From Bacteroidota bacterium (GTDB lineage Bacteria; Bacteroidota; Bacteroidia; Bacteroidales; NBLH01), in contig JANYKN010000160.1 in NCBI GenBank assembly GCA_025361565.1, positions 1-64,000 of the forward strand: a stretch of DNA of 64,000 nt, read 5' to 3'. This document shows positions 1 through 64,000 of the stretch, in pieces. The position numbers and the translations under genes were made by a program. Positions within the stretch are counted from its first letter, which is position 1; every line of letters begins with the position of its first letter. The notes beneath the pieces were generated by a model that worked only from the letters and a program-made list of their open reading frames with translations, was not told the DNA's origin and did not search any database.

Positions 1-249
1 AGGGGTATGCCTTTTTTGCCTTGTGTTTAATAAAAGTGTGACACAGCAAAGGTACTATTAAATTAATAGATTAGGCATATATTAAGTTATTTTTGCACAA
101 TTCATTTAGTAACTTTGCACAATTCGATTTCGTGATTATAAAATGCAACTATAAGAATGGTCATGGCTTTTATTTTAGATTGATATTCAAATATAATGGC
201 AATTTTAATAGTTTCAAAAAATAATATTGAAAATTGTCTACTTTGATAA

Positions 250-257
250 TATATTTG
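250..257 (+). promoter_or_regulatory. Candidate promoter -7 element for ggt
   Basis: TATATTTG matches the Bacteroidota -7 consensus TAnnTTTG. An ATTG at 226-229, 20 nt upstream, could serve as the -33 element (3 of 4 bases). Transcription would start about 40 nt before the ggt start codon. The rest of the first 304 bases shows no gene. Inference from consensus only. Confidence 0.45.
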
Positions 258-304
258 TATGCACAAGATAATTTTATTTTCACTAATCTATTCTGCTTAC
301 TATT

Positions 305-1996
305 ATGAAAAGCGCTCTTTTTTATATCATTCCATTATTATTGCTGTTTTGTAATCCTTTAAGTACTAATCAGTGTCAAATTAATGAATCAACATCTTCA
401 GGAATGGTTGTTTCAGCGCATCCTGAGGCATCAAAAATTGGAATCGATATACTCAAAAAAGGCGGAAATGCTGTTGATGCAGCAGTTGCAACAGGATTTG
501 CATTGGCAGTTTGTTTTCCGGCTGCAGGTAATTTAGGTGGTGGTGGATTTATGGTTTTAAGGTTTGCTGATGGAAATACTATCACGCTTGATTTCAGGGA
601 AAAAGCACCGAACAAAGCGTTTCGCGATATGTACCTCGATTCGGCCAATGAAGTGATACCCGATATGAGCCTCTATACGCAATCTGCATCTGGAGTTCCA
701 GGAAGTGTTGATGGCTTGATAGAAGCTCATCTTAAATATGGCAAATTGCCTTTTAGCGATATTATTCAACCTGCAATTGATCTTGCCGAAAATGGGTTTC
801 AAATTACAGAAAATCAGGCAAAGAGTCTCAATTCAGAAAAAAGTGAATTTATCAGGCTAAATTCAGTCAAACCTTCATTTGTTAAAAATCAGGGAGTTTG
901 GGCCAAGGGTGATTTACTTGTTCAAAAAGATTTGGCAAATACGCTTAAACTTATAAAGGAAAAAGGAAAGGATGGATTTTATAAAGGTGAGACTGCCAAT
1001 AAAATAGTCGCTGAAATGAAACGTGGAAATGGTATCATGACATTGGATGATTTGAGCAATTATCAATCTGTTTGGCGCAATCCGCTTATCGGAACATACA
1101 AGGGGTACAAAATAATATCAATGCCGCCACCTTCTAGTGGTGGTGTGGCTTTATTGCAATTATTAAAATTGGTGGAACCTTATCCCATGCAAAAATGGGA
1201 ACCAAATGATGTTAAAACAATTCATTTAATGGTTGAAGCTGAGCGATTGGTATATGCTGATCGTTCAATGCATTTGGGCGATGCTGATTTTGCTGTGGTT
1301 CCTGTAAAAAAATTGCTTGATGAAAATTATCTGAAAGAAAGGATGAAAGGATTTGATGAAAATAAAGCTAGAAATTCAACTGATATAAAGCCAGGAAAGA
1401 TTGTACATAAGGAAAGTGAAGAAACAACACATTATTCTGTTGCAGATCAATGGGGTAACGCAGTTTCAGTTACCACTACGATTAATGCTGGTTATGGCTC
1501 TAAAATAGTGGTTTCAGGTGCCGGCTTTTTGTTGAACAACGAAATGGACGATTTTAGTATTAAGCCAGGCTATCCAAATATTTATGGATTAATTGGTGGT
1601 GAGGCAAATTCCATTAAGAGCGGAAAGCGTATGTTAAGCTCAATGACACCTACCATTGTTGAAAAGGATGGGAAATTATTTATGGTTGTTGGCAGCCCGG
1701 GAGGTTCAACAATTATTACTTCTGTTTTTCAAACCATTGTAAATGTGATTGATAAAGGAATGGATATGCAGAAAGCAGTTTCGTCACCAAGGTTTCACCA
1801 TCAATGGTTTCCTGATGTGATTAGTTATGAGCAAAATGGTTTCGATAGTAAGGTTCTTCAAACACTTGAAAAGATGGGGCACAAGCTTGAAAAACGAGGT
1901 GCTATTGGTCGAGTTGATGCTATTTTGGTTAATCAGGACGGAAGCTACCAAGGTGGTGCCGATCCGCGTGGCGACGATAGAGCTGTTGGTTATTAA
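305..1996 (+). CDS. ggt: Gamma-glutamyltransferase (glutathione hydrolase) precursor
   Basis: Periplasmic N-terminal nucleophile hydrolase that removes or transfers the gamma-glutamyl group of glutathione and related peptides. Residues 1 to about 23 form a hydrophobic signal peptide. The proenzyme should cleave itself before T374 in the TTHYSV motif, giving a large subunit (about 24-373) and a 190-residue small subunit carrying the nucleophilic threonine. The oxyanion/substrate loop GSPGGS (463-468) and the C-terminal GGADPRGDD are typical. The 563-residue length is normal for the family. It is followed 68 bp later by an ABC permease gene on the same strand, probably a separate function. Family assignment is firm; physiological substrate is not known. 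Confidence 0.95.
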   Translation: MKSALFYIIPLLLLFCNPLSTNQCQINESTSSGMVVSAHPEASKIGIDILKKGGNAVDAAVATGFALAVCFPAAGNLGGGGFMVLRFADGNTITLDFREKAPNKAFRDMYLDSANEVIPDMSLYTQSASGVPGSVDGLIEAHLKYGKLPFSDIIQPAIDLAENGFQITENQAKSLNSEKSEFIRLNSVKPSFVKNQGVWAKGDLLVQKDLANTLKLIKEKGKDGFYKGETANKIVAEMKRGNGIMTLDDLSNYQSVWRNPLIGTYKGYKIISMPPPSSGGVALLQLLKLVEPYPMQKWEPNDVKTIHLMVEAERLVYADRSMHLGDADFAVVPVKKLLDENYLKERMKGFDENKARNSTDIKPGKIVHKESEETTHYSVADQWGNAVSVTTTINAGYGSKIVVSGAGFLLNNEMDDFSIKPGYPNIYGLIGGEANSIKSGKRMLSSMTPTIVEKDGKLFMVVGSPGGSTIITSVFQTIVNVIDKGMDMQKAVSSPRFHHQWFPDVISYEQNGFDSKVLQTLEKMGHKLEKRGAIGRVDAILVNQDGSYQGGADPRGDDRAVGY

Positions 1997-2064
1997 GATT
2001 TTGAAATACTTGAAATGGAAATTCAATAAACTTAAAGTTTAATATAATTAATTAATCCTATTTT

Positions 2065-3549
2065 ATGATTTATAAATTGCTGATTATCCATCAATTAAAG
2101 GAATCAAAACGTTCGAGCTTTTGGCAAAAACAAATTGCACTTAATATTGTAATTGGTTTTTTTATTCTGTTAATGTTGCTGTATCTGTTGGTTTTGGGTC
2201 TTTTTATAGATAAAATCCTCGGTGAATTATATCCCAACGATAACCCAATAGATATTTTTAATGGAATTATCATTTATTATTTTGGGATGGAATTGATGTT
2301 AAGATTTATGATTCAGGCTTTGCCAACTATTAATATTGAATCATACCTTCATTTGCCGATTAAGAAAACGGCAATTGTTCATTATTTGAATTTAAGGTCA
2401 TTATTGGCCATTGGAAACTATTTACCCCTTCTGGTTTTTATTCCTTTCGCTTTTAAGGTTTTATTACCTCATTATTCCGGATTTGTAGCATTCATCTGGA
2501 TTTTATCCATGTTTTTTATTGCACTTGCAAATAATTATTTGGCAATTTATATTAAAAGACAAATGACCAGTAAGCCAATGATTACCGGAATTGCTGCTAT
2601 TACATTAATTATTTTTATTTTGCTGGATTATTTTAAAATTATTTCAGTTACCTCGGTTTCCCGATATTTATTTAATGCTTTGATTGTTCACACAATTTGG
2701 ATTATAATACCTGTTTTATTGCTGATATTCAATTATTTATTAAATTTTTATTTCTTAAAAACAAAACTTTATACAGAAGAACTAAGTCAAAAAAAAGAAG
2801 AGATTTCGAATACTTCAAAAGCTTTCCAGTATTTAAAACATTATGGGCACACCGGACAATTAATTTTGAAAGATATAAAACTCATATGGCGGCATAAACG
2901 AACCAGATCTATTGTTTATATGGCTCCTTTGTTTCTTGGTTATGGACTACTTCTTTACAATCAGGAGATATACATGAGCAGGAATGGTTTTTTGATTTTT
3001 ATCGGAATTTTTATGACTGGCGGCATGATGCTCAATTATCTGAATTATGTTTTTAGTTATGAAAGTGGTCATTTCGATTTTGTTCTGTCCAACTATAAAG
3101 ACTTTGACAAGTATCTTGAACAGAAATTTATTTTCGCTATAGCCATTGCCACCATTTCCTATATTATTACTATCCCATATGTACTTTATGGTTTTAAAAT
3201 TTTGTTTATCAATACCATGACATGGCTTTATAATATTGGTGTATTATCTTATTTGCTGTTATTTACAGCAACTTTCAGTTCAAAAAGAATGGATTTGAGT
3301 AAAGCGGCTACATTTAATTACCAAGGATTGGGCGCAACGCATTGGTTGAGTATTTTGCCTTTTTTCCTGATGCCTTTGCTGGTTTATTTGCCTTTTTCTT
3401 TGTTGGATTATCCAATTGGTGGTTTTATTGTTATTGGAACCATGGGATTTTTGGGTTTGACTTTTCATAAACCAATCATGAAAATGCTTAATAAACAATT
3501 CGTTAAGAAGAAATATAATATGGCAAGTGGTTTCAGGCAGAATAATTAA
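2065..3549 (+). CDS. DUF5687-type ABC exporter membrane protein
   Basis: A 494-residue integral membrane protein with roughly twelve hydrophobic segments spread along its length, starting near residue 30 and ending near residue 470. It resembles the DUF5687 family of Bacteroidota, which is regularly encoded just upstream of an ABC ATPase and acts as its permease. The ATPase gene lies 73 bp downstream on the same strand, so the two most likely form an exporter of unknown substrate. A charged cytoplasmic loop near residues 230-255 (rich in K and E) separates two halves. No signal peptide beyond the first membrane segment is visible. Confidence 0.8.
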   Translation: MIYKLLIIHQLKESKRSSFWQKQIALNIVIGFFILLMLLYLLVLGLFIDKILGELYPNDNPIDIFNGIIIYYFGMELMLRFMIQALPTINIESYLHLPIKKTAIVHYLNLRSLLAIGNYLPLLVFIPFAFKVLLPHYSGFVAFIWILSMFFIALANNYLAIYIKRQMTSKPMITGIAAITLIIFILLDYFKIISVTSVSRYLFNALIVHTIWIIIPVLLLIFNYLLNFYFLKTKLYTEELSQKKEEISNTSKAFQYLKHYGHTGQLILKDIKLIWRHKRTRSIVYMAPLFLGYGLLLYNQEIYMSRNGFLIFIGIFMTGGMMLNYLNYVFSYESGHFDFVLSNYKDFDKYLEQKFIFAIAIATISYIITIPYVLYGFKILFINTMTWLYNIGVLSYLLLFTATFSSKRMDLSKAATFNYQGLGATHWLSILPFFLMPLLVYLPFSLLDYPIGGFIVIGTMGFLGLTFHKPIMKMLNKQFVKKKYNMASGFRQNN

Positions 3550-3622
3550 TTTAAACTGAACACATCCACACCTAGATTTAAAAGGTTTATTTCAATTTGT
3601 TTAAATTTTCAAAATAAATATC

Positions 3623-4318
3623 ATGATAGAAGCAATTAATCTTACAAAAGTATATTCAGGAACAAAAGTTTTAGATATTAAAGACTTAAAAATTGGAAAA
3701 GGTGAGGCATTTGGTTTAGTTGGTAACAATGGGGCAGGGAAAACCACTTTTTTCAGGTTAATTCTTGATTTAATAAAGGCGGATACCGGAATGGTTCTTT
3801 CGAACGGAAAAAATGTGAAAGGACTCAACGATTGGAAATATTATACAGGCTCTCATCTCGATGACGGTTTTTTGATTGATTTTTTAAGTCCCGAAGAGTA
3901 TTTTGAATTTGTTGCCGATGTGCATAAACTTTCAAAAGGGGATTTGGAAGAGTTTTATATCAATTTTAAAGATTTTTTTAATAATGAGATTTTGGACAAA
4001 AAGAAATACATTCGTGATTTTTCGAGCGGTAACAAGCAAAAGATTGGAATTGCAGCTGCTTTAATGGCAAAGCCTGAAATTGTAATTTTAGACGAACCTT
4101 TTAACAGCCTTGATCCAACAACGCAAATCCGACTAAAAAACTTATTGAATAAATTAAAAGAAGAAAAGCAATTATCAATGTTGATTTCAAGTCACGATTT
4201 AAATCATATTACTGAAGTCTGTAATCGTATTGTAATCCTTGAAAAAGGGAAAATTGTTCAAGACAAGCCAACAAATGAAAATACACTTAAAGAATTAACA
4301 GAATACTTTGCTGTATAA
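3623..4318 (+). CDS. ABC transporter ATP-binding protein
   Basis: Cytoplasmic ATPase of 231 residues that would power the DUF5687 permease encoded upstream. Walker A is GNNGAGKTT (residues 34-42). The signature motif is the variant SSGNKQ. Walker B is VILDEP, followed by a D-loop SLDP and the H-loop histidine in SSHDLNH. Length and motif order are those of CcmA/YadG-like export ATPases. The variant signature (SSGNKQ for LSGGQ) is common in this Bacteroidota pair. Substrate unknown. Confidence 0.92.
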   Translation: MIEAINLTKVYSGTKVLDIKDLKIGKGEAFGLVGNNGAGKTTFFRLILDLIKADTGMVLSNGKNVKGLNDWKYYTGSHLDDGFLIDFLSPEEYFEFVADVHKLSKGDLEEFYINFKDFFNNEILDKKKYIRDFSSGNKQKIGIAAALMAKPEIVILDEPFNSLDPTTQIRLKNLLNKLKEEKQLSMLISSHDLNHITEVCNRIVILEKGKIVQDKPTNENTLKELTEYFAV

Positions 4319-4360
4319 TTTAATATTCCAGGCAATTTTATTGTGAGAATTCAACTACTT

Positions 4361-4393
4361 AAACGTCGGACATTTTTATAATATCCGGCGTTT
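4361..4393. terminator. Stem-loop between convergent genes
   Basis: Arms AAACGTCGGACAT (4361-4373) and ATATCCGGCGTTT (4381-4393) pair with one G-U and one mismatch around a 7-nt loop. It sits between the convergent ABC ATPase and Ppx genes, so it may end both transcripts. The U tract on either side is weak. Confidence 0.5.
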
Positions 4394-4440
4394 ATAATTT
4401 TGAATAAAGTTTAATCAAGGATCATTTAATGACTGAAATT

Positions 4441-5355
4441 TTAGGCAACACCTGTTTTTTGAAATATTTCGCGCTTAAAATTAAGGTATTCAAGTTCTAT
4501 AATTCCATCAGCCAATCCAATTTTAGGAACCTGTATTTTTCCAATATCTGCTTTTCGCATGATATCCAGATACAATTCGGCAGCAGGAATAATAACATCA
4601 GCCCGGTCTGGGTTAAACCCCAAAATTTTCATTCTGTCTTCGTAGCTGTATGATTTAATTTTTTTATAAATCTGCAAAAGCTCATGATAATATAGACCTT
4701 TTCCTTCTTTGTTTTGAGAAAATTTGTATATCCGGTTAATGTTCCCTCCCGATCCAATGATTTGAAGATCTTCATATTTTCCTTTGATTTCGGCAAGCCA
4801 TTCATCGAATAATTCCTGCTCTTTTGGTTTTACTATTTTTTTAAGCAGTCTTAGTGTACCTATTTCAAAAGAATGTGATTTAACCACTTCACCATTATGG
4901 AACAGCGTAATTTCAGTACTTCCACCACCCACATCAACAAATAACCAATCTTGCCCACTTTTAATCAAGTCATTAATTTGAGTACCACGGATTATTTTAG
5001 CTTCTTCACTCCCCGAAATCAACTCCACAGTCATCCCAGTTTCTTTGAAAATGAGATCGATCAATTTTTTGCCATTTTTAGCTTCTCGCATAGCGGATGT
5101 GGCACATGCCCTGTATCGCACAACCTCATTTGCCTCCATGAGTAAATTAAAAGCATTCATGATACGAATTAGGTTTCGTGCTCTTTTTTTCTGTATTTCT
5201 CCAAATTCAAAAACATCTTCCCCCAGTCTGATAGGCATTCTTATTAAAGCTGATTTTTTGAAATAAGTATGTCCTTCATCTTCGATTACGTTGGCTAATA
5301 AAAGCCTCATCGCATTGGTTCCAATATCTATGGCTGCAAATTTTAATAAATTCAT
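4441..5355 (-). CDS. Ppx/GppA family phosphatase (exopolyphosphatase-like)
   Basis: Cytoplasmic enzyme of the actin-fold ASKHA superfamily that hydrolyses polyphosphate or the guanosine pentaphosphate alarmone; which one cannot be told from sequence. The first phosphate-binding loop is AAIDIGTNAMR (residues 7-17) and the second is VDVGGGSTE near residue 146. At 304 residues it has only the core domain and lacks the HD-type C-terminal domain of the long E. coli Ppx. It lies 58 bp downstream of phoH2 on the same strand and may be co-transcribed with it. Confidence 0.9.
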   Translation of the reverse strand: MNLLKFAAIDIGTNAMRLLLANVIEDEGHTYFKKSALIRMPIRLGEDVFEFGEIQKKRARNLIRIMNAFNLLMEANEVVRYRACATSAMREAKNGKKLIDLIFKETGMTVELISGSEEAKIIRGTQINDLIKSGQDWLFVDVGGGSTEITLFHNGEVVKSHSFEIGTLRLLKKIVKPKEQELFDEWLAEIKGKYEDLQIIGSGGNINRIYKFSQNKEGKGLYYHELLQIYKKIKSYSYEDRMKILGFNPDRADVIIPAAELYLDIMRKADIGKIQVPKIGLADGIIELEYLNFKREIFQKTGVA

Positions 5356-5413
5356 TTATACTTTAATACTATTGATTAAAAAATACTTTTGTGGGTAGCT
5401 ATCTGATTAGATT

Positions 5414-6742
5414 TTACAATAGATCGCTTGCCAGATCTGCCAAATAGCTCCTTTCACCCTTAATAAGGTTTACATGGGCAAAAATATCCTGTCCTTTCAT
5501 TTTATCTGCAAGATAGGATAGCCCATTTGATTTATCATCCAGATAAGGAGAGTCAATTTGTTGAATATCACCAGTGAAAATCATTTTAGTACCTTCGCCT
5601 GCCCTGGTAATTATCGTTTTTACTTCATGTGGAGTAAGATTCTGAGCCTCATCTACAATAAAATATACATTCGACAAACTCCTTCCCCTGATATATGCCA
5701 ACGGTGTGATTATCAGCTTTTCATCTTCAATCATTTCATCAATCCTGGTGAAGTTCTTGGTGTTTTTACCAAAATTGTTTTTTATCACATCCAGGTTATC
5801 GAGGAGTGGTTGCATATATGGGCCAATTTTCTCTTTGGCACTACCTGGCAAATACCCTATATCTTTATCGCCCAAAGCAATAATTGGACGTGCCAGATAA
5901 ATCTGATTGAATTCTTTTTTTTGCTCCAGGGCAGCTGCAAGTGCTAAAAGTGTTTTACCTGTACCTGCCTTACCTGTCATCGAAATCAATTTAATTTCAG
6001 GTCTCAGCAATGCATCCAGGGCAAAAGTTTGTTCTGCATTTCTAGGCATTATTCCGGATGCTTTTTCTTTTACTACCCTATTTATTTTCTTTTGAAAAGG
6101 ATCGTAATGAGCAAGTGCACTTGAATTTTCGCCTTTTAATATAATATATTGATGGGCTTTTATATCATAACCAAAGTTGAAATCCTCAATAGGAATCCCT
6201 TCTTCATCTTTATACAACTTTGATATCAAACTGTCAGGGATACCTTCGATTAGTTCAATACTGTTTTCAATTTTCTCAATACTTCTAACTTTCCCTGCTT
6301 TATAGTCCTCTGCCATTATTCCCAGGGCTTTGGCCTTCATTCTTAAATTAATATCCTGACTAACCAACAGAACATCTTTCTTTGGATTTTTAGTTAGCAA
6401 ATAGTCTGTAATAGCTAAAATCCGATGGTCAGGTGTCTGCTCCATAAAGGTATTTTTGAGCTTTTCAGAGAATTCTTTGCCAAGCTCGATGCTTAATTTA
6501 CCTTTGCCGTCACCTAAAGAAACTCCTCCGTTAAATAACTCATCACCCGAAATTTTATCCAACTCTCGTGTAAATTCCCTTGCCTGAAAATTGATCTGAT
6601 CGTTTCCTTTTTTAAATTTATCAAGTTCTTCAAGAACCACAATCGGGATTACAATGTCATTTTCTTTGAAATGATATATACAAGTGTGATCATGTAAAAT
6701 AACATTTGTATCTAAGACGAAAATCTTTTTCTTTTCAGCCAT
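5414..6742 (-). CDS. PhoH2-type protein: PIN ribonuclease fused to PhoH ATPase
   Basis: The 442-residue protein joins an N-terminal PIN nuclease domain (about 1-150; VLDTNVILHD supplies the first acidic residues) to a PhoH ATPase/helicase domain. The latter has Walker A TGKAGTGKT near residue 258 and Walker B FIVDEAQNLT. PhoH2 proteins couple RNA unwinding to PIN-dependent RNA cleavage. The gene is divergent from folC and shares a 124-bp AT-rich intergenic region with it. Length and domain order match the family. Its role here is inferred from the family only. Confidence 0.9.
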   Translation of the reverse strand: MAEKKKIFVLDTNVILHDHTCIYHFKENDIVIPIVVLEELDKFKKGNDQINFQAREFTRELDKISGDELFNGGVSLGDGKGKLSIELGKEFSEKLKNTFMEQTPDHRILAITDYLLTKNPKKDVLLVSQDINLRMKAKALGIMAEDYKAGKVRSIEKIENSIELIEGIPDSLISKLYKDEEGIPIEDFNFGYDIKAHQYIILKGENSSALAHYDPFQKKINRVVKEKASGIMPRNAEQTFALDALLRPEIKLISMTGKAGTGKTLLALAAALEQKKEFNQIYLARPIIALGDKDIGYLPGSAKEKIGPYMQPLLDNLDVIKNNFGKNTKNFTRIDEMIEDEKLIITPLAYIRGRSLSNVYFIVDEAQNLTPHEVKTIITRAGEGTKMIFTGDIQQIDSPYLDDKSNGLSYLADKMKGQDIFAHVNLIKGERSYLADLASDLL

Positions 6743-6815
6743 AAATTTTAAATTTAAACACTACAAGATAGTAATTTTATTTTATTACTCATGCAGTTAA
6801 ATGCCTCAAATGCGC

Positions 6816-6823
6816 TAATTTTG
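6816..6823 (+). promoter_or_regulatory. Candidate -7 promoter element for folC
   Basis: TAATTTTG matches TAnnTTTG, 43 nt before the folC start codon. No convincing -33 TTTG is found at the expected distance, so support is partial. Confidence 0.35.
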
Positions 6824-6866
6824 TACGCCTTTATTTCTAAATAACTTGAAATTAGCTCATTAATTT

Positions 6867-8156
6867 ATGAATTATAAACAAACACTCGAATATTTATTCA
6901 TGCAGCTTCCAATGTTTCAGCGAATTGGCGCCGCTGCGTATAAAGCTAACTTAAACAATTCCATCGCTCTAGATAATTATTTTAAGCATCCGCATCAGTC
7001 ATTTCGATCAATCCATATTGCCGGAACAAATGGTAAAGGATCAGTTTCGAATATATTGGCGGCTATTTTACAGCAGGCAGGTTATAAAACCGGTTTATAT
7101 ACTTCTCCCCATTTAAAAGATTTTAGGGAGCGTATTAAAATCAATGGTAAGGAAATACCTGAAGATTGGGTGACAGAATTTGTGGAAAAGCATCGTAAAT
7201 CGTTTGAGCCAATCATGCCTTCGTTTTTTGAGTTAACTATGGCCATGGCTTTTCAATATTTTGCGATGGAAAAAGTGGATGTTGCTGTCATTGAAACTGG
7301 CCTAGGTGGTCGCTTGGATTCAACCAACATCATTAATCCCGAATTATCCATAATTACAAATATCAGCAAAGATCATATGCAGTTTTTAGGTGATAAATTA
7401 AGCCAGATTGCAATGGAAAAAGCAGGAATAATAAAGCAAGGTATTCCTGTGGTTATTGGTGAAAGTCAGCCTGATATTAAGAATGTATTTGAAGCTAAGG
7501 CATCTGAGATGATGAGTCCGATTTATTTTGCCGATCAATTTTATCGTATCGATTATTCCTTAAATACGATGGATGAAAAACAAGTTTTCCAGGTTTATAA
7601 AAATGAAAATTTAGTTTATCCTAATTTGAGACTTGATTTAATTGGATTATATCAGAAAAAGAATGCAATTACAGTTTTGCAATCCATTGATATAATGAAT
7701 GATAAAGATTTATTTATTGATAAAGAAGCCATTTATTCCGGATTTGAAAATGCTACATCCATTACTGGATTTAAAGGAAGATGGCAAACCCTGGGTTATA
7801 ATCCCAGAATTATTTGCGATACAGGACACAACGAAGCTGGAATTACAGAAGTAATAAAGCAAATAGAAACTATTCCGTATAAAAAATTGCATTTTGTATT
7901 TGGAGTTGTTGATGATAAAAGCATAGATTCGATATTGGAAATGTTGCCAAAAAATGCAGCTTATTATTTTTGTAAAGCCAATATTCCCAGGGCTTTGGAT
8001 TCAAATATATTAAAACAAAAAGCTGCTGCTTTTAATTTGAATGGAAATACTTATCAATCAGTTGAATTGGCTTTGAAAGCAGCCAAACAAAATGCCGAAA
8101 AAGATGATTTTATATTTGTTGGGGGAAGTACTTTTGTGGTGGCAGAGATTTGCTAA
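6867..8156 (+). CDS. folC: Folylpolyglutamate synthase / dihydrofolate synthase
   Basis: Cytoplasmic ATP-dependent Mur-ligase-family enzyme of folate synthesis. It adds glutamate to dihydropteroate and then extends the gamma-glutamyl tail. The P-loop is AGTNGKGS (residues about 53-60), followed by the substrate motif YTSPHL and RERI. The catalytic segment ETGLGGRLDSTN and the C-terminal DTGHNEAG ligase motif are present. The 429-residue length is normal. It converges on yebC with a terminator-bearing 320-bp gap between them. Confidence 0.93.
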   Translation: MNYKQTLEYLFMQLPMFQRIGAAAYKANLNNSIALDNYFKHPHQSFRSIHIAGTNGKGSVSNILAAILQQAGYKTGLYTSPHLKDFRERIKINGKEIPEDWVTEFVEKHRKSFEPIMPSFFELTMAMAFQYFAMEKVDVAVIETGLGGRLDSTNIINPELSIITNISKDHMQFLGDKLSQIAMEKAGIIKQGIPVVIGESQPDIKNVFEAKASEMMSPIYFADQFYRIDYSLNTMDEKQVFQVYKNENLVYPNLRLDLIGLYQKKNAITVLQSIDIMNDKDLFIDKEAIYSGFENATSITGFKGRWQTLGYNPRIICDTGHNEAGITEVIKQIETIPYKKLHFVFGVVDDKSIDSILEMLPKNAAYYFCKANIPRALDSNILKQKAAAFNLNGNTYQSVELALKAAKQNAEKDDFIFVGGSTFVVAEIC

Positions 8157-8404
8157 ACCAAAAAATTTATATTAATTCTATTATGCATAATAAAAAGCAA
8201 TTGAATTTTAGCATGTTGCACTTAAAACGAAAAGTTTTAAAAAATAACCACCTAGACACATAGTTAAGAAAAACTAAAGGCACTTACTTTTAAAAATGTG
8301 TACTGGAAAAATATGTCACTACTTTGATTTTTTTCAATTTGCCTATGTATATTTATAATTAAGTGTATATTATCAAGGTGTTTAACTTCAAAAAGTTGAA
8401 TTGG

Positions 8405-8446
8405 AAAAATTGGCCATTGATTTGGTTTTAATAGATCAATGGCCAA
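8405..8446 (-). terminator. Rho-independent terminator of yebC
   Basis: A perfect 12-bp stem, TTGGCCATTGAT (8410-8421) with ATCAATGGCCAA (8435-8446), has a 13-nt loop. On the minus strand it is followed by a run of five U (8405-8409), so it would terminate yebC. The rest of the 8157-8476 gap holds no gene; its yebC-proximal edge carries short TTCTAATTTC-like repeats seen elsewhere in the window. Confidence 0.7.
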
Positions 8447-8476
8447 CTTCTAACTTTTAACTTCTAATTTCCAATG

Positions 8477-9187
8477 TTAAGCAATATTCGTATAAACCGC
8501 CTGAACATCGTCATCTTCTTCCAATTTGTCAATCAGTTTTTCAATATCTACCATTTGTTCTTCTGAATATTCAACAGGAGTGGTTGCAATTCGCTGCAAA
8601 TTGGCTTTGGTTATTTCAATTCCTTTGTCTTCAAATGCTTTTGATAGGATACCAAAATTGGTATATTCGGCATAAACATATACGGTATCTTCATATGTTT
8701 CAATGGATTCAAGGCCTACATCTATTAGTTCCAGTTCCAGTTCGTCAATATCGATGCTGTCTGTTTTAGCAAATTCAAAAACTGCTTTTCTCGAAAACAT
8801 AAATTCCAGGGCTCCGTGTGGGCTTAAAGTTCCGCCATGACGGTTGAAATACGATTTTACGTTAGCAATAGTCCGGGTATTGTTATCTGTTGCACATTCA
8901 ACAAAAAGCAATACACCGTGTGGTCCTTTTCCTTCGTAATTGATTTCAATAAAGGTCTCTGCATCTTTCCCTGCAGCTCTTTTGATGGCTGCGTCAATAT
9001 TGTCTTTGGGCATGTTTTGAGCCTTGGCATTTAAAATGGCTGTGCGCAATTTGGCATTCATTTCGGGATCAGTCCCACTTTCTTTGGCAGCCATGGTTAT
9101 AGCCTTTCCTAATTTTGGAAATATCCTCGACATTTTGTCCCACCTTTTTTCTTTTGATGCTTTGCGATATTCGTATGCTCTTCCCAT
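8477..9187 (-). CDS. YebC/PmpR family protein (TACO1 family)
   Basis: Cytoplasmic 236-residue protein of the YebC/TACO1 family. Members bind nucleic acid; some act as transcriptional regulators and others help ribosomes through difficult sequences. The family hallmark near the N-terminus, [12 protein letters not shown] with NAKLRTAI and then [14 protein letters not shown], is intact. So is the central segment [14 protein letters not shown] with FNRHGG. Length is typical. A good promoter lies 50-80 nt upstream and a strong terminator follows, so the gene is probably monocistronic. Confidence 0.93.
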
Positions 9188-9236
9188 TGTTATATTTTTT
9201 ACTATATGATGTTTTTATTATTTTTCAAATGTGCTG

Positions 9237-9267
9237 CAAAAATAGGAAATGTTCGAGACTTTCCAAG
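9237..9267 (-). promoter_or_regulatory. Bacteroidota-type promoter of yebC
   Basis: Read on the minus strand, CTTG (9264-9267) is followed by exactly 19 nt and then TATTTTTG (9237-9244). This fits the TTTG-N19-TAnnTTTG pattern with one mismatch. The leader would be about 45 nt. Confidence 0.55.
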
Positions 9268-9417
9268 TTTTAAAGACAGGGAAAGTCTAAAATCGTTGAA
9301 ACTCAATCTATGTGATAAATTAAGCGCTTGCATGAGGCAAGGTTGTTTGTTGAAAGTAGCTACCTAAAGTCGCAATCATTGACTCATGGTGGTTTAACAA
9401 TAGTTTAAAATTCATGG

Positions 9418-9445
9418 TTTGTTAGTAAAAAAAATTGTAAATTTG
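9418..9445 (+). promoter_or_regulatory. Candidate promoter of the DUF433/PIN-like pair
   Basis: TTTG at 9418-9421 and TAAATTTG at 9438-9445 match both halves of the Bacteroidota promoter. The 16-nt spacer is a little short. The start codon follows 17 nt later. Confidence 0.45.
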
Positions 9446-9462
9446 TAGAAATACATGAATTT

Positions 9463-9699
9463 ATGGAATATATAGCTGAACGCATTACTTTATCACCTGA
9501 TTTATGCAATGGAAAGCCTACTATTAGAGGGCTAAGGATTACGGTAAAAACTATCCTTGAATTTTTATCGGTTGGCGAATCTATAGATGAAATTTTAATG
9601 CAATATCCTGATTTAGTAAAAGAAGATATCGATGCTTGTTTAAAATTTGCATCTGATTTAATGGATAGGAATTATGTCATTAAGGAGGTAGCAGCCTGA
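9463..9699 (+). CDS. DUF433 protein, probable antitoxin
   Basis: A 78-residue protein of the DUF433 (VapB-like) family. The segment GKPTIRGLRITVKTILEFL, then GESIDEIL and YPDLVKEDI, is characteristic of this winged-helix-like antitoxin domain. It overlaps the next gene by one base (TGATG at 9697-9701), which implies translational coupling. Family knowledge says DUF433 proteins pair with DUF5615 PIN-like proteins as toxin-antitoxin modules. The DNA-binding and neutralising role here is inferred. Confidence 0.85.
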   Translation: MEYIAERITLSPDLCNGKPTIRGLRITVKTILEFLSVGESIDEILMQYPDLVKEDIDACLKFASDLMDRNYVIKEVAA

Positions 9700-10040
9700 T
9701 GCTTAAATATTTGGTTGATGTTAATTTGCCGTATTATTTTTCAGTATGGAAAGGTGAAGAATTTATCCATCAGCGGGAAATCGATCCTTTGATGAGCGAT
9801 AGCTTAATTTGGCAATATGCAAAGGAAAATAACCTGACAATTATAACAAAAGACGCTGATTTTTCAGATCGTATTTTATTCCACACTCCACCTCCTCGGA
9901 TCATTCATATTAAATATGGAAATTTGAAAATGAATGAATTTTATAGATTAATTTTAAACAATTGGGAGAATATCTGTGAACTAAGCCAGGACTATAAACT
10001 CGTAAGAGTTTTCAAAGATAGGGTCGAAGCAATAAATTAG
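9699..10040 (+). CDS. DUF5615 PIN-like protein, probable toxin
   Basis: A 113-residue protein with the DUF5615 PIN-like fold. The N-terminal LVDVNLP carries the first acidic residue (D7), and TKDADFSDR carries the central acidic pair (about 61-68). In related modules this is the toxin, a presumed RNase. The start codon overlaps the DUF433 stop. A strong terminator 44 bp downstream closes the two-gene unit. Whether it is active cannot be judged from sequence. Confidence 0.83.
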   Translation: MLKYLVDVNLPYYFSVWKGEEFIHQREIDPLMSDSLIWQYAKENNLTIITKDADFSDRILFHTPPPRIIHIKYGNLKMNEFYRLILNNWENICELSQDYKLVRVFKDRVEAIN

Positions 10041-10083
10041 AAGTTCAATTTTAAAACATAGGGGATGACTCTTGTCTTTGTTC

Positions 10084-10112
10084 AAGCAAGGTTTCCTGAT
10101 ACCTTGCTTTTT
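10084..10112 (+). terminator. Rho-independent terminator of the DUF433/PIN-like operon
   Basis: Perfect 9-bp stem, AAGCAAGGT (10084-10092) and ACCTTGCTT (10101-10109), with an 8-nt loop and a five-U run. Strong terminator structure. Confidence 0.8.
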
Positions 10113-10201
10113 GGCAATTCGCCTCTGGGTTTCTTATGATGCTCCCTGCTTATTTCTGATTTTTCTTTCTAATTTAGCCATCAAAATCAATAGAATATTC
10201 A

Positions 10202-10795
10202 TTGGAAACTGCTGATAAAAAACTGCTGTCTGAAATTAAAAACAATCGGGAGAGCGCTTTTGACGAACTTTTTAGGAAGTACTATAAAAACCTAACTTAT
10301 TTTGCTATTAAAATTGTAAAAAATCGTGAAACCGCAGAAGAAGTTGTGCAGGATCTACTAGTGAATTTTTGGGAAAAACGGCATCAATTGGAACCCACCA
10401 TTTCATTAAAAGCTTATTTATTCAGGGCAGTTTTCAATAATTGTGTTCATTATAATAAAAATGAAAAACGGTTTGAAAAAACCGATGTTTCATTTGCCAA
10501 TGATTTGAGTAGCGATTTTGAAAATTTATTGGAACAAAATGAATTAGAAACACGGATATATGAATTGATTGAGCAATTGCCAACCGAATGCAGGAAAATC
10601 TTCAAACTGAGCCGTTTTGAAGAATTAAAATATAAGGAAATAGCCGCACAGCTCAATATTTCGATAAAAACGGTTGAAACTCAAATGTCAAGAGCTTTAA
10701 AATTTATTAGATTGAATTTGGGTGATTATATTAAAATATTGATATTTATGTTGTTAGAAATTAGTGCATCGACAAGCTCAGCAACCGGAATTTAG
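10202..10795 (+). CDS. ECF RNA polymerase sigma factor
   Basis: A 197-residue sigma-70 family ECF factor. Sigma region 2 spans about residues 12-80 (FDELFRKYYKNL, then AEEVVQDLLVNFWEK). Region 4 spans about 120-170 with the helix-turn-helix YKEIAAQLNISIKTVE. The start is a TTG at 10202: an in-frame stop lies at 10175-10177 and no ATG or GTG is available between. A fecR-type anti-sigma gene follows, so this is a cell-surface-signalling sigma. The last ten or so residues (ISASTSSATGI) are encoded by a dispersed repeat also found elsewhere in the window, so the natural C-terminus may have been replaced. Confidence 0.88.
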   Translation: METADKKLLSEIKNNRESAFDELFRKYYKNLTYFAIKIVKNRETAEEVVQDLLVNFWEKRHQLEPTISLKAYLFRAVFNNCVHYNKNEKRFEKTDVSFANDLSSDFENLLEQNELETRIYELIEQLPTECRKIFKLSRFEELKYKEIAAQLNISIKTVETQMSRALKFIRLNLGDYIKILIFMLLEISASTSSATGI

Positions 10796-10800
10796 CGCTT
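10757..10800 (+). repeat. Dispersed repeat, core TCGACAAGCTCAGCAACC (copy 1)
   Basis: Contains ATCGACAAGCTCAGCAACCG. The same core occurs at 24580-24630 (inverted), 33340-33392 and 43317-43392. This copy overlaps the 3' end of the ECF sigma gene and supplies its stop codon. Confidence 0.7.
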
Positions 10801-10948
10801 CGGCTCCAGTGACCATTATTCATTCATTTATGAATTCACTCATTCATTATCAATCAAATATAAACCGAGGATGAAAATTTGTAACAAGAAATAAATTAAT
10901 CTTGTAGGGGTAAGCAAAGTTTTTTTCCTCTTAGTTCCAGAGACAATT

Positions 10949-11950
10949 ATGAAAGAAAAAAGTAACAATAGTATTGATGATTTGTTGATCAAGTATTTAA
11001 CAGGATTGGCCTCAAAAGAGGAAATTTTGGACTTCGAAAATTGGTCAGATTTAGATGAAAACAACCGTGATTATTATCGGAAGTTTAAATCTGTTTGGGA
11101 ATCATCGTCAAATTTGAAGGAATACAATGATATTGATGTTGAAAGTTCTTTGAAAAATGTGAAAAAACGAATTGATTTTGAGAAAAACAATGAAAAGGCT
11201 GTAGTTCTTTGGATGTTTGCCAGAATTGCCGCAGTGCTTGTTTTCTTTTTTGGCATTTATTTGGTTTTTAAATCGAAAAGTGGTTTAGATGAAAGCAATA
11301 AATTGGTAAAAATTGAAGCTTTAAACGAGAAGAAAACAGTCATTTTGCCTGATAAAACCATTGTGACTTTGAATTTGTCATCTTCGATTGAATATCCTTC
11401 AGAATTCAAAGGCAATGAGCGAAGAGTGAAATTTGAAGGTGAAGCCTATTTTGAAGTACATCACGACAAAAAGAAACCTTTTATTATCGAAACAAGGCAA
11501 TCTGAAGTTAAAGTAGTGGGAACTGCCTTTAATCTTAAAGCAATTGTCAATGATCGGGATGAAAGTATTGTGGTTACTGAAGGTCTAGTTCTATTTTCTG
11601 GAAAAGCCAACAAGACAAAAATTCCTATAAGTTTGAAAAAAGGAGAGAAGGGTATTCTAGTTCAAGAACAAAACCTTTTGTTTAAGGAGGAAAACCGGGA
11701 TTTGAATTTCATGTCATGGAAAACAGGGGTATTTGAGTTCAATAATTCACCGTTAACAGAAGCTTTGATTGTGTTTTCGGGTTTTTATAAATGCAATTTT
11801 AAAGTAATCGACAGTCAATTGAATTCCTATCAAATTAGCGGAAAGTACGAAAAGCTTAAATTGGAAGAATTAATTGAGGTACTTGAGTTGACTATTCAGG
11901 TGAAAATTGAGAAATCAGGGCAAACCTATTTGATAAAAGAGGCAAAATAA
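10949..11950 (+). CDS. FecR-family anti-sigma factor
   Basis: Inner-membrane anti-sigma regulator, 333 residues. A cytoplasmic N-terminal part (about 1-88) is followed by one membrane segment (about 90-108, ending FGIYLVF). The periplasmic FecR domain includes LPDKTIVTLNLSS, EGEAYFEV and VVGTAFNLKA. A C-terminal DUF4974-like domain (about 255-333; YQISGKYEKLKLEELI) would contact a partner. It should hold the upstream sigma factor until an outer-membrane signal arrives. The gap to the sigma gene is 153 bp and contains short ATTC repeats. Confidence 0.9.
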   Translation: MKEKSNNSIDDLLIKYLTGLASKEEILDFENWSDLDENNRDYYRKFKSVWESSSNLKEYNDIDVESSLKNVKKRIDFEKNNEKAVVLWMFARIAAVLVFFFGIYLVFKSKSGLDESNKLVKIEALNEKKTVILPDKTIVTLNLSSSIEYPSEFKGNERRVKFEGEAYFEVHHDKKKPFIIETRQSEVKVVGTAFNLKAIVNDRDESIVVTEGLVLFSGKANKTKIPISLKKGEKGILVQEQNLLFKEENRDLNFMSWKTGVFEFNNSPLTEALIVFSGFYKCNFKVIDSQLNSYQISGKYEKLKLEELIEVLELTIQVKIEKSGQTYLIKEAK

Positions 11951-11958
11951 GAAAAACT

Positions 11959-13212
11959 GTGCATAAATTTTCGAAAATCAAATATAATCCGGTTGCTTTT
12001 AAGTTTTTTATGGCTTGCTTGTTGGTTTGTTTGCACTTAAATTTTGAAATCAAAGCACAAAGTATTCTTTCACACAAACTGAATATTGATTTTGAAAACA
12101 CAAATATTGAGGAAATTCTAAAATATCTGCAAAGCAAAGAAAGCATCAGTTTTTCGTATAGTAAAAGCGTTATTAGCCTGAATCAAAAAGTATCGGTACA
12201 TTATAAAAATGCAGAATTGGAAGAAATTTTAGATGGCATTTTCAGTCAATCGGAAATTATGTATAAGGTAAAATCAGGAATAATTATTTTACTCCGAAAG
12301 CCGCAGAATATAAACAAACTGTTAATTGCCGGAACTATAAAATCAATTGAAAATATGGAACCATTGGAGTTTGTTGGCGTACAACTTATTTCCGGAAGTG
12401 GAGGAACAATCACCGATAGCAAAGGAAACTTTAGCCTGTTGATAAAAAAGCAAGAATTGACAGATTCTATAGTTATCTCATCATTAGGTTTTTATAAGGT
12501 TAGTTTTCCGGTTTCTAGTTTTATGCAAAACACTGGACACATAGTTTATTTGAAGCAAAAAATAATTAACCTGGAGGAAGTGAAAGTTCGGGCGAGTGAT
12601 TTTAAAACATTTTCTGCCGGAAATCATAAAATAATATCGTTTGGTTCTATTTATATTGATACACAAGGACAGCAGACTGCTCTTTTTATCGAAAACAAAA
12701 AAAGGAAAAAAGGAACAATTGGCTCGGTAAGTTACTATCTGTCAAAGAAAGGCAACACAAATTCCCCATTTAGGGTAAGGATTTACGAAAGAGATTCTTT
12801 GACCATGAAACCCGGGCGTGACTTGTTGAATGAAGTGATTATAGCAAAACCCGGAATCGATGGCGGATGGTTTAAGGTTGATGTTTCGCAATTCAATATT
12901 GAAGCACCGGTGCAGGGTTTTTATGTGGCAATAGAGGGTATTTTTCCAAATGATTATTTGAATAAAGAGGAAGATTTTGTGGATATTGCAACGAGCAACG
13001 ATAATTATGTACCAAATTCGATCAGTTACGGTCAGCGACTGGGTTATAGCAATAAAAACGGAGAGGATACCTGGCATCTTTCGCTGGCGCATACCTGGTT
13101 TCAATTAAAAGAGCAAAATTACAATGTGATGATTTCAGCAGAAATTCAAACGAAAAAACATAGAAGAAATAAAATAAAAAATCAGAATGAAAATGATGAT
13201 AAAAACATATAA
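11959..13212 (+). CDS. STN plus carboxypeptidase-regulatory-like protein without TonB barrel
   Basis: A 417-residue secreted or periplasmic protein. After a signal segment (residues about 15-33) comes an STN domain (about 38-112; FENTNIEEILKYL), the module that FecR-type anti-sigmas contact in TonB receptors. A carboxypeptidase-D-regulatory-like beta-sandwich follows (about 115-205). The remaining 200 residues form an unrecognised domain instead of a plug and beta-barrel. The start is a GTG (11959), 8 bp after fecR, so the operon is tight. It overlaps the next gene by 26 bp. It occupies the place of a SusC receptor but cannot be a transporter by itself. Confidence 0.8.
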   Translation: MHKFSKIKYNPVAFKFFMACLLVCLHLNFEIKAQSILSHKLNIDFENTNIEEILKYLQSKESISFSYSKSVISLNQKVSVHYKNAELEEILDGIFSQSEIMYKVKSGIIILLRKPQNINKLLIAGTIKSIENMEPLEFVGVQLISGSGGTITDSKGNFSLLIKKQELTDSIVISSLGFYKVSFPVSSFMQNTGHIVYLKQKIINLEEVKVRASDFKTFSAGNHKIISFGSIYIDTQGQQTALFIENKKRKKGTIGSVSYYLSKKGNTNSPFRVRIYERDSLTMKPGRDLLNEVIIAKPGIDGGWFKVDVSQFNIEAPVQGFYVAIEGIFPNDYLNKEEDFVDIATSNDNYVPNSISYGQRLGYSNKNGEDTWHLSLAHTWFQLKEQNYNVMISAEIQTKKHRRNKIKNQNENDDKNI

Positions 13213-14251
13213 ATCAATTGGCTTTATTCCACTTTGGCTGCTTTTGCAATTGTTTTTTGTAACTGCAACCAATGCGCAATGCGACGATAAACTGGTAGAC
13301 AGAGCTATTGAGAAAAGTGGAAATGATGCTTTATTTATCCGCGAATTTAAGATTAAACAAAGTGACAACGATAGAAAAAAGAAACAGAAAAGGGCTGCCT
13401 CTATTGCAAAATATGATGTGCGGTTAAATCAGGGTTTTGTTTATCGATTCAATGTTGAAAATGATCAAAACAGTGAGTCGAAAGCATTAATTCAACTTCG
13501 AAAAGAAAATCTGATTTTGGCAAGCACATACAATACTGAAAAACAGATTGATGATCAAAATTTTGATTATTTCTGCAAGGAAACTGGACAATATCAGGTA
13601 TACATTTCATTTATTGAAGGTAATTCAGGTTGCGCAGTGGGAATTTTATCGGCAGTTATTCAAGATTCAACTACAGTTGCTTCATTTGCCGATTCAGCAG
13701 GTGTGGAAAATATTTTATACTCCGGAGTTGAGAACTATGTGGATATTGCAGCCTCTGATATTCCGAATGGAAAACTCGAAGTATCAATAAGCAGGGGATC
13801 GATTGTGCCAGAAGGGGGTTTGTATCTCATTCTGGTTGATGATGAAGGGCCGGTTACGGTGAATGTAGTTGCCCGCGATAGCATGAACCGGATAACTGAA
13901 ACATTTAAATCTGAATTTAAAGTATTTAAACCAATATTGCCAACAGTTAGTTTGTTGGGTAGCAGTGGCGGGTTGATTAAAAAAAGTGATATTGTGAATT
14001 CTTTAACCGAATTATCTATAAATAACTGGAATTCTAATTTGAAGTTCAAAATCAAAAATTTTACAATTTCAAACAATTTGTCGGCTGAAGGTGCCTCTGT
14101 TTTGGGAAATAATCGTTTAAGTTTACGACAAATTTCACTGATTAAGGAACTTAGAAACGGCGAAACTTTTTATATAAAAAATATTGAAATTGAAGATTCA
14201 AATGGCAAGGTGTATCAATTGGCACCGCTTGGATTTATTATTAGTGACTGA
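13187..14251 (+). CDS. Secreted protein of unknown function
   Basis: Not recognised. The 354-residue product has a signal peptide (about 1-30, ending TNAQ) and a mature part rich in beta-strand-like sequence, with two immunoglobulin-like stretches suspected around residues 175-250. There is a low-complexity basic stretch near residue 65 (DRKKKQKRAA). It is translationally overlapped by the STN protein gene (26 bp), so it probably belongs to the same sigma/anti-sigma operon and may act with it at the cell envelope. Function unknown. Confidence 0.7.
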   Translation: MKMMIKTYKSIGFIPLWLLLQLFFVTATNAQCDDKLVDRAIEKSGNDALFIREFKIKQSDNDRKKKQKRAASIAKYDVRLNQGFVYRFNVENDQNSESKALIQLRKENLILASTYNTEKQIDDQNFDYFCKETGQYQVYISFIEGNSGCAVGILSAVIQDSTTVASFADSAGVENILYSGVENYVDIAASDIPNGKLEVSISRGSIVPEGGLYLILVDDEGPVTVNVVARDSMNRITETFKSEFKVFKPILPTVSLLGSSGGLIKKSDIVNSLTELSINNWNSNLKFKIKNFTISNNLSAEGASVLGNNRLSLRQISLIKELRNGETFYIKNIEIEDSNGKVYQLAPLGFIISD

Positions 14252-14376
14252 AATTAGAAATTGGTCATTAGAAATTGGAAATTGTTGCGCGATAACTTTG
14301 TTATTTATAAATTTAATACAAGAATGTTTTTTCAGATAAAATGGAATAATAAAGTTCGTAAGCTGGTGATAGATAG

Positions 14377-14412
14377 ATTCCCCATTGGAGAAGGGGGTTG
14401 GGGGATTGATTG
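14377..14412 (+). repeat. C-rich/G-rich palindromic dispersed repeat (REP-like)
   Basis: TTCCCCATTGGAGAAGGGGG followed by TTGGGGGATTGATT. Near copies occur as an inverted pair at 46501-46536 and 46594-46630. It lies immediately before the IS-like end at 14417. Confidence 0.65.
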
Positions 14413-14416
14413 AACA

Positions 14417-14440
14417 TGTCTCGTACTAAAGTAAGTTTAC
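14417..14440 (+). repeat. IS-like terminal repeat, left copy
   Basis: A 24-bp sequence (TGTCTCGTACTAAAG, then TAAGTTTAC) matches at 21 of 24 positions, in inverted orientation, the sequence at 18532-18555. The rest of the 14252-14670 gap holds TTAGAAATTGG direct repeats, the REP-like element and an AT-rich leader, but no gene. Confidence 0.5.
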
Positions 14441-14670
14441 CAAAACTAAATTAAAAAATACAAACTAAAAAACTCAGCTATATATTCCGTTAATCTTTCA
14501 AATTGTCTCTCCAATTTGATTAACGAATAAATAGATTATTAGCATTTTAACTAGGAGCATCCGGATTTATTAATCCAATTTAATTGGCAATGCTTTTGGC
14601 TTTTGTATTAAACCTGCATGTTTAATAGTGGATGTTCCATGTCATTTTTTAACCTTTAAAATATTGAATT

Positions 14671-16599
14671 ATGAAAGCAAAAATTCTTTTTATGTTGATA
14701 ATTGCTATGGCATTTATCCAATTGGGCCATGCTCAAATTACAATTACTGGAACTGTTACTTCGGCAGCTGATGATGGTATGCCATTGCCTGGAGTTACCA
14801 TTATGGAAAAAGGCACTTCGAATGGAACTGTTTCAGATATGAATGGTGCGTATTCCATTATAGTTCAGGATAGTACGTCAATTTTGTTATTTTCATTTAT
14901 GGGAATGAATACGGCGGAACTTCCCGCAAATGGAAAAAAGGTTGTGGATATTCAGCTAGCAAGTTCAGATATAGCTATTGATGATGTTGTTGTAACAGCC
15001 TTTGGCATTAAAAGACAGAGCAAATCAATGAGTTATTCTAGCACTACTACTTCAAAAGCAAAATCGAATAATATTATTATTCGCGGAAATTCCAGTTTAG
15101 GTGGGAAAGTTTCAGGAATGGAAATTAATAGTTCAAAGGGAACTGGATTTAAAAAAATAGAAAAAACAAAGGTCAAAAATGAAATTGGTAAGGACAATGA
15201 ATCTTATTCTACCATCAATGAGAACGAGTTCAAAACGGTAAAATCCAGTCCATTATCCACTTTTTCGATTGATGTTGACAGGGCTTCATACAGCAATGTC
15301 CGTCGTTTTATCAATCAGGGACAAAAACCGCCTGTTGATGCGGTTCGTATAGAGGAAATGATCAATTATTTTAGTTATGATTATCCTGAACCTGAGGGTA
15401 ATCATCCGATTGCAGTTTATTCAGAAATTGCTGCTTGTCCATGGCAAGTAAAACATAAATTGTTGCACATTGGTTTGCAGGGAAAAAAAATCAGCACCGA
15501 AAAACTTCCCCCAAGCAATATTGTTTTCCTTATTGATGTTTCAGGCTCTATGTCCGAAGAAAATAAATTGCCTTTATTGAAAGAAGGTTTTAAATTTTTG
15601 GTCAACAATTTGCGCGAAAAAGACAAAGTGTCCATTGTTGTTTATGCAGGAGCAGCTGGTATGGTTCTGGCTCCAACATATGGCACTGACAAACAAAAAA
15701 TTATTGAGGCGCTTGATAAATTGCAGTCCGGTGGCTCAACGGCGGGTGGCGAAGGCATTAATCTGGCCTATTCCATTGCCAAAGAAAATTTCATTGAAAA
15801 TGGAAATAACCGTGTAATCCTGGCCACAGACGGTGATTTTAACGTGGGCAGCTCAAGCGACAATGAAATGGAACGCTTGATTGAAGAAAAACGGAAAGAT
15901 GGTATTTTTCTTACCTGTCTTGGTTTTGGAATGGGCAATTACAAAGACTCAAAGATGGAAACCCTGGCAGACAAAGGAAACGGGAACTATGCCTACATTG
16001 ACAATATTGAAGAAGCCAAAAAAACTTTGGTCAGCGAGTTTGGTTCAACGCTTTTTGTAATTGCCAAAGATGTGAAACTTCAAATTGAGTTTAATCCGTT
16101 AAAAGTGCAGGCTTACCGCTTGATTGGATACGAAAACCGTTTGCTCAATGATGAAGATTTTGATAACGACGCAAAAGATGCCGGTGAAATGGGAGCGGGG
16201 CATACCGTAACTGCCTTATACGAAATTATTCCTGTAGGTGTTGAAAGTGAATTTATTAAATCGGTTGGTGATTTAAAATATCAAACCAACAAAGTGAGCA
16301 AAGATGCTGCAAATTCAGGTGAGATGGCCAATTTGAGTATCCGTTACAAAGAACCCAAAAGTGTAAAAAGTATTAAGTTTGTAACTCCAATCCAGGATGT
16401 AGAAAAATCCATCGAAAATTGTTCCTCTTTGTACCGCTTTTCTGCCTCTGTGGCTTTATTTGGTATGTTGCTGTGCGATTCTAAATTGGTTTCCAATGTC
16501 GATTATCAAACTGTACTGCAATTGGCATCCAACTCAAAAGGGATCGATAACGGAGGGTATCGGAATGAATTTATTGAATTGGTGAAGAGGGTGGAGTAA
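14671..16599 (+). CDS. SusC-like N-terminus fused to von Willebrand factor A protein (YfbK type)
   Basis: A 642-residue exported protein. Signal peptide 1-21. A carboxypeptidase-regulatory-like domain (about 24-100) leads into DDVVVTAFGIKRQ and IIIRGNSSLGG (near 138), which are the TonB-box region and plug start of SusC receptors. The sequence then switches to a YfbK-type N-terminal region (about 175-270), a vWA domain with MIDAS motif DVSGS (about 290) and ATDGD (about 388), and a C-terminal DUF3520-like domain. The vWA part probably binds a protein partner through a divalent metal at the envelope. No transporter barrel is present. Confidence 0.85.
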   Translation: MKAKILFMLIIAMAFIQLGHAQITITGTVTSAADDGMPLPGVTIMEKGTSNGTVSDMNGAYSIIVQDSTSILLFSFMGMNTAELPANGKKVVDIQLASSDIAIDDVVVTAFGIKRQSKSMSYSSTTTSKAKSNNIIIRGNSSLGGKVSGMEINSSKGTGFKKIEKTKVKNEIGKDNESYSTINENEFKTVKSSPLSTFSIDVDRASYSNVRRFINQGQKPPVDAVRIEEMINYFSYDYPEPEGNHPIAVYSEIAACPWQVKHKLLHIGLQGKKISTEKLPPSNIVFLIDVSGSMSEENKLPLLKEGFKFLVNNLREKDKVSIVVYAGAAGMVLAPTYGTDKQKIIEALDKLQSGGSTAGGEGINLAYSIAKENFIENGNNRVILATDGDFNVGSSSDNEMERLIEEKRKDGIFLTCLGFGMGNYKDSKMETLADKGNGNYAYIDNIEEAKKTLVSEFGSTLFVIAKDVKLQIEFNPLKVQAYRLIGYENRLLNDEDFDNDAKDAGEMGAGHTVTALYEIIPVGVESEFIKSVGDLKYQTNKVSKDAANSGEMANLSIRYKEPKSVKSIKFVTPIQDVEKSIENCSSLYRFSASVALFGMLLCDSKLVSNVDYQTVLQLASNSKGIDNGGYRNEFIELVKRVE

Positions 16600-16651
16600 G
16601 TTAATCAAGTAAAATACTGATTTATTGAATTGTAACTTGATAAGCAATTGG

Positions 16652-16695
16652 TAATTAGTCATTAAAAATAGGGGATTATTCTTAATGGCTAATTA
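16652..16695. terminator. Possible stem-loop between convergent genes
   Basis: TAATTAGTCATTAA (16652-16665) pairs with TTAATGGCTAATTA (16682-16695), one G-U pair, 16-nt loop. No clear U run. It lies between the vWA gene and the convergent secreted-protein gene. Confidence 0.35.
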
Positions 16696-16770
16696 CATTG
16701 GTACTAAAAGAGGCAATTGCCTTGTATCACCTTGTGTATTATATTGGTTGCTCATCAATTAGTATAGTTA

Positions 16771-17532
16771 CTAAGGACAAGTTACAGATGTTCTGATGAA
16801 ATTACCAGTATTATCTATTGTTACACGCCAACATTGACCATCTGGGGATGTTAATATTATCCCATTTGCACTGTTATTTATATACACATCTCCATCTTTT
16901 ATTTCTAATTTAGATTTTGGAGAGGCGGTGCCTATACCTAATTTTGCAGGAGATGTTCTCATCATTATTATATCATCTCCTATAGGGCCCACAGCAAGGT
17001 AGCCGGTAACCACAGTAGAACCATCAACAAATAGTTTATCCCCTGAAATGTCTGTACCTATGCTTACATTGCCAGAATTAAAATAAATATTGTTTTCACT
17101 TTTTGTCCAAATATTTTGAGGTACATCTTTTAAATCATTATAACTACCTGAAAATCCATTTCCGGCTTTTTCTGAGTACAATGCATAGGGGACAGATAAT
17201 AATTGCGAAGTACCCATTTCAACGCCACCAACGGTAATTTTTATAAAATAAGTATTGGCAGCCCAATCAATATCCATGGTTAGAATTGATCCAATGTTCA
17301 GATTTATAATGCCTTGGGCAGTGGTTGTAACATTATGGGTTTCGGTAAAAACAACAGAACCGGACGAGCTTCCCTGCAAAATATCAATAACAATTGATTT
17401 TGCCTGGCTGGCAATTATGTTTCCGCTACCATCCCGCAATACTGCCTGATATTTGAATTGCTGTGGTGCTTGGGCAAATATGCTTGTAACAATTAGAAGA
17501 TATGATATAAGCAGAAGAGTATACTTTTTCAT
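16771..17532 (-). CDS. Secreted cell-surface protein, unknown function
   Basis: A 253-residue exported protein with a signal peptide (1-20, ending IFAQ). The mature start QAPQQFKYQAVLRDGSG is a very common opening of Bacteroidota surface proteins that often carry tail-fibre-like repeats. The SVPYALYSEKA segment near residue 125 closes the first domain. Short glycine-rich repeats follow (VSIGTDISGDKLFVDGS, LGIGTASPKSKLEI), resembling trimeric fibre or adhesin stalks. It begins 4 bp after the stop of the T9SS-sorted protein gene, so the two are co-transcribed. Role unknown. Confidence 0.75.
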   Translation of the reverse strand: MKKYTLLLISYLLIVTSIFAQAPQQFKYQAVLRDGSGNIIASQAKSIVIDILQGSSSGSVVFTETHNVTTTAQGIINLNIGSILTMDIDWAANTYFIKITVGGVEMGTSQLLSVPYALYSEKAGNGFSGSYNDLKDVPQNIWTKSENNIYFNSGNVSIGTDISGDKLFVDGSTVVTGYLAVGPIGDDIIMMRTSPAKLGIGTASPKSKLEIKDGDVYINNSANGIILTSPDGQCWRVTIDNTGNFIRTSVTCP

Positions 17533-17536
17533 AATA

Positions 17537-18025
17537 TTAATTTTTAAGGATTTTAAATGATTTAAGGAATTGATTGTTTTGTGTAATACTTAAAAAGTAA
17601 GCATCTGTGGCATAAGTAGAAAAATCCAGCAAACTTAGTTTATCCAATATTTTGCCTTTCTGAAGCACTTTACCGGAAAAATCGGTAATGGTAAACTGTA
17701 TTTCACTAATTGCATCATTATCAATTTTTAAATTGATGAAATCAGTTGCAGGATTGGGGAATGCCGATATATTGAACATCAATGCAGGTTGCTGAACAAA
17801 GGTTGAAACACTATAAGTACCCTGATGAAATCCTTGGGTAAGGATATTTGTGGCAGCTGAATAGGTTTCGGTTTGCAACTCGCCAACTGACCAGTCCAGT
17901 TGATAACTTGTATTTTTAAACGATTCGCCTGCTGTGCCAATGATTTGAGACTGAACTGTCTGTCCTCTTGTATGGATCGAGATTGCAAAGGACAAGGCAG
18001 CCAACGAGATGAAGAATTTAATCAT
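17537..18025 (-). CDS. Type IX secretion substrate with type A sorting domain
   Basis: A 162-residue secreted protein. Signal peptide about 1-21. The C-terminal 75 residues are a type A T9SS sorting domain: FPNPATDFINLKI, then a strand region with DFSGKVLQ and a YFLSI/KSFKILKN ending. The signal should send it through the type IX system, whose PorV and PorU genes lie at the right end of this window. The remaining 60 residues are too short for a recognisable enzyme, so it is probably a structural or anchoring protein. It is followed by the secreted fibre-like protein gene after 4 bp. Confidence 0.85.
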   Translation of the reverse strand: MIKFFISLAALSFAISIHTRGQTVQSQIIGTAGESFKNTSYQLDWSVGELQTETYSAATNILTQGFHQGTYSVSTFVQQPALMFNISAFPNPATDFINLKIDNDAISEIQFTITDFSGKVLQKGKILDKLSLLDFSTYATDAYFLSITQNNQFLKSFKILKN

Positions 18026-18189
18026 GAGGTTATGATTTAACTGTTAATAATGTATGACATTGCTTTGCTTGTTAAAAATATAAAAAAATTCCGGTTAATA
18101 ACTATGTATATCCATTTAAAATTACATTTAATAAAATCTATTTATAGATTCGATTTAAATTTCATAAATAAATAAATTAAAAAATTAAT

Positions 18190-18570
18190 TTGACGAGAAC
18201 TAATGATTAAAATCAAAGAAAGTATCGTCAACTAGAGCGGAACCGCTGCTGGTTAAGGCCTAGCCTGCCATAAGGGAGTTTGAGGTAAGAAAACGACTTG
18301 ACAGTGCTTGGACTTCGACTCCTATTGCTGCTTCTATATTTGAACGCACGAGGATTGTCAATGAGTTCCAACTAGATAATACGTGATTACATGAGGAATG
18401 TACATGAGTATAAATAGAATGGTATTTGAGACAATCACGGGGAGACTAAAATTCGATTGGTTTTTTTCAATTCCCAGCGAATCAAAGCGTCAACCCTTGA
18501 CTTGCGGATTTCAGGTGTTTTATTTAAAACAGTAAACTTATTTCAGGACGAGACATCCATAGAGTCAATA
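18190..18570. mobile_element. Probable insertion-sequence remnant or structured non-coding segment
   Basis: This part of the 672-bp gap has noticeably higher GC than its flanks and several short palindromes (GCGGAACCGC at 18237, GGCCTAGCC nearby). It ends with an inverted IS-like terminal repeat at 18532-18555. No intact transposase frame is present; reading the minus strand near 18465-18530 gives a short stretch, TPEIRKSRVDALIRWELKK, broken by stops. I cannot name an IS family. Confidence 0.35.
18532..18555 (-). repeat. IS-like terminal repeat, right copy (inverted)
   Basis: On the minus strand it reads TGTCTCGTCCTGAAA then TAAGTTTAC, 21 of 24 identical to 14417-14440 in the opposite direction. 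The pair brackets about 4.1 kb containing the vWA fusion and two secreted-protein genes. Confidence 0.5.
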
Positions 18571-18697
18571 ATCAAAACCTTGGAATATTGCCCAACTTTA
18601 TCCCAAATGTTAAAAATGCTTTAATTTCAACCATTATTAAAAACCCTTCATCTATCTTTATAGAGTAACTGTACAAATAACCAAATAAATTATTAAA

Positions 18698-19585
18698 ATG
18701 AGAAATCAACAACAATCGGAATTAAGCTCCTTTGGAAGGGTTCAGAGTTTTAACACCAAATACCAGGCTGAATTGAAAACCATTGAAGAATACGAAGCCG
18801 AAAAGGTAAAATTCGACGAAGCTATCCTTGGCATTAAAAATGTCGGTATCGCACAGCACGAAAAGCATGTTGATGGTGATGACACTTTTGCTGTTAAAAG
18901 GAAAATGTCGGATATTTTAATTAAATATTGCCTTCGTGCGGCTGTTTTAGCCCGTTCATCGCAAAATGCCATGCTTTCCAAACAATTACAGTGTCCCGAA
19001 TCTTCTATTCTAAGGGTTGGTAAAAATGAAGCTATTCAAGTTGCAACCAATAAACGAAATGTGCTGAACAGTAATTTATCCATTCTCACCAACATTAAAC
19101 CGGAGCATATTGCCGAAATTGATATCGCAATTGCTGATTATGATAAAATAAAGGATGCACCTACCGATAACAAAATAATTAAAAAATCGAGCACTACCGA
19201 TCAATTGCCCGGATTATTCCAGAAAGCTAACGAAAGACAAGATAATATGTACGATTTGGTTTATAGTTATTTTTCTGGCTCAAAACCCGATATGGTCAGC
19301 GAAATGGAAGCAGCTATGCAAGTTATGGTTACTGGAGTCAGGTATACTTCAATCAGTTTCAATTGTGTGGCCGACGAGGATAATACACCGATTACTGGTT
19401 TTACGGTTTCCAATCAAACCACCGATAATATTCATGTTTCAGAAGAAGGTATTGTTACATTGGCTCATCACCGTGCAGGGCAGTATCATTTCACCATTAA
19501 ATCGCCATTGCGTATCGATAAAGAGATAACGATAATTATTAAACCTCGTGTAAATAATCATTTTACAGTAAGATTGCAGAAATAA
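18698..19585 (+). CDS. Hypothetical protein with C-terminal beta-sandwich
   Basis: Not recognised by function. The 295-residue product has no signal peptide. The first 210 residues look alpha-helical and charged, with heptad-like stretches (about 20-75 and 125-160). The C-terminal 85 residues (from about 210) look like a small carboxypeptidase-regulatory or Ig-like domain: ITGFTVSNQTT, IVTLAHHRAGQYHFTIKS. Similar architectures occur as hypothetical proteins across Bacteroidota. A strong terminator follows 26 bp after the stop, so it is probably a single-gene unit. Confidence 0.65.
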   Translation: MRNQQQSELSSFGRVQSFNTKYQAELKTIEEYEAEKVKFDEAILGIKNVGIAQHEKHVDGDDTFAVKRKMSDILIKYCLRAAVLARSSQNAMLSKQLQCPESSILRVGKNEAIQVATNKRNVLNSNLSILTNIKPEHIAEIDIAIADYDKIKDAPTDNKIIKKSSTTDQLPGLFQKANERQDNMYDLVYSYFSGSKPDMVSEMEAAMQVMVTGVRYTSISFNCVADEDNTPITGFTVSNQTTDNIHVSEEGIVTLAHHRAGQYHFTIKSPLRIDKEITIIIKPRVNNHFTVRLQK

Positions 19586-19611
19586 ATACTTCATAGCTTA
19601 TCTTTTTTCCC

Positions 19612-19645
19612 AAACCTGTCGGGTTTTTAAAACCCGACAGGTTTT
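19612..19645 (+). terminator. Strong rho-independent terminator
   Basis: Near-perfect 16-bp arms, AAACCTGTCGGGTTTT (19612-19627) and its complement (19629-19644), with a U tract. This CCTGTCGGGTTTT hairpin is a familiar dispersed form in Bacteroidota. It ends the hypothetical gene at 18698-19585. Confidence 0.75.
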
Positions 19646-19649
19646 ATTC

Positions 19650-19962
19650 GATCTACCAAAAATACCTGATCCTGGTCTGAACAAACTCATTCGCGGTATG
19701 AAAATTACCATATCATGGTATAAATAATTCCTTATGATGGTATAAAAAATACTTGATCCCAATCCAAATCACTTCATTCGAGGTGCTAAAAATAGCTGAT
19801 TGTGGTACGAACAAAATTGGATCGTGGTATAAAAAATACCTGATCGTGGTACAAACAAAATATGATCATGGTATCAAAAATACCTGATTGTGGTATGTAC
19901 AAAATATGATCATGTTCCAAACATGCTTATTCGACGTCCTAACAAATCATGATCTTGGTATT
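19650..19962 (+). repeat. Degenerate 22-bp tandem repeat array (array 1)
   Basis: About fourteen consecutive units of 22 bp (one of 21) with consensus close to GATCATGGTATNAACAAAAT. Examples begin at 19666, 19820 and 19864. Units diverge from each other but the period is kept. There is no unique spacer, so it is not CRISPR, and no frame stays open. The same repeat family recurs inverted at 40067-40495. Confidence 0.8.
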
Positions 19963-20059
19963 CATTAACCCAATAGAAGTATTCATAATTGGAATAAGAG
20001 TCCATGCAAAAGAATTGTCATTTATAATTACCTTCAAATAGAACTTTAAATCTGCAAGT

Positions 20060-20115
20060 CACAGGGTGACTCTTTGATGCACAGGAATTGAAAAAACTAA
20101 ACTGAATTTAGTCAC
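20060..20115. repeat. Inverted repeat downstream of the Ehr cluster
   Basis: ACAGGGTGACT pairs with AGTCACCCCGTGT across about 35 nt; the first arm is itself palindromic (GTCAC-AGG-GTGAC). A second short hairpin, TCGGGATAAATCCCGA, lies at about 20146-20161 and could help end the minus-strand cluster. Confidence 0.4.
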
Positions 20116-20184
20116 CCCGTGTTAACAAACAATCAAATAAAATCATCGGGATAAATCCCGAGATACTTTAAGGATGAACACTGA

Positions 20185-20949
20185 TTATTCCTTTCCCAAT
20201 TTTTTCTTCCTCGTTAAATCAAGCAAACCGTTTATAATGGTTAGTGGATGGGCAGGGTTGCCAGGAATGTAAAGGTCAATGTGGTATTTATCCAAAAAAG
20301 TACGGTCAATGGCTGGGCTATCCGCAAATATTCCTCCACTTATGGCATCGGTGCCTACAAGCACAATTATTTTGGGTTCAGGCACAGCATCATAACAAAT
20401 TTGAAGTGCTTCGGCCATATTTTGAGTGATTGGACCAGTAATAACAATTCCATCGGCATGGCGCGGCGAAGCAACAAATTCAATCCCAAATCGGCTCATA
20501 TCGAATTGTACATTGTTTGCGGCATTCAGCTCCCACTCACAGCTGTTGTCTCCACCTGCTGAAACTTGCCTTAGCTTAAGCGATTTTCCAAAAACCCGGT
20601 GTATTTCTTTCCTAACTGTTGCGGGATTCACTTCAATGGGAGAATCCATTCCCTCACTGATTATTAATCGGTTACGTTCGTTACTTGAAATTTTATAATC
20701 TTTGGTAAAGCTTATTTTTTGGGGAAAAGCACGGGCACATTCGCCGCAAAAAGTACATTTACCCAAATCGATAGAAACTGGATCTAAGCCGATGGCATTT
20801 ATGGGACAAAGTTCAACCAATTCCTGCTCATCAACCTTTTCGTTAGTGATAACAGGCCTTCCCCTAAAAATACCGGGAACTTCCACTTTGGTCACATCAG
20901 GAATAAATTGCTTGCCCTGGTGATATATAATTTTTAATATTTCTATCAT
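20185..20949 (-). CDS. Ehr/hydrogenase-4-like electron-transfer subunit: ferredoxin domain fused to NuoB/HycG-like domain
   Basis: A 254-residue fusion. Residues 30-80 are a two-cluster ferredoxin motif reduced to one: C48, C65, C68 and C71 remain, enough for one 4Fe-4S cluster, while the first CxxCxxC is absent and the last cysteine is F75. Residues about 125-240 are the small-subunit (NuoB/HycG) fold. There the proximal-cluster ligands are D134, C137, D201 and N231 in place of four cysteines. The protein belongs to the membrane complex encoded upstream. Electron transfer through a normal proximal cluster looks impossible. Family assignment is firm, function uncertain. Confidence 0.88.
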   Translation of the reverse strand: MIEILKIIYHQGKQFIPDVTKVEVPGIFRGRPVITNEKVDEQELVELCPINAIGLDPVSIDLGKCTFCGECARAFPQKISFTKDYKISSNERNRLIISEGMDSPIEVNPATVRKEIHRVFGKSLKLRQVSAGGDNSCEWELNAANNVQFDMSRFGIEFVASPRHADGIVITGPITQNMAEALQICYDAVPEPKIIVLVGTDAISGGIFADSPAIDRTFLDKYHIDLYIPGNPAHPLTIINGLLDLTRKKKLGKE

Positions 20950-21018
20950 ATCGTACTATTTTACTATGCTTCTACGAATTAGTTATCTTCTTTTCTTCTT
21001 TTCGAAAGTCGGTTTAAT

Positions 21019-21090
21019 GCTTGAATGAGTGAATAAATAAATGCTTAAATGTTCTAATGCGTGAATGCTTAAATGCATGAATGATTTAAT
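21019..21090. repeat. Tetranucleotide-type repeat (GAAT/AAAT/GAGT)
   Basis: Imperfect runs of TGAATGAGTGAATAAATAAATGC and related words. The same type is found at 21378-21455, 22988-23082, 10816-10856 and 32195-32216. It lies in the 508-bp gap between two Ehr cluster genes. Confidence 0.6.
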
Positions 21091-21237
21091 AAAGTTTCTT
21101 TTAGACATTTCACTGCATTATTTGTGTTATCTTTCATTAGCATTTAAAAATATATTGTTTTTATCAAATTTGTTCTTTCTTGTACTTTACCAACTTATAT
21201 ATTGTATGTATTGAGTCCAATAGTGCATACAAAATAT

Positions 21238-21338
21238 AACCGCAAAGAACTGCAAAGAAAAAATACGCAGAGAGCCGCAGAGAAAGCCTCTTCCTTTCTC
21301 TGCGTTTCTTTGCATTTTCTTTGCGATTCTCAGCGTTA
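21238..21338. repeat. Long imperfect hairpin, CGCAAAG/CGCAGAG type
   Basis: AACCGCAAAGAACTGCAAAG and CGCAGAGAGCCGCAGAGAAAG on the left are complementary to CTTTCTCTGCG, TTTCTTTGCA and CTTTGCG on the right. The arms are about 45 nt with a 6-7 nt loop (CCTCTTC). A palindromic intergenic element, probably of the dispersed kind. Confidence 0.65.
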
Positions 21339-21377
21339 AGAAAGCTTTATTCATTTGTTCAGAGATAGTTGTTTATT

Positions 21378-21455
21378 TCTCATTTTTTCTCATTCACTCA
21401 TTAATTCTTTATTCATGCACTTATGCATTCACCCATTCACTCACTCATTCATTTC
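21378..21455. repeat. Tetranucleotide repeat (ATTC/ACTC)n
   Basis: Imperfect TCATTCACTCATT words, ending directly at the 3' end of the large-subunit gene. Same family as at 22988-23082. Confidence 0.6.
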
Positions 21456-21457
21456 CA

Positions 21458-22957
21458 CTACAAATCATGCCCACAATACGATAAATTGAAACTCTTGTTG
21501 CAAATCGGGAAATCTGATATTTCGTTGTTTCGCACTGCCAAAGCCAAAGCCAACCAATTATGGAAAGAAGGATCTTTTATTTTGTAAACAATCAGTTCAC
21601 CTTTCTCATCGGTAATGGCGCAATGGCAAATTTCACCTCTCCAACCTTCTACCAGTGAAATGGCAAATGAATTTGTTTTTGGGACATTTAAGATTGTATC
21701 TTTTACAGGATTTTCCAACGGATTATTGAGCAAATTACGGATATATTCAATGGATTGTCTAACTTCCTTTTTGCGTATTTGCAAGCGCGAAAATACATCA
21801 CCATGGTGTTTGATAACCGGTTCATGTTTTAATTGAGGGTATAAACTGTAGGGATGTGATTGCCTAATATCCCTGTTCAATCCACTCATGCGGGCCGACA
21901 TTCCAACTGTGCCAATGGACAGAACATCGTCATAGGTAACAATCCCAGTTCTTTCAAAACGCGAAAGTGCACTTGGCAGCTTAAATAGTTCCGAATTCAT
22001 TTCAACAAAGTCGGGCTCAAATTTATCCAGTACAACTTTTAATCGATTGGATAATGCTTCAGTAATTGGAAATTGGTTTCGTCCGGGCCTAATCAAACCT
22101 TTGGCAAGTCGGTTTCCGCACCATTCCTGAAAATAATTGACCATGGGAGTGCGCAAGCGGCCAAAAACCGAGCTGCCCAATTGATAAGCAATATCGGTAC
22201 AGGCAGCGCTTAAATCTCCGGTATGTATTGCAATTCGTTCCAATTCCAGCGCCAAAGTGCGGGACAATTCAATATCGGGTGATGCTTTAAAACCACACAG
22301 GCTTTCCCATACATGCGCAAATGCAGTGGTGTGCCCGGCAACAGTGTCACCTGCAATATTTTCGGCCAAAGTGGTTCGCTGAAGCATTTTTTTCTTGTCC
22401 AAAAATAGTTGCTCCAAGCCACGGTGTTGGTATCCCAATTGAATTTCAAGATGAAGTATTTGCTCGCCATTGCACAAAAACCTGAAATGTCCGGGCTCTA
22501 TAACACCTGCGTGAATCGGGCCAACCCCAACTTCGTGCAATTCCTCGCTATCAATGGAGAAGAATGGGTAATTGGCTATTGTGCGTGATTTGTCAGATCT
22601 GTTGAAAGGATAACGAACTGGCTTTAACCAGGGATGATCAATATAGTCGATTTCGAAATTTTCATGGATTTCGGGTTCAAATTTCTCGAAAGAAAAATTT
22701 ATGGCTGTAAAAGAATGAAGTTTGACAGGTGTTTGAACCAAGCACGATGATACATAAATTTGATGTTCCGTATCATCAGCTATACAACAAATTAAGTTGA
22801 TTTGATTATTGTATTTGTAACCGAAGTAGTTTACACAATGCCTTTCGGGATGCTTGATTAACAAACCAGTGTTCAACTCCAAAAAAGAATCATATTCATT
22901 CTGGGGAATTTCAGAAATGGATATGGTTTGATTATTTGATATGCTTATATAGTTCAT
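21458..22957 (-). CDS. Ehr/hydrogenase-4-like large subunit (NuoCD/HycE-like) without NiFe ligands
   Basis: A 499-residue protein with an N-terminal NuoC-like part (about 1-110) and a NuoD/HycE-like part. GVGPIHAGVIEPGHFRF (144-160) and LGYQHRGLEQLF (174-185) are family hallmarks. In true hydrogenases the next motif is ERVCGIC; here it is ENIAGDT (199-205), with no cysteine. At the C-terminus the DPCxxC motif is replaced by SFNLSYCGHDL (489-499). All four nickel ligands are therefore missing. This is the signature of energy-converting-hydrogenase-related (Ehr) complexes. It probably conveys conformational or redox energy to the membrane arm; its substrate is unknown. Confidence 0.9.
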   Translation of the reverse strand: MNYISISNNQTISISEIPQNEYDSFLELNTGLLIKHPERHCVNYFGYKYNNQINLICCIADDTEHQIYVSSCLVQTPVKLHSFTAINFSFEKFEPEIHENFEIDYIDHPWLKPVRYPFNRSDKSRTIANYPFFSIDSEELHEVGVGPIHAGVIEPGHFRFLCNGEQILHLEIQLGYQHRGLEQLFLDKKKMLQRTTLAENIAGDTVAGHTTAFAHVWESLCGFKASPDIELSRTLALELERIAIHTGDLSAACTDIAYQLGSSVFGRLRTPMVNYFQEWCGNRLAKGLIRPGRNQFPITEALSNRLKVVLDKFEPDFVEMNSELFKLPSALSRFERTGIVTYDDVLSIGTVGMSARMSGLNRDIRQSHPYSLYPQLKHEPVIKHHGDVFSRLQIRKKEVRQSIEYIRNLLNNPLENPVKDTILNVPKTNSFAISLVEGWRGEICHCAITDEKGELIVYKIKDPSFHNWLALALAVRNNEISDFPICNKSFNLSYCGHDL

Positions 22958-22987
22958 ATAAAAAGCTTATATTTTATAGTTTGAAAT

Positions 22988-23082
22988 ATTCACTCATCCA
23001 CTCATTCATTCATTTACTCATTCATTCATTTACTCATTCATTCATTCATTCATTCATTCACTCACTCACTCATTCACTCATT
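22988..23082. repeat. Tetranucleotide repeat (ATTC/ACTC)n
   Basis: About 95 bp of almost pure 4-bp units (CATT, CACT, TTCA) fill most of the gap between the HyfF-like and large-subunit genes. On the transcribed minus strand this reads as GAAT/GAGT repeats with many overlapping ATG and TGA triplets. Confidence 0.8.
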
Positions 23083-23087
23083 AAAAT

Positions 23088-24515
23088 CTACTTTGGTAAA
23101 AATTGAACACTTTCTTCAATGAGTTTTACAAACTCAAGAGGGGGATTTAATCCCAAATAGATTGCCAAACCAATTAGGATAAATTGAGAGAATGATTCCC
23201 ATGGGTTTATAACCGGGAGATTGCTTTCATCAAATCCAACAACCGGGATGAATAAAATTTTAAAAATATTTTTTCCAAAAGCCCAAATAATCATAGTGAG
23301 TAAAAGCAAAACCGATATCAGCAATAGAATCTGGTTTGCTTCGAACATGGACCTAAAAATAAGAAATTCACTCACAAACATCCCTGAAGGTGGCATGGCG
23401 GTGGCACTAATAAATCCCAACAACAATACCATGGCACCTGTTGAATTATATTTAAAATAGTTCCCTACATGATATATGCTTTTATTTTGAAATATCCTGT
23501 AAACTTGAGTAAATTGAAAGAACAGACTTGATTTTACAAAGGCGTGCAATATAATGTGTAAAATTGCTGCATAGTAACCAATACCTCCAGCAGCAATACC
23601 GAGCATTACAATACCCATATGTTCTATTCCGGAATATGCCAACATCCTTTTGATGTTTTTAACCTTAATCATGTAGACAGTTGCTACAAATATGGATAAA
23701 AAAGCTGCAATGCCAATAACCATATTGGCCCAATGGTGAAGCGGAGTGTTGGCGATAACAATATAAAAACGGAAAACTCCTACAAAACCCAAATTCATCA
23801 ATACGCTTGCCAATAGAGCACCTGCAGGAGCAGGAGCCTTGTCTTTTGCATCAATGCCGGCAGTAAACATGGGCACAAGTCCCAATTTGGCAGTAAACCC
23901 GGTAAAAATAAATACAAAGGCAAGCCTTAACCAGAATGTATTTAGTTTTGAACTATTAGTCAACAGATTTCTAAAAGATAGATCAGTTGAACCTCCCTGT
24001 TCCATTGATATACTTAAAAATAAAATTCCAATAAAAACAAAAGTAATACTGAGTGCGCAGATGAATACATATTTCCAGGTGCCTTCGAGTGCAAGTTTAT
24101 TTCTATGGTGATAAATGAGTGCAGATGCACTTAATGTGGTGATTTCTGTAAATATCCAGATTACAGCAATATGGTTGGCAAGATATCCTGCACCAATAGC
24201 AGTTATTAGTGATATCAGTGCAGCAAAATAAATACCTCTAGCCTGAGGGTTTTCATGGTGTTTCTCTACATAAATACCGCTATGAATGGCAGCAGGGATG
24301 GCAATGATACTAAGAGTAATCATTAATAAAATCCCTAAAGAATCAAAAGTGAAATAATCGATTTCGGTTGAATTGAATCGATAACAAGCGTATATCGTAA
24401 ATCCCCATTGTACCAGCAAAAATAAGCCAACAAGGCTGTAATTAACTTTTTTATTCCGGTTTATAAATAGGCCAATTCCGATGGAAAAGGCTACAATCAA
24501 GTAAAGTAAAGTCAT
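23088..24515 (-). CDS. HyfF-like proton-conducting membrane subunit
   Basis: A 475-residue antiporter-like subunit (Proton_antipo_M family) with about 13 membrane segments. Family motifs include WIFTEITTLSASALIYH (glutamate of the proton path, about residue 131), a lysine segment FTAKLGLVPMFTAGIDAKDKAPAPAGALLASVLM, here without the usual histidines of HyfB, and IKRMLAYSGIEHMGIV. A HAFVKSSLFF segment follows. It would be the third ion-translocating subunit of the complex. It lies 126 bp downstream of the HyfE-like gene, a gap that carries a dispersed repeat. Confidence 0.88.
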   Translation of the reverse strand: MTLLYLIVAFSIGIGLFINRNKKVNYSLVGLFLLVQWGFTIYACYRFNSTEIDYFTFDSLGILLMITLSIIAIPAAIHSGIYVEKHHENPQARGIYFAALISLITAIGAGYLANHIAVIWIFTEITTLSASALIYHHRNKLALEGTWKYVFICALSITFVFIGILFLSISMEQGGSTDLSFRNLLTNSSKLNTFWLRLAFVFIFTGFTAKLGLVPMFTAGIDAKDKAPAPAGALLASVLMNLGFVGVFRFYIVIANTPLHHWANMVIGIAAFLSIFVATVYMIKVKNIKRMLAYSGIEHMGIVMLGIAAGGIGYYAAILHIILHAFVKSSLFFQFTQVYRIFQNKSIYHVGNYFKYNSTGAMVLLLGFISATAMPPSGMFVSEFLIFRSMFEANQILLLISVLLLLTMIIWAFGKNIFKILFIPVVGFDESNLPVINPWESFSQFILIGLAIYLGLNPPLEFVKLIEESVQFLPK

Positions 24516-24579
24516 AATAAGACAAATGACAAAAGTTTAAAGACAAAATTCAAATAACAAATAACAAAATTCAATTTCC

Positions 24580-24630
24580 AATTTCACAGTTTCGGTTGCT
24601 GAGCTCGTCGAAGCACTAAATTCCAATTTC
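24580..24630 (-). repeat. Dispersed repeat, TCGACAAGCTCAGCAACC family (copy 2, inverted)
   Basis: On the minus strand it reads TTTAGTGCTTCGACGAGC then TCAGCAACCGAAACTGTG. It is nearly identical over about 45 bp to 33340-33392. It lies in the gap between the HyfE- and HyfF-like genes. Confidence 0.75.
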
Positions 24631-24641
24631 TAATTACTTCT

Positions 24642-25274
24642 TTAGTAATCTTTCAAATTCGTAAGCTGATCCACATCCACATCTTTAAAAACATCTCCAA
24701 TTTTATTCAGAAAAATACCTAAAATGAGTACACTGGCAAAAATATCAAGCATAATTCCAAGATTTACAAGCATGGGCATTTCATTGCCAACAGCCAGAGA
24801 CAGCACAAAAACCCCATTTTCAATAACCATATACCCCATTACGTGGGTTATGATTTTTCTTCGTGTTGCAATCAGGTACATTCCAAAGAATAATGAGGAT
24901 AGGGCAACCACAAAAAATATTTTATCCAAATGTGTATCTTTTATACTGTGCGAAAGTAAAATAGTAATTACTACAATGAAAGTGGTAATAATTAGTGAAA
25001 CAAAATTTGGCAAATATGGTTCCGCTTCACGAGTAATATTATTTCGTTTAAGAATATAAGCCAGGAAAAAAGGGACTGCAAGTGATTTAAAAACAATGGT
25101 TTCTAACAGAATGAGCACCAAATTTAAAGTAGTAATATCTTTTAGTTGGATAAAAACAACAAAAAACAGCAAAATTCCCTGAAACGCCAGCACTTTAATA
25201 TAAGTTAGCATACGGTTGGCGATGGCCATATAAAACAAAGTCATTAGCAATATAATAAGCAGTACATCAATCAT
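24642..25274 (-). CDS. HyfE-like membrane subunit (NuoK-related)
   Basis: A 210-residue membrane protein with about seven hydrophobic segments. It has the features of HyfE, the NuoK-like subunit of hydrogenase-4 and Ehr complexes: a short hydrophobic repeat region, a basic loop ATRRKIITHVMGYMVIENGVFVL (E in the membrane near residue 153) and a final segment VNLGIMLDIFASVLI. It sits between the HyfC-like and HyfF-like genes, the standard order. The conserved membrane glutamate supports a role in the proton path. Confidence 0.85.
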   Translation of the reverse strand: MIDVLLIILLMTLFYMAIANRMLTYIKVLAFQGILLFFVVFIQLKDITTLNLVLILLETIVFKSLAVPFFLAYILKRNNITREAEPYLPNFVSLIITTFIVVITILLSHSIKDTHLDKIFFVVALSSLFFGMYLIATRRKIITHVMGYMVIENGVFVLSLAVGNEMPMLVNLGIMLDIFASVLILGIFLNKIGDVFKDVDVDQLTNLKDY

Positions 25275-25293
25275 TTGTTTGTCATATTATAAA

Positions 25294-26199
25294 TTATAGA
25301 AATTTTCCGGAAACCAGTAGAACGCCAAAAAATATAAGCAATGCCACCGATGTAAGAGCTACTATAAACTGGGCATTGTGGCTCATCCTGAATCGTGCCA
25401 TAAAAGATTCGATAAGCCCCACTAAAACAGCCATAAAAGCCTCAATTGCAAAAAACAATGGAATAGCATATTGATAGGAGACCATGCCTACAAAAAGATT
25501 AAAAATAAGAGCACCGAAAATTGCAAATTTCAAATATCCGGCAGTAAGAATAAGCCCCAGATCAAATCCGCTGTTGTCCAATATCATTACTTCATGAACC
25601 ATAGTAAGTTCAAGATGAGTTTTGGGATCATCGATTGGCATGCGGCTATTTTCAACCATGGCAACCATTAACAGAACAAAAGTTGCAAGGGTTGCAATTG
25701 CATAGCTTACATAAGAGCCAAGGTGCAAGGCTGAAAAGATTTCCTGGAAAGAAGAAAAACCGGTAAGGATAGCCAGCGAACCCATCAATATAAAAAAAGC
25801 AGGCTCAGCAAACATCGAATATAGTGCTTCGCGGCTGGCGCCCATTCCTTCGAAGCTGCTTCCGGTATCCAGGGCTGAAATAATACTAAAAAATTTACCC
25901 AAAGCAAGCACATAAGCAAAGAAAATAAAGTCGCCATTAAAGCTTATTAAGCCTTTTGATTGCCCAAAAGGAACCACAAGCATAGCCATTATTATAGAAG
26001 AAAAGTATATGGTAGGTGCAATTTGAAAGATGAAACTCGTGGTTTCACTATAAACTGAACCTTTTTTAAAAAGCCGGATTACATCTTTTATAGGTTGCAG
26101 TAAACCTGGGCCTTTTCGTCCGGATGCAATGCTTTTTGTACGGATAACAATACCTGTGAAAAAGATTCCTGCCAGTATGATTAAAATGACACTCAACAT
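25294..26199 (-). CDS. HyfC/HycD-like membrane subunit (NuoH-related)
   Basis: A 301-residue NuoH-family membrane protein with eight hydrophobic segments. SGRKGPGLLQPIKDVIRLF (27-45) and DDPKTHLELTMVHEVMILD (about 195-213) are diagnostic of the hydrogenase-3/4 and Ehr branch. This subunit anchors the soluble arm to the antiporter-like modules. It begins 1 bp after the stop of the second HyfB-like gene, so it is co-translated with it. Confidence 0.92.
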   Translation of the reverse strand: MLSVILIILAGIFFTGIVIRTKSIASGRKGPGLLQPIKDVIRLFKKGSVYSETTSFIFQIAPTIYFSSIIMAMLVVPFGQSKGLISFNGDFIFFAYVLALGKFFSIISALDTGSSFEGMGASREALYSMFAEPAFFILMGSLAILTGFSSFQEIFSALHLGSYVSYAIATLATFVLLMVAMVENSRMPIDDPKTHLELTMVHEVMILDNSGFDLGLILTAGYLKFAIFGALIFNLFVGMVSYQYAIPLFFAIEAFMAVLVGLIESFMARFRMSHNAQFIVALTSVALLIFFGVLLVSGKFL

Positions 26200-26200
26200 A

Positions 26201-28228
26201 TTAAAGTTGTTTTAAAAAGTCAATAAATAAGAATAATTTTTCATAAATCAGTGGAATGCTGATTGTCAATATGATAAATATAATACCATATAAAATATAA
26301 ATCTGTAATTTTCCATTTTGAAGGAACAGGAATTTGCCCATCAATGATTTATAAGCTTTAATAGGCTTATCGACTAACCATTTTTCAATTTTATCGTATG
26401 GATGTGATTCATAATGTCCGGATGTAGGAAAAATACCACTTATTTCTTTTTCTTTCCTGTAAGTTAGCAGAATGGAGCCATACAGTTTGCTGTATGTTCT
26501 AACAAAAGATCCGGCTGTGTATTGAAGTTTGGATGAAGGTACACTATAGCCGCATCCCCAAGTAGATAAAGTTTCAACTTTTCTGTGGTTCATAACCAAA
26601 TTACGAATTACAAAAACAAGCAGGGCAACTAGTATAAAAAGCCATGTTGCCCAACTAATTTCCTGCATTGCAATAATAGTTGTAACCGGAAAAACAGATG
26701 TACTGATTACTTTTTTTCCCGCCAATAAACCGGTTGGTTCTAAAAGTAAATTCATGAATAAATCAGGAAAAATCCCTATCATTAAAATTAAAATAGTAAT
26801 TAAGTATAATGGAATTAATTGAATAAAAGGAACTTCTTTAATTTTCTCAGGCAATTTACTCCTTTCATTTCCTAAAAAAACAATACCGAAAGCCTTAGTA
26901 AAACAAAACAATGCCAATCCTCCAATTACAACCAATCCAAGAATTGAAAATATGATTAGAATAAGCGAAACCAGTGTTGCATCTTGTAGAGATTGATATA
27001 AGCCTGTGTAGATTATAAACTCAGAAATAAATCCGTTGAAAGGAGGAATTCCGCAGATAGCTATTGCTGAAATTAAAAAAAGTGCTGCGGTTTGAGGCAT
27101 TTTTTTTATTAAACCTCCCAAATGTTCAATATTTAAAGTATGCACAGCCTGATAAACATTGCCGGTAGCGTAGAATAATAAAGACTTAAAAAGTGCATGG
27201 TTCAATGTATGCAGCAAGGCACCTGCAAAACCAAGAGACGCCAATATTAAATTGTTGTTGCCCAATCCAATACACCCTACACCAATGCCTATTCCAATAA
27301 TTCCAATATTTTCGATACTGTGATAGGCAAGTAATTTTTTGAGATTGTGTTGAAGAATAGCAAGCATTACACCATATAATCCTGAAAATCCTGAAATCAC
27401 TAATATAAAATATCCAACATATGTATAATCGGTATTGATTATCATAAGCATGCGGAGTATTCCAAATATTCCAATTTTAATAATTACCCCTGACATAATA
27501 CCTGAAATATGCGATGGTGCAGCAGGATGGGCATAAGGTAACCAGGAATGAAAAGGTACAAAACCTGCTTTAATGGCAAATCCAATAAAAAAACATATGA
27601 AAAGCACCAGTGAATTTGCACTGTTGTGGCTTGCTGTATAGGCACTTATTGCGGAAAAATCGTAACTACCTGTGCGGTAAGCCATCCATATAAAACCCAA
27701 CATTAAAAAAACAATTGAAATGTGTGATTGAATCAGGTAATTAATCCCGGCTTTTATGGTCATTACTTTTTCATGTTCGAAAATTACCAAAAGAAACGCA
27801 GACAGAGCCATTATTTCCCACGCAATTAAAAATACCATTGAATTTTGGATAACACTCAAAGAAATCAGGGCAGAATAACACAATATAAATGCAATGGCGT
27901 GTATCGACAAATTGCTTTTTTGATTTCTATAGGCTTTCATATATGAAAATCCGTAAAAACCTCCTGTTAAAAAAACAAAGTTGATAATTAGCATAAACCA
28001 ACCCGAAAGTGCATCAATATGTAGGTGAATTGGACCAGTGGACCAACTTCCGGATAATGCATAGTCAAATGTTTGGCCAATTAATGTCAATATAGCAATA
28101 TTCCCTGATATCATGGTATTTATAGCAATAGCGGTAAGCAATACAATCCCTTTCCATTTCACATTTAAAAATGGGACAAGAAATATTGTTAAAACCAGTA
28201 CTACAATAAATATTATTACAGCGTTCAT
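26201..28228 (-). CDS. HyfB-like antiporter subunit, second copy
   Basis: A 675-residue protein of the HyfB/HycC type: an antiporter-like core of about 14 membrane segments and a C-terminal extension. Proton-path residues are visible: AWEIMALSAFL (E near 137), GFAIKAGFVPFHSWLPYAHPAAPSH (K near 219), GVIIKIGIFGI and HALFKSLLFY. The WGCGYSVPSSKLQYTAGSF segment near 560 is the HyfB C-terminal mark. It overlaps the upstream HyfB-like gene by 4 bp (ATGA type). The two copies are clear paralogues, so this is a tandem duplication. Confidence 0.92.
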   Translation of the reverse strand: MNAVIIFIVVLVLTIFLVPFLNVKWKGIVLLTAIAINTMISGNIAILTLIGQTFDYALSGSWSTGPIHLHIDALSGWFMLIINFVFLTGGFYGFSYMKAYRNQKSNLSIHAIAFILCYSALISLSVIQNSMVFLIAWEIMALSAFLLVIFEHEKVMTIKAGINYLIQSHISIVFLMLGFIWMAYRTGSYDFSAISAYTASHNSANSLVLFICFFIGFAIKAGFVPFHSWLPYAHPAAPSHISGIMSGVIIKIGIFGILRMLMIINTDYTYVGYFILVISGFSGLYGVMLAILQHNLKKLLAYHSIENIGIIGIGIGVGCIGLGNNNLILASLGFAGALLHTLNHALFKSLLFYATGNVYQAVHTLNIEHLGGLIKKMPQTAALFLISAIAICGIPPFNGFISEFIIYTGLYQSLQDATLVSLILIIFSILGLVVIGGLALFCFTKAFGIVFLGNERSKLPEKIKEVPFIQLIPLYLITILILMIGIFPDLFMNLLLEPTGLLAGKKVISTSVFPVTTIIAMQEISWATWLFILVALLVFVIRNLVMNHRKVETLSTWGCGYSVPSSKLQYTAGSFVRTYSKLYGSILLTYRKEKEISGIFPTSGHYESHPYDKIEKWLVDKPIKAYKSLMGKFLFLQNGKLQIYILYGIIFIILTISIPLIYEKLFLFIDFLKQL

Positions 28229-30231
28229 TGGATAATATCTAAAAATGTAAGGATAAAAATAGCTATAATAAACACAATGCCATATAATACATAAGATTGC
28301 ATACGCCCATTCTGGATAAACTTAAAATAATTTACAGCATAAATTATACGCTGCGTTATTCTATCAATGATGCGGGTTTCAAAAAAATCATGATAAAAAG
28401 TAGCATATTTCCTTGATACTGGAAATATTTCGCCATTATCAATTTCATGAAATTGTTTTCTTTCAATAAGCAGAAAACTGAAAATTTTACCTAAAGGTTT
28501 TGAAAATGATTTTCCGGTATATTGCATTCTTGTATTTGGTGCTGTATAGGAACATCCCCATGTGGGCTCCATTTTTTTTGATTTGTTGCGAACCACATAT
28601 AAACGTATTGTCCAAACAAGCACAATTATTCCTATAAATAGGGTAGAGTATATGCTTATTTTTGAAAGATTTTCTGAATAGCTTAGGAAAGCAGAAGGTT
28701 CAGATATTTCGAAATGACTGAATAAGCCATGTAATATTTTACTGATTGGCTTGATATAAAACAACGGTACAAATGAAACGCTTAACATTGCTGCAATTAT
28801 AAAATATTGCGGAATAAGCATAAGATACGAAACTTCTTGCGGTTTATGATGCATCTTTTCACGGGCACTGCCCAAAAATATTGTACCAAATGTTTTTGTA
28901 AAAGTGAGGATAGAAATTCCTCCAATCATACTAATTCCAGCTAAAGTTAGCACTATCAGACTAATCTGATCGAGGTTATTTGATTTTAAACCTTCAACAA
29001 GGCCGCTATAAATGATAAATTCAGAAATAAATCCATTAAAAGGTGGGATTCCTGCAATGGCAATAGCTCCGATGAGAAATAACAAAGCAGTTTGGGGCAT
29101 GCTTTTTATCAAGCCACCCAATTTATCCATATCGCGGGTGTGGGTTTGCTGATAAACAGATCCTGCCGAATAAAAGAGTAAGGATTTAAACAAGGAATGA
29201 TTAAGCACATGCAGCAAAGCCCCGCCAAATCCCAGATAATATAAAAGTGAAGATCCATTTCCAATTCCAATCATTCCCAATCCAATGCCAATACCAATAA
29301 TACCAATATTTTCGATGGTGCAATATGCAAGCATCCGTTTAAAATCACGATGTACAGCGGCATTTAAAATACCATATATACCAGTGATTATTGAAATAGT
29401 CAATACAATTTCACCAAGCAGAATAAAATCAGAACCAAGAAAAGATGCAACCCGGAAAATTCCATATATACCAAGTTTTACAATTACTCCTGACATCACC
29501 CCTGAAACATGCGAAGGTGCAGCTGGATGAGCATGAGGTAACCATGTATGAAGCGGAATAAATCCTGCTTTGATTCCAAATCCTACGAAGAAAATCAGGA
29601 ACAAAAGAATATTATTAGTGCTATTCGAAAAAGTTTCAATGCCCTGGAAATTGAATGAACTTGTCTGAAAATAAATCCAAATAAATCCAACACTCAAAAA
29701 TGCAACGCTGATGTGCATCTGAACCAGATAATTTATACCTGCCCTAATCGTTTTGGGATTGTTGTGATCGTATATTACCAACAACATCGAAGACAATGAC
29801 ATCACTTCCCATGCCACTAAAAATGCAAAACCGTGTTGCAACATACAAACCCATACCATCGAGAGCTGAAAAAGGATAAACAATATCCAATGTAAATTTA
29901 ACCTAGCTGAAGAATCTTTGTAGGCTTTTAAATAACCTGCACCATAAAAAACACCGGTTATAGAACTAAAGTTGATAATTAGGATGAACCATGCCGATAA
30001 ATCATCAATATGTATGGATATGTTTCCAAAAAACGAACCTGCGGATACTAAGAAATCCAGATTGTTCCCTGTTAATACGTGCAGCGCCAGAAAACTTGTT
30101 GCAAAAGCATTAAAGAGTACGGCAGATGCAGCCAAATGTGCCTTATATCTGTATGGAATAAAGAATATAGATATAATGGCAATGATCGTAAGAAACGATG
30201 AAATATTTAATAGAAAGTCCAGTCCAAACAT
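28225..30231 (-). CDS. HyfB-like antiporter subunit, first copy
   Basis: A 668-residue HyfB/HycC-type subunit, the first gene of the cluster. The core has AWEVMSLSSML (E near 141), GFGIKAGFIPLHTWLPHAHPAAPSH (K near 221), GVIVKLGIYGIF, NIGIIGIGIG and HSLFKSLLFYSAGS. The C-terminal HyfB mark WGCSYTAPNTRMQYTGKSF is near residue 565. It shares many identical segments with the next gene. On the minus strand, about 40 nt upstream of the start, a sequence TTTACTTTGC approximates a promoter -7 element. The 144-bp intergenic region is shared with a divergent Crp/Fnr regulator. Confidence 0.92.
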   Translation of the reverse strand: MFGLDFLLNISSFLTIIAIISIFFIPYRYKAHLAASAVLFNAFATSFLALHVLTGNNLDFLVSAGSFFGNISIHIDDLSAWFILIINFSSITGVFYGAGYLKAYKDSSARLNLHWILFILFQLSMVWVCMLQHGFAFLVAWEVMSLSSMLLVIYDHNNPKTIRAGINYLVQMHISVAFLSVGFIWIYFQTSSFNFQGIETFSNSTNNILLFLIFFVGFGIKAGFIPLHTWLPHAHPAAPSHVSGVMSGVIVKLGIYGIFRVASFLGSDFILLGEIVLTISIITGIYGILNAAVHRDFKRMLAYCTIENIGIIGIGIGLGMIGIGNGSSLLYYLGFGGALLHVLNHSLFKSLLFYSAGSVYQQTHTRDMDKLGGLIKSMPQTALLFLIGAIAIAGIPPFNGFISEFIIYSGLVEGLKSNNLDQISLIVLTLAGISMIGGISILTFTKTFGTIFLGSAREKMHHKPQEVSYLMLIPQYFIIAAMLSVSFVPLFYIKPISKILHGLFSHFEISEPSAFLSYSENLSKISIYSTLFIGIIVLVWTIRLYVVRNKSKKMEPTWGCSYTAPNTRMQYTGKSFSKPLGKIFSFLLIERKQFHEIDNGEIFPVSRKYATFYHDFFETRIIDRITQRIIYAVNYFKFIQNGRMQSYVLYGIVFIIAIFILTFLDIIQ

Positions 30232-30340
30232 TTAAGTAATCCGCTTTTTATTTACAAGGTGCAAAGTAAAGTAATAAAATGAAAGAAGTATCTGAGAATA
30301 GTCATTTTAAAATTTGACATTAATCAATTAAAGAATTGAC

Positions 30341-30364
30341 TATATTTACAATTTTGTAAATATA
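30341..30364. promoter_or_regulatory. Perfect palindrome, candidate operator of the Crp/Fnr-like regulator
   Basis: TATATTTACAA and its complement TTGTAAATATA are separated by TT: 11-bp perfect arms ending 11 bp before the regulator start codon. The symmetry and spacing suit a dimeric Crp/Fnr protein, suggesting autoregulation. The cluster start is 110 bp away on the other strand. Confidence 0.55.
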
Positions 30365-30375
30365 ATTGAATAAAT

Positions 30376-31080
30376 ATGGATAATACAGAATATTTTCCAA
30401 TAGAGAAATTTACATCAAAGAGCGATTCTATTTTTAAAAATATTCCAGCAGAAGTTAGGTTGGAGCTGGAAAAGCAAATGGTCAATAAAACGATTAGAAA
30501 AGGACAAAACCTATTTTTAGAAGGCTCATATCCTGCTGGGATTTTCTATTTGAAAGAAGGACTGGTAAAAAAATACAAAACCGACCATGAAGGGAAAGAG
30601 CACATACTTTATTTGTGTTCGGAAGGAGAATTGCTGGGTTATTCAGCTCTTTTATGTAACGAAGCTTATCCTGATTCTGCAGCCGCAATCGAAACATCTA
30701 AACTAGGTTTTATTTCGAAGGAATATTTTTTAAAAACGCTTAATGATTCTCACGAATTGATGCTTAATCTTTTATCCAGCCTTAGCCATGAGTTTAGCAT
30801 TTTGACTAATAGTATAACCGTTTTTGCACATATGACTGTTCGCGAAAGGCTTGCCCTCATATTGCTCATATTGATTGCAAAATTTAAAAAAAGATCTGAA
30901 TCAGATCCTGTTGAAATTATACTTTCGCGTGAGGATCTTTCTAATATGGTGGGTGCAGCCACCGAAACAGTTGTTCGTTTGATCAAGGAATTTAAAAAAG
31001 AGGAAATTATTAAAATTGTAGGAAAGAAAATTATCGTATTAAAACCTAATGAATTGGTTACTATGTCAAAGTTTTATTAA
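30376..31080 (+). CDS. Crp/Fnr family transcriptional regulator
   Basis: A 234-residue regulator with an N-terminal cyclic-nucleotide-binding-like beta-roll (about 15-130; KGQNLFLEGSYPAGIFYLKEG) and a C-terminal winged helix (about 155-225). The recognition region is SREDLSNMVGAATETVVRLIKEF. It has no N-terminal cysteine cluster, so it is not an Fnr-type oxygen sensor with an iron-sulphur centre. The effector is unknown. It is divergent from the Ehr cluster and may regulate it. A palindrome overlaps its leader. Confidence 0.9.
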   Translation: MDNTEYFPIEKFTSKSDSIFKNIPAEVRLELEKQMVNKTIRKGQNLFLEGSYPAGIFYLKEGLVKKYKTDHEGKEHILYLCSEGELLGYSALLCNEAYPDSAAAIETSKLGFISKEYFLKTLNDSHELMLNLLSSLSHEFSILTNSITVFAHMTVRERLALILLILIAKFKKRSESDPVEIILSREDLSNMVGAATETVVRLIKEFKKEEIIKIVGKKIIVLKPNELVTMSKFY

Positions 31081-31335
31081 TTGCTATTTTCAATAAAATA
31101 CTATAAATAGAAATAAACATTTTTTTATTTTTTTATCTCAAGCTTTTTATCCTATTTTTATGACGAAAAAGGAATGAAATATAGTATTGTAAAAATCCGG
31201 ATATTAAATTATTCCATTCAACCTTATAATTCTACCTAATCAGGGTGAATTTCTTCAGTAACAACTTTACAACAATAAAGTTGAGTTTTCAATAACCTGA
31301 AAGTTTGACATTAGCTAAGCGCAATCAGTGGCTTT
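31081..31335. other. Intergenic region without a gene
   Basis: AT-rich. The only structure seen is CAACTTTA (31262-31269) with TAAAGTTG (31276-31283), an 8-bp hairpin followed by a short U stretch, which might weakly end the crp transcript. No ORF or RNA gene recognised. Confidence 0.4.
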
Positions 31336-31366
31336 TTTGCAAAGTTGGGTTAAATGAATATATTTG
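31336..31366 (+). promoter_or_regulatory. Consensus Bacteroidota promoter of the AMP nucleosidase gene
   Basis: TTTG (31336-31339), exactly 19 nt, then TATATTTG (31359-31366). Both elements match the primary-sigma consensus perfectly. Expected leader about 40 nt. Confidence 0.7.
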
Positions 31367-31411
31367 AAATCGACTCTACCATTAATCTAACCGAGAAAAT
31401 TATTAAAAAAT

Positions 31412-32182
31412 ATGAAATCTAAAGATGAAATTGTAAAAAACTGGCTTCCACGATATACTGGCAGACCGCTAGATCAGTTTACCGACTATATCTTATTGAC
31501 CAATTTTCAGCTCTATCTGGAAATGTTTTCAAAAAAATTTGATGCACCAATTTTAGGATTACATAGCCCAATGCCTAGCGTTGCAGCTAATGGTATAACG
31601 TTGATCAATTTTGGGATGGGGAGTCCTAATGCGGCAACCATCATGGACCTGCTAAGTGCTATTCATCCGCACGCTGTTTTATTTATAGGGAAATGTGGTG
31701 GTTTAAAGAGGAAAAATATGGTTGGCGATTTGATTTTGCCCATTGCCGCTATCAGAAGCGAGGGAACATCAAATGATTATATTCCACCAGAAGTGCCTTC
31801 ATTGCCCGCATTTAATTTGCAGAGAGCGGTTTCGTCCACTATTCGTAACCATGGTCGCGATTATTATACAGGAACAGTTTTTACAACCAACAAAAGGGTT
31901 TGGGAATATGATGAACGTTTTAAAAAATATTTAATGAAAACCAGGTCCATGGCTATTGACATGGAAACTGCAACTATATTCACCGTTGGTTTTGTAAATG
32001 AAATTCCAACCGGTGCTTTATTGTTGGTTTCGGATCAACCTATGATTTCGGAAGGTGTAAAAACTGCCGAAAGCGATAAAAGTGTCACCGACCATTTTGT
32101 AGAGGAACATTTATTAATAGGTGTAGAATCTCTGACTGAACTGCGTGATAATGGGAAATCTGTGAAACATTTGAAGTTTTAA
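31412..32182 (+). CDS. amn: AMP nucleosidase
   Basis: A 256-residue member of the short Bacteroidota AMP nucleosidase group of the purine nucleoside phosphorylase superfamily. It splits AMP to adenine and ribose 5-phosphate in the cytoplasm. The opening KNWLPRYTGRPLDQFTDYILLTNF is characteristic. GKCGGLKRK (about 91-99) forms the phosphate-site loop. The MAIDMETATIF segment (about 181-191) carries the ribose-contacting ME pair, and LLVSDQP carries the catalytic aspartate (about 211). No N-terminal regulatory domain of the E. coli enzyme is present, as is usual here. Confidence 0.9.
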   Translation: MKSKDEIVKNWLPRYTGRPLDQFTDYILLTNFQLYLEMFSKKFDAPILGLHSPMPSVAANGITLINFGMGSPNAATIMDLLSAIHPHAVLFIGKCGGLKRKNMVGDLILPIAAIRSEGTSNDYIPPEVPSLPAFNLQRAVSSTIRNHGRDYYTGTVFTTNKRVWEYDERFKKYLMKTRSMAIDMETATIFTVGFVNEIPTGALLLVSDQPMISEGVKTAESDKSVTDHFVEEHLLIGVESLTELRDNGKSVKHLKF

Positions 32183-32194
32183 TGTGTAATTGCT

Positions 32195-32247
32195 TAAATG
32201 AGTGAATGAGTGAATGTTGGGCGCTGAGTGAGGTCGAAGCGCCAATT
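32195..32247. repeat. Short GAAT/GAGT repeat followed by a REP-like hairpin
   Basis: AAATGAGTGAATGAGTGAATG is followed by GGCGCTGAGTGAGGTCGAAGCGCC (32220-32243), a hairpin with 6-bp arms. Its GCTTCGACCTCACTCAGC arrangement is a variant of the TTCGACAAGCTCAGC repeats. Confidence 0.55.
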
Positions 32248-32272
32248 TCTAATGACTAATTTCTAATATCGC

Positions 32273-33271
32273 ATGACTTTTGAACAAATAATGGCCGATC
32301 TAAAGAATAAGATTTACAAACCTATTTATTTATTAATGGGTGAGGAATCCTATTATATCGATAAGATCAGTGACTATATTACCGAAAATGTTTTGACCAG
32401 TGCTGAAAAGGCATTCAACCAGACTGTTGTATATGGAATGGATACTGATGCATTGGCAGTTGACAATATTTCACGAAGATACCCAATGATGGCCAGTCAT
32501 CAGGTGGTTGTTGTAAAAGAAGCTCAAAACCTGAAAGATATCGAAAAGTTAGTTTATTATGCTGGAGGACCTTTAAAATCTACAATTCTTGTATTAAATT
32601 ATAAATACAAAACACTTGATAAACGTAAAAAGCTTTACAAAGAAATTACCGACAATGGGCTTATTTTTGAATCGAAAAAACTCTATGAAAACCAAGTGCC
32701 CGATTGGATTACAAAATATGTTAGAGAACATGGTTTTTCAATCGAACCGGTAGCTTCTTTGTTACTTACTGAATATTTGGGAAACAATTTAGGTAAAATA
32801 TCAAACGAGATTGATAAACTCATTATTTCTTTGCCAAAAGGCTCAAAAATTAACAACGCAATTATAGAAGAAAACATTGGAATTAGTAAGGATTTTAACA
32901 ATTTTGAGCTGCAAAATGCACTTGTAAAAAAGGATATATTAAAAGCAAACCAAATCATCAATTATTTTGAGAAAAACCAGAAAGAAAATCCAATTATATT
33001 AACAATCAGCTCGCTTTTTTCTTTTTATAGAAAAGTTTTGCTAGTGCATTTCATTAAGGATCAAGATCCTAAGAATATAGCTGCAAATTTAGGGGTTAAC
33101 CCTTATTTTGTAAAAGATTATCAATTGGCAGCGAAGCGATATAATGCACAAAAAACGGTAGCCATTATATCATGGCTTCGTGAATATGATATGAAATCAA
33201 AAGGTTATGATAACGTAAGTGCCGGGCCGGGCGAATTACTTAAAGAGTTAATTTTTAAAATTTTGCATTAG
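32273..33271 (+). CDS. holA: DNA polymerase III subunit delta
   Basis: A 332-residue clamp-loader delta subunit, which opens the beta sliding clamp. Family features are YLLMGEESYYIDKISDYI at the N-terminus, MMASHQVVVVKEAQ, the small three-helix domain LLTEYLGNNLGKISNEIDKL (about 163-182) and the C-terminal collar domain with NPYFVKDYQLAAKRY. Length is normal. It starts 90 bp after amn, with a repeat between, so co-transcription is possible but unproven. Confidence 0.9.
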   Translation: MTFEQIMADLKNKIYKPIYLLMGEESYYIDKISDYITENVLTSAEKAFNQTVVYGMDTDALAVDNISRRYPMMASHQVVVVKEAQNLKDIEKLVYYAGGPLKSTILVLNYKYKTLDKRKKLYKEITDNGLIFESKKLYENQVPDWITKYVREHGFSIEPVASLLLTEYLGNNLGKISNEIDKLIISLPKGSKINNAIIEENIGISKDFNNFELQNALVKKDILKANQIINYFEKNQKENPIILTISSLFSFYRKVLLVHFIKDQDPKNIAANLGVNPYFVKDYQLAAKRYNAQKTVAIISWLREYDMKSKGYDNVSAGPGELLKELIFKILH

Positions 33272-33339
33272 CAAACGAAGTGTCTTGAGGGCCTAAAGTT
33301 GGGAGTACCTGGAGTTGATAATTAGATATTAGAATCTTG

Positions 33340-33392
33340 AAATTTGAATTTAGTGCTTTGACAAGCTCAGCAACCCAAACTGTGGAATTGGA
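33340..33392 (+). repeat. Dispersed repeat, TCGACAAGCTCAGCAACC family (copy 3)
   Basis: TTTAGTGCTTTGACAAGC then TCAGCAACCCAAACTGTG. It matches the inverted copy at 24580-24630 over about 45 bp. Confidence 0.75.
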
Positions 33393-33469
33393 GTTTGTCT
33401 TTTGGGATTTGTTTTTTGATATTTAAAGCACACATGAACAGAAATAATGTATCTTTTATTTAAAATATT

Positions 33470-33490
33470 TATTTAGAATTAGTCTAAATA
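33470..33490. promoter_or_regulatory. Iron-box-like inverted repeat upstream of flavodoxin
   Basis: TATTTAGA and TCTAAATA (8-bp perfect arms) flank ATTAG. The shape resembles metal-regulator (Fur/DtxR-like) operators. It overlaps the expected -33 region of a promoter whose -7 element, TACTTTTG, lies at 33503-33510. Repressor identity is inferred. Confidence 0.55.
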
Positions 33491-33502
33491 ATATTTTTTT
33501 TT

Positions 33503-33510
33503 TACTTTTG
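33503..33510 (+). promoter_or_regulatory. Promoter -7 element of the flavodoxin gene
   Basis: TACTTTTG matches TAnnTTTG, 50 nt before the flavodoxin start. No TTTG lies at the expected -33 position, which is covered by the palindrome; that is compatible with regulation. Confidence 0.5.
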
Positions 33511-33560
33511 CTTCAAGAAATCAATCTAAAAAATAGTAATATAATTTTAATGTATAAATA

Positions 33561-34067
33561 ATGAAAACAGGTATATTTTATAGTTTTAGTTCAGGAAAAA
33601 CGCAAGGTGTAGCAGAACGTATTGTAAAAGAATTTGGAAATAATATTGAAGTTAATGATATTGAAGAAATAAATGGTTCAAAGTTTCTTGAATATGATTT
33701 GATTATCATTGGAGTATCAACTTGGTTTGGAGGAGGTTTACCTGATGCATGGGAAGATTTTTTACCGCAATTTAAAAATACAGGTTTTGTGAACAAAAAA
33801 GTTGCAATTTTTGGTTTAGGAAATCAAGAAGGATATCCTGAGAATTTTGGAGATGCAATTTCGGTTTTGGTTGAACTTCTTGAACCTAAAGGTGCCAAAA
33901 TAATTGGATTAACCCCAACTGATGGTTATGATTTTGAGGAATCCAAATCAATCAGGAACAATAAGTTTATGGGTTTATTAATTGATGAGGAAACACAACC
34001 TGAACTTACAAGTGGACGAATAAAGAACTGGGTATCGCAAATAAAAGAAGAATATAGTAAGAACTAG
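33561..34067 (+). CDS. fldA: Flavodoxin (long-chain type)
   Basis: A 168-residue FMN-binding electron carrier that substitutes for ferredoxin when iron is scarce. The phosphate loop is SFSSGKTQG (residues 8-16). FMN ring contacts lie in STWFGGGLPDAWEDF (about 54-68, with W56) and FGLGNQEGYPENF (about 93-105, with Y101). An inserted loop and the length fit the long-chain class. A metal-box-like palindrome precedes the gene, and two hairpin terminators follow. Confidence 0.93.
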   Translation: MKTGIFYSFSSGKTQGVAERIVKEFGNNIEVNDIEEINGSKFLEYDLIIIGVSTWFGGGLPDAWEDFLPQFKNTGFVNKKVAIFGLGNQEGYPENFGDAISVLVELLEPKGAKIIGLTPTDGYDFEESKSIRNNKFMGLLIDEETQPELTSGRIKNWVSQIKEEYSKN

Positions 34068-34108
34068 GTTTTTCATGTATTTTCTTAATAATTGATTATT
34101 GTTTATTG

Positions 34109-34148
34109 CCTTAAAGATGTTGGTTTAACTGATATCTTTAAGGTTTTT
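34109..34148 (+). terminator. Terminator of the flavodoxin gene
   Basis: Perfect 10-bp stem, CCTTAAAGAT (34109-34118) and ATCTTTAAGG (34134-34143), followed by TTTTT. Confidence 0.75.
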
Positions 34149-34267
34149 GATTTTTTAAATTAATAATTTATATAATTACCTGGATTATGAATCTGTATCT
34201 GACTTATTGCTAGGTTCATATAGTTTTCTATTAATGCTCCAGTAGCTATGAATAGTTCAAAAACAGA

Positions 34268-34301
34268 AGAGTCGAGACAATATTGTAACGACTCTTTTTT
34301 A
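34268..34301 (+). terminator. Second hairpin with U run downstream of flavodoxin
   Basis: AGAGTCG (34268-34274) pairs with CGACTCT (34289-34295). The inner sequence ACAATATTGT is itself palindromic and a U run follows. It could be a backup terminator or the 3' end of a small transcript starting after 34148. Confidence 0.6.
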
Positions 34302-34330
34302 TTAATTTAACCAACTTATTGGACTCTATC

Positions 34331-34825
34331 CTAATTAAAATCTTTTAAATCTTCCATTAATCGCTGCCGTGCAGTAAAAATCCTACTCTTTACTGTACCG
34401 ATATTAATTCCAAGCTCTTCAGCAATTTCGGCATATTTAAAACCATCTACATACATCATAAAAGGTTCACGAATTTCAGCTTTCAGCTTATCAACTACTT
34501 TATTTATTTCAGTATGGGTATAATAGGAATCAACAGCGTCAAATCCTTTATCGCGGTCGGTCATTATTGCTTGTTTTTCATCCAATATATTGCGTGCTTT
34601 AACAGAACGACGATATTTATTGATGAAAATATTTTTCATTATTGTCATTATCCACACCCTTAAATTTGAGTAATCTGATAGTTTATGGTGATAAGAAATT
34701 GCTTTTAAGTACGTTTCCTGAACCAAATCAAGTGCTTCATCTCTATCTAAAACCAAACTATAGGCGAAACCTTTCAGGTTTTTCTGATAACCTAGTATTT
34801 GATGATTGAATTCTATTGATGTCAT
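34331..34825 (-). CDS. ECF RNA polymerase sigma factor of the CarH-neighbour type
   Basis: A 164-residue ECF sigma factor. The start is set at the ATG at 34825 (MTSIEFNHQ); an upstream in-frame ATG at 34882 would add 19 residues unlike the family. Region 2 is SLVLDRDEALDLVQETYLKA with MTIMKNIFINKYRR. Region 4 ends FKYAEIAEELGINIGTVKSRIFTARQRL. This subtype is typically encoded next to MerR/B12 regulators and carotenoid genes in Flavobacteria. Here the MerR/B12 gene lies 339 bp upstream on the same strand, but no carotenoid genes are in the window. Confidence 0.88.
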   Translation of the reverse strand: MTSIEFNHQILGYQKNLKGFAYSLVLDRDEALDLVQETYLKAISYHHKLSDYSNLRVWIMTIMKNIFINKYRRSVKARNILDEKQAIMTDRDKGFDAVDSYYTHTEINKVVDKLKAEIREPFMMYVDGFKYAEIAEELGINIGTVKSRIFTARQRLMEDLKDFN

Positions 34826-35164
34826 AATATTTAATTTATTGTATTGTTTAACAAAAATATTAAAACAATAAACAAAAAACAAATTTATGTATTAAATATG
34901 ATGTCAATTATATGAATTTTAAGAATAATATTAATTATTATAGTATTGAATTAATGATAGATAAGTCATATATATGATCTATATTTTAAATTATTTAAAA
35001 ATAGTATTGTTTATTAAATAATTTAAAATACTGAACATTAATATTTCAGTAAATTAGGTTTTTAAAATTAGAATGGTCGTTTGAATAAAAAAATTAGCAA
35101 GTAAAAAGGTCATTAAAAATTTCCAGTAATTTGATATTATATTTACTGATAATGGAATTATTTT
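34826..35164. other. AT-rich intergenic region without a gene
   Basis: Strongly AT-rich. An 11-bp perfect inverted repeat, AAATTATTTAA (34988-34998) with TTAAATAATTT (35014-35024), is the only structure seen. It could be a regulatory site for the sigma gene. No ORF of note. Confidence 0.4.
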
Positions 35165-36058
35165 CTATTGATTCAGACTGTCAATGAATGATATAAATTC
35201 AGAAGCGTAACCAAAGGTTTGAATATTAGAAAGTAAAGTAACCGAAATTTCCTCAACCTGATTGCCTGCAACCAGGATTTTTTTTGATATGAATTTGCCA
35301 GACAAATCTTGAAGATATTTATTAATTGAAATGCCTGAAAATGAAGTAATAGCAAAGAGCAATATATAATCTGCCGCCCAAATTTGACAAGATTGCTCCA
35401 CGGAATTTACAGGTGTTGATTGTCCAAGATACAGAACTTCGTGGCCTCTTGATTTTAATAGATAATAATAAAACAAGAGACCCAATTCGTGTATTTCTCC
35501 TTCAGGTAAAAAAAGAATAAATCGTTTGCTGTTTTTTTGAGGAATAGTTTGAAGCCCATCAATTGAAACGATTAATTTTTGTCTGATTAACCCAGAAATA
35601 AAGTGTTCCTGAGCCGGGTTGATGGAGCCTGTTTGCCACATGATGCCAATCTGTTTTAAAAAAGGATAAATCAATTGAATCATGGTTTTTTCAAATCCTA
35701 TATTCAGAATGGATTTGCTGAAGGTTTTTTCAAATTTTGCTTCGTTGATTTCAACCATCGATAAAATGAGGTTTTTTATCTGATTATCGCTATCATTGTT
35801 GTTTTGCAGAAGGAAAAAAGCCTTTTCTTTTATTTCATTGGAGTTTAGTTTAGCAATATGTGAAATTTTAATCCCATTTTGCACCAATACTGAAATATTC
35901 AACAAATGTTTTAGATCTTCATCATCATAGAACCTGATATTGGTTTCGGTGCGGTCAGGTTTAATAATCTGATACCGTTTTTCCCAAATACGAATGGTAT
36001 GCGCTTTTATTGAACTTAGTTTCTCGAGGTCTTTTATTGAATATTGCATTTCTCTCAT
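35165..36058 (-). CDS. MerR family regulator with B12-binding domain (CarH/LitR-like)
   Basis: A 297-residue regulator. Residues 1-75 form a MerR winged helix (YSIKDLEKLSSIKAHTIRIWEKRY). Residues about 95-165 form the helical B12-cap domain, and 175-297 the Rossmann B12 domain. In CarH of Thermus the light-sensing adenosylcobalamin is held by W131, E141, H142 and the lower ligand H177. Here W141, E151, H152 and H190 (in EIHELG) keep the same spacing. It is therefore probably a B12-dependent light-responsive repressor. M4 (36049) is an alternative start. It lies upstream of an ECF sigma gene. Confidence 0.88.
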   Translation of the reverse strand: MREMQYSIKDLEKLSSIKAHTIRIWEKRYQIIKPDRTETNIRFYDDEDLKHLLNISVLVQNGIKISHIAKLNSNEIKEKAFFLLQNNNDSDNQIKNLILSMVEINEAKFEKTFSKSILNIGFEKTMIQLIYPFLKQIGIMWQTGSINPAQEHFISGLIRQKLIVSIDGLQTIPQKNSKRFILFLPEGEIHELGLLFYYYLLKSRGHEVLYLGQSTPVNSVEQSCQIWAADYILLFAITSFSGISINKYLQDLSGKFISKKILVAGNQVEEISVTLLSNIQTFGYASEFISFIDSLNQ

Positions 36059-36378
36059 ATTGCACTGGAGTAAAAATATATATTTTTATGACTAATCTGT
36101 TGTTTTGTTTCGGGTTTTAGCAATTTTATCCGTCAAAAAATCCATAAACAAAACTTTATTTTATCTATGAAATTGAATTGTGGTAATACTTTGCTTAAAT
36201 TGGGTTTCGCATTAATTTGTTTGTCAATCTTATTTTAAAATAGGTAGATTAGTAATTGTTTTTGGATTTTAAACTAAACAATCGGGGTTGCATTTTGTTC
36301 AATTACAAAGTTTTGATATTAGACAGATATTTTAGAACAAACAGACTTTTGCACAAATATGTGTTATTGAGCAAGAAC
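36059..36378. other. Intergenic region without a recognised feature
   Basis: AT-rich DNA between the MerR/B12 gene start and the 3' end of the hydrogenase-like sensor gene. It should contain the MerR promoter, but no consensus element was convincing. No ORF or strong hairpin seen. Confidence 0.4.
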
Positions 36379-39300
36379 CTATATTTTAAGTCCAATCACA
36401 AGAATATCGTCAGTTTGATGATTTGTTCCCTGAAATTCAGTAATTCTATTTTCCAGAATTTCTTTTTGTTCAGTAAAGGGTTTTTGATGTATCTCGAGCA
36501 ATAAATTATAGAAATTTTTCCTTAAAAACTTGCGATCAGTTATTTCACCATATTGATCCTGATAACCGTCGGAACATAGATAAATGCAGTCTTCATCCTG
36601 AAGCTTAATGATATGATTGGTAAAGGGTTTCATGGACATGTCTTTAAAAAAGTGGATGCCAATTGGCATTTTATCTCCTTTAATTTCATGAATTTCGCTA
36701 TTTCTGATTAAAATGAATGGATTGTATGCTCCTGAAAATTGTAATTCTTTTATTTCTTCATCATAGATACAAAGTGCAAGATCCATTCCATCCCTGGTGG
36801 AATCTTTGTCATCATTTTGGTGTAAAGTCTTTATAATATTATCTCTCAAATCATCCAATATTTTAGATGCTACGACTTCAGTCTTGGCAATTTTCCTGAG
36901 ATGTTTTGATATCAAATCATTTAATAACGAAATTCCCAATAAGCTCATAAATGCTCCGGGAACTCCATGTCCAGTACAATCTGCAACAACAATGATTGTA
37001 TAATTAAAAAACTTTTTCACAAGGTAAAAATCGCCCGAAACAATATCTTTGGGGCGGAATACAATAAAATCTTCTCTAAATGGAATGTCTTTGGTTACTT
37101 TTAATGCTGCGAACTGAATACGTTTGGCATATTCTATACTGTTTTTAATATTATTGCTTTGTTCTTCCAAAACATTGTGCTGTTCAACCAGGGCTAATTT
37201 TTGTTCCTCAAGCACAAGATTTTTATTGCTAATTTCATTTTTCTGAAATTCAAGCAATTCGTTAATCGCCATTATTTCTTCTTTTTGCTGAATTAGTTCT
37301 TCGTGCTTTTCAATAATTTCGTTTTTTTGAGAGGTCAAAATTTCATTTTTGATCTCAATTTCTTCATGTTGCAATTGAAGGTCTATGTTCATTGCTTCAA
37401 CTATTTCTGATGTTGCAGTAAGTTCATCAATTTTATCGTCAAGTTCAAATTGTTTTTGCTCCAGATCTTTTTTTTGCAGCATCAATTTTTCAACCGCTTT
37501 CTTTTTCTCCGTTTCATCATGAATTACTTCGATGGCTCCGTCATAATTTCCATCATTGTCGTAAATGGCCACCGCCACGCCAATTACATATTTCTCTTCA
37601 CCTTGCAAATTAGGAACATAGGATTGAGCTTGTAATATATCGCCCTTTCTAACAATGTTTGTATAGTTTTTTTCAATATAATCTTTCGGCATCTTGGCAA
37701 AATCGATAAGCATTGGCCTTCTTTCACCATAGAAAGTGATTGAATATTCGTGATCTTTTTTGCCCAAAATTTCATCAGCTTTAACTCCTGTAAGTTTTTC
37801 CATTACAGAGTTCCAGAAAGTGACAACCCCATCTTTATTTATAATAAATACTGCATCAGGAATAGACAATAAAATGGTTCTAATTCGTCGTTCTGAGTCT
37901 TCCAATGAATCACGCTGTGCAAGAATTTCCTCTTGCTGTTGCATCATTTCTTCATTTACCTGTTTGATTTCCTCCAAAGCATCGGTAAGTTCTTCAGTAC
38001 GCTTAGCTACTATTTTTTCAAGATTTTGGTTGAGATCGTTCAGTTCATCCTGCATCTTTTTCAATTCGGAAATGTCAGTAACCATTGCAAATGAACCGGT
38101 TATTCTTTGAGTTGAAAAATCGAATTTTGGAGTGCCACTTAACAGGCAGCTTATTTTATTTCCATCTGATTGTATGAGGTTTAATTCATAGCTTCCCTTT
38201 TTGCCTTTATGTCTTGAAGCAATCTGGTTTTTGAATTCTTCCAGATTGTTATTATCTATAAATTCAACAAGTGTTCTGCCAACAATATCTCCTTTTTTAA
38301 GAATGTGTTTCATTGCCGGATTTGCATCAATAATAACTCCATCCAAATCAATTTCAACATATCCGGCAAGCATTGTGGTGAGGATATTTTCAAATTTTTG
38401 CTTGTTGGCTTCTAAATCGTCGTAGGATGCTTTTGCCTCGTTTTGCAAGAAATAATGACAGTTTTCCGGTTTATTCAAATTGTTTTTTATTGCAGTAGCC
38501 ATGCTTTCGCACGAATTATATCCACACGAAGTGCAGTTTTTAACATCTTCGTCAGAATATTTACGCATCCGACTATAAATATCTTTGAGCTCACCTTTTG
38601 TTGGGTAATCAATCTTTACATTTTCCCAACGGTTAACATAGTTTCTTACATATAAATCGTCATCCCAATATTGATCTATTATATGCTCTACTTTGTTCCT
38701 GCTTTTTTCGACATTATTCCCATTTTCGGAAAGATATTTTTCTTTTAATTCACGGGCTCTTTTTTTTACCCAATATTCGACTTCATCCTGAGGTTTGTCT
38801 TTTGTTATAGTAAGAGGCCCACCATTGCACCCATATTCACAACTCAAACAATCGATTAGTAATGGTGATTTTTCTTCCTCAATCATTTTGGGAAGCGTTT
38901 TAAGATAATTATAAACCAAAGGTACCCCCTCAATTTTTCTTGAACTTTGCTCTAATTCAGGTATCCAGCGTTTGGCTGTTTCAAGCAAGCCACCAGGCGA
39001 CGAAAACAATACGGCTCTTTCAGCAGAAGGATTGTCAAAATTTGTTTGTGGAAAAGTACTAAGGTCAACATTATTTTTTTGAAGAAAATCATCAACCGAT
39101 TTTTGTGCTATATTATAATCCCCAAGGCCAGTAGCAATAAATTCTCTTTTTTTTGCATTGCATGGCGAAATAATGGCAATTTTACAATCCTTAAATTGTG
39201 GATAATATGTTTTCACCATTTTCATGGTATGGAGCATAGGGCTGTCAACTGGTGCCAAATGTTGTATTAGTTCAGGCTGATACAATTCAATATAAGTTAC

Positions 39301-39732
39301 AATAGCGGCACAAGGTTGCGTTATTACAGTGCTGGGCTTGTTTGATGAAATATATTCAATATATGATTTTGCGGCAAGTTCGGCTCCAAAACTTACGTCA
39401 AAAACAGCTTTTACGCCAAGTTCTTTCAATAATGTATTCAAATTCAAATACCTGTCTGGAAATGCAGCAGCAATGGCGGGTGCCACAATGGCAATAATTT
39501 CTTTTCCTGCTATTATATCATTCAAAAATGCATCAAAATCATCAATAAATAGCCTGGCATCATGTGTACAAGCTTTTATGCAATTGCCACAACCAATGCA
39601 CATATCATGGTTTACATTAACCACATCACCGCTACCATCGTTACAATACTTTACCGGACAGGCTGAAATGCAAGCATGGCAATTTAAACATTTACCTTTG
39701 TCAACTTTAATTACAGGGATTAAGCTGGTCAT
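36379..39732 (-). CDS. [FeFe]-hydrogenase-like sensor fused to PAS, coiled-coil and PP2C (SpoIIE) domains
   Basis: A 1117-residue multidomain protein. Two 4Fe-4S motifs (C15-C30 and C45-C55) precede an [FeFe]-hydrogenase H-domain (about 75-330). The four cluster-ligand positions are kept (C141, C191, C298, C302), but the proton-relay cysteine is P140. A Fes-type cluster motif CTSCGYNSCES follows near 395. PAS domains lie at about 440-560 and 625-745 with a coiled coil between and a long one after (about 755-880). A SpoIIE/PP2C phosphatase (about 890-1117; DCTGHGVPGAFMSL, CSDGYQDQYG) ends it. It probably senses hydrogen or redox state and dephosphorylates an unknown partner. Confidence 0.87.
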   Translation of the reverse strand: MTSLIPVIKVDKGKCLNCHACISACPVKYCNDGSGDVVNVNHDMCIGCGNCIKACTHDARLFIDDFDAFLNDIIAGKEIIAIVAPAIAAAFPDRYLNLNTLLKELGVKAVFDVSFGAELAAKSYIEYISSNKPSTVITQPCAAIVTYIELYQPELIQHLAPVDSPMLHTMKMVKTYYPQFKDCKIAIISPCNAKKREFIATGLGDYNIAQKSVDDFLQKNNVDLSTFPQTNFDNPSAERAVLFSSPGGLLETAKRWIPELEQSSRKIEGVPLVYNYLKTLPKMIEEEKSPLLIDCLSCEYGCNGGPLTITKDKPQDEVEYWVKKRARELKEKYLSENGNNVEKSRNKVEHIIDQYWDDDLYVRNYVNRWENVKIDYPTKGELKDIYSRMRKYSDEDVKNCTSCGYNSCESMATAIKNNLNKPENCHYFLQNEAKASYDDLEANKQKFENILTTMLAGYVEIDLDGVIIDANPAMKHILKKGDIVGRTLVEFIDNNNLEEFKNQIASRHKGKKGSYELNLIQSDGNKISCLLSGTPKFDFSTQRITGSFAMVTDISELKKMQDELNDLNQNLEKIVAKRTEELTDALEEIKQVNEEMMQQQEEILAQRDSLEDSERRIRTILLSIPDAVFIINKDGVVTFWNSVMEKLTGVKADEILGKKDHEYSITFYGERRPMLIDFAKMPKDYIEKNYTNIVRKGDILQAQSYVPNLQGEEKYVIGVAVAIYDNDGNYDGAIEVIHDETEKKKAVEKLMLQKKDLEQKQFELDDKIDELTATSEIVEAMNIDLQLQHEEIEIKNEILTSQKNEIIEKHEELIQQKEEIMAINELLEFQKNEISNKNLVLEEQKLALVEQHNVLEEQSNNIKNSIEYAKRIQFAALKVTKDIPFREDFIVFRPKDIVSGDFYLVKKFFNYTIIVVADCTGHGVPGAFMSLLGISLLNDLISKHLRKIAKTEVVASKILDDLRDNIIKTLHQNDDKDSTRDGMDLALCIYDEEIKELQFSGAYNPFILIRNSEIHEIKGDKMPIGIHFFKDMSMKPFTNHIIKLQDEDCIYLCSDGYQDQYGEITDRKFLRKNFYNLLLEIHQKPFTEQKEILENRITEFQGTNHQTDDILVIGLKI

Positions 39733-40066
39733 AAATAGTTCATCAGATTTGTAAACTCAATTTAGATCATTTTGCAATAAAAAATGAAATTTCGTCATTA
39801 CTGCAAAATAAACCAACAAACTTTTTACATCCAGTTGATAAAATTCTTGAAGAATTCATAAATATAGCTGTTCAGCTTGATATGACGGTATTATATTAGC
39901 AATACGAATTGTGCAAAATATAAAAATAAATAATAATTACAAAAAAAACATGGAAAATGTTCTTTTTATTGTTTTTTGAAGTGGTTTGAATAAAACAATT
40001 TTAGACGCTTGTGCGCCATGCTTTACTGTATTGATTTTGAGCAAGATGTGAATGCAAAAATAAAAT
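39733..40066. other. Upstream region of the hydrogenase-like sensor gene
   Basis: AT-rich, no gene. It should hold the sensor gene promoter. An approximate -7 element (TTATTTTG on the minus strand) is near 39805, but it lacks one T of the consensus. Confidence 0.35.
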
Positions 40067-40495
40067 TTTGTTGAAGCCCTAATTTGCTTGTTCATACCAC
40101 CATGATGTTTTGTAAAGCCTCTAAAACTTTTGTGAACACCATTATTGTTCTTTGTCAATGTCTCTAAATTGTTTGTGAATACCTTCATCAATCTTTGTTA
40201 GTGCCACTAAAGTGTTTGTTGATACCTCTGGAGAGTTTGTTAATGCCATCATAGGGCCATGTTAATACTTCTAAATAATTTGTTAATGCCATCAGAGTAT
40301 TTTGTTGGAGGCTCTAAACGATTTGTGAAGACCACTCAATGTAGTAGCAAGGGATCTAATGACTTTGTGAAGACCACTAAATATGATAGCAATGGATCTA
40401 ATTGGTTTGTGGTGACCACCAAATGTGATAGCAAGGCTTCTAAAAAATTTGTTAGAACCCCTGATATATTTGTTTGTGTAACTAATTGGTTTGTT
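40067..40495 (-). repeat. Degenerate 22-bp tandem repeat array (array 2, inverted)
   Basis: About twenty units of 21-22 bp; on the plus strand typical units start TTTGTTAATGCCATCA and TTTGTGAAGACCACTAAAT. Their complements share the core ATGGTnTnAACAAA with array 1 at 19650-19962, in the opposite orientation. Short ORFs on both strands here are by-products of the repeats. About 180 bp of unremarkable DNA follow to 40675. Confidence 0.8.
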
Positions 40496-40675
40496 TTCAT
40501 TTCACAATTAGCCACCTAAAGACGAAACCTTTTTAAAAGGTTTCACCTTTACATCCTGGACTAAGTTTTATTAGCTTTTGCAGGTGCGACCTGACTTTGA
40601 TAAAACGATGGTGACAAAACAGACCGCCGAATTTTTTATGCTCAAAGCTATATGCCTCAATTTAATGGGGAAATT

Positions 40676-41001
40676 TTAATTGCTTATTAATGATCTAGAT
40701 TTATATAAAAACTCCCTAGAAGTACTATCGTTCATTTTTATAATTATCATAAGAGTATCAGCCGGTTTTATTATACTATCCCCAACTTTTGCATATTGCC
40801 AGGCATCTGAATAAAAGTCAATTATATCATCAAATTCTATGCTATCTGATTTTATAGTAAAAGTATACATTTCATGTTGACGAGTATCCCTGTATATCTT
40901 TGTTATTATGCCTTTATTTGAATTTTTTTACGAAAATCTTTATTCAAATCGCATGCATAGCATAAAACCATCAGAAATAGTATTGTTAAATATTTTTTCA
41001 T
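40676..41001 (-). pseudogene. Small lipoprotein gene with a one-base frameshift
   Basis: The 5' part starts with an ATG at 41001: MKKYLTILFLMVLCYAC then DLNKDFRKK, a lipoprotein-like signal. The frame then runs into a stop just after an A7 tract (around 40923-40929). The 3' part (40676-40870 and upstream in the same frame) reads GIITKIYRDTRQHE then MYTFTIKSD and ends KVGDSIIKPADTLMIIIK. One extra A in the tract would join both into a coherent 108-residue lipoprotein. It is a pseudogene, a slippage-controlled gene or a sequencing error. Small Bacteroidota lipoproteins with a VGDSIIK segment are common; function unknown. Confidence 0.65.
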
Positions 41002-41154
41002 TATATAAATTTAAAAATAATTGGTTTTGCTAATATACCAACAATATGGAAAGTTTTGGTTGTAAACACAAATTGTTACAATTCTTATTTTAAGATTCAA
41101 AAATATTTAAATTTAACGTACTTAGTTAAAAATTCGAAAATATAACATCAGTTT

Positions 41155-43227
41155 TCAATCCGTCAAAAACATCAACAAATGCGCCGCCGACCAGCTAAAA
41201 TGCCTTGCATTTAATCCTTGGCCGCTGATGGGATGGTAGTTTTCAAAGACGGGCATATCCGTTAAAAGCCCTTCTGAATTTTTGAAAAGGTTTTGCTTTA
41301 ATTCGTTGGCTTCTTTTGTATATCCGTAGTTTTTAAGTCCTTGGATACCAAAGTATACCTGATCGAGCCAAACTGGTCCTCTCCAATATCCTTCCAGCGG
41401 GTTAAAGTTTTTGTTGCTACAATCCAATGTGGGCAATGGTACTTTGGTGTTGAAATGATTTTTGTCCATCATCACCGATACTATCGAAGCGGCTTGTTCC
41501 TTGGTTGCAACTCCCGTCCAGAGTGGAAGCCAACCTTCGGGGCCATAAACTCCGATGAATTTTTTATCTTTAAAATTATAATCCAGGAAATACTTGTATT
41601 CGGCTGACCAAAAGTAACTTGAAATTTCTGTGGATAATTTTGCGGCTTCTTGTTTTAAAAATTTAGAATCTTCTTGAAAGTTTATTACAAATGCCAATTT
41701 AGCCAAATATTCTTTTTCTTTTTGTAAAAAGGTATTCAAATCAATGGACTCCTGATCGATTGACCATTCGCCATTTTCATTTTTTAGGATTTTTGAATTA
41801 TCGAAACGGACAGCATTGTCCATTCCACTTTCCCATTTGGCAGCAATCAATGAACCATCTGTTGAACCATATTCACACAATCCATTTTTGTTATTATCCC
41901 TGTTTTTATACCACCATTGGTGATATTTTATCAATTTGGGATACATTTCTTTAACAAACGCAGTATCGTTAGAGTTTTCAAAAATCTGCCAAACTGCCCA
42001 TGCAGCAAGTGGTGGTTTGGTGTCGCGCCAATTGTTTTCAATGGAATCGTGATAAACGCAATCTGCAACCATTCCTGCCTGATTTTGAAAATCGAACATC
42101 GATCTCACATTTTCCTTTGCCAAAAAGTCATTGAACAATGAGATTCCAGCAGCTTGTTTCCAACTGTCCCACGACCAAAAACCATAAAAACCGCCATAAG
42201 CAGCAGATGGAAATACGCCGTTGTGTTTTAGTGCTCCGGCAGGCGATCGCCAGTTTGACATCAAAGTTTGCACACATTTTACAGCAAGTTTTTGATATAA
42301 AAATGAATCGAGCAATTCGTTCTTATGATTTAAAATATTGGCTATATATTGATTCCATCGTTTTGAATTTTCTGCGAGAATTTTTTCTGGTTCATTCAAA
42401 TATTGCTTTAACAAGTCTTTTTTTGCATCATATTCCTTTTGGTTAAAGAAATAGGATTCAGAATGCACCAATTGATAAGTTTCATTGGATTTGATATTCA
42501 ATTTTTCATTGGTTGTGATGGTAATTCCTGTGCTATCTGCCTGAAATTCAAATTGATCATCTCCAAAAGTCAGACAAAAAAATGAACTGTCTTTTAAATA
42601 TACAAAGATTTGGTTTTCAATCCTTTTAGTTAAGAAATGAAGTTTAAGATATTTGCTTTCCAGTTTCCAAATGAGCGATAGTGATTTATCGCTAACATTT
42701 GTGATTGAACTCGTTATCAGTGCTGTACGGTTATCAGCAAATACCAAGTTTTGGTTGATACTTAATTCGGAAGTTTTAAGGATTTGTTCAAGCTTTCCTG
42801 GAAAATAATTCAATTTAGTACTGTCTTTCAGCCATTTAATTGCTTGATTATTCTCGTCCATTAAAACCAGTTGTGATGATTTGTTTCCCAACCAGGTTCC
42901 GTTGTTTTTCATCAATAATGGGCCGCAAAAACCTCCAAGATAATTGGTGCTGTCAATTTCAGGCAATGAATATCCATGCCAGGCGCCCATATCGGAAAAT
43001 CCAAAAGCTTCCAAATCATTTATACTTGAAGGTATCTTTTTGATATCCAATACATTTACGAATTTGGATTGTAAGTCGGCTTCTTTGCTTTCTTGAACTT
43101 TGCATGCTGATATCAATAAGATAATGATTATCAAATGTATGCTTTGTTGATTCCAAAAAAGGGATGAAAACAGATTGACTAATATCTTGAAAGATTCCGA
43201 AAGGTTTTTAAAGTTGATAGTGTACAT
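41155..43227 (-). CDS. MGH1/GH63-type glycoside hydrolase, lipoprotein
   Basis: A 690-residue enzyme with an (alpha/alpha)6-barrel of the GH63/GH37 clan (mannosylglycerate-hydrolase-like group). The lipobox ISAC places the lipidated cysteine at 42, after an unusually long N-terminal stretch. Catalytic-region motifs are GFWSWDSWKQAAG (about 348-360), YGSTDGSLIAAKWESGMDNAVRF and LEGYWRGPVWLDQVYFG (about 613-629). The probable substrate is an alpha-linked mannoside or glucoside. It lies downstream of gcvPB and close to a GH2/SusCD locus, suggesting a part in glycan breakdown in the periplasm or at the surface. Confidence 0.82.
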   Translation of the reverse strand: MYTINFKNLSESFKILVNLFSSLFWNQQSIHLIIIILLISACKVQESKEADLQSKFVNVLDIKKIPSSINDLEAFGFSDMGAWHGYSLPEIDSTNYLGGFCGPLLMKNNGTWLGNKSSQLVLMDENNQAIKWLKDSTKLNYFPGKLEQILKTSELSINQNLVFADNRTALITSSITNVSDKSLSLIWKLESKYLKLHFLTKRIENQIFVYLKDSSFFCLTFGDDQFEFQADSTGITITTNEKLNIKSNETYQLVHSESYFFNQKEYDAKKDLLKQYLNEPEKILAENSKRWNQYIANILNHKNELLDSFLYQKLAVKCVQTLMSNWRSPAGALKHNGVFPSAAYGGFYGFWSWDSWKQAAGISLFNDFLAKENVRSMFDFQNQAGMVADCVYHDSIENNWRDTKPPLAAWAVWQIFENSNDTAFVKEMYPKLIKYHQWWYKNRDNNKNGLCEYGSTDGSLIAAKWESGMDNAVRFDNSKILKNENGEWSIDQESIDLNTFLQKEKEYLAKLAFVINFQEDSKFLKQEAAKLSTEISSYFWSAEYKYFLDYNFKDKKFIGVYGPEGWLPLWTGVATKEQAASIVSVMMDKNHFNTKVPLPTLDCSNKNFNPLEGYWRGPVWLDQVYFGIQGLKNYGYTKEANELKQNLFKNSEGLLTDMPVFENYHPISGQGLNARHFSWSAAHLLMFLTD

Positions 43228-43316
43228 ATTATATTGAATTTGAACATCTTAGCTTTCATTTAAATGAAAATGTAATGAGCCTGTATCAAAGAAGTGTTTT
43301 GGAGGTTGAGACTTTT

Positions 43317-43392
43317 GGACGTTGAGCCTGTCGAAACGTTATACTTATACATATCTAGCTTCGACAAGCTCAGCTTCCAGCACTCAACGTCC
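43317..43392. repeat. Long inverted repeat built of the TTCGACAAGCTCAGC family (copy 4)
   Basis: Outer arms GGACGTTGAG (43317-43326) and CTCAACGTCC (43383-43392) are perfect. Inner AGCCTGTCGAA pairs with TTCGACAAGCT. The whole element is a hairpin of about 76 nt between the gcvPB 3' end and the GH63-type gene start. Confidence 0.75.
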
Positions 43393-43432
43393 ATAACATT
43401 TAATAAACCACAATTAATAAGATTGTCGTAAA

Positions 43433-44992
43433 TTACTTATTCACATGTTTCTTCAAATAAGCCCGCCATGTAATCGCCCATTTTTTTGGATCATCTGAAA
43501 CACTGTAATCTATATGATGGACAACGCTTTGATGAGGTGCACCTCTGATAATTTCCGGATTGCTGTATGCTTCGTCTGAACATTGTTGCAAACCAGCAAT
43601 ATACTCGTCCAATTCCACTTTTGAATAAGATTCGGTTGGCTCAATGGTAAAGGGCTCCGGAACAACAAACGGGTGGTGGCTCGACCACATATGAAATCCA
43701 AAATCTGCCATTCTGTAGGTTACATCATGGGTTCCAATGCCGGTTTCCTTAAACATGTTGTCAAATGAATAACGGACTTGTTCAATCCGCCTTTTACCGC
43801 CTGAAAATGGCGATGTTGCGCCTTTTATTGCAGTAATCTTTCTCAATAAATAATTGTTGTTTAACACAGCAATTTCCGAAACGGTTTTTAATCCTTCTGC
43901 CCCTAGCGACATAATCCATGCATAAGCCCTCAAAATAACAGGAAACACGCCATAAAATGCCCTTGTTTTGCCAATTGTATAAGGAACATCATAATTTAAA
44001 TGATATCTGTCGCCTGTTTTTTCAACCAATGGAACTGGTAAAATATCCTGCAATTGGCTGGTAACTCCAATGGCACCGCCTGCAGGACCACCGCATCCAT
44101 GGGGCGAACTGAATGTTTTGTGCAAATTAAAAAAGCACATATCAAAACCTGCTTCTTTGGTTCGGGTTATTCCCAGTAGTCCATTTGCATTGGCTTGGTC
44201 GTATCCGCAAAGTCCACCTGCATCGTGCACTACTTTGGTGAATTCGGCAATTTTAGAATTAAATATCCCTGTATCTTCAGGGTTGGTAATAAACAAACCC
44301 GCTGTTCTGTTTGAAACTACTTTTTTTAAGGATTCGATATCAACCAATCCATCAGGGCCTTGATGAATGGTAATGATTTTGAAACCCTTCACGGCGGCAG
44401 CGGCAGCATCGGAAGGATGTGAAAAAATGGTGGTAATGATTTCGTTTCTCTGGTCGCCTTCGCCCTTCAAATCATGATATTTTCTGACAATCGAAGCCAT
44501 CACCAAAATAGCATGTGAACCGGAGCTTGGTTGAAAGGAAAATCTGTCCAAACCTGAAATTTCCTTAAAGATTCCTTCCATATTGTAAATGACTTCCAGC
44601 GCACCTTGAACTGTTTCTTCATCCTGGTTTGGGTGAATTTCAGATGCTTTTGGATTTCTGGCAATTGCATCGTTTATTTTGGGGCTGTATTTCATGGTAC
44701 AAGTTCCTTGTCCGATATCGATATTGAAATCGGCTCCTAGCGTTTCCTGCGACATTCTCAAATAATGCTTCAAAACCCGCATTTGACCTACTTCAGGTAG
44801 TTGTGGAGCTTCTTTTCTTCGCATATTTTCAGGTATGGTTGATAAGCCATTTCCAACTTCTTTTTCAATTTCTATATCAACTTTTGGAACTATTATTCCT
44901 CTTTCACCTGGTGTATGTAGTTGAAAAATAACTTCTTCGTCCCACTTTGCCTGATGAAAATTAGTTCTTAGCCTAGCTTTATTTTTTTCCAT
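43433..44992 (-). CDS. gcvPB: Glycine dehydrogenase (decarboxylating) subunit 2
   Basis: The C-terminal half of the two-part P-protein of the glycine cleavage system, 519 residues. It binds pyridoxal phosphate and, with subunit 1, decarboxylates glycine and passes the aminomethyl group to lipoyl GcvH. The PLP lysine is K292 in FFNLHKTFSSPHG, followed by the glycine-rich CGGPAGG. SFQPSSGSHA (about 152-161) is the usual phosphate-binding segment. It starts 34 bp downstream of gcvPA. GcvT, GcvH and Lpd genes are not in the window. Confidence 0.95.
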   Translation of the reverse strand: MEKNKARLRTNFHQAKWDEEVIFQLHTPGERGIIVPKVDIEIEKEVGNGLSTIPENMRRKEAPQLPEVGQMRVLKHYLRMSQETLGADFNIDIGQGTCTMKYSPKINDAIARNPKASEIHPNQDEETVQGALEVIYNMEGIFKEISGLDRFSFQPSSGSHAILVMASIVRKYHDLKGEGDQRNEIITTIFSHPSDAAAAAVKGFKIITIHQGPDGLVDIESLKKVVSNRTAGLFITNPEDTGIFNSKIAEFTKVVHDAGGLCGYDQANANGLLGITRTKEAGFDMCFFNLHKTFSSPHGCGGPAGGAIGVTSQLQDILPVPLVEKTGDRYHLNYDVPYTIGKTRAFYGVFPVILRAYAWIMSLGAEGLKTVSEIAVLNNNYLLRKITAIKGATSPFSGGKRRIEQVRYSFDNMFKETGIGTHDVTYRMADFGFHMWSSHHPFVVPEPFTIEPTESYSKVELDEYIAGLQQCSDEAYSNPEIIRGAPHQSVVHHIDYSVSDDPKKWAITWRAYLKKHVNK

Positions 44993-45026
44993 AATTTGTT
45001 TTGTTTTAGATTAAGAAATGACTTCG

Positions 45027-46418
45027 TTAAATAATTTCATTTAAGGTTTCAGCCAGTTTGTCGATATCTTCTTTCGATACCAACTCGGTTATGCAATACA
45101 AAGCGCAATTTTGCAATTGAGGAAATTCATACGACAAATCCTTGCCTCCAAAAATTCCCTTGGCAAGCAAAGCCTTGTTTATTTCCTGAACCTTTTTTCC
45201 TGAACCAGTAAAATCAATAACAAATTCTTTAAATTGTGAGGATGTGAACCGAAGTTTTGCCCCTTTTACAGCGGTGATTTTTTTTATCGCGTAAAGCGAC
45301 TTTTGTAAAATGTGCTGATCGAGTTCCTGCATACCTTTTGGGCCCATTAAAGCCAAATAGGCACCCGCAGTTATTCCCCATAAAGCAGAGGCTGTTCCAA
45401 TAAATTCTTTGCCGTTTTCTCTGTGTGCAAAAGATGTTCTGTTGTAGGCTACATCATCAAAACCCCATTCTCCTTCAACTGCGGTTTTGGTAATTCCAAA
45501 CAAACGCGAAGGAAATTCCATGATTATTTTTTCCTCGTCGCGGCACGATATAAAGCCACCAGTTGCACCGCCATAATACATGTGGATTCCCAGTCCCTGA
45601 ATATCGCCACAAGCAATATCAGCGCCATATTGACTCGGTGGTTTTAAAAGTCCCAATGAAATTGGATCGGTTCCAACAATGCTTAATGAGCCATTTTTAT
45701 GGGCAATTTCCGAAATTATTTCACCCTGGTTTTCGATAATTCCAAAATAGGAAGGGTTTTCGAAATAAATGGCGGCAACTTCTGGATTGATTTTCTTTTT
45801 CAAATCCTCTAAATCCATCAAGCCTGTGATCATGTTGTGGTTGACTTTCGTGATTTTCATCACAGGCTCAATGTAGTTTTTGATGGCATCGAACCTATCC
45901 GGCGAAACGATTTCAGAAACAAGTACTTCGCTTCTTTTGGTTAGCCTGCCTGCCATTCTGATGGATGTGCTTGCAGCTTGTGTCCAATCGTAAGTTGGCA
46001 CATTAACTACATCAAAATCAAGCATTTCAGCCATTAAACTTTCGTACTCGAATAAGGAATGAAAACGGCCATGATCTTCGTAAGGTTCGCCTGCATAAGC
46101 AGTCAGGAATTCTGCCCTACCGTTTATTTCATCACAAATAGCTGGTACATAGTGGTTATAGCAACCGCCTCCAAGAAAGCTGATGTTTTCCTTGCAAGTT
46201 TTATTTTTTGAAAGTAATCTTTCAAAATGTGCCTTAAGCTCCATTTCCGAAAGCAGGGGCTTGGGCAATTTCATTTCTTTTCGGTACCTGAGACTTTCAG
46301 GGATATCTTCGAAAAGTTCTTCAATGTCCTTAACTCCAATTTCCTTGAGCATTTCTGCTTTTACATCAGGCTCGGAGTTTGGGATGTAGGGATGTACAAA
46401 ATGTTTTTTTTCAGACAT
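45027..46418 (-). CDS. gcvPA: Glycine dehydrogenase (decarboxylating) subunit 1
   Basis: The N-terminal half of the split P-protein, 463 residues, a fold-type I PLP-family relative lacking the PLP lysine. Family motifs are HPYIPNSEPDVKAEML, FLGGGCYNHYVP (about 81-92), TAYAGEPYEDHGR and FEYESLMAEMLDFDVVN. It must pair with GcvPB. Splitting of GcvP into two genes is common in Firmicutes and archaea, but many Bacteroidota have a single gcvP, so this split form is worth noting. It is the first gene of a two-gene unit. Confidence 0.95.
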   Translation of the reverse strand: MSEKKHFVHPYIPNSEPDVKAEMLKEIGVKDIEELFEDIPESLRYRKEMKLPKPLLSEMELKAHFERLLSKNKTCKENISFLGGGCYNHYVPAICDEINGRAEFLTAYAGEPYEDHGRFHSLFEYESLMAEMLDFDVVNVPTYDWTQAASTSIRMAGRLTKRSEVLVSEIVSPDRFDAIKNYIEPVMKITKVNHNMITGLMDLEDLKKKINPEVAAIYFENPSYFGIIENQGEIISEIAHKNGSLSIVGTDPISLGLLKPPSQYGADIACGDIQGLGIHMYYGGATGGFISCRDEEKIIMEFPSRLFGITKTAVEGEWGFDDVAYNRTSFAHRENGKEFIGTASALWGITAGAYLALMGPKGMQELDQHILQKSLYAIKKITAVKGAKLRFTSSQFKEFVIDFTGSGKKVQEINKALLAKGIFGGKDLSYEFPQLQNCALYCITELVSKEDIDKLAETLNEII

Positions 46419-46500
46419 GGTATTGGAAATTAGATGTTAGAAACTAGAAATTTGATATTAGAAATTATGAATATATTATGAAATAAGTTTTAGTTGATCT

Positions 46501-46630
46501 CTTCCCCCTTGGCGAAGGGGGCTAGGGGGATTGACTATATTTAAATATGAAATTTTCAACTTAATAAATGCTTGAAGTTTTCCAATTATTTCAAATCAAT
46601 CCCCCAACCCCCTTCACCAAGGGGGAATTC
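46501..46630. repeat. Inverted pair of REP-like C-rich/G-rich elements
   Basis: CTTCCCCCTTGGCGAAGGGG then GCTAGGGGGATTGACT (46501-46536) faces an inverted copy, AATCAATCCCCCAACCCCCT then TCACCAAGGGGGAATTC (46594-46630). Each element can also fold alone. They lie in the 335-bp gap between the SDR gene and gcvPA and may end the SDR transcript. Confidence 0.7.
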
Positions 46631-46753
46631 GGTTCTATTAAACTTTTTTGATTTTAATTTGATTCATTACTTTCTGTGAATTGACGATTCTGAATGGATA
46701 TTTTTGTGTTGTATAATTATTAAATTGTCAAATTATCAAATTATCAAATTCAA

Positions 46754-47545
46754 TTATGCTATACCACCTCCATCAACAACAATATGCGCTCCCGAAATCC
46801 AAGTAGACATATTACTCGCCAAAAACAAAACCACATTGGCAACATCATCGGGCGTGCCCAGGCGGGCTATTGGCCTTGTACTGCATTCGGCTTTGTATTT
46901 TTCGTTGTATTCACCACCCAATTGTTCACATTCGCTTTTAAGCATTGGAGTGTCCACATCGCCGGGGCAAACGGTATTTACCCGAATATTGTCCTTTCCA
47001 TGGTCAATGCACATGGCTCGTGTCATGTTCAATGTTCCACCTTTCATGGCGCAATATGCAACAGCATTTTCGCCACCTTTTAACGACCAGCCTGAGCCTG
47101 TGTTGATGATGCTTCCACCACCCACTTTTTTCATATAGGGAATAGAATATTTTGAAAGCAAATATTGACCTTTTAAGGAAACATCAAGTGCCAAATCCCA
47201 TTCTTCTGGCTCAAGGTCAACCGCGTTTTTTCGGATGGCAATACCTGCGTTGTTGAATAAAATATCGATTCTTCCAAAAGCAGCCGCCGTTTTATCTGCT
47301 GCGTTTTTACAATCACTGGAAGATCGGACATCACATTTGACAAACATGGCAACACCACCAGCATTTTCAATTTCTTTTACTGCTTTGGCTCCGTTTTCGT
47401 CATTGATATCCAGAATTGAAACTTTAGCGCCAAATTCAGCCAAGCGCTTTGCTGTACCTAAGCCAATTCCTGATGCTCCGCCCGAAATCATGGCCACTTT
47501 TCCTTCGAGGGAAATTAATTCCAATGCTTTTTTACTGATGTCCAT
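46754..47545 (-). CDS. SDR-family oxidoreductase
   Basis: A 263-residue classical short-chain dehydrogenase/reductase. Rossmann glycine motif SGGASGIGLG (21-30), NNAG (98-101), catalytic serine S151 and Y164-x3-K168 are all present. D47 at the end of strand 2 suggests NAD(H) rather than NADP(H). The closest broad groups are glucose 1-dehydrogenase-like and 3-oxoacyl reductase-like enzymes; the substrate is unknown. It starts 34 bp after the beta-galactosidase gene, so it probably oxidises a sugar or sugar derivative released in the same pathway. Confidence 0.88.
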   Translation of the reverse strand: MDISKKALELISLEGKVAMISGGASGIGLGTAKRLAEFGAKVSILDINDENGAKAVKEIENAGGVAMFVKCDVRSSSDCKNAADKTAAAFGRIDILFNNAGIAIRKNAVDLEPEEWDLALDVSLKGQYLLSKYSIPYMKKVGGGSIINTGSGWSLKGGENAVAYCAMKGGTLNMTRAMCIDHGKDNIRVNTVCPGDVDTPMLKSECEQLGGEYNEKYKAECSTRPIARLGTPDDVANVVLFLASNMSTWISGAHIVVDGGGIA

Positions 47546-47579
47546 AGGTGAATTTTTATAGTTAGTAAATCAGATTATT

Positions 47580-50780
<3,201 letters not shown>

Positions 50781-50883
50781 TTAATAAAATTAAGCATTTT
50801 TGAATTTATCTTCTTGGGAATGAACTATTTTAAATCGATTCTAAAATCTCTTACAGTAAGTAGAGTTAATCTTAGATATTGCT

Positions 50884-50928
50884 TAAAAAAAGTAAAGAAA
50901 AGGCGGCTATAAACCGTGTACCGCCTTT
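50884..50928 (-). terminator. Terminator or attenuating hairpin between susD and the GH2 gene
   Basis: AAAGGCGG (50899-50906) pairs with CCGCCTTT (50921-50928) around a 14-nt loop. On the minus strand it is followed by TTTTCTTTACTTTTTTT. It should lower transcription of the downstream hydrolase genes relative to susCD. Confidence 0.7.
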
Positions 50929-50956
50929 AATTTACTCAACCTAGCAATAAAAGCAA

Positions 50957-52468
50957 TTAATCGATTTTGTAATTTGCGAGCACTTCAGCTTCAGGAACAG
51001 GGAAGAAGGAATGTGTACTCAAATTAAAATTTGAAGCGCCGTCTTTTCCACTATTATGCATTTTGTCTTCCAACAAGCCCCATCTTCTGAGATCAAAAAA
51101 GCGATGGCCTTCCATTGCAAATTCCATTATTCGTTCATGGATAATCTGAACTTTTACTTCAGCTTTTGTAGTCCCAATCATATTTGGCATGTGAGCTCTA
51201 TTTCTTACTTGATTTATATATGGGATTGCTTCAGAGGTTCTGTCCAATTCATTCAAAACTTCAGCATACATCAGCAACACATCAGCATATCTTAACAAAT
51301 GTTCGTTAATTGCAGATTCATCCTGATTCATTTCGGCTTCGGTTGCAGGTAAATACTTTTTAAAAGCAATTTTCCTGTCAACGCCGAATATTTCGTCATA
51401 GGTATATCCCCAAATTCCACTATTGGGATCATCAAACAGTAGCGTGCTATACAATCGATCGTCATACAAACCTGTTGTTGCAATTTGTCCTTCACTTTTC
51501 ATTTGTTGCAATAAAAAGTTAGTCCCTCTAATTTCGTCCCAACCACCTAGCTCACTCACTCCAATCCACCACTGCTTTGGAAATTTAAGATATGCACCAT
51601 TTTCAGTTGATGCCGAAAATTGAATTTCGAATAGTGATTCTGTGCTGTTTTGATTTGTGCCATCAAACAAAGTGGCATAATCAGTTACTAAGGTATATTT
51701 ATTAAGCACTTGCTCAAAAGCAGTTGCTGCGGCTGTATAATATGTTTGTGCATTTGCTGGTTCTTCTCCGGCACGATAAAGGTAAGCCTTTGCTAAAAAT
51801 CCATAAGCTGCTTCTTTGGTTGCTCTTCCAAGGTTGGCAGCTGGGAGCTCGTCTTTGCTCAATAAATCAGGAATTGCAGCGTTAAAATCTGCAATAATTT
51901 GATCCCATGCAACGGAGCGTTCCGATAACGCCTGATCCAGTTCTGCTTCCGAAGTAATAACTTTTGTTCTAAGAACAATTTTTTCCCAATTACACAGTAA
52001 TTTGAAGTTGTAGAATGCTCTCATAAATGTAGCTTCAGCAACAATTTGTTTCCGATCTGCATTCGGTATTTTATCAATTGTCATTTCTCCTACTTTTTCT
52101 ATAACCTGATTGGCATAATTGATACCACGATAATTTGATCTCCAATATTGAGTAGTTTGTGTATTTGAATTGGTATTGGAAAAGGCCGAAATTTGAGTCC
52201 AGTCGGGATAATTGGTTGCATCTGTGCCTGGTTCACAAAGATCTGATCTGTAATTATCAATCACATATTTTACTTCGGCATATCCCCAATAGCTAATTGT
52301 ATATTCAATTTGTGCATAAACAGAAGCAAGCCCGGCTTCAGCATCTGACTTATTTCTCCAAAAATTTTGAGATGTAAGTTGATCTGGTGCGGTTTGATTC
52401 AGAAAATCTTTTGAACAACCTGAAATAAAGATTGCTAGAATTGCTAATATATATATTTTATTTTTCAT
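50957..52468 (-). CDS. SusD/RagB family nutrient-binding outer-membrane lipoprotein
   Basis: A 503-residue surface lipoprotein. Signal with lipobox ISGC (C18), then the usual KDFLNQTAPDQLTSQNFW opening. An alpha-helical TPR-like core with MRAFYNFKLLCNWEKI (about 149-164) and a C-terminal SusD segment HERIMEFAMEGHRFFDLRRWG (about 446-466) are present. It captures glycan fragments and forms the lid of the SusC transporter encoded 19 bp upstream. Substrate specificity cannot be read from the sequence. Confidence 0.95.
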   Translation of the reverse strand: MKNKIYILAILAIFISGCSKDFLNQTAPDQLTSQNFWRNKSDAEAGLASVYAQIEYTISYWGYAEVKYVIDNYRSDLCEPGTDATNYPDWTQISAFSNTNSNTQTTQYWRSNYRGINYANQVIEKVGEMTIDKIPNADRKQIVAEATFMRAFYNFKLLCNWEKIVLRTKVITSEAELDQALSERSVAWDQIIADFNAAIPDLLSKDELPAANLGRATKEAAYGFLAKAYLYRAGEEPANAQTYYTAAATAFEQVLNKYTLVTDYATLFDGTNQNSTESLFEIQFSASTENGAYLKFPKQWWIGVSELGGWDEIRGTNFLLQQMKSEGQIATTGLYDDRLYSTLLFDDPNSGIWGYTYDEIFGVDRKIAFKKYLPATEAEMNQDESAINEHLLRYADVLLMYAEVLNELDRTSEAIPYINQVRNRAHMPNMIGTTKAEVKVQIIHERIMEFAMEGHRFFDLRRWGLLEDKMHNSGKDGASNFNLSTHSFFPVPEAEVLANYKID

Positions 52469-52487
52469 TTTAAATAGAATTTATTGG

Positions 52488-55400
52488 TTAAAAAGTGATT
52501 TGAAGGCCAAATAAAATGGTTTTAACCATTGGATAAAATGCTCGATCAACACCTTGGTCACCAACGCTTTCACGTCCTACTTCAGGATCTAGACCGGTAT
52601 ATTTAGTAATGGTCAAAAGATTTTCGCCACTTACATAAAGCCTGCATCTTTCAATTTTCACGGCATCCAAAGCTGATTTTGGCAAATTATAGCCTAACTG
52701 GATATTTTTTAGCCTTAAAAAACTTCCGTTTTCGAGAAAACGTGTTGATTCTCTGCTATTTCCATTTGGATCACCTAAAACTGCACGGGGAATATCTGTA
52801 TTTGTATTGCTTGGTGTCCATGCATTAACTGAACTTGCCAAAAAGTTATAAGTACTTTCCATTCTTTGATAATAGTATTTATTTCCGTTGTATATTTTGT
52901 TGCCCCCAACACCATATAGCATTAGCGATAAATCAAATCCTTTATAATCAGCATTAAAAGATAAACTATATTCTACTTTAGGTATTCCTGATCCTTGATA
53001 AGTTTTATCTAAAGCATCAATCACACCATCGTTGTTGGTATTTTTGAATTTAATATCGCCAGCTTTTGCGTTTGGTTGAAGCCTTTCACCGTTTGAATTT
53101 ACATAGTTTACAGCTTCTTCGTCGGTTTGAAATATACCATCGGTTTCGTAAAGGAAAAAAGCTCCTATTTCTGTTCCTTCTCTGGTGCTGGTAACAAAAT
53201 GAGAATCACCATATCTTAAACCTTCGCCGGGTAGTTGCTGATCGGGAGCAGCCAATTTTAATACTTTATTTTTTATGGTTGCAAATGTTCCATTAATCTG
53301 ATATTTGAAATCTTTTTTACCATTTTTATAACTCAGTTCCAATTCAAGTCCCTGGTTTTTTATTTTACCAATGTTTACAAATGGATTTAATAATCCTGAT
53401 GATAGTGGGACCATTTTTTCGACCAACATATCATCGGTTATTTTATTATAGTAGTTTAATGAACCGGATATTTGAGAATCAAATAAGCCAAAGTCCAAGC
53501 CAATGTTAACGGTTTTTGTTTCTTCCCAGTGCAGGTCTTTGTTTTCCATACTTTGGGCAATGCTTCCGGGCCAATGGTTTCCACCACCTTGAACATAACC
53601 TAAGGTATAGCTTTCGGAACTTGTAATTAAAGGCATCCAACTATAAGGGCCTAATGTAACTTCGTTTCCAAGTTTACCCCAACTTGCTCTTAATTTTAGT
53701 TCATTCAGAAATGTTAGCGATTTCATAAAACCTTCATTATGAAGTTTCCATGCAGCTGCAAATGATGGAAAGTTCCCATATTTGGAATCGGGTCCAAACT
53801 TTGAAGAACCATCTCTTCTGAACGTGGCTTGAATTAGATATTTATCGTTATAACCATAATTTAGTCTTCCAAGAACCGAAGTTCTGTTATAGACCCATTG
53901 GGATCCACTTGCAGAATAAGTTCCTCCAAATCCTGAGTTAAGTGTATTGAAGCTTTCGTCCAGAAACCCTGCGGGTACTTCTGTTTCAACAATATTTCCA
54001 TCCACATCAACGGATCTGATGGTAGTTTTTCCTACAACATCAGCTTGCATCCAATTCATTTTTTCAGAAGAAGCAGTATATCCGGCCAACAAATCAATAG
54101 AATGTTTACCAGCTTTTAAATTATATGTAAGTAAATGTTCCATAGTTTGTTCCGTCCAATTTGATCTGTGATCAGACATTGTTGGATAAAGATTTGGATC
54201 CTGAAGGTTTACCTGATATTTTGGTGCATGCGTATTGGTATAATCATTACTGTTTTGATAACCAAGGTTTATTTTATAATCCAAACCTTTGATAATATTA
54301 ACATCTCCGGCAATCGAAACAGTTGTATATTGGGTTTTGGTTAATTCAGTTTTGTAAAAATCCAGACCAACCGGATTATTGGTGCTTGGCATTCCATTAG
54401 AAGCCATACCAAATCCATACTCCTGCGAAGGATCATATACCGGAATTAATGGAAGCATTTCATTATCTTCTCTGATATTGAATTTTATTGGTTCAGTAGC
54501 AGTTTCGGTGTAGGATAAATTAGTCCTTATTTTAAATTTTGTTTTCTTAATTTCTCCATTTGCCCTTATAGCAGATTTGGTAAACCCACTTCCAATAAAT
54601 GAGCCTTGCTCATCGGCGAATAAACCAGAAACACTATAATTGAAAGATTCACTTGCTCCACTAACCCGCAAATTATAGTTTTGGCGTACTGCATTTTTAA
54701 CCGATACTTCTTTTTGCCAGTCCGTATTATTGTTGGATGGGTTAATAATATATTCTGGTAATGCCTGGCCAGCATTTTGGTACATCATGGTTGCAACCTT
54801 TAAATATTCATCCCGGTTGGCCATGTCAAATTGATTTACTTGATTTACAACTCCGGCATATGCTTTAAAATCAACTTCTACTTTTCCTTTTTTACCGCTT
54901 TTTGTAGTAACCAATATTACTCCATTTGCTGCTCTTGAACCGTAAATGGCAGCAGCTGCTCCATCTTTTAATACCTCGATAGATTCAATATCATCTGGAT
55001 TTAAATAGTCAAGAGAGCCCGGTACCCCATCAATAATGTAAAGAGGTGCATTATCTCCGATTGTTCCAATACCTCTTATTCTGATGGCTGAACCTGCTCC
55101 AGGTGCTCCACCATATTTTTGAACAGTAACGCCTGCAACTTGTCCTTGCATTGCATTTACAGGGTTTATAGCTCCTGCTTTTTCTATTGATTCACTTTTT
55201 ATTGAAGAGATAGACCCGGTTAAATTGCTTTTTTTAATAGTTCCATATCCAACTACAACCACTTCGTCAACTCCAATGTCGGAAGTTTTCATTACAACAT
55301 TGATTACATTTTGTGCGCCTACAGCAACTTCCTGTGGTTCAAACCCAACTGATGTGAATACAAGAATTGAACTTTCGGATTGAACCATAATTTCATACTT

Positions 55401-55604
55401 GCCTTCTAAATCAGTAATTGCACCAGTTCCAGTGCCTTTTTCCTGAATTGAAACTCCTATCAGCGGTTCATTTGAAGCATCAGTTAAGGTTCCACTTACT
55501 TTTTTCTGCGCATTGGCCCATTGTGGTGCCAGAAAGAAAACAAAGAATAACATTGCCCAGAAAAACCGGCTTACATTAATCTTCTTTGCATAAATTTTTT
55601 CCAT
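52488..55604 (-). CDS. SusC/RagA family TonB-linked outer-membrane transporter
   Basis: A 1038-residue TonB-dependent importer. Signal peptide about 1-32 (ending ANAQ). A carboxypeptidase-regulatory-like domain (about 34-120) leads to the TonB-box region VDEVVVVGYGT. The plug includes ALYIIDGVPG-type residues (PLYIIDGVPGS near 188) and GAAAAIYGSRAANGVILVTTK. A 22-strand barrel with LRLKNIQLGYNLP and a C-terminal aromatic ending F follow. It has no STN domain, so it is not itself a sigma-signalling receptor. It pairs with the downstream SusD. Confidence 0.95.
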   Translation of the reverse strand: MEKIYAKKINVSRFFWAMLFFVFFLAPQWANAQKKVSGTLTDASNEPLIGVSIQEKGTGTGAITDLEGKYEIMVQSESSILVFTSVGFEPQEVAVGAQNVINVVMKTSDIGVDEVVVVGYGTIKKSNLTGSISSIKSESIEKAGAINPVNAMQGQVAGVTVQKYGGAPGAGSAIRIRGIGTIGDNAPLYIIDGVPGSLDYLNPDDIESIEVLKDGAAAAIYGSRAANGVILVTTKSGKKGKVEVDFKAYAGVVNQVNQFDMANRDEYLKVATMMYQNAGQALPEYIINPSNNNTDWQKEVSVKNAVRQNYNLRVSGASESFNYSVSGLFADEQGSFIGSGFTKSAIRANGEIKKTKFKIRTNLSYTETATEPIKFNIREDNEMLPLIPVYDPSQEYGFGMASNGMPSTNNPVGLDFYKTELTKTQYTTVSIAGDVNIIKGLDYKINLGYQNSNDYTNTHAPKYQVNLQDPNLYPTMSDHRSNWTEQTMEHLLTYNLKAGKHSIDLLAGYTASSEKMNWMQADVVGKTTIRSVDVDGNIVETEVPAGFLDESFNTLNSGFGGTYSASGSQWVYNRTSVLGRLNYGYNDKYLIQATFRRDGSSKFGPDSKYGNFPSFAAAWKLHNEGFMKSLTFLNELKLRASWGKLGNEVTLGPYSWMPLITSSESYTLGYVQGGGNHWPGSIAQSMENKDLHWEETKTVNIGLDFGLFDSQISGSLNYYNKITDDMLVEKMVPLSSGLLNPFVNIGKIKNQGLELELSYKNGKKDFKYQINGTFATIKNKVLKLAAPDQQLPGEGLRYGDSHFVTSTREGTEIGAFFLYETDGIFQTDEEAVNYVNSNGERLQPNAKAGDIKFKNTNNDGVIDALDKTYQGSGIPKVEYSLSFNADYKGFDLSLMLYGVGGNKIYNGNKYYYQRMESTYNFLASSVNAWTPSNTNTDIPRAVLGDPNGNSRESTRFLENGSFLRLKNIQLGYNLPKSALDAVKIERCRLYVSGENLLTITKYTGLDPEVGRESVGDQGVDRAFYPMVKTILFGLQITF

Positions 55605-55721
55605 AAATAAATTGGTTTAAGTTATCTATAATAAGATTTCATAAAAATTCGGCATATGCTGAATTCAAGACCAATATTAGGCAGTATAAATTCATATACT
55701 CCAATTGAGGGGTACTACATA

Positions 55722-55827
55722 AACTCTACAAAAAGATAAAATCGGGATTTTTATGGTGGTAAAAACTCTACAATCGAAAATTCAACTAGCTGAATACCAG
55801 AGGTAAATATATAATACAACTCTACAA
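55722..55827. promoter_or_regulatory. Three direct repeats of AACTCTACAA upstream of susC
   Basis: Identical 10-bp sites lie at 55722-55731, 55764-55773 and 55818-55827, with start-to-start spacings of 42 and 54 bp, close to 4 and 5 helical turns. They fill the gap between susC and the TPR/HTH regulator gene and are candidate operators for that regulator. Confidence 0.6.
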
Positions 55828-55834
55828 TTTGAAT

Positions 55835-57517
55835 TTATATTCTATGTATAAACTGAGTTAGACTTTCATTGCTATCCAGGTTGAATTTTTTGCGCAAGCG
55901 ATATCTACTCATCTCTACAGCCTTGATGGAAATTGCTTTGATGTTTGAGATTTCTTTTGAAGAAAAATTTAATCTTAAAAAAACCAGCAAGTGTTTTTCA
56001 TTTTCTGTTATGTCAGGAAATCTTTCATATAGTTTTTGAAGAAAATCGCTATTTACTTTTTCAACATTTTCTTGTAAACCAATCAATTCGCTATTTTGCC
56101 GCAAGTTTTGGCTAAGCTGATAAAATAAGTCTTTCAGTTCCTGATTTTCAATATTTCTACGGGCAAGCTTTTTTAATTCGTCTTTCAAATAAATTAGAAA
56201 GTTGTTTTTCATTGCAATATATAGCCCAAAATCAATCAAAAATTTATTCTTGTGCAATAATTCTAATGCTAATCTTTCTTTCTCAGCCCTTTCATTCTCC
56301 ATTAAAAGAACTTGTGCTGCCTGAATTTCTTGATCTTTTTCCAAAAGCAATTTATTTCGATGATTAATCTTTTTTTGTCTATTGAAAAAGACCATTCCAA
56401 TTGCTAAAATGAAAAATAAAACTCCTACAAGGATTGTTTTCTGTAATCTGTCAATCTTTTTATTTCCTTCTAAAACTTCAATCTGCTTTTTTTGTAATTG
56501 AATGGATTGTTCCTTTTTTTCAATTTCAAATGAAGCTTGCAACTCACTGATTATAGTATATTTATTCTTATTAAATAAGCTGTCTTCCAAATCTGAAAAT
56601 GCAGTATAATATTCGAATGCATCTTTATAATTATTTAAATTTTTAGACATTCTGGATAAATACCGGTAATTATCTGACAGTAAAACCAGAGCGTTGATGT
56701 TTTTTGCAATTTTTTGAGCTTCAAATAAATTAATTTTTGCTTTGTCATAATCCTGCTTGCTAATGTATGCCTCACCCATATTATTCAAAGCTTCAGCAAT
56801 CGACCATAAATTATTCGACTGCCTGCTCAATTCAAGAGCCATTTGTAGGTACTTTAAAGCGTTATCATCTTGCTTTTTTTCGTGATAAACAATTCCAATA
56901 TTGTTGTAACATCTCGAAATGCCTGGTTTATTGTTGATTGATTGTTCCATTTTTAAACTTTCAAACAAAAAATCATGTGCTTTTTCCAGATTGCCTTTTA
57001 ACCAATAGGTTAAGGCGATGCTGCTCAAAGTGTGAGCTACACTTTTTTTATCCTTTAATTTTCTATTTATAGTAAGTGCCTCTGTAAAATAATGTCGGGC
57101 TGATTCAATATTTCTCATTTCTAAATAAATGGAGCCAATTTCATATATTACGTTTGCACGACATCCAGGATTCTGGATTGAATCGCTTATATTCAATGCT
57201 TTGAGATAGGTTTGCATGGCAAGTTCATATTTATACTGCCTGGTATAAACATTTCCCATATTTAACAATGCCTGTATATATTCCGACCAGTTTTTAAGTT
57301 TTATCGATTCGCTACAAGCTTTTTGGGCTATTTCAAAGCGAAGATTTACAGAATCTGGATTAGTTTCAGAAAATAAATGGTTGTATTCAACTGGGTTATG
57401 AGAACCGGGTTTGTGGAAAAATCTGCCTTCCTCATTTCCAGATTTATCTTGTGCAAATGATAACGTATTGATTATTAGGATTATTATAACAAAAAATTGT
57501 AATCTTAAATTTCTCAT
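55835..57517 (-). CDS. TPR-containing transmembrane regulator with LuxR-type HTH
   Basis: A 560-residue inner-membrane regulator. Signal or first membrane segment about 1-23, then about seven tetratricopeptide repeats (70-310; e.g. ALNISDSIQN, YNNIGIVYHEKKQDDNALKYL), one membrane segment (about 362-379, LVGVLFFILAIGMVFF), a coiled coil (380-430) and a C-terminal LuxR-like helix-turn-helix (about 500-560; SSKEISNIKAISIKAVEMSRYRLRKKF). Such proteins regulate neighbouring SusCD loci in Bacteroidota by sensing in the periplasm. It lies just upstream of susC on the same strand. Confidence 0.85.
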   Translation of the reverse strand: MRNLRLQFFVIIILIINTLSFAQDKSGNEEGRFFHKPGSHNPVEYNHLFSETNPDSVNLRFEIAQKACSESIKLKNWSEYIQALLNMGNVYTRQYKYELAMQTYLKALNISDSIQNPGCRANVIYEIGSIYLEMRNIESARHYFTEALTINRKLKDKKSVAHTLSSIALTYWLKGNLEKAHDFLFESLKMEQSINNKPGISRCYNNIGIVYHEKKQDDNALKYLQMALELSRQSNNLWSIAEALNNMGEAYISKQDYDKAKINLFEAQKIAKNINALVLLSDNYRYLSRMSKNLNNYKDAFEYYTAFSDLEDSLFNKNKYTIISELQASFEIEKKEQSIQLQKKQIEVLEGNKKIDRLQKTILVGVLFFILAIGMVFFNRQKKINHRNKLLLEKDQEIQAAQVLLMENERAEKERLALELLHKNKFLIDFGLYIAMKNNFLIYLKDELKKLARRNIENQELKDLFYQLSQNLRQNSELIGLQENVEKVNSDFLQKLYERFPDITENEKHLLVFLRLNFSSKEISNIKAISIKAVEMSRYRLRKKFNLDSNESLTQFIHRI

Positions 57518-57678
57518 TTCTCATTTTTTAGAGTCATCTAAATTAATTTTTTTTACTGAATGAGTCTTATTTGTTTAAAGATTTGATATCAATTTTTAAA
57601 TTCACATTTAATATCTTAATAATTTCTGATTTTAAATCGCTGTTGTCTATGATCTTTTTCATAATTATCATGAATGAA

Positions 57679-57707
57679 ATTTTATATTTTTGTCGAAAAT
57701 GATAAAA
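57679..57707. promoter_or_regulatory. Imperfect palindrome with -7-like element upstream of hutU
   Basis: ATTTTATATTTT and AAAATGATAAAAT nearly mirror each other and enclose TATTTTTG (57685-57692), a TAnnTTTG match. No TTTG lies at the -33 spacing. A possible operator-promoter overlap for hutU. Confidence 0.35.
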
Positions 57708-57772
57708 TCGCAAATGTTTAATCAACTTTGAGTTTTAATGGGTTGCAGAAGCGAAAAACTAATCTAATAAAA

Positions 57773-59782
57773 ATGAATAACAACAATTTTAAGGAGCAAA
57801 TTTGCAAAGGCATTCCTCATGAATTGCCTGAATTACGTCCACTGGACAATTCATTGAATCATGCCCCTAAACGAAAAGATATTCTGAATAATGAGGATAA
57901 AAAATTAGCGATTCATAATGCCTTGAGGTATTTTGATAAAAAACACCACGGAGTGCTTGCTCCCGAATTTTTGGAAGAACTCGAAAAATATGGTCGGATT
58001 TACATGTATCGGTTTCGTCCTGAATATAAGATTTATGCACGCCCAATTGACGAATATCCTGCAAAATCAAAACAAGCTGCTGCAATTATGCTTATGATAC
58101 AAAACAATCTGGATGATGCAGTGGCCCAGCATCCAGAAGAACTCATTACATATGGTGGCAATGGTGCAGTTTTTCAAAACTGGGCACAATACCTACTCGC
58201 AATGAAATACTTGAGCCAAATGACCGATGAGCAAACTTTGGTCATGTATTCTGGTCATCCCATGGGTTTGTTTCCTTCACATAAAGATGCCCCAAGGGTT
58301 GTGGTTACAAACGGTATGATGATTCCAAATTATTCAAAACCAGACGATTGGGAACGATTTAATGCATTGGGAGTTACGCAATATGGACAGATGACAGCCG
58401 GTTCTTATATGTACATTGGTCCTCAGGGAATTGTACATGGCACGGCCATTACCGTTTTAAATGCGGGTCGTAAAATTCTAAAAAATGGTGAATCATCATT
58501 GGCAGGTAAACTTTATGTAACATCCGGGCTTGGAGGCATGTCTGGGGCACAGCCTAAAGCCACAGTTATTGCAGGAGCAATTTGTGTTGTAGCAGAAATT
58601 AATCCCAAAGCTACCAATATTAGGCACTCTCAAGGCTGGGTTGATGAGGTTTTTGAAGACCTGGATAAATTGTTGGTAAGGCTCGCCATTGCAAGATCAA
58701 AGAAAGAAGCTGTTTCTATAGCATATCAGGGAAATATTGTTGATTTGTGGGAAAAGCTGGCCAATAATAATATTCATGTTGAATTGGGCTCAGATCAAAC
58801 TTCTTTGCACAATCCTTGGGCAGGTGGTTATTATCCTGTTGGCTTAAGTCTCGAAGAATCGAACCGGATGATGGTTGAAAATCCTTCGGAATTTAAAAAA
58901 CAAGTGTACAACTCATTGCAAAGGCAAGTGTCAGCAATTAATAAATTGGCAGCTAATGGAATGTACTTTTGGGATTATGGAAATGCCTTTTTGCTCGAAG
59001 CGGGCAGGGCAGGGGCAGAAGTATTCAAAAATGATGGAAAATATATTTATCCATCTTATGTTCAGGATATTATGGGGCCATTATTTTTTGATTATGGTTT
59101 TGGACCATTTCGTTGGGTATGTACTTCGGGCAAACCCGAAGATTTGGCAATAACAGATTCAATCGCAACAGATGTTTTGAAGAAAATTGCTTTGGATGCA
59201 CCTTCTGAAATAGCTGGTCAGTTGCAGGATAATATACATTGGATAGAAGAAGCTGGTAAAAATAAATTGGTTGTTGGCTCGCAAGCCAGGATTTTATATG
59301 CGGATTCTGAAGGTAGGTTAAAAATTGCCGAAGCTTTTAATCAAGCTGTTCAATCCGGTAAAATATCGGCACCTGTTGTACTTGGCCGCGATCACCATGA
59401 TGTTTCAGGCACAGATTCACCTTATCGCGAAACTTCAAACATATATGATGGTTCACAATTTACTGCCGATATGGCAATTCAAAACGTTATTGGCGATTCT
59501 TTCAGGGGAGCAACCTGGGTTTCGATTCACAATGGTGGTGGAGTAGGTTGGGGTGAAGTTATCAATGGAGGTTTTGGATTATTGCTCGATGGCTCCGATG
59601 ATGCAGACAGGCGTTTAAAGCAAATGTTATTTTGGGATGTGAATAATGGAATTTCACGCAGAAGTTGGGCACGTAATACCGAAGCAGTTTTTGCTATAAA
59701 GCGTGCCATGGATTCAAACCCATTGTTGCAGGTTACTTTGCCAAATTTTGTAGATGATAATTTGATAGATTCTATGATTTGA
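57773..59782 (+). CDS. hutU: Urocanate hydratase
   Basis: Cytoplasmic enzyme of histidine breakdown that hydrates urocanate to imidazolonepropionate with tightly bound NAD+. The start chosen is ATG 57773 (MNNNNFKEQ); an in-frame TTG at 57728 adds 15 residues that look non-coding. The protein then has 669 residues, the long Bacteroidota form. Hallmarks are YGGNGAVFQNWAQY near 124, YSGHPMGLFPSH near 152, TSGLGGMSGAQPKA near 249 and GSDQTSLHNPWAGGYYPVG near 342. No other hut gene is in the window. Confidence 0.95.
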   Translation: MNNNNFKEQICKGIPHELPELRPLDNSLNHAPKRKDILNNEDKKLAIHNALRYFDKKHHGVLAPEFLEELEKYGRIYMYRFRPEYKIYARPIDEYPAKSKQAAAIMLMIQNNLDDAVAQHPEELITYGGNGAVFQNWAQYLLAMKYLSQMTDEQTLVMYSGHPMGLFPSHKDAPRVVVTNGMMIPNYSKPDDWERFNALGVTQYGQMTAGSYMYIGPQGIVHGTAITVLNAGRKILKNGESSLAGKLYVTSGLGGMSGAQPKATVIAGAICVVAEINPKATNIRHSQGWVDEVFEDLDKLLVRLAIARSKKEAVSIAYQGNIVDLWEKLANNNIHVELGSDQTSLHNPWAGGYYPVGLSLEESNRMMVENPSEFKKQVYNSLQRQVSAINKLAANGMYFWDYGNAFLLEAGRAGAEVFKNDGKYIYPSYVQDIMGPLFFDYGFGPFRWVCTSGKPEDLAITDSIATDVLKKIALDAPSEIAGQLQDNIHWIEEAGKNKLVVGSQARILYADSEGRLKIAEAFNQAVQSGKISAPVVLGRDHHDVSGTDSPYRETSNIYDGSQFTADMAIQNVIGDSFRGATWVSIHNGGGVGWGEVINGGFGLLLDGSDDADRRLKQMLFWDVNNGISRRSWARNTEAVFAIKRAMDSNPLLQVTLPNFVDDNLIDSMI

Positions 59783-59987
59783 TCATTAATTTGAAAGCTT
59801 TAAATGCATATTCTCTAAATTGTATTTAAAACAAAAAGCAAATTAATCATCAATAGAAAAGCTCTGTTCACATAATTTAACTAATTAATAATACTAAACA
59901 TTCAGTTATTCTTGTTATTTTAGCAGGATGTTTAATTCGAATAATAAATTGAAATAAAATAATTATAATCGAATCTTTAATTAACAA

Positions 59988-60488
59988 ATGAAAAATATGA
60001 AAATTTACAAATTTTTACTGGCTTTCTTAATTATTTTGCCATTCCTACAATCTTGTCAACAGGATATTGCTAGCTTGGATGATCCAAGAGAGGCAATTAC
60101 AGGCACTGGTACTGCCGGAAAAGAATGGAGGGTTACCGATAATGACGGGCCTTCTGGAGCAGCTGGATATACTGTTAAAATAAGTAAAAATGATGCTGAA
60201 CCAACTCAGATCAAGATTGCTAATTTTCATGGGTGGGGAACTCAAGATGTTCTATATGCTACCATGGCCGGATTAAGTTTAACAATTATTCAAAAAAAGT
60301 TAGATGGAATTTATACTGTTGTTGGTAATGGTGCTAATGATGTTGATGGTTTAATTACTAGTGATTTTAAGCATATTACATTTGAATATACATATGATAC
60401 TGGCGATGGTCCAGTTAATGTTACTGCAAATTATGGTCCGATGCCTGTTCCGAGTAAAAAGAAAACTACAGTAAAACCAGCAATTTAA
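59988..60488 (+). CDS. Small lipoprotein of unknown function
   Basis: Not recognised. The 166-residue product has a lipoprotein signal (lipobox LQSC, C23). The mature domain looks like an all-beta barrel (WRVTDNDGPSGAAGYTVKIS, then TITSDF-like and FEYTYDTGDGPVNVTANYGP strands), resembling small Bacteroidota lipocalin-like envelope proteins. The C-terminal 15 residues are basic and proline-rich (PVPSKKKTTVKPAI). The unit ends in a bidirectional terminator. Confidence 0.72.
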   Translation: MKNMKIYKFLLAFLIILPFLQSCQQDIASLDDPREAITGTGTAGKEWRVTDNDGPSGAAGYTVKISKNDAEPTQIKIANFHGWGTQDVLYATMAGLSLTIIQKKLDGIYTVVGNGANDVDGLITSDFKHITFEYTYDTGDGPVNVTANYGPMPVPSKKKTTVKPAI

Positions 60489-60515
60489 TAGTGGTCATAA
60501 AAACTTAAAAAATGT

Positions 60516-60545
60516 AACCTGTAGAGTAATTTACAGGTTTTTTTA
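60516..60545. terminator. Bidirectional terminator
   Basis: AACCTGTA (60516-60523) pairs with TACAGGTT (60532-60539), followed by a run of T on the plus strand; on the minus strand ACATTTTTT follows. It ends both the lipoprotein gene and the convergent thioredoxin-like gene. Confidence 0.7.
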
Positions 60546-60878
60546 TGAGTTAAAAACCATTTCATAAGGTCTTTTCAACTCATCACTTAATTCATCAATC
60601 CCCATATTCCGGCTTTTTCTAAGAAATTCTTTTCCACCAAAAAATACAACAATTGTTGGCACTGTAAATATTCGATTTTGGGCTGCCAGTTCCGGTGAAT
60701 GTACCGTATCGCAATAATATAGTTTTATTTTAGGAAAATCGCTTTCAATAAGTTCTGCAATCTTAGGTTTGAGCACTTTACATACATTGCACTGCTCATG
60801 CGAAAAGTAGAACAATACTGCTTCATTTTGCTCAACTTCAATTTGGTAATCTTCTTCTGAAATAATTGTTTCAAACAT
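60543..60878 (-). CDS. Thioredoxin-like protein with CNVC motif
   Basis: A 111-residue cytoplasmic thioredoxin-fold protein. The redox motif is C30-N-V-C33 instead of CGPC, in the context SHEQCNVCKVLKP. The cis-proline loop is FTVPTIVVFFGGKE (about 74-87). The different dipeptide should change the redox potential compared with standard thioredoxin. It is followed on the same strand by no close gene and preceded at 61 bp by a CoA-binding protein gene. Partner unknown. Confidence 0.85.
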   Translation of the reverse strand: MFETIISEEDYQIEVEQNEAVLFYFSHEQCNVCKVLKPKIAELIESDFPKIKLYYCDTVHSPELAAQNRIFTVPTIVVFFGGKEFLRKSRNMGIDELSDELKRPYEMVFNS

Positions 60879-60939
60879 ATTGACGAGATAAAAAATAATT
60901 GTTTTAGGATAACATTATTCAATAATCAATAGTAAATAT

Positions 60940-61305
60940 TCAAAAATTTCCCCCATTCAACATAACTAAAGTACAATCATCAACAACTTCAATCCCTGCT
61001 TCTTTTGCCATTTTTTCAAATTCTTCGTTTTCGGTTCCTGGATTAAAAATAATCCGTTTTGGTTTCAATTCCAATATATAATTATAATATTCAGGTTGGT
61101 TTTTGGATCCAACATACATAGTAACTGTATCTATATCAATAATTATTGATTTATTTTTTTGTATCACAATTTCATCAATTTCTCCTTCTTTAACGCCAAT
61201 TGCTTCTACCGGATGCTCATATTTTCTAAGTAGTTTAATTGCTTTGTACGAAAATCTTTCCGGATTTGTACTGGCTCCAATCACCAATGTTTTTTTCTTT
61301 TCCAT
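60940..61305 (-). CDS. CoA-binding domain protein (YccU-like)
   Basis: A 121-residue single-domain Rossmann protein of the CoA_binding_2 family. VIGASTNPERFSYKAIKLL (8-26) is the nucleotide loop, and FNPGTENEEFEKMAKEAGIEVVDDCTLVML (about 90-119) is the conserved C-terminal segment. Small members bind CoA or adenine nucleotides; their role is unclear. It lies 15 bp after ispF on the same strand, so they are likely co-transcribed. Confidence 0.88.
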   Translation of the reverse strand: MEKKKTLVIGASTNPERFSYKAIKLLRKYEHPVEAIGVKEGEIDEIVIQKNKSIIIDIDTVTMYVGSKNQPEYYNYILELKPKRIIFNPGTENEEFEKMAKEAGIEVVDDCTLVMLNGGNF

Positions 61306-61320
61306 TTTATTTATTTTAAA

Positions 61321-61800
61321 CTAAGATCGGTAAATAAGTACTACTGCATAAGCCGAAACCCCTTCTTCTCTTCCTTCAAAACCAAGCTTTTCGGTAGTTG
61401 TAGCCTTTATTGAAACATCATCAATACTTACTTTTAATATTCCGGCTAATATTTTCTGCATATCATTTATATAATCTTTCACTTTTGGCTTTTGAAGTGC
61501 CAGGGTTGAATCAATATTCCCAATTTTAAATCCTTTATTTTCAATTAATTCAACAGTTCGGGCTAATAATATTTTGCTATCGATATTTTTGAATTCCATG
61601 GCATTGTCTGGAAACTGAAAGCCAATATCCCTCAAATTAGCAGCACCAAGTATGGCATCACATATGGCATGGATTAACACATCACCGTCAGAATGTGCCA
61701 CTGTTCCTTTATTATGCGGAATTGTCAAGCCTCCCAGTATCAAACTTTCTCCCCCTGCCAATTGATGCACGTCATATCCAAAACCAATTTTTATATTCAT
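61321..61800 (-). CDS. ispF: 2-C-methyl-D-erythritol 2,4-cyclodiphosphate synthase
   Basis: A 159-residue MEP-pathway enzyme that closes the cyclic diphosphate in isoprenoid precursor synthesis. The zinc ligands are D10, H12 (GYDVHQL) and H44 (SDGDVLIHA). The substrate loop DIGFQFPD and the C-terminal TTTEKLGFEGREEG are present. It follows porV after a terminator on the same strand. The porU-porV-ispF order is a recurring Bacteroidota neighbourhood. Confidence 0.96.
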   Translation of the reverse strand: MNIKIGFGYDVHQLAGGESLILGGLTIPHNKGTVAHSDGDVLIHAICDAILGAANLRDIGFQFPDNAMEFKNIDSKILLARTVELIENKGFKIGNIDSTLALQKPKVKDYINDMQKILAGILKVSIDDVSIKATTTEKLGFEGREEGVSAYAVVLIYRS

Positions 61801-61859
61801 AGAATTTATAACTTTTGAGGGTTTGAAATTTTATTAAAAAAGTACTGAATCATCTAAAT

Positions 61860-61899
61860 AAAAAAACTACTTACAAATATAACAAAATCTGCAAGTAGT
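61860..61899 (-). terminator. Terminator of porV
   Basis: On the minus strand ACTACTT (61893-61899) pairs with AAGTAGT (61867-61873; a long loop, extendable by a few pairs), followed by seven U (61860-61866). Confidence 0.6.
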
Positions 61900-61956
61900 C
61901 CATTTTATAAAATCCAAAAAATCAACTTTGAGTTTTAATCTTTTGATTTGGAAATT

Positions 61957-63159
61957 TTATTCCTTAACTTTTTTTTCTTCGTTTTTTAAACCTTTAAAAT
62001 CAAACAATAATGAAAAGCGAAGTGTATTTGCAAGTGGATTTGTTTGCTGCATAGGCAATAAATAAGCAAAATCCATTTGAAAAACATTTAGTTTTAATCC
62101 AACGCCAACGGTAAAAAATTTACGGTTTCCTTTGGTAGCGTGTTCGTAAAAATATCCGGTTCTTAAGGCAAATCTTTTATTATACCAATACTCTGTACCG
62201 AATGACCATGTTATTTCTCTAAATTCTTCTTTTGCTCCTCCAGGGGCATCTGAAAAAGATTGCCATATTCCGGTTATTGGTGATACATTTGGATCTTTTC
62301 CTGCAATAATATTACCAACGGAATCATACAAAGGAGGTGTTGGAACTAATAGCTTGTTCAAATCGGTTCCAAACATCAACGAATTGTAATCATCTATATT
62401 ATAGGTAATTGTGCCACCTAATCTTAAATTGGTAGGAATAAAATTGGATTCTGAATCATCGGTATATGATATTTTGCTTCCAATATTGGAAACCTGAAGC
62501 CCATATGACATATTTGAAGGACGACCACCTAATGAAATATTTTTTGTATAATATAAAGAAAGATCAGCTGCAACGGCGTTCCCAGGATGAGTTGTTGAAT
62601 TTCCGGAACTGATTCCTCCTGTAAGATTAGAATAGATATAACGTAAGGTTATTGCTCCTGAAAATCCATCAGTAAATAGCATTGAATAAGATGCATCCAA
62701 TGCAAATTCATTGGGTCTGAAATCTTTAATTGTACCACCCTGAATATTTGTAAAGGTAATATTACCAAGTGAAAAATATCGGAGACTTGCCCCAAAAGCC
62801 TGACCTTTTTTAAATTTTTTATAGCCTGCAAGATAAGAAATACTTATATCGTCAACTAGAGATCTTAACCAGGGAGTGTAAGACATAGAAATCCCAAAAT
62901 CATCTGCAATAAAAGAGTATTTGGCAGCATTCCAATGTTGCGAATTTGCATCAGGGCTTGTGGCAACTCCTATGTCGCCCATTCCTCCAGCTCTTGAATC
63001 GGGTGTAATCATTAAAAATGGCACTGCTGATGTAATTGTATTTACTCTTCCACTAAGGTCTTGGGTTGAAATTTGTGCATTTATTTGGATATAAATATTA
63101 GAATTTAGAAGTGCTGCAAACAAAAATGCAATTGTTTTTTTCAAAGTTATTGAGTTCAT
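61957..63159 (-). CDS. porV: Type IX secretion outer-membrane protein PorV
   Basis: A 400-residue outer-membrane beta-barrel of the FadL-like PorV family, which shuttles type IX substrates from the SprA translocon to the PorU attachment complex. Signal peptide about 1-29 (ending INAQ). The signature ITSAVPFLMITPDSRAGGMG then DIGVATSPDANSQHWN (about 42-77) is diagnostic. The barrel strands end in RFSLLFDF. It is encoded 180 bp downstream of porU on the same strand. Confidence 0.95.
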   Translation of the reverse strand: MNSITLKKTIAFLFAALLNSNIYIQINAQISTQDLSGRVNTITSAVPFLMITPDSRAGGMGDIGVATSPDANSQHWNAAKYSFIADDFGISMSYTPWLRSLVDDISISYLAGYKKFKKGQAFGASLRYFSLGNITFTNIQGGTIKDFRPNEFALDASYSMLFTDGFSGAITLRYIYSNLTGGISSGNSTTHPGNAVAADLSLYYTKNISLGGRPSNMSYGLQVSNIGSKISYTDDSESNFIPTNLRLGGTITYNIDDYNSLMFGTDLNKLLVPTPPLYDSVGNIIAGKDPNVSPITGIWQSFSDAPGGAKEEFREITWSFGTEYWYNKRFALRTGYFYEHATKGNRKFFTVGVGLKLNVFQMDFAYLLPMQQTNPLANTLRFSLLFDFKGLKNEEKKVKE

Positions 63160-63179
63160 TATTAGTTTATAAATTTTTG

Positions 63180-63209
63180 CAAAGATATTAAATATTTGAA
63201 ACGGCTAAA
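63180..63209 (-). promoter_or_regulatory. Candidate promoter of porV
   Basis: On the minus strand TTTT (63206-63209), 18 nt, then TATCTTTG (63180-63187). The -7 element matches TAnnTTTG exactly; the -33 element matches 3 of 4. It would allow porV expression independent of porU. Confidence 0.45.
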
Positions 63210-63339
63210 ATGATGAATTATTATAAATTATACCAAATCGTTGTAAACAAATTAAAGAGACTTTTTCAATGAATCATGTTTTGGTTGGTTTCATGATCAT
63301 TCTATTTTTAGATGCAAAGGCACTTATACAGAATAAAGT

Positions 63340-64000
63340 TTAATTTAGAATTAAAAGTTTTTCTATTTTTTCAGCTTTTTCACCAGTGCTGGTTCTTACT
63401 GCTAACTTATAGAAATAAGCACCCCTGCCAATTTTATTTCCAAAATCATCCCTTCCATCCCATGCAATACCTTCTGAACGGAATCCGGTTGTAAGAATTT
63501 CCTGATGAATAGTTTTTACAATTTTGCCTGAAACTGTAAAAACATGAACATAAACTTCGAGCATTTCATTAGGTCTGTTGTGCTCAAAGAAAAAGGAAGT
63601 GTTAGTTGAGAATGGATTTGGATAATTCAAAACATGGCTCAGCTTAAATTGTTCTGAATTTGTAACAATAAATGTAATGGAATCTTCTCTTGAATTATTA
63701 TATACATCCCATGCTTTTATATGTAATTGATGTTCGCCTGGTTCAAGCTTTGGCAGGGAATATTTAACCTGTCCGCTTGTATAATCATCAATATCTGATT
63801 CATAATAATCGTTGAGTTTAAATTGTAAATCGGCTTTTTTATCAACAGTTGCCAATATGTCATGACCAATTCCATTACCTGTCGTATTTATGCCACTTTC
63901 GTCATTTAAATATACCAATAATTTTGGACTTTGATCTGTAATTCCACCATTGACAAAGTTTTCATCATTGAGATATAGTCTTATTTTAGGACCTTCTAAA
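63340..64000 (-). CDS. porU: Type IX secretion sortase PorU, C-terminal part (runs off the window)
   Basis: The reading frame continues to the right edge, so only about the last 220 residues are seen. The visible part starts LEGPKIRLYLNDENF, then LLVYLNDESGINTTGNGIGHD, which is the C-terminal region of the gingipain-like PorU sortase. The end is a T9SS-type C-terminal domain: NYPNPFSTNTSFFFEHN, VFTVSGKIVKTI, GRGAYFYKLAVRT. The catalytic Cys-His part lies outside the window. PorU cleaves the sorting domain of type IX substrates at the cell surface. Confidence 0.9.
   Translation of the reverse strand, partial: LEGPKIRLYLNDENFVNGGITDQSPKLLVYLNDESGINTTGNGIGHDILATVDKKADLQFKLNDYYESDIDDYTSGQVKYSLPKLEPGEHQLHIKAWDVYNNSREDSITFIVTNSEQFKLSHVLNYPNPFSTNTSFFFEHNRPNEMLEVYVHVFTVSGKIVKTIHQEILTTGFRSEGIAWDGRDDFGNKIGRGAYFYKLAVRTSTGEKAEKIEKLLILN

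Follow-up and report, generated by a model that had tools for sequence, protein, structure and literature searches.

It has long been asked how the redox reactions of the peripheral arm drive distant membrane pumps in complex I, and the locus described here raises this question in a particular form: it appears to have kept the pump although the usual electrical drive looks cut. The ORF listing of a 64-kb stretch of Bacteroidota DNA (64,000 nucleotides; the window) contains seven ORFs at 20185-30231, all on the minus strand. A first-pass annotation had described them as a seven-gene cluster of the energy-converting-hydrogenase-related (Ehr) type, and both the ORF positions and the Pfam/NCBIfam matches agreed with this description. 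Two HyfB/NuoL-like antiporter subunits (28225..30231, 668 aa, EhrA-1 by analogy; 26201..28228, 675 aa, EhrA-2 by analogy) matched PF00361 with 187 and 191 bits. They are accompanied by a HyfC/HycD/NuoH-like subunit (25294..26199, 301 aa, putative EhrB) matching PF00146, a HyfE-like subunit (24642..25274, 210 aa, EhrC by analogy) matching PRK11492 HyfE with an E-value of 1.6e-19 and a score short of the curated cut-off, and a HyfF/NuoN-like antiporter subunit (23088..24515, 475 aa, putative EhrD) matching PF00361. The large subunit (EhrL; 21458..22957, 499 aa) combines NuoC-like and NuoD/HycE-like parts and matched PF00346 with 118 bits, and the small subunit (EhrS; 20185..20949, 254 aa), a fusion of a ferredoxin with a NuoB/HycG-like protein, matched PF01058 and, weakly, Fer4.

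The complete gene run hyfB-C-E-F-large-small recurred in 85 of the 120 loci examined, indicating that the cluster is not a product of chance. Most of the other 35 loci end at contig ends; L053, L070, L123 and L127 lack the expected neighbours, L078 has another gene order, and in L121, L143 and L162 the listed order differs, perhaps owing to over-long ORF starts. The large and small subunit genes are separated by 508 bases of repeat-rich sequence without an ORF of at least 80 aa, so that a hidden gene at this site was rejected. A CRP/FNR-family protein, possibly the regulator of the operon, is encoded divergently on the plus strand (30376..31080), and the loci L056 and L089 each have a protein 66-69% identical to it next to their Ehr genes. 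A candidate FNR box at 30314-30327 was discarded, as this one match compares with 0.96 expected by chance.

According to the first-pass annotation, the motifs ENIAGDT (residues 199-205; 22343..22363, minus strand) and SFNLSYCGHDL (residues 489-499; 21461..21493, minus strand) take the place of the first and second nickel CxxC motifs of the large subunit, leaving it without nickel ligands. Alignment with E. coli HycE (PDB 7z0s_E, E 1.1e-33) led to the same assignment; it ends at residue 494, and the fourth nickel position (G496) was placed by the DPCxxC spacing. No cysteine occupies a nickel position in the window. Among 152 family rows, window included, positions 2, 3 and 4 were never Cys and position 1 was Cys in 14; in a 121-row set Cys was found at position 1 in 13 rows, nine of them labelled Melainabacteria. 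The residues S493, Y494, G496 and D498 of the second motif are invariant. Conservation of the pocket extends to H149, E154, C162, E199, D204, R440, S493 and Y494, present in 105/105 rows, and to H157, E442 and H445, present in nearly all of these, whether or not the proximal cluster of the small subunit is present. The set H149, E154, D204, E398, R440, S493, Y494 and D498 is complete both in the 63 rows without that cluster and in the 42 rows with it. Four cysteines of the large subunit (C41, C162, C253 and C444) were considered as a candidate replacement site. Of these, C41 and C253 track the Bacteroidota lineage, including L066 and L071, which have the proximal cluster; where absent, they are replaced mostly by V, I, L, A or S, indicating that buried side chains fit equally well.

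The proximal [4Fe-4S] cluster of the small subunit corresponds to N2 of complex I. The small subunit of the window has lost its ligands, three of the four positions being occupied by D134 (20548..20550), D201 (20347..20349) and N231 (20257..20259); the fourth, C137 (20539..20541, all minus strand), is still Cys in the window and varies among relatives. This loss is absent from the first-pass annotation. The ferredoxin half, on which that annotation is equally silent, has ligands for one [4Fe-4S] cluster only, C48, C65, C68 and C71 (20737..20808, minus strand), which lie at the position of cluster II (N6b-like) and form the only complete Fe-S ligand set. Small subunits of the N2-minus class (n=63) have D/E at position 134 in 62 rows, D/E/H at 201 in 63 and N at 231 in 59. 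The second-shell arginine of N2, R179 in the HRGxE motif, was retained in 63/63 N2-minus and 42/42 N2-plus rows. The NuoB-like half has at most two Cys in 44 of the 63 N2-minus rows and at least three in 19.

In the membrane arm, the HyfB-like subunits contain the TM5 Glu, TM7 Lys, TM8 Lys and TM12 Glu, and the HyfC-like subunit contains a chain of Glu residues. The key positions of HyfB-like subunit 1 are E142, K221, K252 and E404, in the motifs AWEVM, GIKAG, IVKLG and ISEF. The corresponding set in subunit 2 (E138, K220, K251, H340, H344, K348 and E403) was 99-100% conserved in both N2 classes, as were E132, E183, E197, E203 and E264 of HyfC; in the window's HyfC-like subunit E124, E132, E183, E197 and E203 are conserved. 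E152 and D177 of HyfE are invariant, and the HyfF-like subunit has conserved E124, K210, K328 and E383. N2-minus/N2-plus counts were 76/30 for HyfB, 52/32 for HyfC, 54/28 for HyfE and 58/34 for HyfF, restricted to ORFs within set length limits and with L078 included. Most E-channel and antiporter residues are near-invariant. The HyfF-like subunit lacks the TM8 Lys (VLMNL), and two E-channel Glu of HycD, E199 and E201, align to Lys and His in the HyfC-like subunit. From these residues the ion-translocating membrane arm is predicted to have been kept, in line with the ion pump proposed earlier.

The Ehr family is widespread: at least 569 of 588 candidate stretches listed from one genome collection encode an Ehr relative. 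Loss of N2 is nearly restricted to Bacteroidota, N2 being absent in 64/67 small-subunit-positive genomes of the window's order and all four N2 cysteines being kept in 39/40 scored Ehr loci not labelled Bacteroidota. A large-subunit tree of 121 rows gave two N2 changes, one of them the long-branched L078, and a 152-row tree under a simpler model gave three; a small-subunit tree computed without the ligand columns gave two. A single N2-minus clade was not rejected (AU p 0.1; 80 versus 14 rows). In the large-subunit tree one N2-plus row, G162, is surrounded by N2-minus rows, indicating that the switch may have been repeated or reversed; one to three losses, or one loss and a regain, fit the trees and cannot be told apart. 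The 121-row comparisons were made without L078 (divergent, without the ferredoxin half and with at most one N2 cysteine), the truncated L132 and 14 more loci lacking a scored small subunit. L078, L093 and L100 were left out of the 152-row tree, and these three together with L132 and L159 out of the small-subunit tree. Purifying selection acts on the small subunit that lacks N2 (dN/dS 0.05-0.23 in 5/5 pairs). A scan of viral contigs yielded nothing.

As had been noted before, the window showed no hyp gene. In the host genome HypD was found by search, and ORFs resembling hypA, hypB, hypE and hypF lie on contig C48, where, as read from the ORFs, they adjoin an apparent group 1 [NiFe] hydrogenase apart from the Ehr cluster. 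HypD was undetected in 50/70 Ehr-positive genomes of the order and found in 82/225 Ehr-less genomes, being as frequent with Ehr as without it (Fisher p 0.25). Of the features of group 4 [NiFe] hydrogenases, the four nickel cysteines, the proximal [4Fe-4S] cluster and dependence on Hyp maturation were not found. Profile matches to PF00346 over the contigs were confined to C11, C108 and the Ehr cluster, and those to PF01058 to these and C48. C11 and C108 contain two complex I operons, and the PF01058 match on C48 is the small subunit of the group 1 hydrogenase (ORFs read); a second large or small subunit completing the Ehr complex from elsewhere in the genome was rejected on these grounds, none of the matches being an orphan of either kind. 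All-against-all clustering of 895 neighbouring ORFs, drawn from 120 loci whose flanks differ in length, revealed no neighbour recurring in four or more N2-minus loci, and a conserved partner gene for the N2-minus form was rejected. The single neighbour cluster with at least four loci, a protein read as an HTH-EIIA combination near the first hyfB, occurred in 10 N2-plus and no N2-minus loci and is on the opposite strand in the Geobacter argillaceus locus L146.

Most likely, if tentatively, the complex is an ion translocator of the complex I type that has lost its connection to redox chemistry at the former active site, and works as an antiporter or on conformational or ligand input. The alignments demonstrated, for the predicted proteins, both the loss of ligands and the conservation of the remainder. 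The [NiFe] site is missing from all family rows examined, and in most Bacteroidota N2 has been lost as well, with the membrane arm and the peripheral-arm core retained. Electrons could presumably not reach the large-subunit pocket, and the two Asp replacing N2 cysteines may offset the invariant R179, so keeping the arm folded. The complex would be a monovalent cation/proton antiporter or conformationally driven, and its gate may be controlled through the peripheral arm, whether by a ligand, by the remaining [4Fe-4S] cluster and its state, or by both. Of the earlier proposal, an ion pump with electron or conformational input, the Ehr type, the missing [NiFe] site and the retained arm stand; that electrons enter the large subunit is improbable because the proximal cluster for delivering them is gone, while a conformational input is still plausible. 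The working mode would resemble that of deactive complex I; in its bovine form the deactive enzyme is reported to carry out Na+/H+ antiport, with the Na+ route in complex I stated as not known (PMC3990385). In Yarrowia, a complex I mutant without N2 is described as structurally intact and devoid of quinone reductase activity, N2-less mutants reaching 25-40% of the wild-type amount (PMC8042128).

Some observations speak against this reading. The ligands of the remaining [4Fe-4S] cluster, kept in 63/63 N2-minus rows, suggest a redox role, the TM8 Lys is missing from HyfF, and two HycD Glu are Lys and His; a flavin, a disulphide or another carrier is possible, and 19 of the 63 N2-minus rows have at least three Cys in the part resembling NuoB. 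The complex might still be a redox-driven pump, in which a soluble dehydrogenase or hydrogenase passes electrons through the single ferredoxin cluster to a nearby acceptor and a conformational change drives ions without N2. Such a pump would suit three gene neighbourhoods as read from the ORFs: in G073 the Ehr genes are followed on their own strand by genes of the HydABC type, the N2-plus G246 has Hox-type genes downstream, and in G027 a NuoF-like gene lies some 4 kb upstream. An FDH-Ehr complex has been hypothesised for other phyla (PMC6349859), and in Geobacter sulfurreducens, whose Ehr is probably the N2-plus form judging from L146, Ehr subunits are reported as more abundant on formate (PMC7894505). 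This alternative seems somewhat less likely than the first reading: N2 loss isolates the pocket, no neighbour recurs in four or more N2-minus loci, and the ferredoxin half has at most six Cys in 62/63 N2-minus rows, too few for two cubanes.

Non-redox chemistry coupled to ion flow has been proposed for DAB-type CO2-accumulating complexes, and similar pocket chemistry, in which a small molecule might be hydrated or hydrolysed, would account for a polar block kept irrespective of N2 and for large subunits ending in Asp-Leu or Asp-Ile in the same column in 120/121 cases. It is improbable here, as no DabA-like ORF was recognised by eye in the window, no metal or substrate is known, and the conservation may be structural. 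Least credible by far is a complex decaying on its way to loss, despite two cofactor losses and a scattered occurrence in 70/295 genomes of the order. The cluster genes gave dN/dS of 0.02-0.37 in 26 computable gene pairs (seven more were saturated), the window ORFs match those of relatives in length, and diversification after N2 loss was long.

Returning to the ion translocator cut off from redox chemistry, the family offers natural matched pairs that share gene run and conserved pocket and differ in whether they have the cluster that would feed this pocket. If the N2-less form moves ions, coupling in the superfamily does not require electrons to reach the site. Should it be an antiporter, the Ehr family may consist of devices for pH or sodium homeostasis rather than hydrogenase relics.

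Among known systems, the HyfB-like subunits match P. furiosus MbhH and the Mrp A/D chains; as differences from these systems, the family search found no MrpB/C/E/F/G-type subunit among the seven genes, and the cluster has no cofactor site. Respiratory complex I shares the homologous core and the HRGxE motif with the second-shell Arg of N2, whereas the window cluster lacks the NADH module, N2 and the second ferredoxin cluster and has a hydrogenase-type Glu, E154, where NDUFS2 has H95 (PMC9474812). For the quinone-site residues of complex I the comparison covered one pairwise alignment, with Thermus subunit 4. E. coli formate hydrogenlyase (Hyc) and hydrogenase-4 (Hyf) have the HyfB, C, E, F-like membrane arm in common with it, and the best structural matches were HycE for the large subunit (Z 40.8, rmsd 3.0, 479 residues) and HycG for the small subunit (Z 15.2, rmsd 2.0, 138 residues). 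Unlike them, the cluster has no [NiFe] site, proximal cluster or HycB/FdhF-type gene; the TM7 Lys, reported as Leu in HycC of E. coli formate hydrogenlyase (PMC9474812), is kept in its HyfB-like subunits. The closest likeness is to Ehr (ehrABCDLS, Geobacter sulfurreducens GSU0739-45), with the same kinds of subunit and a large subunit without [NiFe] ligands. Absence of the [NiFe] cysteines is given as an Ehr criterion (PMC10284858, PMC6349859), 'in most cases' according to PMC3569383, which reports nickel cysteines in some D. ruminis complexes called Ehr; the function of Ehr is described as unknown or uninvestigated (PMC10284858, PMC7894505). Kinship to the lineage that gave Ehr its name was tested on G. 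argillaceus, whose locus L146 was found with family motifs, has the hyfB-C-E-F-large-small run and encodes a large subunit 41% identical over residues 5-499. The contiguous gene set, the large subunit without [NiFe] cysteines and this kinship place the window cluster in Ehr; N2 cysteines are usual in Ehr loci outside Bacteroidota, whereas the cluster has no N2 and, as far as the searches extend, is a new variant of this known family.

The seven ORFs at 20185-30231 on the minus strand encode, in order of transcription, two HyfB-like proteins, HyfC-, HyfE- and HyfF-like proteins, a large subunit of 499 residues and a small subunit of 254 residues, the latter a ferredoxin-NuoB fusion. All ORFs and subunit families were in agreement with the cluster of seven Ehr-type (energy-converting hydrogenase-related) genes proposed in the first-pass annotation. 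The solved chains to which the large subunit aligned best were HycE of E. coli and MbhL of P. furiosus; its structure prediction (pLDDT 84) matched HycE over 479 residues including the NuoC-like domain (Z 40.8, rmsd 3.0). For the small subunit, the model (pLDDT 91) matched HycG at residues 112-250 (Z 15.2, rmsd 2.0), a comparison that scarcely tested the ferredoxin half. CATTCACT-type repeats were present in two intergenic stretches of the operon, 20950-21457, which also contains imperfect inverted repeats, and 22971-23098, where they keep an 8-base register. A perfect 11-base inverted repeat with a 2-base spacer (30341-30364) lies between the operon and a CRP/FNR-type gene; for the related locus L089, the equivalent region had no inverted repeat listed. 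The 1117-residue protein encoded at 36379-39732 (minus strand) showed, by eye, ferredoxin, [FeFe]-hydrogenase-like, PAS and SpoIIE-like phosphatase domains, and may be an H2 or redox sensor.

The nickel-site motifs of the large subunit read ENIAGDT and SFNLSYCGHDL. Alignment with HycE assigned A202, T205 and S493 to three nickel-ligand positions, and the fourth, G496, was placed by spacing. Cysteine never occurred at 205, 493 or 496 in 152 family rows and occurred at 202 in 14 of them; the window's large subunit has none of the four nickel ligands, as claimed earlier. An Asp-Leu or Asp-Ile C-terminus lay at one column in 120 of 121 large subunits, the remaining one being cut by the contig; since this column is the site at which HycE is cleaved on maturation, the Ehr subunit seems to be encoded at its mature length. 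The large subunit was found in 70 of 295 genomes of the order (69 clear, plus the divergent G012). According to lists transcribed by hand, HypD was missing from 50 of these 70, including 38 with a completeness of 95% or more, and it was about as frequent in genomes lacking Ehr, where 82 of 225 had it (Fisher p 0.25). Maturation genes are thus not needed for Ehr. The genome check for hyp genes and separate hydrogenases, suggested earlier, showed that the genome containing the window has HypD together with ORFs resembling hypA, hypB, hypE and hypF, adjoining an apparent group 1 [NiFe] hydrogenase (ORF reading).

At the ligands of the proximal [4Fe-4S] cluster N2, the NuoB-like half of the small subunit has GDNSCEWE, GTDAISGG and GNPAHP in place of the CxxC, GxC and GCP of others. 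Among 107 aligned small subunits, 64 (counting the window and L078) retained no more than one of the four ligand cysteines (N2-minus), 42 had all four (N2-plus) and one was truncated; residue counts over 63 N2-minus rows leave out L078. The replacements are patterned: position 134 was D in 59 rows, E in 3 and A in 1, position 201 D in 61, E in 1 and H in 1, and position 231 N in 59, A in 3 and S in 1, with position 137 variable. The whole NuoB-like half contained at most two cysteines in 44 of the 63 rows and three to seven in 19. In the ferredoxin half, C48, C65, C68 and C71, which we take from the usual two-cluster pattern to be cluster II (N6b-like) ligands, were present in 63/63 N2-minus and 41/42 N2-plus rows; in 62 of the 63 N2-minus rows this half contained no more than six cysteines, which is not enough for a second cubane. 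The opposite loss was observed at L159, an N2-plus small subunit without the four ferredoxin cysteines. L078, a divergent Ehr-like cluster with a separate upstream small subunit, has no ferredoxin half and has also lost the N2 ligands, perhaps independently.

Small-subunit matches (N2-plus query, E up to 1e-40) were obtained in 67 of the 295 genomes of the order, 64 without the N2 ligands and three with them (G162, G246 and G261). In a sample of 395 genomes from the phylum, 15 matched (E up to 1e-45), 13 being N2-plus and two N2-minus (the window's own genome and G303). Scoring of 69 named loci yielded 40 N2-plus, from Melainabacteria (9), Thermodesulfobacteriota (8, including Geobacter argillaceus), Myxococcota (6), Planctomycetota (3), Verrucomicrobiota (2) and seven further phyla with one each (among them Bacteroidota, L131), with five lacking a phylum in the lookup. 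The 29 N2-minus loci comprised 28 from Bacteroidota (Prolixibacteraceae, Marinifilaceae, Rikenellaceae (Alistipes), Flavobacteriaceae (Lutibacter), Cyclobacteriaceae, Saprospiraceae and others) plus L107, a locus with the label Phycisphaerae, placed within a Bacteroidota clade by either transfer or misbinning; N2 was kept in 39 of the 40 scored loci without a Bacteroidota label. The trees required two changes of N2 state with 121 large subunits, one of them at L078, and three with 152, and a single N2-minus clade was not rejected (AU p 0.1). The hyfB-C-E-F-large-small run was complete in 85 of 120 loci; 24 of those 85 (23 N2-minus, 1 N2-plus) had an adjacent hyfB pair. L094, the window's sister on the 121-row tree, carries a further hyfB-hyfC pair (1-2842, cut by the stretch end) divergent from its complete run (2967-12271), and one genome (G252; L059, L077) encodes a pair of Ehr large subunits belonging to separate subclades, which share 61% and 53% identity with that of the window. 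An HTH plus EIIA (PTS) protein was read near the first hyfB in 10 N2-plus loci (L118, L131, L146, L151, L153, L156, L157, L160, L161 and L163) and at none of the N2-minus loci, which may point to a phosphotransferase connection of the N2-plus operons. The large-subunit cysteines C41, C253 and C444 are typical for the Ehr of Bacteroidota, being present in 58, 58 and 61 of 63 N2-minus rows; among the 42 N2-plus rows they occurred in 2, 4 and 15, all three together in L066 and L071.

Across the 63 N2-minus and 42 N2-plus rows, large-subunit residues H149, E154, C162, E171, R179, E199, D204, N274, R283, E398, R440, S493, Y494, G496 and D498 were invariant, with one exception each at E154 and C162 in the 152-row set. 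R179, in the HRGxE motif, corresponds to R121 of Yarrowia complex I, which belongs to the second shell of N2; R121 mutants are reported to lose N2 and quinone reductase activity in a structurally intact complex at 25-40% of its normal amount (PMC8042128). In the membrane arm, HyfB E138, K220, K251, H340, H344, K348 and E403, HyfF E124, K210, K328 and E383, HyfE E152 and D177, and HyfC E132, E183, E197, E203 and E264 were kept in 94-100% of rows in both classes. dN/dS was 0.05-0.23 for the small subunit (five pairs) and 0.02-0.37 across 26 computed gene pairs, values that are rough because seven further pairs were saturated and several dS exceeded 1.

Conservation covers the pocket, the antiporter subunits, one [4Fe-4S] site and most of the E-channel, but not the cluster linking that Fe-S site to the pocket, which has been lost. 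Electrons would not reach the large-subunit pocket, D134 and D201 would offset the charge of R179, and ion transport would proceed with no redox reaction in what used to be the active site. An antiporter is our first choice for the Ehr complex, because Na+/H+ antiport, by a route described as not known, has been reported for deactive bovine complex I (PMC3990385) and Ehr has been proposed to contribute to pH homeostasis in one methanotroph (PMC6688271). A redox role, with the remaining Fe-S site serving as sensor or entry point, is kept alive by the strict conservation of its ligands, which argues for such a function, by hydrogenase genes named from ORF reading behind the Ehr cluster (HydABC-type [FeFe] in N2-minus G073, L084 9399-13546; Hox-type [NiFe] in N2-plus G246, L085 3952-8526) and by an FDH-Ehr proposal for other phyla (PMC6349859). 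Beyond the Hox-type genes, G246 has cobalt/nickel-transport-like and HypB-like genes.

Compared with formate hydrogenlyase, E154, H245, R356, E398 and R440 correspond, counted manually on the alignment, to HycE E193, H284, R395, E437 and R478, described as proton-donor, canopy and proton-path residues (PMC9474812). The canopy differs at HycE Ser283, which is Ile, Val or Met in 62/63 N2-minus rows, and at Asp529, which is Asn in 51 of 63. At the position of the TM7 Lys, HycC has Leu (PMC9474812), whereas this Ehr has Lys; the residues aligned with HycD E199 and E201 are Lys and His, and HyfF lacks the TM8 Lys of a fully standard arm. Ehr without [NiFe] ligands has been published (PMC6349859, PMC10284858, PMC3569383), as has one Ehr with all four cysteines (PMC3569383). 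Geobacter Ehr subunits, whose role is stated not to have been investigated (PMC7894505), were of greater abundance by proteomics on formate or in coculture (PMC7894505, PMC8691401). As far as consulted, these papers do not speak of a lost small-subunit cluster, and a partial literature search, judged by listings, yielded no recognised report of such a loss in Ehr. The window complex is a member of the Ehr family, and its N2-less form is, as far as checked, a new variant.
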